Position numbers and translations under genes: made by a program. Below are positions 1 through 32,473 of a DNA stretch of 32,473 nucleotides, piece after piece. The notes below the pieces were generated by a model, which was not told the origin of the DNA, did no database searches, and was given only the letters and a program-made list of their open reading frames with translations. The stretch is from Candidatus Brocadia sp. (lineage in GTDB: Bacteria; Planctomycetota; Brocadiia; Brocadiales; Brocadiaceae). The stretch's first letter is position 1. The number at the start of each line of letters is the position of its first letter. The stretch lies in assembly GCA_013360945.1 (NCBI GenBank), contig JABWAQ010000034.1, forward strand, positions 1 through 32,473, given 5' to 3'.

Positions 1-1679
<1,679 letters not shown>

Positions 1680-1967
1680 TTACACAATCAATGGTCCATC
1701 CTGTTCAATAGACGGCTTTGCGCCAATGTGCTCCACACGATGCTTATAGTTGGCGCCAAGGTAATAAAATCTCAGGCTGTCCTTCCCATGGTCAATCTCT
1801 GAAATCAATCTCGCCTTCAGTATTGTCCATTGTGCAGGGTCAACAATGCATTCAAACACCGAATACTGCACCCTTTGCCCGTAATCCTTGCATGCACGGG
1901 CAACCCTTCGCAGTCGCCGCTGTCCGGTACCATCAGATGCAACATCATAGCTTATGAGCACAAGCAT
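1680..1967 (-). CDS. cas2: CRISPR-associated endonuclease Cas2 (type I-C)
   Basis: A 95-residue protein of normal Cas2 length. It opens with the Cas2 core strand MLVLISYDV, whose Asp8 is the conserved acidic residue, followed by the arginine-rich helix ([15 protein letters not shown]) and the 'RVQYSVFEC' strand typical of type I-C Cas2. Cas2 dimers bridge two Cas1 dimers to form the spacer-integration complex. It is the last cas gene and lies next to the leader. AGGAG sits 8 nt before the ATG. In most I-C loci cas2 follows cas1 directly; here a 424-bp element with a four-helix-bundle gene separates them. Confidence 0.96.
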
Positions 1968-1995
1968 ATTTTACTCCTAACTCAGGCATAAAGAT

Positions 1996-2419
1996 ACAAA
2001 GGCACAGAGGCACAAAGTTTAATTCTCTTTGTCGACTTTTTTAATTAAGCTGCTCAGCATCCTTTCAATCTCCCTACTCTGTTCATAAATCTTTTCAAAA
2101 TGTTCTTTTGATAGATACCCTAAATTTAAACAAATCTCCAGTTGAGTTTGCAATTCATATAAAGAGCCAATGGCTATCTGTAAAAAACGAGTATAGTCAT
2201 TTGTAGAATATCTGCCATATCCTTCTGCAATATTGCTTGGTATTGATATTGCACTCCTTCTTATTTGCGACACCAATCCATAAAGCTCTTCCTTCGGGAG
2301 CAATCTTGTTATCGAATAAACATTAGTTACCAACACCATTGATTTTTGCCATACAATGAGATCCCTATAGTTTCTCAATTTCATTATCCCTTCTTAACTT
2401 TGTGCCTTTGTGCCTTTGT
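1996..2419 (-). mobile_element. IVS-like element: four-helix-bundle gene bounded by 24-nt inverted repeats
   Basis: Bases 1996-2019 and 2396-2419 are reverse complements with one mismatch in 24 (core CAAAGGCACA[G/A]AGGCACAAAG). The only gene between them is the 121-aa four-helix protein. The ends could pair to close the segment as a long RNA hairpin, which is how 23S rRNA intervening sequences carrying this family are built. Here it sits between cas1 and cas2. No target-site duplication is visible, so mobility is inferred from structure and location. Confidence 0.55.
2019..2384 (-). CDS. Four-helix bundle protein (23S rRNA intervening-sequence protein family)
   Basis: The 121 aa have the family layout (S23/IVP, Pfam 23S_rRNA_IVP-like). 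It opens with 'NYRDLIVWQKSM', has the central signature 'QIRRSAISIPSNIAEGYGR' near residues 61-79 and then two further amphipathic helices. Members form basic pentameric four-helix bundles and are encoded in rRNA intervening sequences and many other places; their function is not established. The fold is shared with the Avd accessory protein of diversity-generating retroelements, but no reverse transcriptase lies nearby. The ATG has a modest AAGGGA ribosome site. The stop codon falls in the left inverted repeat and the start is 12 nt inside the right one. It is co-oriented with cas1 and cas2, so it is probably co-transcribed. Confidence 0.9.
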   Translation of the reverse strand: MKLRNYRDLIVWQKSMVLVTNVYSITRLLPKEELYGLVSQIRRSAISIPSNIAEGYGRYSTNDYTRFLQIAIGSLYELQTQLEICLNLGYLSKEHFEKIYEQSREIERMLSSLIKKVDKEN

Positions 2420-2431
2420 CTCTATTAATTA

Positions 2432-3463
2432 TCACTTCCATAGAAACGCCGGATAATTGTCCAAGTCTCCGCGTAAATAACGGGCCATCAGTAATGCCTG
2501 GGTATAAAAGAGCAGACCGATAGTAACTTTCTCATTTAAAAACGGATGCAATATCTCTTCCTGCTTCCGCTTCTGGTAGGAAGTCAGGACGGTCTTTCTT
2601 GTGTCATCATCCATCCACACTGCGCCCGACTCCTTCTTCTGAAACCCTTTCGCCTGCACCTGACAGAGATTGATCAGAGAAAGCGTCAACCTGTCGGCAA
2701 TAAAAGGACGAAATTCCTCCATCAGGTCAAGCGCCAGTCCATATCTGCCGGGGCGGTCTCTGTGTAAAAAGCCAACAGCAGGGTCAAGCCCCACCGTCTC
2801 AAGGGCGGAGCGTACGTCATGCATCAGAAGGGTATACAAAAACGAGAGCAGGCAATTTACCTTATCCAGCGGTGGTCTCCTGTTTCTTTGCTGAAAGGTA
2901 AATTCCTCTTTCTGCGAAGTGATCAGTTGATTAAGGACACCAAAGTAGGTGGATGCTGATTCTCCTTCAATTCCGCGTGAAATATCCAATGTCAATTCAG
3001 AATTTAGCCTTTTCAGATAATGAGTAAGTCTCTGAGAAGCCTGCGAAACCGCTTCAGTATCAATCTTTTCTGCGTGGTCTCTCAATGCGCGCTGAAGCAC
3101 GGTGCGGCAGTTGGCAATCTTGCCGGTCAATACCGCACGCGCAATTATGGCAGAAGTCTTTGCGTCATCTGCCCGGCGGTACTGCTCACGCCTCAAAAGT
3201 ACGTTGCCAGACACGGGACCCTGCACCTTTGCAAGAAAACTGCCATATTCAGTCAGAAAACTGATTGCCACCCCATTCTCGGCACAGAAACCCATTAAAA
3301 AAGGGCTGCAAGAGACCTGCCCGAAGCAGACAATTCCGCCAAGGGTATGAACCGGAATGGTCATTTTCACTTCACCATCTACCTTCACCACCACCGTTTC
3401 CCCTTCTTTCGCAAGATACGCCCCCTGCGTTGTGACAAATAATGTGTTCAGGTGTTTTTTCAT
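2432..3463 (-). CDS. cas1: CRISPR-associated integrase Cas1 (type I-C)
   Basis: The 343 aa match type I-C Cas1 in length and start (MKKHLNTLFVTTQGAYLAKEGETV). Metal-binding residues are visible: Glu166 in 'RGIEGESASTYFG', His234 in 'GFLHRDRPGRYGLALDL' and Glu249 in 'DLMEEFRPF'. The N-terminal beta domain covers about residues 1-90 and the helical integrase domain the rest. Cas1 cuts and joins new spacers at the leader-repeat junction together with Cas2. The gene begins 9 nt after the stop of the preceding four-helix suffix gene and has only a weak AGGA site, so coupling to that gene is likely. All catalytic positions are intact. Confidence 0.97.
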   Translation of the reverse strand: MKKHLNTLFVTTQGAYLAKEGETVVVKVDGEVKMTIPVHTLGGIVCFGQVSCSPFLMGFCAENGVAISFLTEYGSFLAKVQGPVSGNVLLRREQYRRADDAKTSAIIARAVLTGKIANCRTVLQRALRDHAEKIDTEAVSQASQRLTHYLKRLNSELTLDISRGIEGESASTYFGVLNQLITSQKEEFTFQQRNRRPPLDKVNCLLSFLYTLLMHDVRSALETVGLDPAVGFLHRDRPGRYGLALDLMEEFRPFIADRLTLSLINLCQVQAKGFQKKESGAVWMDDDTRKTVLTSYQKRKQEEILHPFLNEKVTIGLLFYTQALLMARYLRGDLDNYPAFLWK

Positions 3464-3472
3464 TCTTTTGTC

Positions 3473-4030
3473 CTATTTTCTGTTTTTGCGTGCCCGGTAA
3501 AGCCTTTCTGTGAATCCGCCATTTTTTAGGAACTCTTTCTCTAATGCGCGCAGTTGTTGGTCAAGCAGGTAGTTGGTCTGGTGAATCAGGCAGACCAGAG
3601 CATTCGCCGCTACTTCTGGAGGCGAAGCCTCAACATAGGTCTTATAGGTCGAATAAGACCTATTCTTGCTGTGCGCAAGTTTGCGCACAGCGAGTGCCTG
3701 CTCATGCTCTTTTCCCCAGAGCGGCAGCTTACGCTGTCGCAAAAAGTCCTGAAAATCAAGGAGCAGTTCTTCAAGGCTTGCCCGTGCCACGCCGACAAGC
3801 TTCAGTTCGGTTTTTTTAGAAGTTCCTGAAGCCATACTACCTTCGGCAATATTCTGTTTGCCGCTGCGCGCCGCCTGCACCATCTGGTCATGGGTGCGTG
3901 AGCGACGGTCAATGAAACGGTCACAGAATACTATCGTGGCGTCATACACAATCTCTGACATCTGGTAGGACTGTAGTTCCCTATACCCGCCGTGTGGAGG
4001 AATGAGCGGGGATTCTTTTGGGTCAGTCAT
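3473..4030 (-). CDS. Four-helix bundle protein with C-terminal suffix domain, inside cas operon
   Basis: I chose the ATG at 4030, which has AGGAGG 8 nt upstream, over an in-frame ATG 33 nt earlier inside cas4. This gives 185 aa. The first ~115 residues are an S23/IVP-type four-helix bundle with the signature 'QAARSGKQNIAEGS'. The end ('ANALVCLIHQTNYLLDQQL...GGFTERLYRARK') is the 'four helix bundle suffix' domain. Function is unknown. The start overlaps the cas4 stop by 8 nt and cas1 begins 9 nt after its stop, so it is translated as part of the adaptation module. It does not share the inverted-repeat boundaries of the 121-aa relative. The coding region holds two strong palindromes (3635-3691). 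Confidence 0.87.
   Translation of the reverse strand: MTDPKESPLIPPHGGYRELQSYQMSEIVYDATIVFCDRFIDRRSRTHDQMVQAARSGKQNIAEGSMASGTSKKTELKLVGVARASLEELLLDFQDFLRQRKLPLWGKEHEQALAVRKLAHSKNRSYSTYKTYVEASPPEVAANALVCLIHQTNYLLDQQLRALEKEFLKNGGFTERLYRARKNRK
3635..3691. repeat. Two adjacent palindromes inside the suffix-domain gene
   Basis: ATAGGTCTTAT (3635-3645) and ATAAGACCTAT (3653-3663) form an 11-bp stem with a 7-nt loop. GCTGTGCGCAA (3668-3678) and TTGCGCACAGC (3681-3691) form another 11-bp stem with a 2-nt spacer. Both lie in the linker between the four-helix and suffix domains. A 15-nt piece of the first (ATAAGACCTATTCTT, 3653-3667) recurs exactly at 4695-4709, just before cas4. Confidence 0.8.
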
Positions 4031-4694
4031 TTGTCGCCTCCTCTCTTGCATCCGATGCGGCATCCATTGCCGTCATCAGATAATTACTTGCCTTGCTGCT
4101 GACCTTTGGAAGGCAAATGTTCAAGAGCGAACAAAGCTTGCACTTCTTTGAGTATTCAGCCTTTGGGGTAATGCCTGCTTCAATAATCTCATGCACCTTT
4201 CTTGCTGCATTCTCCGTTTCTGTCCGTAATGCATCATCAAATACCACATCTTCCCTGCGCCGCGTCTGTCCATAAAACAATGCCCCTTCACTGATTTTAA
4301 CGTTCAGCATCTCTTCGAGACAGATTGCCTGGGCGCACAGTTGCACCCTGTCACAATTATCCATCTTGGGCTTCCCGCGTTTGTATTCCACAGGAAAAGG
4401 CGTCCATGTTCCATCGTCTTTCCTGTGAAACTCCACCACATCAGCCTTGCCGATTAATCCGAGCTTGAGCGAGCGCAAAGGTACACCGTAATCAATGCGC
4501 ACCTTGCCCCTCACTTCCCGGTTTGCCGTATCAACCTTGTCGTGCATAATCCTGCCTTCGGCGGTAAAAAGGTTCTCGCTCCATAATTGTTCGATGTGGA
4601 TTAGAGCACATTGCCGTTCACAGAATATGAAGTGTTGTAAGGAAGAAAGCTGGATTAAATCGTCTTCAGAATAAAAAAATGTGCTATTAGTCAT
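4023..4694 (-). CDS. cas4: CRISPR-associated Cas4, RecB-like Fe-S nuclease
   Basis: The 223 aa carry the PD-(D/E)XK nuclease core: His51 in 'RIMHDKV', Asp85 in 'GKADVVEF' and Glu103-x-Lys105 in 'PVEYKRG'. The iron-sulfur cluster cysteines are Cys25 or Cys29 (FCERQC) near the N-terminus and Cys185, Cys188 and Cys194 near the C-terminus. In type I-C, Cas4 joins Cas1-Cas2 to select PAM-bearing prespacers and trim their ends. The stop overlaps the start of the suffix-domain four-helix gene. The region before the start holds a decayed relative of that gene. Confidence 0.95.
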   Translation of the reverse strand: MTNSTFFYSEDDLIQLSSLQHFIFCERQCALIHIEQLWSENLFTAEGRIMHDKVDTANREVRGKVRIDYGVPLRSLKLGLIGKADVVEFHRKDDGTWTPFPVEYKRGKPKMDNCDRVQLCAQAICLEEMLNVKISEGALFYGQTRRREDVVFDDALRTETENAARKVHEIIEAGITPKAEYSKKCKLCSLLNICLPKVSSKASNYLMTAMDAASDAREEATND

Positions 4695-4701
4695 ATAAGA
4701 C

Positions 4702-4848
4702 CTATTCTTTCTGAGCGCGTGCTATAGAGCCTTTCAGTAAAGCCACCACAGTGGTATTATAAACGATTTCCGCAGTCTGATAGGACTGCAGATTGCGGTA
4801 TCCGTCGTGCGGCGGGATAAGTTGGGGAAAGTCCTTTGAATCAGTCAT
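4702..4848 (-). pseudogene. Remnant of a second four-helix/suffix gene, internally deleted
   Basis: Reading down from the ATG at 4848 gives 48 codons. The first ~35 (MTDSKDFPQLIPPHDGYRNL...QSYQTAEIVYNTTVV) align well with the N-terminus of the intact gene at 3473-4030 (MTDPKESPLIPPHGGYRELQ...). The next stretch, in another frame, reads GGFTERLY and matches the extreme C-terminus of the same protein. About 130-140 central codons are gone and the join is frameshifted. The two copies have diverged in sequence, so this is an old separate copy and not a recent tandem duplication. It ends 7 nt before the cas4 ATG. Confidence 0.8.
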
Positions 4849-4863
4849 AGTGTGTTGCCTCTT

Positions 4864-5721
4864 TTAAAGTTTAACTTCTAATGTTACCCCCGGTGGCATA
4901 TTGGCCTGTGACGGAACGGTAACAGTGTAATTACTAAAATCCCTCACAGGATTGGTCTTTGCCTCTGCTCTAACCATGTCAAACAGCTTGTGTGCCGAGG
5001 CGTTGCCCATTGCAGATTCGTGCTTAAAGACTATCAGCTTTCTGGTTGCCATCTGTCCGCGTGCTGCCGACCGGTCATGCTCAAACATATCAAGGAGCGC
5101 CTTCCAGAATAAGTCCAAGTCATTTTGATTGAATCCTGTTTGTCCGGCAAATGGAGCAGAGATAAAACCATGACCTCGATAGAGTCCATAAGGGATGGTA
5201 AACTTTCTACCCATAGTGCGATTATCGCCTTGCTGCTTTTCCGCCTCTGCTTCAGTTGCTACAGCCATACGGGTGATGCTATGCTCAAGCGGTACGACCT
5301 GATCAACGCTTCGAGCAAAGGTAAACTGCACCGGGCCGCGCACCTGACCGGCATTCTCACCAGTAGACATTACTGCACCAAATGTCCTAACATCATAAAA
5401 CTTTCTGCACATTACCCGTCGTGCGGCCTCCGTTTTTTCACCTTTTTCCTTCGTTTTAACCTCTTCCTCCTTGTGAGCATCTGCAATAAGGTTGTTGAGT
5501 ATTGCTTTTTCCTTGATAAAAATATCATAATCGTTTCCCTTGTTTAATAACTGCACATAATTTCTCACCTTGCGCTTTATGCACACATCGGTAACAAGCC
5601 CATGTCCTGTTTCGGGGTCAACACGAGGAAGATTGCCTGCATCGGGGTCTCCGTTTGGGTTACCGTCTTTGACATCAAAAAATAATACAAAGTCATAGCG
5701 GTTGTTGATTGGATCGTTCAT
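4864..5721 (-). CDS. cas7c: Cas7c (Csd2) backbone protein of type I-C Cascade
   Basis: The 285 aa start with the Csd2/Csh2 family signature '[31 protein letters not shown]', here at residues 9-39, followed by '[18 protein letters not shown]'. Several copies of Cas7 polymerise along the crRNA spacer and form the backbone of the interference complex. The length is normal and no frame break is seen. A strong AAGGAGG lies upstream of the ATG. It follows cas8c by 28 nt, the usual order in I-C operons. About 160 nt, including the four-helix remnant, separate it from cas4, unlike the close spacing elsewhere in the operon. Confidence 0.96.
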
Positions 5722-5749
5722 TTTCTATTCCTCCTTAAATTTGAAGTGG

Positions 5750-7468
5750 TTAGTTGTTATCTCTCTTTTTAAAAAAATCCTGCCTCTGGTGATAGTATCC
5801 GACAGCAAAACGCCCCTGATCATCGAGGCTGAGATGGGCAGGAAAGTCTTTAACGTCATCAACGATTTCTCCAAGAAGCTTCTCAAAGTTAATGGCACGT
5901 CCTTTGTTTTCAAGCTTTGCAATGTGGTGGTTTTTTAATTTCATCAAATGTGAAAAGACCGTTACCGGTGTGCTTGAAGCAGAACTGTAAAATCTGTCAC
6001 GGATGGTTGCATTTATTCCTGGGCTTGCCTCCTCCTGAATCTTTTCGAGGGTTGCAAAGAGCCTGCCCAGCAGATAACCGGTGTTGGTGTTGCTTGTGTC
6101 TAATGCCATGCTAATTTCCTCCTTTCTGTTTTTATATCGTGCGTTTCTTACGAGTACAGCTTTTATCAAGGACGCCCTTGGATATGTTATTTCTCGTTCG
6201 GCCTTTATCCTCCGAATAACCGAAGACAAGAGCGTATCGGGATACGGTATCCCTGAAAGTATTGCCTGCATAAAATCGCCTGCAAGGTTGGGCAGAATAT
6301 TATCTGATTTTCCTTGCAAAGCAGTTGATACAAGGAGGCGGAAAAGAGATAGATACTCAGGCTGGTGAGGAGCGCGGTCAATGGCAATATCCGTAAAATG
6401 CTGCCTGATATTTTCTTCCACCTCAGCTATTGTCCCTGCATGCCAAAATCTGATTGCTATCCGTGATGCGTTAGGTGATAAGCCCAGAACATAGAATTTT
6501 ATACTGTTATCGAGAACTGGCTTTGCCCCGGTTTCGGGAGATTTAAATAATGCCTTAATGGCTGCGTTGTCCTGATCAGAACCCTTTATTGCCGGTTCAC
6601 CAAAAATGTCTGCAAACCAATCTTCAATTTCATGTCTCTTATCCGCCCAGAAGACCGTACTTGCATCACCAACCTGAATCCTTTGCCTTGATCCTCTTGC
6701 AAGTAGCGTATTTAACGCAGTTGTATAGGCAAATTCGATTTTTCCGCCAACCGGCGCATTATACCCTTGCTCTTTGCCAAAAGAGTTGAAGGCCGGGAGA
6801 TTAAAGGAGACTACGTTTGCTCCCGAAGATTGCGATCCCCATACACCCTTTATTGCTGTATGAAGTCGAGCGGGAGAATCTTTATTGCCGGAGATAAGAC
6901 AGACGCATTGGTCGTCGCTAACGATTGTGGTTGTTGAAGCGATCGCATCCTTAACTACCTTATGCTGACAGATAAGTTCCGTTTTTCCCTCAAGTTGAAA
7001 TGTCACATTTGCACCGCTTTCCTCAATTTCTTGCCATTGAGGATGTGAAAAGAGCTTGTCATAATTTTTCTGTTTAAGAAAATGAATAACAGCAGCAACT
7101 CCTTCATCTGGTGGGCTATCAGTAAATATTTCAACGATTTTGTCGAGAAAACTTTTTTGTTGTTCTTTCGCTCTTTGGAACAGGTTTTCCATGTCCTTTT
7201 TTTTATCAGGCTTTGGTTTTCCGAAGATATATGCAGGGGTATCCCATAGAAGATTAGCAGCAATTCCGCTGCTTCTTTTTACAGCTTTCGGAACCATAAA
7301 TGATCGTGCAGTCTTCTTTTTACCGTCACCGCTACGTGTATCGACCATGCTTACAAAATTTCCCTGTCTATTCAAAACAACAATAAAGGGGATTTCTTGT
7401 TTTTGAAAGCCTTCATCTTCCACATCCGGAATCCTTTCATAATACTTCGCCAATGCTTGCAATATCAC
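5750..7468 (-). CDS. cas8c: Cas8c (Csd1), large subunit of type I-C Cascade
   Basis: The 572 aa have the recognisable Csd1 start (MILQALAKYYERIPDVEDEGFQ) and internal motifs such as 'RSSGIAANLLWDTPAYIFG' and 'NPHF'-less C-terminal helices of this family. Cas8c recognises the PAM and opens target DNA. In type I-C an internal translation start within this gene makes the small subunit Cas11c; the C-terminal ~120 residues would be that segment, but I did not identify its start with confidence. The gene begins with GTG, overlapping the cas5c stop as GTGA, with AGGAGGTG just upstream, so the two are translationally coupled. Confidence 0.93.
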   Translation of the reverse strand: MILQALAKYYERIPDVEDEGFQKQEIPFIVVLNRQGNFVSMVDTRSGDGKKKTARSFMVPKAVKRSSGIAANLLWDTPAYIFGKPKPDKKKDMENLFQRAKEQQKSFLDKIVEIFTDSPPDEGVAAVIHFLKQKNYDKLFSHPQWQEIEESGANVTFQLEGKTELICQHKVVKDAIASTTTIVSDDQCVCLISGNKDSPARLHTAIKGVWGSQSSGANVVSFNLPAFNSFGKEQGYNAPVGGKIEFAYTTALNTLLARGSRQRIQVGDASTVFWADKRHEIEDWFADIFGEPAIKGSDQDNAAIKALFKSPETGAKPVLDNSIKFYVLGLSPNASRIAIRFWHAGTIAEVEENIRQHFTDIAIDRAPHQPEYLSLFRLLVSTALQGKSDNILPNLAGDFMQAILSGIPYPDTLLSSVIRRIKAEREITYPRASLIKAVLVRNARYKNRKEEISMALDTSNTNTGYLLGRLFATLEKIQEEASPGINATIRDRFYSSASSTPVTVFSHLMKLKNHHIAKLENKGRAINFEKLLGEIVDDVKDFPAHLSLDDQGRFAVGYYHQRQDFFKKRDNN

Positions 7469-8139
7469 GATCTCACCTCCTTTTCATCAATAAGCATGCG
7501 ACCGTTATTGAGACTTGCCCGGAAGAATGAAGGACGGCAATTGTCATTGCAGAAATGGGGATTTCTGTTGTTACCAGCAGAGTCATGCTGAATATCATAG
7601 AGCATCCAGCCGAGGTCACGAGTTTCTAGAATCGGCTCCGGCAGCAGCTTGCCGTTTGAAAACACCTCGAACTCTGCTGAAAACTCTCTGCATCCGAGAT
7701 ACGGACGGTGAAAGCACTGTCCCTTTTCTGCACGGCGAAGAAATATCTCTGTAAACTTTACAACCGTGTCCTCTGCGCCAGCCTTATCCGTTATTTCAAA
7801 ATGTGCGTGAATAGTATATGCAACGTCCCTCAGTAACAATCCGGCGCGCTGTTGACGCTGGTCTTCAATAAATAGTCCCTTTGTTCTTGGTGACATTACA
7901 GAACCGACCTCGTTGCGGCGCACCGACTCCCACTTTATCGGGTACAGAACATCAATCTGTGTAATCTTCCAACGTATGGCAGGCTTCCACAGAATTGCTT
8001 CAAGCACTCCGCGAGCAGCAGACGGCGTCATTACATCATACGAGACGCGTTCAACCTTCATCTCTGGTCTTGTGAAGCAGGCATTCCTGCCCCACACTTT
8101 CAAACGAAACCCATTGCTTTTGACAGGTAAACTTTTCAC
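7465..8139 (-). CDS. cas5c: Cas5c (Cas5d), pre-crRNA-processing endoribonuclease
   Basis: I set the start at GTG (8139) because the AGGAGG site lies within a longer in-frame reading that begins at ATG 8154. That makes 224 aa, against 229 aa from the ATG. The Cas5 fold is indicated by 'RLKVWGRNACFTRPEMKVERVSYDVMTPSAARGVLEAILWKP' near the N-terminus. Type I-C lacks Cas6, and Cas5c cuts the repeat RNA and then caps the 5' handle in Cascade. 'LGCREFSAEF' and the C-terminal 'GWMLYDI' are also typical of this subfamily. It is coupled to cas8c by a 4-nt overlap and is separated from cas3 by ~190 nt containing a 30-nt palindrome. Confidence 0.93.
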   Translation of the reverse strand: MKSLPVKSNGFRLKVWGRNACFTRPEMKVERVSYDVMTPSAARGVLEAILWKPAIRWKITQIDVLYPIKWESVRRNEVGSVMSPRTKGLFIEDQRQQRAGLLLRDVAYTIHAHFEITDKAGAEDTVVKFTEIFLRRAEKGQCFHRPYLGCREFSAEFEVFSNGKLLPEPILETRDLGWMLYDIQHDSAGNNRNPHFCNDNCRPSFFRASLNNGRMLIDEKEVRS

Positions 8140-8256
8140 ATAACCTCCTTTCATTTATAAAATATCCCCTTGCCCCTCTTTGCCAACGAGAGGCAAAAAA
8201 TACACTGCATAATGGGTTGTCCAAAAAGTTTATAAAACCAATTTCTGCATACATCT

Positions 8257-8286
8257 TGTAGTGGCAATTCATGAATTGCCACTACA
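8257..8286. repeat. 30-nt perfect palindrome between cas3 and cas5c
   Basis: TGTAGTGGCAATTCA followed by its exact complement makes a 15-bp hairpin in the gap between the cas3 stop and the cas5c start. It is not followed by a clear T-run on the minus strand, so it looks more like an intergenic repeat or an mRNA processing or stability hairpin than a terminator. Confidence 0.75.
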
Positions 8287-8327
8287 TATTAAATTCGATA
8301 TTTGTGACTTTTTAAACAATCCTCTTG

Positions 8328-10538
8328 CTAGCACATTAACTCATCTGGTTCATAGATTAAAGACTTTTCAGGAGAGAAGCCGAGTTCATTGTGATACATA
8401 GCTTTGTTTACCTGAATAAAAATTCCCGGATGGACTTCGATAATAGCGCCTTCTTTATAAAGTTTTGCATGAACATACTTGGGCAGATTTACAACATATC
8501 TTTGAAGCTTCCGCATCAACCATTTTTCAGGACCCATCTTTTTCAGAAACTCTATTAGTTGTGAACCCTCTTCATAGCCTACTATTACCGGTGCAGATTG
8601 TGATTCATCAATCAGTTTGAATTTTTGTGCTGCAGAAAGAAAGCTGAATCGGAGTTCTCCATCAGGAGCAAGGTCCTTTAAAATGTTGTATTTATCAAGA
8701 TTATTTCCCTGAATCCAGTACAGTTCTTTAAAGAACCTCTCGAATCTATCAGGTGAAAGTGTATCCCCACTTTTATCAGCGAGCAACCTATGGCCTATCT
8801 CGGCAGCCTGTCTGAGGTATCCTGCTGGAATTTTACTTGGTGGAATAAAGATGAAAACCTTACCTTTCTCAAGGCGTCCCTCACGGTTGCATCTTCCGGC
8901 AGCCTGAGCAATCGAGTCAAGCCCGGCAATGGCACGATATACAATGGGAAAATCGAAATCAACCCCAGCCTCTACAAGCTGAGTGCTGACGACACGGGTA
9001 GGGAGCTTATTTATAAGTCTTTGTTTTATTTGATTGATAACCTTTGAACGATGTTCACCGCACATAAGGGCGGAGAGATGGAATGTGTCTTCCTTTTTTC
9101 CAGGCATCATCTCATATAAGGTTCGGCAGTCATCACGGCGGTTAACAACGCATAAGACAGACGGATGTTGAGCAATCTCTGACGTAAGATCTTCCCAGGC
9201 AATCGGTGTCAAGAGATCGTCTGGAATATGAACTTCTACACGCTCAAAATCCTTATGAAGCTCAAGAGGATTCGGAATAATCTCTACGGTATCTGCTAGC
9301 CCTTCAAAATGGTAATCAACAGCCTTGTGTGGTGTAAATGCTGGCTGAGTAGCTGTGCTGAGAATGAATGTAACTTTATAATTTTGGTGCAGTTCTTTCA
9401 GTGCATAAAGAATGGGATTTAGATATTCAGGAGGTAAAAGCTGCACTTCATCCAAAACCACGACACTGTTTGCAATATTATGAAGCTTCCGGCATCGGCT
9501 TGAGCGGTTCGAAAAGAGCGACTCAAAGAACTGAACCGAGGTTGTAACAATAACCGGTGCATCCCAGTTTTCACATGCCAACCTGCTCTTTACTGTCTCG
9601 CTGTATTCTTCTGAAACATCAACATTACAATGATGCTCAACAACGGCATCATTGAATATTTCTCTGAACTGCTCTGCCGTCTGCTCAATAATGCTCGTGT
9701 AAGGTATGACGTAGATAATCCGCCTTTTGCTGAATTTCATTGCATGGTTCAGTGCAAATGCCATAGACGAAAGCGTCTTGCCACCGCCTGTGGGAACTGT
9801 CAAGGTAAATATTGCAGACTCATGAGACGACTTTTCTATACACTGTCTGAGAATCAATGCTCTCTGCTTGTTGACAAAAGCATTATCAGCCTTTGCCTGT
9901 TTATCAACCATATAAGATTCAAAGAGCGGCAAAAGTTTGTTCAATGAAGGATAGCCTTTTCGTGTCTTTGCTTTTTCCGGCCCTAGAAATGACTCTGTGT
10001 CAAGGAAATCGGCATCAACAAGACAAGAATACAGCATTCGTATCCAAAGGGCATGTCCTTCTTTTGTCATGAACCTTTGTTTTGGCAGAGTTTTTACAAT
10101 AATATTGTGGGGAATATTTGAAAGAGGCAGGTTTTTGAAAAGTTCTACATTCTGTAACCGCTGTTCAAGGCTCTTTCTTCCGGCAATATCCGTTTGCCAA
10201 TCGGCAAGTCCAGCATGATGCCCTGCGATAAGATAGCTGAAAATTCGTCCTGCCTTGTTAAATCTCTCAACTGCATGGATTGCCCCTGCTGTTGAATGAT
10301 CCACTTTGCCGGGCTTTGTTTCTATATATGCATCTGCAGATGCAAGGAGCATCTTTTGAAAATCTTCCGAATACTTACCAAGGTCATGCCACAACCCGGC
10401 CAGATAAGCCCAGTCGCCTGAACCGAATTCATCGGCAAATTCTTTGGCAAGATTGGCAGTGTCGACAAGGTGTTTCTCCAAACGATGCCATTGCTCAACC
10501 GGCTTTCCTTCAAAACTATGCGCATAATACTCAGACAT
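8328..10538 (-). CDS. cas3: CRISPR-associated helicase-nuclease Cas3 (type I-C)
   Basis: The 736 aa join an N-terminal HD nuclease to an SF2 helicase. HD motifs: His51-Asp52 in 'LWHDLGKYSEDF' and the later 'IAGHHAG' pair near 107. Helicase motifs: Walker A 'PTGGGKT' (249-255), DEVQ (363-366, a DEAD/H-box variant) and 'STATQ' (394-398), then the C-terminal helicase lobe with 'AAGRCNREGR'. Cas3 is recruited by Cascade after R-loop formation and degrades the target strand. It is first in the operon. GGAGG lies 7 nt before the ATG, and this ATG overlaps the stop (TAATG) of a short reading frame that is itself a decayed cas3 start. Confidence 0.96.
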   Translation of the reverse strand: MSEYYAHSFEGKPVEQWHRLEKHLVDTANLAKEFADEFGSGDWAYLAGLWHDLGKYSEDFQKMLLASADAYIETKPGKVDHSTAGAIHAVERFNKAGRIFSYLIAGHHAGLADWQTDIAGRKSLEQRLQNVELFKNLPLSNIPHNIIVKTLPKQRFMTKEGHALWIRMLYSCLVDADFLDTESFLGPEKAKTRKGYPSLNKLLPLFESYMVDKQAKADNAFVNKQRALILRQCIEKSSHESAIFTLTVPTGGGKTLSSMAFALNHAMKFSKRRIIYVIPYTSIIEQTAEQFREIFNDAVVEHHCNVDVSEEYSETVKSRLACENWDAPVIVTTSVQFFESLFSNRSSRCRKLHNIANSVVVLDEVQLLPPEYLNPILYALKELHQNYKVTFILSTATQPAFTPHKAVDYHFEGLADTVEIIPNPLELHKDFERVEVHIPDDLLTPIAWEDLTSEIAQHPSVLCVVNRRDDCRTLYEMMPGKKEDTFHLSALMCGEHRSKVINQIKQRLINKLPTRVVSTQLVEAGVDFDFPIVYRAIAGLDSIAQAAGRCNREGRLEKGKVFIFIPPSKIPAGYLRQAAEIGHRLLADKSGDTLSPDRFERFFKELYWIQGNNLDKYNILKDLAPDGELRFSFLSAAQKFKLIDESQSAPVIVGYEEGSQLIEFLKKMGPEKWLMRKLQRYVVNLPKYVHAKLYKEGAIIEVHPGIFIQVNKAMYHNELGFSPEKSLIYEPDELMC

Positions 10539-10696
10539 TATATTCCTCCATACTCTAAGCTTACTCGGGAAACAAAGTCCACAGCGCCGAATTTATCGGC
10601 ACATTTTTTTGTCAGCCTGGCTACTTCTTTTAGATGGTCGTCAAGCCGTTGTTACGAACCTTGTACATTATCGGAATGGGCGTATGATTCTTTCAC
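10538..10696 (-). pseudogene. Decayed 5' end of a second cas3 (HD-domain N-terminus)
   Basis: A frame starting at GTG 10696, with GAGGAG upstream, reads VKESYAHSDNVQGS, then TAA at 10652-10654, then QRLDDHLKEVARLTKKCADKFG...EYGGI and stops in TAATG at the cas3 start. It aligns with the intact Cas3 N-terminus (SEYYAHSFEG...W-HRLEKHLVDTANLAKEFADEFGSGDW). The internal stop falls about where the conserved Trp before 'RL' would be. Similarity ends at codon ~42. The divergence points to a different cas3 lineage and not a copying slip of the adjacent gene. Confidence 0.8.
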
Positions 10697-11149
10697 GATT
10701 AATAACTCCTCAACTACCTAAGCCGAATAAGTTGGAAAAGACTTAATCCGAAGCACGAAAATTGTGAGATAACCCTGTCAGGTTTTAAAACCCTGACAGG
10801 GTTAATTTTTGGGCAAAAATGGGACTTTGTCCATGAAATAGGCAGATGACTAACCCGAACGAGTCGGAAAAGTTTATCAATGCCATTAGACTATTAGATT
10901 TTACCATCTTTCCACAGTTCAACACTCCTTACTATTGCTGTTTTCAAAAAACTAAACTGTTGCAATAAAAATATTTTCGCCGAAAATGTAAAATATTTTT
11001 TCTCAGATACTATTATCGGTATGAGCAGATTATCCTTAATCTCGTTTCATGGCGCCAATTCAGGCACCAAAGGTTGCTTTTGCCTTGTTTATCGGATTTT
11101 TGTGATTTTCATCGAAGGTGTGAGACTCTGGCGCTATGTCTTATTCGCC
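10697..11149. other. Non-coding stretch upstream of the cas operon
   Basis: No credible gene. It holds the hairpin at 10771-10803 and a degenerate direct repeat (about 26 nt, near 10719-10745 and 10850-10875, shared core GGAAAAG). AT-rich paired AAAATATTTT blocks lie at about 10965-11002. If the cas operon starts at the minus promoter near 11150-11177, this would be a ~450-nt 5' leader. Confidence 0.5.
10771..10803. repeat. Strong hairpin (12-bp stem) upstream of cas operon
   Basis: AACCCTGTCAGG (10771-10782) and CCTGACAGGGTT (10792-10803) are exact complements; the loop is TTTTAAAAC. On the plus strand AATTTTT follows, so it resembles a rho-independent terminator, but no rightward gene ends here. 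It is probably a dispersed palindromic repeat or part of the cas leader RNA. Confidence 0.75.
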
Positions 11150-11177
11150 ACAATACTAAATCAGCAGGCGATGTCAA
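11150..11177 (-). promoter_or_regulatory. Candidate sigma-70 promoter reading toward cas3
   Basis: On the minus strand TTGACA (11172-11177), a 16-nt spacer and TATTGT (11150-11155). The -35 box is perfect and the -10 matches 4 of 6. It is the best leftward promoter upstream of cas3, but about 450 nt from the vestigial ORF. Confidence 0.4.
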
Positions 11178-11199
11178 CCGTTTTTTTCCAAGAATCTGT

Positions 11200-11228
11200 T
11201 TGACAAGTCATGGAAAATTTACTATAAA
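11200..11228 (+). promoter_or_regulatory. Candidate sigma-70 promoter reading rightward
   Basis: TTGACA (11200-11205), a 17-nt spacer and TATAAA (11223-11228): a near-consensus promoter. No ORF of gene-like quality lies directly downstream, so it may make a long leader for eno or a small RNA through the repeat-rich segment. It lies back to back with the leftward promoter at 11150-11177, with 22 bp between the two -35 boxes. Confidence 0.45.
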
Positions 11229-11344
11229 ACTCTTACTTTTGTTTTTTGTAACCTACCTTAAAATACAGGCATACACAATAAATTGGGCATTTGGCAGCGA
11301 TTTTCTCTATACACGGCATATGTTGGTTAAAGACAACCCCCTTG

Positions 11345-11439
11345 CCCCCTTTATTAAGGGGGATTTGGATACTATTTTATTAAGAGGGATTGGTTGCGGT
11401 TTTATAAAGGAGGATTGGTTACTATTTTATTAAGGAGGC
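11345..11439. repeat. 25-bp tandem repeats beginning in a CCCCCTT/AAGGGGG hairpin
   Basis: CCCCCTT-TATT-AAGGGGG (11345-11362) forms a 7-bp stem. From 11350 a 25-nt unit (approximately TTTTATTAAGGRGGATTGGT + TACTA) repeats at 11350, 11375, 11400 and partly 11425; a further degenerate copy lies near 11537-11560. Reading frames through it only translate the repeat and I do not call a gene. Confidence 0.7.
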
Positions 11440-11668
11440 GTCAATAAATAAGGGTGGCAACTTTATGCGGATTTGTTATGCAGTTACCCTTCAACCCACG
11501 AACCGAGAGGATATCTTTATTTATTGTCACTGCCTAAGGATGATTGGTTGCTATTTTATTAGGAGGGGATTTCCTCAAGTTCCCATTAGACTTCGTCGTG
11601 AGCTCAGTCGAACGAAAAGCGGGATTCATGGGGTTGTCTAATATGTTATGACTCAAACGGCTAAAATG

Positions 11669-13592
<1,924 letters not shown>

Positions 13593-14900
13593 AAATGCAA
13601 AATCGGCATCACGCATCATTGCTTCTGCCAACACTACCATAAAAAATGACGCCCTGAATTATATTGCCGACGGTATCATCTCCTCCGCTACCGTACTTAA
13701 GACAGAAAATGAAAAGGATATTGCCGCAGCACAGAAGGCGGGACTTTCCGGAGCCATTATTGACCGCCTTCGTCTCACCGACAGCCGTATCAGGGGTATG
13801 GCGGAGGGTGTAAGGCAGATTGTCAACCTTGCCGACCCGGTCGGTGCATTCCTCTGGGGGCATACGCGGCCCAACGGCCTGCAAATTCAGAAAGTACGGG
13901 TACCCATCGGTGTCATCGTCATTATTTATGAATCCCGGCCCAACGTAACGGCCGATGCGGCGGCATTGTGTCTGAAGGCCGGTAATGCGGTTATCCTGCG
14001 CGGAGGCAAGGAATCGATCCACTCCAATATTGCTATTTACAGGATTCTCACCGCTGCCCTGGAAAAGGCAGGGTTGGATACCCGGTGCATCCAGCTCATA
14101 GAGGTTATCGAACGCGAGGCCGTTGACTATTTGCTCAAGTCGGATCAGTATGTGGACGTCGTTATTCCCCGGGGTGGTGAGGCATTGATCCGTACGGTAG
14201 TAGAGAAATCAACGATTCCTGTCATCAAGCATTACAAAGGTGTATGCCACACCTACGTGGATGAGTTTGCCAATCTCAGGATGGCCGGGGAGATTTGTTG
14301 TAATGCCAAGGTACAACGTCCGGCCACGTGTAATGCCATGGAAACGATGCTGGTGCATGAAAAGATTGCGCCAATTTTTTTGCCAAACGTAGCGGAAAAA
14401 TTACAGGGTGCAGGAGTAGAAATCCGGGGTTGTGACATGACATGTAAAATTTTAGACCATATAAAACATGCTACCGAAGACGATTTTTATCATGAATATC
14501 TTGATTTGATTTTAAACATAAGGGTGGTAAAAAACCTGGACGAAGCAATTAATCATATTACCAAGTATGGATCAAATCATTCTGATGCGATTATTACCGA
14601 TAACGTTAATAATGCCATGAAATTTACCAAAGAAGTGGACTCAGCGGCGGTGTACGTCAATGCCTCTACCCGATTCACTGACGGCTATGAATTTGGTATG
14701 GGCGCAGAGATTGGCATTAGCACGGACAAACTTCACGCCCGCGGACCCATGGGCATTGAGGAACTCACCTCGTACAAATTCATAGTTTTTGGGGATGGAC
14801 AGTTAAGGACGTAATATATCAAGGCCATCTATTTTTATAAATTTCTACTGATCTCCCTACAATCAAAAAAAATTATATTCCAAAATTTTGATAAAGATTA

Positions 14901-15080
14901 ATGAGAATTACCATAAATGACATTTCCAAAAGACATAATTACCAACAGTTTCAGAATCTTCCGGAAAAGGATCAATCCCGACTGCCCGCCCGGACAGAGC
15001 CTTTTGGCTGGATCAAGAGTGAGTTTTACAAACATCCTTCTAAGAATTGGCGCATTTTTCCCACCAAACCGTTGCATTAA
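14901..15080 (+). CDS. Possible 59-aa protein upstream of the globin-coupled kinase
   Basis: An open frame of 59 codons (MRITINDISKRHNYQQFQNL...EPFGWIKSEFYKHPSKNWRIFPTKPLH) ends in TAA 4 nt before the first possible start of the kinase gene. It is soluble-looking, basic and aromatic-rich, without membrane segments or a domain I recognise. No clear Shine-Dalgarno is seen (AAAGATTA only). It is shorter than usual annotation cut-offs. Its placement directly before the kinase with no other gene in the interval is the main support; it may be chance. Confidence 0.35.
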   Translation: MRITINDISKRHNYQQFQNLPEKDQSRLPARTEPFGWIKSEFYKHPSKNWRIFPTKPLH

Positions 15081-15101
15081 TGATTGAACAAGGTTGTTAT
15101 A

Positions 15102-17168
15102 ATGAAGGAAGAACACATCATGCCTCCTGGCGAGTTAAGCCTTAGCGAGCAGGAGCTTCGGACCCGTAAGGACTATTTGGATTTTACTGAGCGGGACGCG
15201 GCCTTGTTGAAGGAATTAAACGGACTTATTCATCAACATGCCGACAGCATCATAAATGAATTTTACAACCATCTCCTCCGGTTTAAGGAAACGCAGGCTT
15301 TCTTCCCGGATGAAGAAACGATCAAAAATCTCAAGTACACACAAAAGGAATACCTTCTCATGCTAACCGGGGGTGATTACGATGAGAAATATTTCAGGCA
15401 TCGTTTAAAAGTCGGGAAGACCCACGACCGGATAAATCTGTTCCCCAAATGGTATATTGGGGCATATTGCCTGTATCATCGGCTTCTTTACCCGCTTATT
15501 ATTGAAACATACAAAGACCGCCCCGACAAGATGACGGACTATATCCTGGTACTGGACAAGATCATGAACCTCGATATGCAACTGGCCATGGATACCTATA
15601 TCCACAGCTATCATGCTGTGCTGGAGGAAAAGGTGCGGCTTGCCGAAATACAAACCAGGAAGCTCGAGGCAGCCAACAAGGCAAAGAGTGAGTTTCTTGC
15701 CAATATGTCCCATGAACTGCGCACCCCATTAAATGCAATTATCGGATTTTCTGAAGTGCTTCGTGATAAGTTGTGCGGTGATTTGAATGAGGAGCAGATG
15801 GATTTTGTTATGGACATCCATAGTAGCGGCAACCATCTCCTGCAGATGATCAACGACATCCTGGATCTTTCGAAAGTAGAATCAGGTAAGTTGGAATTAA
15901 AATATGAAGAGTTTGAGATTGGTAAGGCTATCGAGGCCGTCTTAATAACACTAAAAGGCCTTGCCCTTAAAAAATCGCTGACAATTAAAACGATTCTCCG
16001 CCATTCCTCTGATCGTCTCTCTGCCGATCCTGTCAAGTTCAAGCAGATTATGTATAACCTGCTTTCCAACGCCATTAAATTTACTCCAGAAAACGGGAAA
16101 ATTTCCATCCAGACAAAATTGAACCGAGATAAAAAGGATTTCATTGAGGTTGCTGTAACCGATACGGGCATTGGGATAGCCCCCGAAGATTATCCAAAGA
16201 TATTTGTGGAGTTCTCACAGGTTGACAGTTCTTATTCCCGTAAATTTGAAGGGACCGGGCTGGGATTAGCGCTTACCAAAAAATTAGTTGAGATGCATGG
16301 CGGTAAGATAGGGTTTGAGAGTAAGGTGGGAGCCGGAAGTACCTTCCGGTTTACCTTGCCGATGTATTCAACTGCACCATTGAATAAGAGAAGAGAGGTT
16401 GTCCCTTTACCAGAAAAACCGGTAAGTCACGGAACGGTACTGGTGGTGGAAGACGACCCGAAAACCAGCGAATTGCTGTGCGTCTTTTTAAACAAATCAG
16501 GGTATCAGACAATTACTGCATTCGATGGTGAAGATGCATTGCTAAAGGCGAAGAAATTCAAGCCATTCGCCATTACCCTGGACATAATGCTTCCCAAAAA
16601 AGACGGTTGGGAGGTGTTGAAAGAGCTTAAAGAGGACAAAGACGTTAAAGATATTCCCGTACTGGTGATTTCCATTATAGATAATAAGGACATTGGCTTT
16701 GGGTTGGGTGCAACCGATTATCTCAGTAAACCGGTAAGCAGAAGTGATCTATTATCAAAACTAACCTCATATGGACTTCTACCCGTTGTCAATAACTCGC
16801 CTACCAGGGTATTGATTATTGACGACGATCCTAAATCGATCGAACTGCTCAACACCCTCTTAAGCTCTGAAGGATATGATGTTTTAAAGGCTTCAGGAGG
16901 AAAAGAAGGGATCGATAAGACTTTTCTTTATAAACCGGATTTAATCCTTTTAGACCTGATGATGCCGGAGGTAAGCGGATTTGATGTCGTGGATACATTA
17001 AAAACTTCGCCGGAGACTAACACCATTCCCATTATCGTGATTACTTCAAAGGATTTGACACAGGCGGATAAGGATAAGTTAAACCATTGTGTTTCATTGG
17101 TGGTAAAAAAGGGGATGTATTCCAATGAGCGGTTCCTGAGTGATATCGCAGCCTTAAAAAAACACTAA
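15102..17168 (+). CDS. Globin-coupled sensor hybrid histidine kinase with two receiver domains
   Basis: Counted from ATG 15102 (688 aa; a TTG at 15084 and an ATG at 15120 are alternatives). Residues ~25-175 are a globin-coupled sensor (protoglobin) with the proximal-histidine motif '[21 protein letters not shown]' (His108). A short coiled coil leads to a HisKA domain with phosphoacceptor His204 in '[16 protein letters not shown]', then an HATPase with 'NLLSNAIKF', 'DTGIGIA' and 'GTGLGLAL'. Two tandem REC domains follow (~440-560, Asp in '[11 protein letters not shown]'; ~575-680, Asp in '[11 protein letters not shown]'). There is no membrane segment and no DNA-binding output. It probably senses O2, NO or CO through heme, a relevant cue for an anaerobe, and feeds a phosphorelay. 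No cognate partner adjoins it. Confidence 0.9.
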
Positions 17169-17281
17169 GGAAAATTCGCTGTCAAAATTGAAGCAGTATG
17201 TAAGTATTTAACGAACAAACCCGAACTAAATGCAATGATGAAAGATTTATTTCTTGAGAAAGATCGGCAGGAGGAACAAAT

Positions 17282-17518
17282 ATGGAGATCAAAATGAAAA
17301 GCACCGCCTTCGGGGAAGGAGGCATAACTGATTTTCGTAAAATTGGCTATGGCGGGCCATGTCCGCCGGGTGGCACGCATAGATACTATTTCAAACTCTA
17401 CGCCCTGAATACGGAAATTAACCTCGATGCCGGAATTACGAAAAAACAATTGCTGGAAGCTATGAAAGGACATATTCTGGGTGAAGGGCAATTGATGGGG
17501 AAATATAAAAGACAATAA
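17282..17518 (+). pseudogene. PEBP/YbhB-family gene with in-frame internal deletion
   Basis: The 78-aa product has the canonical YbhB start (MEIKMKSTAFGEGG) and then jumps to the C-terminal half: 'ITDFRKIGYGGPCPPGGTHRYYFKLYALNTEINL...GHILGEGQLMGKYKR'. A complete member is ~150-180 aa, so roughly 85 central residues, including most of the ligand-site beta core, are missing, but the frame is kept. GGAGG precedes the ATG by 7 nt. Phosphatidylethanolamine-binding-like proteins bind anionic ligands and regulate kinases in eukaryotes; bacterial roles are unclear. The truncated form is unlikely to fold normally, so I call it a pseudogene. Confidence 0.8.
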
Positions 17519-17520
17519 TT

Positions 17521-17537
17521 GGTGGGCGATGCCCACC
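17521..17537. terminator. Hairpin between convergent genes
   Basis: GGTGGGC-GAT-GCCCACC forms a 7-bp GC-rich stem between the ends of the rightward PEBP remnant and the leftward histidine kinase. The T-tract is weak (AATTATT on the minus strand), so it may be a shared terminator or a dispersed repeat. Confidence 0.5.
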
Positions 17538-17555
17538 CTGCCAGGTTAACCAGAT

Positions 17556-20126
17556 TTACAAAAAATCGGGAATGCACCCGGTTGAAGGTGTTTCTATAAC
17601 CCTTGCCTGAGCATCTCTATTTTGAAATGGCAGACTAATATAAAATTCTGTTCCAACGCCTTCTTTGCTTTCTATGTAGATACCTCCCTCATGGTCCTTT
17701 ACAATTCTGTACACGATAGCCAGACCAAGCCCGGTACCTTTATCTTTATCAGTGAAAAACGGTTCAAAGACGTGTGGGATCTTTTCCGCAGGAATTCCTG
17801 TCCCGTTATCGGAGATCTTTATAACGAAATACTGTTTATTTAAATCGCCCGAGACTGATGAGGCAAACGAAAAGAATACACTGCCGGGACGATCTTTTGC
17901 CATTATCCTGAATTCGGTGAGGCTATTCGTCGTGTATGTGTTTACATGAATATGCCCATTCATTGATAGCGCATCAAGGCTGTTTTGCAGGATATTTATC
18001 AGTACTTGTTTTATCTTGTCTTCATCTGCAATGAGCTGGCATCCTTCCTCCACCAACATGGTGCTTATTTCAACTCCTTTCTCCAGAGCAGTATTCTTTA
18101 AAAAATTAATGGTGTCCGTTATCGCACCATGGGGATCCAAGTACTGTACAACAGGCTTGGAAGGTTTAGCCAGATTTAGCATATCTTCAATAATTCTATT
18201 AATCCTCCCGATCTCCTTTAAGGCAATCTCCCTGAAATCATTCTGAAATTCTTCATCATCCTTCTTGTAAGGAAGGAGCTGAAAATAGGTGTTTATGGCC
18301 ACAAGGGGATTTTTTATTTCGTGGGCGACGTTAGAAGCAAGAACACCAAGATTGGCAAGCCGATCGGCGTGTTGCTTTTCTGCCTGGAGTACCTTTATTT
18401 CTGTCAGATCTGTCAGAATCAGTAATGCCCCGAGTTTCTCCCCTGCTTCAGTTTTGAGCTGAGTTATGGTTACACCACAGGGAATTTTTTTGTTATCTTT
18501 TTCAATGATAGTTTCAATGTCACTGCGATCTCTATTATTCTTTAACGTATGTCTCAGGAGTTTTTGAGTGTCTTTGTCAAGGGTATTCAGTATCGTTTCG
18601 CTTGAACTTGTACTTACTAATCCCAGGATGTTCCTTGCCTCATTATTTATAAGGGTAACCTCTTCATGAATATCCACTGCAATAACCCCGCATTTGAGAC
18701 TCTGGAGGATGTTGTCCCGATACGTCTTGGCCTCTTCCAACCCTGAATAGAGGCTGGCATTGTGAGCTGACATAGCTAATTGACCGGAAAATGCGAGAAA
18801 CATTTGAATATCTTCCTGGGTAAAGATCTTTTTGTCAGCCTTCTTTCCTAAAAGGATTATGCCAAAGAGGTTTTTTTCCTGAAGAACCGGGATACAACTG
18901 TCGACATCCAGGGATGCCAGTGTTTCTTCCAGTAAATGATCAAACTTATTATGCGCAAAACGGTTCACCTGTTCTTTAGAAAGAAATGTTTTATTTTGAC
19001 AAAGCCAGGCAACAATAGCATTCTGGCTTAGCAGGCATATGGTATTCCCGGATGGGAAATTTATAGCTGCCTCCATGGTATAATGTTGGGTTTTTTTGTC
19101 TTTAATCAGGATGGCTATCTTCTCAATACCTATAGAATCATATAAATACTGAATTGCAAAACGAAGAAGTCTGTTCAAATTATGGATAGACGAAAACATC
19201 ACCGTAGAGTTGCTGAGTATCTTCGGATGGCTGTACTTGGTGTGGAATAGACGGTTTTCAATAAAGTGTTGAATTGATTCCCGGGCAGGCACAAAAATTA
19301 AGACCATCACGACAACAGCAACTACATTCGTGACGGTCTCTTTGTATTCGGACACCGGCATTATGCAGCTTATAACGATTCCGGTTGCAAAATAAATGGC
19401 GCTGAGGATAATGGACAGTGAAGCATAAACAGTACTCCGCTTAATTACTACGCTGATGTCCATGAGGTGATATTTTACAATAGCATAAGCGACTGTTATC
19501 AGAATTGGTGCGGTAGCTATGGGGACAAAACTCTCAACGTGCCACACATGTATCGCCGGTAAGATAAAGTTCGTAATGGTTCCCAGAAATAAGGATAAGG
19601 CGACTCCAAAATAAAAGTATTGAATCTGTAATTTCTTTATTCCATAGTAGCGTATACTTTTTTTATAAAGGATATAAATGGAATATGCTGCACAAGCTAC
19701 AAAGTAAAAACAAAATACGGTGAAGAGTGGGCCGTATCTGGCACGGGGCAGATATTTTTCAAATGATACGGACTCAACAATAGAGGAGGAAAAAACCGTC
19801 AGAATTATGCTAATGACAAAAAATGCTATGCCAAAATATCGATTGGTAAAACTTTCTTTTTTATCTGGAAAGACTGAAGTAAAAAAGAAAAGGGTGGAAG
19901 GAATAAAAGTCGCTGCGCAAAAAACCAGCCTCAGCCTGAAGGCAGCCGACACAGGGTCTGTGGTCTGAAGCATATATAAAATTAAGGCGGTCCACGCACA
20001 AAAAGTATTTGCAACGATACAAAATCTCTTGTTAATGACATCAGACGGATTTCTAAAGAGTACAAAAAAACCGAGCCCGGTATATAGCAAGGATATTAAG
20101 AGAATTACTACATTGATTGCAATCAT
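17556..20126 (-). CDS. Membrane sensor histidine kinase (7TM-type N-terminus, GAF, PAS)
   Basis: The 856 aa have about eight hydrophobic segments in residues 1-280, a GAF domain (~315-460), a PAS domain (~470-580, 'CGVIAVDIHEEVTLINNEARNILGL'), HisKA with His602 in 'SNVAHEIKNPLVAIN', and an NtrB-like HATPase ending 'GTGLGLAIVYRIVKDHEGGIYIESKEGVGTEFYISLPF'. It starts 12 nt after the KS stop, with a weak ribosome site, so it is the last gene of the biosynthetic operon. NtrB-type kinases usually pair with sigma-54 activators, and one lies at the other end of this gene set. The GAF-PAS part resembles the kinase-less protein at 27990-29444. The architecture also resembles the PrsK kinases of PEP-CTERM systems, but no PEP-CTERM genes are here. 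Confidence 0.9.
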   Translation of the reverse strand: MIAINVVILLISLLYTGLGFFVLFRNPSDVINKRFCIVANTFCAWTALILYMLQTTDPVSAAFRLRLVFCAATFIPSTLFFFTSVFPDKKESFTNRYFGIAFFVISIILTVFSSSIVESVSFEKYLPRARYGPLFTVFCFYFVACAAYSIYILYKKSIRYYGIKKLQIQYFYFGVALSLFLGTITNFILPAIHVWHVESFVPIATAPILITVAYAIVKYHLMDISVVIKRSTVYASLSIILSAIYFATGIVISCIMPVSEYKETVTNVVAVVVMVLIFVPARESIQHFIENRLFHTKYSHPKILSNSTVMFSSIHNLNRLLRFAIQYLYDSIGIEKIAILIKDKKTQHYTMEAAINFPSGNTICLLSQNAIVAWLCQNKTFLSKEQVNRFAHNKFDHLLEETLASLDVDSCIPVLQEKNLFGIILLGKKADKKIFTQEDIQMFLAFSGQLAMSAHNASLYSGLEEAKTYRDNILQSLKCGVIAVDIHEEVTLINNEARNILGLVSTSSSETILNTLDKDTQKLLRHTLKNNRDRSDIETIIEKDNKKIPCGVTITQLKTEAGEKLGALLILTDLTEIKVLQAEKQHADRLANLGVLASNVAHEIKNPLVAINTYFQLLPYKKDDEEFQNDFREIALKEIGRINRIIEDMLNLAKPSKPVVQYLDPHGAITDTINFLKNTALEKGVEISTMLVEEGCQLIADEDKIKQVLINILQNSLDALSMNGHIHVNTYTTNSLTEFRIMAKDRPGSVFFSFASSVSGDLNKQYFVIKISDNGTGIPAEKIPHVFEPFFTDKDKGTGLGLAIVYRIVKDHEGGIYIESKEGVGTEFYISLPFQNRDAQARVIETPSTGCIPDFL

Positions 20127-20138
20127 TATCTACTTTGT

Positions 20139-21383
20139 CTAAAAGAATTTTTTTAACACAAGGACTGCATGTGTTCCACCTACACTATGGGTATTTATCA
20201 GCGCTTTGTCTATACTAAAATACCTGGCATTGTGCGGAACATAGTCAAGATCACAGAGAGGATCAGGCGCATCAAGATTAATTGTGGGAGGAATAATCCC
20301 ATTCTTCAGACCAAGGCTCGTTGCCACCACCTGGAAACCACCTGCTGCAGCAAAGGCATGGCCTGTCATGGACTTGATTGAACTTATTGGAATGTTATAA
20401 GCATGCTCTTTAAAGAATGCCTTAAAGGCATTTGTTTCTGCCAGATCGTAACTAGGAATGGCGTTCCCGTGGGCGCAGATATAATCAATTTCATCTTCCC
20501 TGACTTTACCGGTAATTAATGCCTGTTTCAACGCAGAGAACAACGTCTTTCCGCTCATTTCAACATGAAAAACGTCTTGCGCCTCGCATGCAGTGGCATA
20601 GGATGCGATCTCAGCATAGATATTCGCATCTCTGTTTAAGGCATGGCTCAGTTCCTCAATCACTATTGACACTCCGCCTTCGCTGGGCACTAAACCATCA
20701 CGATTCTTATCATACGGTCTTGATGCCTTCTCTGGATTTTCGTTCCTTTTTGAGAGTATTCCTAAAGAAGAAAAACCAGAGATTGCAAAGGGAAATATCA
20801 TAGAATCTGCACACGCCACAACTGCGACATCTACCTCTCCCTTCTTTACCATACTATATCCCCAATTTACAACGTCAAGCCCGGTTGAGCATCCGGATGA
20901 CAGGGTTGAATTAGGACCGCTGATATTTAATTCTGCACATATGTAACCTGTTACCACGTGTGGAGTAACCTCAGGGGCTGTATAACGTCCCACTGCCTTC
21001 GGGCCAAACTCCAGGAATCTCTGATACTGATGTTCATAAATGTCGTTTTCAGCGCCTATCGTGGTACCAAAACACACGCCACATCTGTCACTATTCTCCT
21101 TACCCGAATCAATGCCAGAGTCTGCCACCGCCATCTTTGCCGTAGCAACACCGTAGTGGCAGCACCGTGCACTTTTTTTGACCAATTTTGGATCAAAGTA
21201 ATCGCAAGGGTTAAAGTTTTTCACCTCACCCGCAATCTGAGTGCTAAAGGGAGAAGGGTCGAAGGAGGTAATCCTTTTTATCCCTGATCGTCCGTTGATC
21301 AGCGCATCCCAATATGCATCTTTACCATTACCGTTAGGAGCCAATATTCCCAGTCCGGTGATAACGGCGCGCCTTGTCAACAT
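20139..21383 (-). CDS. Beta-ketoacyl-ACP synthase, FabF-like (KS1), catalytic triad intact
   Basis: I start at ATG 21383, 414 aa, with GGAGA upstream; the ATG overlaps the radical SAM stop by 7 nt. Condensing-enzyme residues are Cys165 ('LSSGCSTGLD'), His305 ('ICAHGNAIPSYD') and His342 ('SIKSMTGHAFAAAGG'). The enzyme should catalyse decarboxylative Claisen condensation on ACP-bound chains. Two features are unusual. The nucleophile loop reads SGCSTG instead of TACATG. The C-terminal gate loop reads NTHSVGGTHA where FabF enzymes have NSFGFGGTNA, so the gating Phe is Val. This suggests an altered substrate pocket and not housekeeping fatty acid synthesis. It is translationally coupled to the radical SAM gene. 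Confidence 0.93.
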   Translation of the reverse strand: MLTRRAVITGLGILAPNGNGKDAYWDALINGRSGIKRITSFDPSPFSTQIAGEVKNFNPCDYFDPKLVKKSARCCHYGVATAKMAVADSGIDSGKENSDRCGVCFGTTIGAENDIYEHQYQRFLEFGPKAVGRYTAPEVTPHVVTGYICAELNISGPNSTLSSGCSTGLDVVNWGYSMVKKGEVDVAVVACADSMIFPFAISGFSSLGILSKRNENPEKASRPYDKNRDGLVPSEGGVSIVIEELSHALNRDANIYAEIASYATACEAQDVFHVEMSGKTLFSALKQALITGKVREDEIDYICAHGNAIPSYDLAETNAFKAFFKEHAYNIPISSIKSMTGHAFAAAGGFQVVATSLGLKNGIIPPTINLDAPDPLCDLDYVPHNARYFSIDKALINTHSVGGTHAVLVLKKFF

Positions 21384-23203
21384 AATACTTTTTCTCCACA
21401 AAACACAACCGTCTGTGCCGAAGAAGAGTTTTTTTCCGCCAGTTCACGGCTATGTGTGTTTATTCTTTGGTAAACATCTCTCAGGAAGCTATAGTCTGTC
21501 GTCAATAAAGCCAAATCACTTCTCATCTTGAATTCCTCTAAGCCCTTTTGCCCTTCGAACCCTGCGCTCCTTGCCGCAAGGCAATGTTCATCTGAGACGT
21601 TTACTACGTAACCCATTTCTCTGATCTTTTTTTCCATGAGTCCGGACATTCTTAACATATTCATGAACTTCATTCCGTGTAAGGAGATATCCAGTTCAGG
21701 CCAGGTGCTTGGATCCTTTGTCAGTTCATACTCATACCGTAAGACTGTCTGGAAATAATCTTCAGGCAGTTCGAACCCGAATCTTTTTGATTCCATTTGC
21801 CATGCTGTGCCAGGCAGAGGTGCAGACGGGGTTACAAGGACTGAATCAGGTTTATAACCCTCATTTTTTAATTTCTGAAGGAAATACAGATTATCTTCTA
21901 AAATTTGTTCCTGGGTTATATTACTGCCAGGAGGTAATGGGCAAGGATAAATAAAACTTATACCAACGTCAAGATGTTTTCTTTGGTTATAGGATGCCTG
22001 CTTTAGGGCCTTAACGGTAAAATAGACGTCCTCCACCGTATTCCCTTTGTCCATAACCTTTGAAAGGATATCGTTGTTCGCTACTTCAGCCCCAAGAAAA
22101 ACGGCTTTTAGCCCTGAACGTATTATTTTTTCATAGGCTTCTACAAGTTCCGTCAACCGCTCTTTCGCCTTCGTTTCAGCCCGGACAAACATTGAATATT
22201 CAATATGTATTCCCTCTGTCAACAATGCGTCAGCGATCCGGTTGCCCAGTGAAACAGGCGTTGTGGAACCGGCAAACCTGAAAAGTCCAATTTCCGTTTC
22301 TTGTATTGTTTCCTTGATTTCACGAATGGTAATGTTAATATCGCGTGTCTGGTATTTGCCGGTAATCTTTGGATGCGTACAGAAATTGCACTTTCCATAA
22401 TAACATCCGGAAGATTCGTTTATTACCGCTATATTTACCTTTCCATCGTCCTTTTCATAAAGGGGGAAAGGTTTTGCGTTCAAAGAAAGCCTTTTAATGG
22501 AAGTTTCTTTTACTTCACCATTATTTCCCTTGTATATTATGTTAAAGATTTTCCCTGCTTCTGCAAGGTCGGTGATTCTTTTTATCGCATCGGATTTTGT
22601 TCCCCCCCTGGAATAGATTTCTTTTACAATATTCATAATCTGTATAAGGGTTACTTCACCCTCAACGTCGATACAGAGGTCAAATGGACTTTTTTCCAAT
22701 GCATGTATCTTAAATTGATTTACCTGTGGTCCACCCGCAACTATCAAGGTGTTTGGACTCAATTCATTAACCCTTTGTGCAAGCTTTTCGGAGTACGTGA
22801 ATCTATCCCCCAGCCATGTCTTGATCCCAAGTACTTTTACCTGGTTCTCACGTACCTTGCGGGCCAGACCGTCAAGGTACTTCTCCATCTTTTCTTTGAT
22901 AACATGTTCAAGATTGTCCTGAAGGAGGTTCCATTCTTTTCTTAAGGATACAGTATCTTCCCTATTTCGGCTGTCGAAGATCCGCACGGAGAGCTCTGAC
23001 AGCCGTGACATAAGATCGTTTTTTGTGAATGCCGTGTAAAATTCGATTCTTGCCGGGTCTTCAATGTCAATATTAAATCCAGCTTCTTTACATGCCCTGG
23101 CCAGTATTCCAATGCCGTTTTCTTTAAAGCAATCACTCACGGAATAGGCCTTTCCCATGAATGAATTCCACAAGAGAAGGTCTGTACTGCGGGAGACACT
23201 CAT
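21377..23203 (-). CDS. Cobalamin-binding-type radical SAM protein
   Basis: The 608 aa have an N-terminal B12-binding-like Rossmann region (about 1-200, 'VLGIKTWLGDRFTYSEKLAQ...LIVAGGPQ'), interrupted by a helical insert of ~60 residues (~60-120). The radical SAM core starts at Cys267: 'SSGCYYGKCNFCTHP', a Cx4CxxC cluster motif (267, 272, 275), not the standard Cx3CxxC. The B12 domain lacks the DxHxxG motif, as do many class B enzymes. Such proteins do radical methylation, ring closure or rearrangement. AAGGAGG lies before the ATG. It lies between the acp and KS1 genes and overlaps KS1, so it likely acts on an ACP-bound or lipid chain. In anammox bacteria, enzymes of this type are candidates for cyclobutane ring formation; that role is unproven. 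Confidence 0.88.
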   Translation of the reverse strand: MSVSRSTDLLLWNSFMGKAYSVSDCFKENGIGILARACKEAGFNIDIEDPARIEFYTAFTKNDLMSRLSELSVRIFDSRNREDTVSLRKEWNLLQDNLEHVIKEKMEKYLDGLARKVRENQVKVLGIKTWLGDRFTYSEKLAQRVNELSPNTLIVAGGPQVNQFKIHALEKSPFDLCIDVEGEVTLIQIMNIVKEIYSRGGTKSDAIKRITDLAEAGKIFNIIYKGNNGEVKETSIKRLSLNAKPFPLYEKDDGKVNIAVINESSGCYYGKCNFCTHPKITGKYQTRDINITIREIKETIQETEIGLFRFAGSTTPVSLGNRIADALLTEGIHIEYSMFVRAETKAKERLTELVEAYEKIIRSGLKAVFLGAEVANNDILSKVMDKGNTVEDVYFTVKALKQASYNQRKHLDVGISFIYPCPLPPGSNITQEQILEDNLYFLQKLKNEGYKPDSVLVTPSAPLPGTAWQMESKRFGFELPEDYFQTVLRYEYELTKDPSTWPELDISLHGMKFMNMLRMSGLMEKKIREMGYVVNVSDEHCLAARSAGFEGQKGLEEFKMRSDLALLTTDYSFLRDVYQRINTHSRELAEKNSSSAQTVVFCGEKVLC

Positions 23204-23281
23204 TATAAACCTCCTTAAAACAAAGAGTTTGTTTGATGGAGCAGATTTGAATTTTCCGTTAAATTAGGCCTTCGGCGACCT

Positions 23282-23323
23282 ACCCCCCTGTTTCCCCCTG
23301 TAAACGGAGGGATTATGGGGGGT
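23282..23323 (-). repeat. Nested hairpin between acp and radical SAM genes
   Basis: ACCCCCC (23282-23288) pairs with GGGGGGT (23317-23323), enclosing an imperfect inner stem (CCCCCTG...CGGAGGG). It lies in the 143-nt gap upstream of the strong ribosome site of the radical SAM gene and may attenuate or process the operon mRNA. It could also be a dispersed palindrome. Confidence 0.6.
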
Positions 23324-23346
23324 GTTTAAAATTCCTATACGTAAAT

Positions 23347-23613
23347 TTATCTTGCAGTTCTTAAGCTCATTTTTTCTTTTACCAGATTGACCATCTTTTG
23401 CACGGTTAAATTTCTATCCGCCTCTTCATTGGAAATTTCTACGTCAAATTCGGTTTCAATACTATACAAAAGATTAATCATGTCTGCAGATTCTGCACCA
23501 ATATCATTGACAATATGTGAATTATCATGAATATCTTCTGGTTCTACCTTGAGTTCCTTTGCCAATATTTTTTTAAGCCCTTCTTTAATCATATCATCTG
23601 TTATATTTTCCAT
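23347..23613 (-). CDS. Acyl carrier protein
   Basis: The 88-aa acidic protein has the four-helix ACP pattern. The phosphopantetheine attachment site is Ser42 in 'VNDIGAESADMINLLYSIETEFDVEI'. The usual motif is GADSLD; here it reads GAESAD, which suggests a specialised carrier. It has a slightly basic C-terminal tail (SLRTAR). GGAGGT lies 11 nt before the ATG. It would carry the growing chain between the two active ketosynthases, the His-less KS-like partner and the radical SAM enzyme. The housekeeping acpP normally clusters with fabD/fabG/fabF, which are absent here, supporting a dedicated pathway carrier. Confidence 0.94.
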   Translation of the reverse strand: MENITDDMIKEGLKKILAKELKVEPEDIHDNSHIVNDIGAESADMINLLYSIETEFDVEISNEEADRNLTVQKMVNLVKEKMSLRTAR

Positions 23614-23780
23614 TGCTCTCTACCTCCAAGATTTTTTCACGTATAGAATCACATTATAGAACAAACACATTTCCCTTTTGACATACTCTGCAATTTGTCG
23701 TTGGTTGCCCTGATAGCGCTTTGAAATATTGTAAATTCCCTCCTTCCTGAATTACGAGTTTGAGATATACGTGGTTAATG

Positions 23781-25031
23781 TTAAATGGATTTATTAAACC
23801 TTTTTATTACCATGGTTGAGTTATTACCTCCAAAACCAAAGGAGTTTGAAAGGGCAGTGGTAATTTCTTTCCTTCGTGCTTTATTTGCAACATAATCCAG
23901 ATCGCATTCAGGGTCAACATTATCTAAATTAACAGTAGGCGGGAGCACACTGTTTTTTATCGCTAAAATGCAGGTGATGAGTTCAACTGCACTGGCAGCC
24001 CCCATTAAATGTCCCGTCATTGACTTCGTTGAACTGATCGGTATGCGGTAAGCGCGGTCTCCAAAAACCGTTTTTATCGCTTTCGTTTCTCCCCTGTCAT
24101 TTGCTATGGTTGATGTTCCATGTGCATTAATATAATCAATATCGTTAATTTTCAGGTCAGCATCTTCTATGGCCAAACTCATTGCCTTGCATATTTGCAT
24201 CCTGTCCTGGGATGGCATGGTCATATGAAAGGCATCACTTGTCGCTCCATAACCGGCTAATTCACCATAAATATGCGCCCCTCTTTCGCAAGCGTTTTCT
24301 TCACTTTCGAGTATCAACATGCCGGCGCCCTCACCCATGACAAACCCATCCCTGTCCTTGTCAAAAGGTCTGATGGCTTTTGCAGGCTGGTTATTCCTTT
24401 TTGACATTATTCTCAAGGAACAAAAAGCCGCCAGAATAAGTGGGAAAATAGGCGCCTCAACCCCCCCTGTCAGAACGAGGTTGGCTTGACCTGACTGGAT
24501 CATGTTTCGCGCTATTCCTATAGCCTGATTTCCGCTTGAACAAGCTGTTGCTACAATTAAGCTTTGACCAGAAAAACTGAAAAAATCAGAGAGTATGTTC
24601 GATGTGTTTCTGCTATCCGCAGGAGGTTTAGTCCGCAAGGTATAGTTGTTGCTCTCAATAGCAGTTTTTTCATCGTAATATGACAATATCTCGTCGCCTA
24701 ATCCAATCGATACCCCGATTTTACTTTTGTCTGCACGAGAAAAGTCCAGCTTTGCATCCTTTACTGCCATTTGGGCCGCTGCTAAACCCAATTGAGAATA
24801 TCTGCTCAAATTGTTAGCCAACCCCCCTGCCATGTATTCTTCAGGGTTAAAATTCTTTATTTCACCGGCTATCTTTGTAGGATAATTTTCTACATTGAAT
24901 CTGGAAATCGTTGAGATACCTGATTCTCCGCGCATGACAGATTTCCAGTACTCCTCTATTCCAATTCCGATTGGCGTAATGATCCCTATCCCCGTTACCA
25001 CAACTTTATTTTTCTTAAAATGTTCATTCAT
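23781..25031 (-). CDS. Beta-ketoacyl-ACP synthase II-like (KS2), active
   Basis: The 416 aa are a complete FabF-type condensing enzyme. The triad is Cys164 ('VATACSSGNQA'), His304 ('INAHGTSTIAND') and His341 ('STKSMTGHLMGAAS'), with Lys336 and the gate loop 'SNSFGFGGNNS' near 395-405. It would elongate ACP-bound chains with malonyl-ACP. It lies between the His-less KS homolog (104 nt upstream) and the ACP gene (167 nt downstream). Its pairing with that homolog resembles the KS-alpha/KS-beta gene pairs of type II polyketide and aryl-polyene systems, although here the partner keeps its Cys. Two adjacent ATG codons (25031 and 25027, different frames) are present; the first fits the family. Confidence 0.95.
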   Translation of the reverse strand: MNEHFKKNKVVVTGIGIITPIGIGIEEYWKSVMRGESGISTISRFNVENYPTKIAGEIKNFNPEEYMAGGLANNLSRYSQLGLAAAQMAVKDAKLDFSRADKSKIGVSIGLGDEILSYYDEKTAIESNNYTLRTKPPADSRNTSNILSDFFSFSGQSLIVATACSSGNQAIGIARNMIQSGQANLVLTGGVEAPIFPLILAAFCSLRIMSKRNNQPAKAIRPFDKDRDGFVMGEGAGMLILESEENACERGAHIYGELAGYGATSDAFHMTMPSQDRMQICKAMSLAIEDADLKINDIDYINAHGTSTIANDRGETKAIKTVFGDRAYRIPISSTKSMTGHLMGAASAVELITCILAIKNSVLPPTVNLDNVDPECDLDYVANKARRKEITTALSNSFGFGGNNSTMVIKRFNKSI

Positions 25032-25135
25032 TTTCTATGAGCACCTGCGAGTTTATTAAATAACCGTCCTTCACTGCAAAATAAGCAAAACAATTATCCC
25101 TTCGGCATTCTCCTGCGCCATTCCTGCCGTTACCG

Positions 25136-26365
25136 TCAAACCCTCTTAAAGAGGAGCGATATATTATTACCGGCGTAGTCAAAATTGTTTGATAGTATTG
25201 TGTTTACAGACTTGAACTCCGGTTTTTTAAGAATATGAATTGAATTACATTCCGGATCAATATTCTCAAGGTTGTTTGTTTGTGGCAAAACCCGCTTTTT
25301 TAGAGACAATAATGAAAAGATTGCATCAATGGGACCAGATGCGCCAATTGAGAATCCTATACTCCCCTTCGTTGAACTTACAGAAATCTTGTGAATATTT
25401 TCTCCAAAGACTGACTTTATTACCTCAGATTCTTCTCTGTCTTCCCGCATTCCCGAGATGCCGCTTGCGTTAATGTAATCAACATCTTTTGGATCAATGG
25501 ATGCGGACTCCAATGCCTGTTTTATGCAGGAAATTTTAGAATGAAAACCCTGTTTATGTTTGTTTTCAGCATCATTGTTAGCATAAGAAGCCCCAAACCC
25601 AACAAGTTCGCCATAAACCTCTGCACCCCTCTTTTCTGCGCTGCTCAGCGACTCTAAAACGATAACACCAGCACCCTCACTCAAAACAAAGCCTTTTCTG
25701 TCAATGTCAAATGGGCAACTCGCTCTGGTTAAGCCATGGTTATTTGATTTGAACAAACCTTTCTGTCTTAATCCTTCAAGAATCATTGAACTCAGTGGCG
25801 CTTCGGTTCCACCTGCAACCATTGCGTCTACATCATGCCGTTGTATGGTATTAAATGCATGAATTATGCTGTAGTTTCCGGAGCATGCACCACATGAAAA
25901 CCCTATATTAGGTCCTTTCAGGGTAAATTCAATGGCAACTTCACCAGATGGGGCATTCGTAAGATTGTTTTGCATTAAGAGGGGATGAACTCTTCTTGGA
26001 CCTTCTGTATAAAGAATTTTGATTTGCTTTTCGATGATGTTGAATCCACTAAACGCGCTACCGAGAAAGACCCCTATCTTTTCCTTATCAAATCCTTCAC
26101 CAATTTTTGCATCATGTAATGCAATCTTTGCAGCCACTAAAGCAAAACTCGTAAACTTGTCTATCTTATCTTTTTTCCCTTCGGGAATAAAAGTTTCGAG
26201 TTCACCATCAGGTACTTTGCCGGCATATGTTTTTGTGTTGACGTCTTCTGTTTCAAATTCTGTAATTCCTGATTTACCGGATAGATACCTTTCCCAGTTT
26301 TCATTTATGCCAACGCCAATCGGACTAACGACACCTATACCAGTCACAACTACTCGCTTTTTCAT
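25136..26365 (-). CDS. KS-like protein lacking both catalytic histidines (KS3, chain-length-factor-like)
   Basis: The 409 aa align over the full FabF fold (MKKRVVVTGIGVVSPIGVGINENWE...). The Cys is kept (Cys161 in 'FSCGACSGNYS'), but the first His is Ser301 ('INASGISGMRED' for NAHGTSTxxND) and the second is Phe338 ('STKGSIGFSIGASG' for STKSMTGHLMGAAG). The conserved Lys333 remains. The gate loop is 'SNNFDYAGNN'. Without histidines it should not decarboxylate malonyl-ACP, so it is more likely a structural or chain-length-determining partner of KS2, or an acyl-transferring enzyme using only Cys. Typical CLFs lose the Cys instead, so this is a different pattern. Promoter-proximal among the biosynthetic genes; AGGTG precedes the ATG. 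Confidence 0.9.
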   Translation of the reverse strand: MKKRVVVTGIGVVSPIGVGINENWERYLSGKSGITEFETEDVNTKTYAGKVPDGELETFIPEGKKDKIDKFTSFALVAAKIALHDAKIGEGFDKEKIGVFLGSAFSGFNIIEKQIKILYTEGPRRVHPLLMQNNLTNAPSGEVAIEFTLKGPNIGFSCGACSGNYSIIHAFNTIQRHDVDAMVAGGTEAPLSSMILEGLRQKGLFKSNNHGLTRASCPFDIDRKGFVLSEGAGVIVLESLSSAEKRGAEVYGELVGFGASYANNDAENKHKQGFHSKISCIKQALESASIDPKDVDYINASGISGMREDREESEVIKSVFGENIHKISVSSTKGSIGFSIGASGPIDAIFSLLSLKKRVLPQTNNLENIDPECNSIHILKKPEFKSVNTILSNNFDYAGNNISLLFKRV

Positions 26366-26483
26366 AAATTAGCACCTATGCTTTTTATCATATAGGAAGA
26401 GGTTGAAATAGTAATTGGTAGATTGCGTTCTTTAAAAATCAGTTGTAACCTTATTAATCTTTCTTTAATGCGTATAAAATATT

Positions 26484-27869
26484 TTACATAATCTCATTGC
26501 CAGAGTCTGGAATTCCATATTTTCGCATCTTGTAATTAATGATGCGCCGGGTAGTCCCAAGGATCTTTGCTGCCTTTGATTTCACACCGCCAGACTCCTG
26601 GAGCGCTTGTTCTATAAGTTGCTTTTCAACCCGTGACACTTCCCTTTCCAGGGAAATTTCGCACGGTATATTTGGTTTCACTCTTTGAAGATTATCAGAA
26701 ATACCCGTGATCTCAACCGGCAAGTGTTCCGGGAGAATGGTTGGTTCATTGCCGTAGAGCGCAATAGTTCTTTCCATGATGTTTTTCAACTCCCGTATGT
26801 TTCCCGGCCATTGATACCCCATTAATGCCTCCATAGCCTCTTTTGATACAGATTCTGTTTTTGCGTGACACTCTTTTCGAAAGATATTGTAGAAATGCTC
26901 CACTAATAGGGGAATATCCTCCGGCCTGTCACGAAGGGGCGGTAAATAAACGGGGACGACGTTGATACGATAATACAAATCTTCACGGAATCGGCCATCC
27001 TTGATCATTGCTTCCAGATTTCTATTGGTTGCGGCAATTATACGCACATCTGTCTTTATAACAGAGTGGCTACCCAAACGAGAGAACTCCCTCTCTTGCA
27101 AAACACGCAATAATTTTGCCTGCAAAGGAAGGTTTATCTCGCTAATTTCATCCAAAAATATGGTGCCGCCTTCGGCTAGCTCAAACTTCCCCAACCTTCT
27201 TTCGTATGCACCAGTAAACGCCCCCTTTTCGTGACCAAAGAGTTCGGCTTCCAACAGGTCTCCTGCCAGGTTTGGACAACTTACAACAATAAACGGACTT
27301 TCCCGTCTGCCACTGTCAAAGTGAATTGCACGCGCTACCAATTCCTTGCCAGTTCCACTTTCTCCCCGCAGAAGAACCGTTGAATCTACTCTCGATACCC
27401 TGGAAATAACAGCAATTATTTCCTCCATCATTCGACTATGTCCATGTATCAGCCTATCTATTGAATGATACTTATATTCAGAGCGAAGATAACGAACCTC
27501 CTTGGTTAAACTTTTAAACTGCAGTGCCTTTTCAATAGTTATCTTAATCTCCTCAATTTCGAATGGCTTTACAATATAGTCCAGGGCGCCCAATCTAACA
27601 GCCTCTACGATTGATTTAACATCATTTACCGCTGTCAATACCACTACACCGGTTTCCTGAAAAGAGGGTTGCAACCTCCGCAGCAGTTCCATCCCATTCA
27701 TTTCATGCATCCTTAAGTCTAGCAACATGAGATCTATACGCTCTTTATCCAGTATCTTTAAGGCTTCTTTACCGCTATGAGTGCCTATAACCTTATAACT
27801 ATCCTTTAAAATATATCGAAGTGACTCTACAGCACTTGACTCATCATCTACTAATAATATGGTTTTCAT
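26484..27869 (-). CDS. NtrC-family sigma-54-dependent response regulator
   Basis: The 461 aa comprise REC (1-120, phosphoacceptor Asp51 in 'LMLLDLRMHEMNG', acid pair Asp8-Asp9), a AAA+ domain (~135-375) and a Fis-type HTH at the end ('KSKAAKILGTTRRIINYKMRKYGI'). In the AAA+ domain are Walker A GESGTGKE (169-176), the sigma-54-contacting loop GAFTGA (216-221) and Walker B 'GGTIFLDE'. It is therefore a complete activator able to remodel sigma-54 polymerase. It lies 118 nt upstream of KS3, and the operon ends with an NtrB-like kinase, its likely partner. A -24/-12 promoter lies upstream of the preceding gene. There is no good ribosome site at the ATG. Confidence 0.96.
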   Translation of the reverse strand: MKTILLVDDESSAVESLRYILKDSYKVIGTHSGKEALKILDKERIDLMLLDLRMHEMNGMELLRRLQPSFQETGVVVLTAVNDVKSIVEAVRLGALDYIVKPFEIEEIKITIEKALQFKSLTKEVRYLRSEYKYHSIDRLIHGHSRMMEEIIAVISRVSRVDSTVLLRGESGTGKELVARAIHFDSGRRESPFIVVSCPNLAGDLLEAELFGHEKGAFTGAYERRLGKFELAEGGTIFLDEISEINLPLQAKLLRVLQEREFSRLGSHSVIKTDVRIIAATNRNLEAMIKDGRFREDLYYRINVVPVYLPPLRDRPEDIPLLVEHFYNIFRKECHAKTESVSKEAMEALMGYQWPGNIRELKNIMERTIALYGNEPTILPEHLPVEITGISDNLQRVKPNIPCEISLEREVSRVEKQLIEQALQESGGVKSKAAKILGTTRRIINYKMRKYGIPDSGNEIM

Positions 27870-27989
27870 AATGAATTTAAACTAAGCAATGAAATATGAA
27901 GAATACAGCCCTTCCTATCTTTTTAACGGGTGCATTCCCGATTATTTCTCAAACTCTTAAAAATCAATGTCAAAACTTTTTCTCAGTAA

Positions 27990-29444
27990 TCATGCCGGTT
28001 GTGTAACAAGCGTATCAGTTAATCTGTCTGAAATACCAGATGAGAATGTCAGGGTTTCCAAATTCTTTATTTTTGCTTCTAATTTCTCGACCTGACTTAA
28101 ACTCGATTGTAATTTCTTGATCTCACTCACATCGGATAATATTATAATTGCACCCAACTCACCCTCACTGTCCAATAAAGAAGTACTTACTGTGTATACA
28201 AAATGGGTAATCGGATGAACAATCTCAATCATCTCATAAATTTTTTTTTCTTTTAAAGTTCGCAGAATAATATCGGCAAATATAGAGCCTATATGCTTGA
28301 CATCTTTTCCTATTACATCATCCGGGGAAATATTGAGCATCTTTGCAGCGCTTTTATTAAAAGTATTAATCTTGCAGTTATTATTTATGGCGATTACCCC
28401 GCAAGGAATATTCTCTAAAATATTCTCATTACGAATCTTTCTCAGATTTGCCTCCCGGTATAGGAATGCATTCTCCACTGCCATGCCTGCATATCCTGCC
28501 AGCATGGAGAGCAATTCGATATCCTCATCAAAGAACGCTTTGCCCGTAATTTTGTTCCCCAAAGCAATCACACAACTGAGATTCCCATGAGCAAAAATAG
28601 GTACGCACAGCTGCGCTTGTAAAAGGTTCATTTCCTTCTGTATGCTTATTGCTTCACGCGTTGTTAATTTGTTGGTTGCAACTTCTCCGTCTATAACATC
28701 TTTATTTAATATCTGATGATTCCTGGCCAACCATAGCATGGTTCCGTGATTGGTAGTAAAGCAAATATTTTTAGCGGCTACATCATCTAAACCGAGGCAA
28801 CGATAGGGGCGGCTTTTGCCCTCCTTTTTGTATATCAGCATAAATACCACCCTTCCTACCCCAAATATTTCAGCCATTGCCTCAACCATCATATCAGCAA
28901 GTTTTTCAAGATCGTAAACACGCGTTAATACCTTCGAGAACTTCTGGAATACTTCCTTGTATACAAGGCGCGAATCACCGGCATCCGCTTGCTTATTGAA
29001 AGCTGATTCGGAGAACCCACTATCCTTCTTAACGGGTTTTAAATTTTTTATTTGTGACTGAAGAAAGCCCAATTCCTTTCTTATTTCGTGCTTTTCCAGA
29101 GCCCTCTGTAAGACGTGCTGTATTGCATCCTTACTAAGGGGTTTTTCCAGAAGTTCATATGCACCTATTCTCAGGGCTTCTTCGGATAGCGTTGGCTGAG
29201 ATTCAGGAACCAAGGCGACAATTGGCGGGTCTATATTTGATTGTCTCAGTTTTTCCAGGAGTTTATTTGTCTCATCGTTACTTAATAGAATATCTAAAAA
29301 AATTACATCAATATCTCTTCTAAGGCATATTTGTAATGCTTCGTCAGGTGTCTTGGCAGTATAAACTATATTAATTCCGTTTAAAGACTTTTTAAACAAG
29401 CCACAAACCGAATTATCGTTTGTAACTACCAAGAAAGAGTACAT
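27990..29444 (-). CDS. REC-GAF-PAS protein without kinase domain
   Basis: The start is ATG 29444 (484 aa), with AAGGAG 8 nt upstream; a 48-codon in-frame extension upstream lacks a ribosome site and family similarity. REC: 1-115, with Asp51 and Lys101 kept, but the Mg-binding acid pair is Thr8-Asn9 (VVTNDNSV where VVDDD is usual), so phosphorylation may be weak or absent. GAF: ~165-335. PAS: ~345-450 ('CGVIAINNNCKINTFNKSAAKMLNIS'). It ends in a short coiled coil with no HisKA, HATPase or DNA-binding domain. Its GAF-PAS half parallels that of the kinase at 17556-20126, so it may dimerise with or modulate that kinase. First gene of the minus-strand cluster. Confidence 0.85.
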   Translation of the reverse strand: MYSFLVVTNDNSVCGLFKKSLNGINIVYTAKTPDEALQICLRRDIDVIFLDILLSNDETNKLLEKLRQSNIDPPIVALVPESQPTLSEEALRIGAYELLEKPLSKDAIQHVLQRALEKHEIRKELGFLQSQIKNLKPVKKDSGFSESAFNKQADAGDSRLVYKEVFQKFSKVLTRVYDLEKLADMMVEAMAEIFGVGRVVFMLIYKKEGKSRPYRCLGLDDVAAKNICFTTNHGTMLWLARNHQILNKDVIDGEVATNKLTTREAISIQKEMNLLQAQLCVPIFAHGNLSCVIALGNKITGKAFFDEDIELLSMLAGYAGMAVENAFLYREANLRKIRNENILENIPCGVIAINNNCKINTFNKSAAKMLNISPDDVIGKDVKHIGSIFADIILRTLKEKKIYEMIEIVHPITHFVYTVSTSLLDSEGELGAIIILSDVSEIKKLQSSLSQVEKLEAKIKNLETLTFSSGISDRLTDTLVTQPA

Positions 29445-29600
29445 AAGCAACTCCTTTATAAAAAATACCAACAAAAATGTTGTGTGGTTATTATGGAAAA
29501 TTACAGAACACCATAAATGAGCATTTACAAGTACACCAAAAAATCCCCTTAGAAAAAGCCTTGAAGCAAGTTTATTTCTTCTGAACAATTATGAGCAGGT

Positions 29601-29617
29601 TGCAACTTTAATACCAA
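29601..29617 (-). promoter_or_regulatory. Sigma-54 (-24/-12) promoter of the minus-strand cluster
   Basis: On the minus strand TTGGTATTAAAGTTGCA. GG (29614-29615) and GC (29602-29603) are separated by exactly 10 nt and the TTGCA half is perfect against the YTGGCACGRNNNTTGCW consensus; three positions of the -24 half differ. Transcription would start near 29590, about 145 nt before the REC-GAF-PAS gene, which is followed by a sigma-54 activator gene. Confidence 0.6.
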
Positions 29618-29749
29618 ACATTAAGAGAATTATTTGATAATAGGAAGTATTGTTTTTTTGAATACTTATGACTATTGTATGAATCAGCGGGAGGAAGATG
29701 AAGACATCATGTGGTTGTACATTTTTTAGACATAGTCTGCCGAAATATT

Positions 29750-29783
29750 ATTCCTTTTTTGTACACCTGTAGAAAAAAGGAAT
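29750..29783. promoter_or_regulatory. Central dyad, candidate enhancer (UAS) for divergent sigma-54 promoters
   Basis: ATTCCTTTTTT (29750-29760) and AAAAAAGGAAT (29773-29783) are exact complements around a 12-nt centre containing a TGTACA palindrome. The centre lies 152 bp from the GG of the minus promoter and 154 bp from that of the plus promoter, within the usual range for activator sites. It lacks a GC stem, so it is a poor terminator. Confidence 0.45.
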
Positions 29784-29917
29784 CATTACAATTCAAAGTG
29801 TATCTCTTCAAAATTTTTTTATACTATTATCTTTAAATGAATTTTCTCGATAATTATATTTTAGATGCTTGAAGATGCTATGAGCGAAGAATAGAATGCT
29901 ATACAATAAATACTTCT

Positions 29918-29934
29918 TTGGAATAACATTTGCC
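29918..29934 (+). promoter_or_regulatory. Sigma-54 (-24/-12) promoter toward the HD-GYP gene
   Basis: TTGGAATAACATTTGCC has GG (29920-29921) and GC (29932-29933) spaced by exactly 10 nt, with TTGC intact. Transcription would start near 29946, leaving a ~265-nt leader before the HD-GYP gene. Confidence 0.5.
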
Positions 29935-30210
29935 ATCATCCCTCCAGAGGGTTTTTCCCATAAATGGTTTCAGTTTTTTCGAAAATGCCAAGCATCTGGA
30001 TTGTGTGAAGTCTTTCAAGAAACGAAATTGTTATACTAATGCAAACAAATGTTCTAACTGAAAGTTATTTGTCGATTAAATAAAATAGCCTTTGCTACAA
30101 AAATACATGAGTTGTGATTTATCGTTGAATTTTTTTCACGGATTTGGTACAAAAATGTTAACTCTAAAATTTCCTAATTGTAAAAAGTTGTTGTTTAAAG
30201 GACTTAAGGT

Positions 30211-31236
30211 ATGGAACAGAAAATTAAAACATCAAACATACTTGTGATCGATGATGACCTGGGCGTAAGGGAATCATTAAAAATAATCTTGAAGGACAAG
30301 TATTGTGTTTCTGTTGCATCAAACATTGATGAAGCCTTTGATTGCTTGAAAAACATACTACCAGAGGTGATCTTTCTCGACATAAAAATGCCCAGGGCAA
30401 ACGGTCTGGATTTCCTTAAAGTGATGCGTTCCACGAATTCGAATATCCCCATAATCATGATCACGGCCTTTCCCTCCACACAAACCACAATTACCGCCTT
30501 ACGAAACGGGGCGTTTGATTATATAATCAAACCCTTTCAACCCTCAGAAATACTTGCTGTAGCAGAAAAGGCCCTACACCATAACATCGAATTATCGAAA
30601 AAAGACAGACTTGTGTATAACCTGCGGATGGCTGTTCAAGAGAATTTCTTTTCAACTACAGAAGCCCTTTTGCATGCTATCGACGCGAAAGACTCTTACA
30701 CGGCAGGGCACTCGAAAAGGGTGTCACTACTGTTCGCTTTCGTAGCCGGGGATCTTGGCATGAGCAAATCACAAATTGAAGTCTTGCAATACGGTGCATT
30801 CCTTCACGATATAGGAAAGATTGGGGTGGGTGATATTGTACTGGCAAAGCCCGGCAATCTTACCGAGGCAGAATTTTCTTTAATGAAGCGCCATTCTGAG
30901 ATAGGTTACAAAATTATTGAGCCTATCAACTTCTTAAAAGAATGCTTGCCAATGGTGCGCCACCATCATGAATGGTACAATGGCAGAGGCTATCCGGATT
31001 GCCTGCAGGGGACTAAAATTCCTTTTGAGGCCAGTATCCTCTCTATAGTAGATGCTTATGATGCCCTGACCACTGACAGACATTATCACAAAAAATACTC
31101 CCATCAGGAGGCATATAGGATCATACAACAGGGAATAAGTACACAATTTGTGCCTTCCCTGACAGAAAAGGTCCTTTCCATCATTGACAAATACCGCGAA
31201 ACTTGTATGAAAGATGAGCAGGAAGAAGATTCTTGA
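30211..31236 (+). CDS. Response regulator with HD-GYP domain (c-di-GMP phosphodiesterase)
   Basis: The 341 aa consist of a REC domain (1-125; acid pair in 'VIDDD', Asp57 in 'IFLDIKMPRANG', Lys107 in 'YIIKPF') and an HD-GYP domain (~150-330). HD-GYP metal and substrate motifs are present: 'GHSKRVS' (166-172), His199-Asp200 in 'FLHDIGKIGVGD', 'KRHSEIGYKII', 'HHHEWYNGRGYP' (251-262) and 'DAYDALTTDR'. The protein should hydrolyse c-di-GMP when phosphorylated. AAGGA lies upstream of the ATG. It diverges from the biosynthetic cluster and shares its control region, so the NtrC-type activator may co-regulate it. No kinase adjoins it directly. Confidence 0.95.
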   Translation: MEQKIKTSNILVIDDDLGVRESLKIILKDKYCVSVASNIDEAFDCLKNILPEVIFLDIKMPRANGLDFLKVMRSTNSNIPIIMITAFPSTQTTITALRNGAFDYIIKPFQPSEILAVAEKALHHNIELSKKDRLVYNLRMAVQENFFSTTEALLHAIDAKDSYTAGHSKRVSLLFAFVAGDLGMSKSQIEVLQYGAFLHDIGKIGVGDIVLAKPGNLTEAEFSLMKRHSEIGYKIIEPINFLKECLPMVRHHHEWYNGRGYPDCLQGTKIPFEASILSIVDAYDALTTDRHYHKKYSHQEAYRIIQQGISTQFVPSLTEKVLSIIDKYRETCMKDEQEEDS

Positions 31237-31333
31237 TATCTTTTGTGCCACTCATTTCCCGAGCGTTTAAATATTGGGGGTTACCGTAATACGGCTGGCT
31301 ATAAATTTCAATTACTGATTTACAGCTTGTTAG

Positions 31334-32374
31334 CTAACTAACGTCCACTAATTTGAGACGTACCATGTTTAATGCGGTATTTGCTGAAATTTTTTTAATA
31401 TCTCTCCGGGAACCCCGAAACCGGTATTCTTTTACGTCGGTAAGATCGCCTATCGCAACGGCTATGTAGACCAAACCCACAGGTTTTTCCTTTGTTGCGC
31501 CCGCAGGACCTGCAATTCCTGTAATACCGACTCCAATATGTGCCGAAGCCCTTTTTTTTATACCTTCCGCCATGACCCTGGCCACCTCTGAACTTACAGC
31601 ACCATACCTCAGAACAAGGTCCTCCGGCACACCCAGCGCATCGATCTTTGCCTTATTACTGTAAGCAACAACCCCTTCTAAAAAAAAATCGGAAATTCCT
31701 GGAATGTTTGTGAGTTTGTCAGAAACCAATCCCCCCGTACAGGATTCGGCAAGAGCTATTGTCTTATTACATTTTTTCAGGAGTACGGAAACTGCATATT
31801 CAAGAGTCTCATCACCTGCTCCAAAGACGGTATGACCCAACTCATTTCGAATATCCAGTTCCACGCTGTCCAAAATCTTTAAGGCATTTTCTCTCTCTGC
31901 AGCAGTTGCAAGGATACTTATTGATACTATGCCGGCGTCTGCTAACGTCAGCACCTTCACATGTCCTTCTTTTCCCTGATAGACCTTCAATGCTTCTTCC
32001 ACAGCACATTCGGAAATACCAAAGGTGTGTAAGTTCCTGGTCAATGTACATCCTTCAATTGATTTGTGTTGTACGGCAGAAATCTCTAAATATTTATCCA
32101 ACATGGGCTGCATTTCTCCGGGAACTCCGGGCAAACAGACGATTTCTTTGTTATGATACCAGAGGGCAAATCCAGTTGCAGTTCCATTATCATGGTAAAT
32201 CACCCGCGCACCTTCAGGAATAAGGGTCTGTTTCTTATGTCCACCCGGCAGGTTTCCACGTTGTTCCCACAGATATTGCTGAATACGATTGCATGCTTCT
32301 TCGTCTGGTACTAAGGGAACACCAAAAAAATCTGACACGGCTTCAGAGGTTATGTCATTTGCCGTAGGACCCAT
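31334..32374 (-). CDS. cinA: CinA-family protein (nicotinamide-nucleotide amidohydrolase), N-terminally truncated
   Basis: The 346 aa begin inside the N-terminal MoCF/CinA domain at 'MGPTANDITSEAVSDFFGVP', which corresponds to 'GGLGPTxDDLT...' at about residue 70 of a normal ~415-aa CinA. The rest is complete: the middle KH-like region and the C-terminal PncC amidase with 'ALAESCTGGLVSDKLTNIPG' and 'GVGITGIAGPAGATKEKPVG'. PncC deamidates NMN in pyridine nucleotide salvage and should be functional. Upstream in the same frame is a TGA 12 nt before the ATG, and none of the 99 nt before it resembles the missing domain, so the loss is real unless the assembly is wrong. It converges with the HD-GYP gene. 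Confidence 0.85.
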   Translation of the reverse strand: MGPTANDITSEAVSDFFGVPLVPDEEACNRIQQYLWEQRGNLPGGHKKQTLIPEGARVIYHDNGTATGFALWYHNKEIVCLPGVPGEMQPMLDKYLEISAVQHKSIEGCTLTRNLHTFGISECAVEEALKVYQGKEGHVKVLTLADAGIVSISILATAAERENALKILDSVELDIRNELGHTVFGAGDETLEYAVSVLLKKCNKTIALAESCTGGLVSDKLTNIPGISDFFLEGVVAYSNKAKIDALGVPEDLVLRYGAVSSEVARVMAEGIKKRASAHIGVGITGIAGPAGATKEKPVGLVYIAVAIGDLTDVKEYRFRGSRRDIKKISANTALNMVRLKLVDVS

Positions 32375-32473
32375 CCCAGGGCTACGTCAAGTATAAGCGC
32401 AAGTACTGACACGTAAAAAAGAAAAGGAATAAACTGGCTTTTTCAAAATGGTTCTTGTATAATAGTTTCATGA
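32375..32473. other. Window-edge segment upstream of cinA
   Basis: I see no gene here. A perfect TATAAT (32458-32463) preceded by TTCTTG resembles the eno -10 context (TTCCTTGTATAAT) and could belong to a rightward promoter for a gene beyond the edge, but no acceptable -35 is present. Confidence 0.25.

Follow-up and report, generated by a model that had tools for sequence, protein, structure and literature searches.

A predicted sigma-54-controlled two-component operon with its own acyl enzymes in anammox bacteria

The window analysed here, a contig of 32,473 nucleotides, belongs to a 3.85-Mb assembly of Candidatus Brocadia sp. Its central feature is a co-directional gene series on the minus strand, running from position 29444 to 17556, with two response regulators first and a histidine kinase last. 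The series opens with a receiver-GAF-PAS protein (27990-29444; a TTG at 29588 is also open), identified through Pfam, and an NtrC-type response regulator with a sigma-54 AAA+ domain and a Fis-type HTH (26484-27869; Pfam and NCBIfam). Five genes for acyl chemistry follow: KS_A, a ketosynthase-like protein (25136-26365); KS_B, a FabF-type ketosynthase (23781-25031); an acyl carrier protein, ACP (23347-23613; Pfam PF00550, 39 bits); a cobalamin-binding radical SAM enzyme (21377-23203); and KS_C, a ketosynthase (20139-21383 from its ATG, 20139-21401 from a TTG that is also open; Pfam and NCBIfam). The series closes with a multi-TM sensor histidine kinase (17556-20126; HisKA_7TM, PAS, HisKA, and HATPase domains in Pfam), which starts 12 nt downstream of KS_C. 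Upstream of the series, a sigma-54 promoter-like site, TGGTATTAAAGTTGCA, was located on the minus strand at 29601-29616 by a degenerate pattern search, and a divergent plus-strand gene encodes an HD-GYP-domain response regulator (RR-HD-GYP, 30211-31236; Pfam).

A preliminary description had singled out the five acyl genes as one compact minus-strand unit. Open reading frames, Pfam, and NCBIfam agree on all five genes, their positions, and their strand, and on their make-up of three ketoacyl synthases, an ACP, and a B12/radical SAM protein. The unit is not free-standing, being part of the longer sensor and regulator series, and three of its five genes are optional. The reported overlap between KS_C and the radical SAM gene is real: it spans 25 nt if translation begins at the TTG, and 7 nt from the ATG at 21383, the likelier start of the two. 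Equally, no KR, DH, ER, AT, or thioesterase appears among the 25 annotated proteins of the window (Pfam and NCBIfam; smaller open reading frames were left out of this annotation).

The three ketosynthases differ in their active sites. KS_B passes the FabF equivalog cut-off of TIGR03150 (495.9 against 493.75 bits) and retains Cys, His, and His. In KS_A the nucleophile column holds Ala, with a Cys adjoining, and Ser and Phe stand in place of the two His; because all three catalytic residues are thus lost, the earlier label "KS-like" is right. KS_C reads Cys, His, Lys, His in the window. The earlier count of two active ketosynthases therefore holds for KS_B and KS_C as a reading of residues in the window, but not for KS_C at large: among 25 genomes read, window included (one locus, L080, has no KS in view), its second catalytic His is replaced by Gln in 19 and kept in 6. 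The His-type proteins are those of the window and five other genomes, every one of which carries KS_A, KS_B, and the ACP; two further carriers of this trio, AMX1 and G018, have Gln. The altered ACP motif noted previously is also present, with GAESAD in place of a DSLD-type motif and containing the presumed attachment Ser (the ACP rows of contigs C85 and C59 were disregarded in this comparison). Apart from the locus, four loci of the window's assembly (L001, L002, L003, and L005) carry large open frames of 1109-2777 aa with ketoacyl synthase domains, possibly through contamination; the eight ketosynthases of Kuenenia stuttgartiensis lie in frames of 362-417 aa.

The radical SAM protein places a B12-binding domain (PF02310, 31.0 bits, slightly below the 32.1 cut-off) before a radical SAM domain (PF04055, 34 bits). 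Its AlphaFold model and fold matches indicate the fold of class B cobalamin enzymes such as OxsB, TsrM, MgmA, CysS, and TokK, with the same pair of domains. The usual radical SAM cluster motif is CX3CX2C. The three cysteines of this enzyme are spaced CX4CX2C instead; they are invariant in 14 of 14 aligned sequences and present also in the distant homolog of genome G341. Further differences from class B proteins are an identity of only 11-19% in structure alignments, an N-terminal motif, WNSFMGKAYS, and the acyl-operon context. A sequence search matched no solved structure, and no named NCBIfam radical SAM family was reached (PhpK, 59 of 600 bits; BchE, 54 of 481; TIGR04072, 47 of 360). By its model, the enzyme thus folds like class B cobalamin enzymes, yet it constitutes a separate family with its own CX4CX2C motif. 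Two other loci with B12-radical SAM genes were seen along the way. A planctomycete of another family has a lone 33% homolog (L109, 8783-10723) near a second B12-radical SAM-like gene, without a KS or a like kinase. In Anammoxibacter (L094, 13240-14643), a second B12-radical SAM gene with a DUF4070 match follows the KS and is itself followed by a transposase and then the kinase homolog.

The catalytic boxes of the kinase look intact by eye. The model of its membrane region is helical and of low confidence (pLDDT 68, pTM 0.61), and its best Foldseek matches are 7TM receptors, for example the calcium-sensing receptor (E 2e-4, TM ~0.5). Homology to 7TM receptors is not accepted on such a model, which is at most in keeping with a receptor; no ligand is shown. 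A convergent hybrid histidine kinase with a Protoglobin sensor domain (15084-17168) lies beside the locus only in the window's genus.

Comparison with 25 further genomes separates a constant core from variable parts. Gene presence was scored at 45% identity, or at 27% for the distant genome G030. The receiver-GAF-PAS gene and the radical SAM gene are present in 25 of 25, KS_C and the kinase in 24 of 25; the sole miss of the latter two is a contig end (L080). Outer genes are less constant: 20 genomes have RR-HD-GYP, 18 a FadL-type outer-membrane gene, and 14 the NtrC-type regulator, with several of the misses at contig ends. (The FadL-type gene adjoins RR-HD-GYP in most relatives and is missing in the window, at 31236-31334, and in G008 and G010.) Genera differ in their outer flanks, and the core remains together. 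The kinase directly follows KS_C in 23 of 24 visible relatives; in G030, a 32% kinase homolog lies five open reading frames downstream of the KS. In the 22 genomes used for gap measurement (G004, G030, L080, and L081 set aside, and some start codons trimmed), KS_C and the kinase are separated by at most 20 nt in 21, and the radical SAM gene and KS_C overlap or lie within 60 nt in 20. The conserved order and short gaps therefore bind the enzymes to the sensor genes.

KS_A, KS_B, and the ACP, in contrast, are each found in only 7 of the 25 relatives and constitute an optional insert; the five-gene unit is rejected as a conserved entity. On a tree of 21 genomes (without G007, G015, G019, L080, and L081, whose frames were broken or incomplete or which were not entered), the presence of the trio requires three changes, at least two of them by well-supported branches, so that its distribution fits inheritance from an ancestor followed by losses as well as two gains. 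Apparent duplicates within the window's genome, on two contigs of 3.7 kb each (C104/L047 and C105/L048), were considered as paralogs and rejected. Their KS proteins are 100% identical over 414 residues to those of G022 and G015, which marks the contigs as contamination from the Jettenia genus.

The module is nearly confined to anammox bacteria, which supports the preliminary description on this point. Of 39 genomes searched, the window's own among them, 18 encode a close homolog of the radical SAM enzyme, with at least 52% identity. A scan of named genome contigs yielded 19 loci, all under Planctomycetota or anammox names (Brocadia, Jettenia, Loosdrechtia, Kuenenia hertensis, and Anammoxibacter); a hit required exact matches to two peptide patterns, so that distant relatives may have escaped. 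In an even draw of 392 genomes from the phylum, 21 matched the enzyme (E 1e-40), 20 of them in the window's family; the remaining match, G341, is a distant lone homolog. Outside this draw, G030 (Anammoxibacter), of a different family, also carries the module. Carriage by plasmids or viruses is rejected: two plasmid records gave weak partial matches, and a viral search found no viral relative.

A candidate promoter lies in the region between the divergent regulators. The pattern TGGYAYN5TTGC, a predicted −24/−12 site of the kind belonging to a sigma-54/NtrC operon, faces the operon in 16 of 21 such regions, against a mean of 0.03 and a maximum of 1 of 21 in 200 rounds of block shuffling, the 21 genomes being related and their counts non-independent. 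The 21 include three Jettenia-genus genomes in which a near form takes its place and two Kuenenia-genus genomes without any. Near-strict sigma-54 consensus patterns found no match at the operon; only the degenerate form matched. In an otherwise diverged alignment of nine Brocadia-genus genomes, the sigma-54-like site stands out together with a subsequent block, CATWATTGTTCA, conserved in nine of nine. A weaker pattern, TGGYAYN5WTG, faces RR-HD-GYP in 14 of the 21 regions (shuffles: mean 0.43, maximum 2) and does not occur in the window. No convincing sigma-54 site was seen upstream of KS_A or of the radical SAM gene, and the window's best site before the latter was equalled by 9 of 100 shuffles.

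Several known systems share features with the locus. RpfC binds DSF (PMC5391125). Like the DSF/Rpf system (RpfF, RpfC, and RpfG), the locus encodes together an acyl-acting enzyme, a membrane histidine kinase, and an RR-HD-GYP protein; unlike it, the locus has a B12-radical SAM protein and a KS in place of the crotonase-type RpfF, and adds an NtrC/sigma-54 branch. No crotonase domain is present among the 25 annotated window proteins, and the locus is therefore no member of the Rpf family of systems. By analogy, the arrangement may combine enzyme and receptor in one signalling locus, as DSF/Rpf does, with a putative signal. By NCBIfam, the kinase comes closest to AtoS (with PrsK also listed) and the regulator to AtoC, as in the AtoS/AtoC and PrsK/PrsR pairs; none of these matches reaches its family cut-off, and the linked genes differ.

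Taken together, these features most likely describe a two-component operon under sigma-54 control, with enzymes that form or alter an acyl product bound to an ACP; the gene content likewise agrees with the acyl-ACP chemistry proposed earlier for the cobalamin radical SAM enzyme. Transcription would start from the conserved sigma-54 site and, where the NtrC-type regulator is present, be activated by it, most likely after phosphorylation by the operon's own multi-TM kinase. The radical SAM enzyme would then modify, most likely methylate, an ACP-held acyl chain, and the coupled ketosynthase KS_C would extend or release the modified chain. In a subset of species, the dedicated KS, KS-like protein, and ACP, in the layout of a minimal type II polyketide synthase, may supply that chain. 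The last step is the weakest: the product might be the kinase ligand, giving a self-reinforcing acyl-signal circuit with a logic like that of DSF (Rpf), in which RR-HD-GYP would provide the output and the FadL-type protein the transport. The model draws on the gene set and its order, the joint absence of enzyme and kinase, the fold class, the active-site residues, and the promoter-like site, all of which the analysis shows. As a whole, including the product as kinase ligand, it is our leading reading and a tentative one, somewhat short of an even chance.

The preliminary description had pointed instead to ladderane synthesis, and the anammox-centred distribution is in favour of such a step. 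The comparison turns on genome G020, which from its sequences is Kuenenia stuttgartiensis: its HzsA matches PDB 5c2v, which we take to come from that organism, over 782 of 782 residues. The genome is one 4.4-Mb contig with eight KSs and three ACPs. At the KS active sites it agrees with three unusual paralogs given in Table 2 of Rattray 2009 (PMC2649909), at six of six positions for kuste3606 and kuste2805, and at the three readable positions for kuste3348. That paper lists ladderane FASII candidate clusters of K. stuttgartiensis that include kuste2803-2805, with adjacent KS and B12-radical SAM genes, and the KS, ACP, and B12-radical SAM content of our locus resembles them. In the KS tree, KS_A, KS_B, and KS_C form three clades without any member among the eight K. 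stuttgartiensis KSs, all included (three of the 13 loci are missing from the tree, namely the C85 fabF and, from contig C59, two KSs). Elsewhere in the window's genome lie KSs that do pair with kuste2804 and kuste2805, next to a kuste2803 counterpart of 82% identity (G020 genes were given the names kuste2803 and kuste2804 because they adjoin the kuste2805 match). The window's radical SAM protein shares 25% identity over 175 residues with the kuste2803 protein, and scores 47 against 360 bits on TIGR04072. The locus has another radical SAM family, a non-orthologous KS, and other neighbours. A search of the K. stuttgartiensis genome found no ortholog of the radical SAM enzyme or of the kinase. 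Among 26 HZS-positive genomes, the module is present in 13 and absent from 13; nine of the latter fall short of 95% completeness, and a part of the absences may be due to gaps. (HZS itself is absent from the window's own assembly and likewise from G001, G003, G006, and G008 of the same genus, which is read as probable assembly loss.) With its radical SAM enzyme, kinase, and KSs lacking orthologs in K. stuttgartiensis, the cluster differs from the published candidate, and ladderanes do not require it. A ladderane step is rejected on distribution and orthology; as a general step it is largely refuted, and any such role now seems very improbable.

A stronger competitor retains the lipid and drops the signal: the kinase would sense membrane state or stress, and the enzymes would respond by producing a membrane acyl chain with a methyl branch or some other alteration, as a structural lipid. 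Gene order and the co-absence of enzymes and kinase fit it equally, the fold class is rich in C-methylases, and the FadL-type protein suits lipid traffic. Moreover, 10-methylhexadecanoic acid and other branched fatty acids occur in anammox bacteria. In our judgement, RR-HD-GYP and the extra receiver-GAF-PAS protein exceed a usual lipid-homeostasis switch; even so, this structural reading is almost as likely as the signalling one, and a real possibility in its own right. A small secondary-metabolite cluster, with KS_B, KS_A, and the ACP as a minimal type II PKS, the other enzymes tailoring, and the sensors as ordinary cluster regulation, is improbable. The window does hold the genes of such a synthase in a row, an intact KS, a KS-like partner without catalytic residues, and an ACP, and chain-length factors lack ketosynthase catalytic residues, as does KS_A. 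Yet the best solved-structure matches of KS_A are FabF proteins rather than chain-length factors, the trio is FabF-like, and neither a ketoreductase nor a cyclase is nearby. The trio is also absent in 18 of 25 core carriers, and so cannot underlie a conserved function.

For the two-component acyl operon that we favour, a built-in B12 radical enzyme and condensing enzyme point to a fatty molecule that is sensed or sensor-controlled, rather than to ladder-shaped lipids. Anammox bacteria grow as aggregates. An autoinducer circuit new for this group, in which the kinase senses an acyl signal made by the radical SAM/KS pair, sigma-54 provides positive feedback, and an HD-GYP arm acting on c-di-GMP might govern granule aggregation, is conceivable but unlikely. 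No report of this gene combination was found in the literature, in which subscription journals were thinly covered, and passages of an anammox quorum-sensing paper (PMC11224092) have nothing on the locus. Anammox bacteria have so far defied pure culture (PMC9821293). A self-regulated acyl-product operon in part of the group would offer a concrete, testable candidate for the sensing of neighbouring cells or of a cell's own membranes. For the ladderane search, a tempting but wrong candidate is removed as well, half of the HZS-positive genomes, K. stuttgartiensis included, being without the module.

Elsewhere in the window, a CRISPR-Cas locus, presumably of type I-C, occupies 22-10538, with Cas3, Cas5, Csd1, Cas7, Cas4, Cas1, and Cas2, and 22 repeats at 22-1457. 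Two proteins of the 23S-rRNA-intervening-sequence type are encoded between its cas genes, at 2019-2384 and 3473-4063: one separates cas1 from cas2; the other, with a weak Pfam score that misses the cut-off, separates cas4 from cas1.
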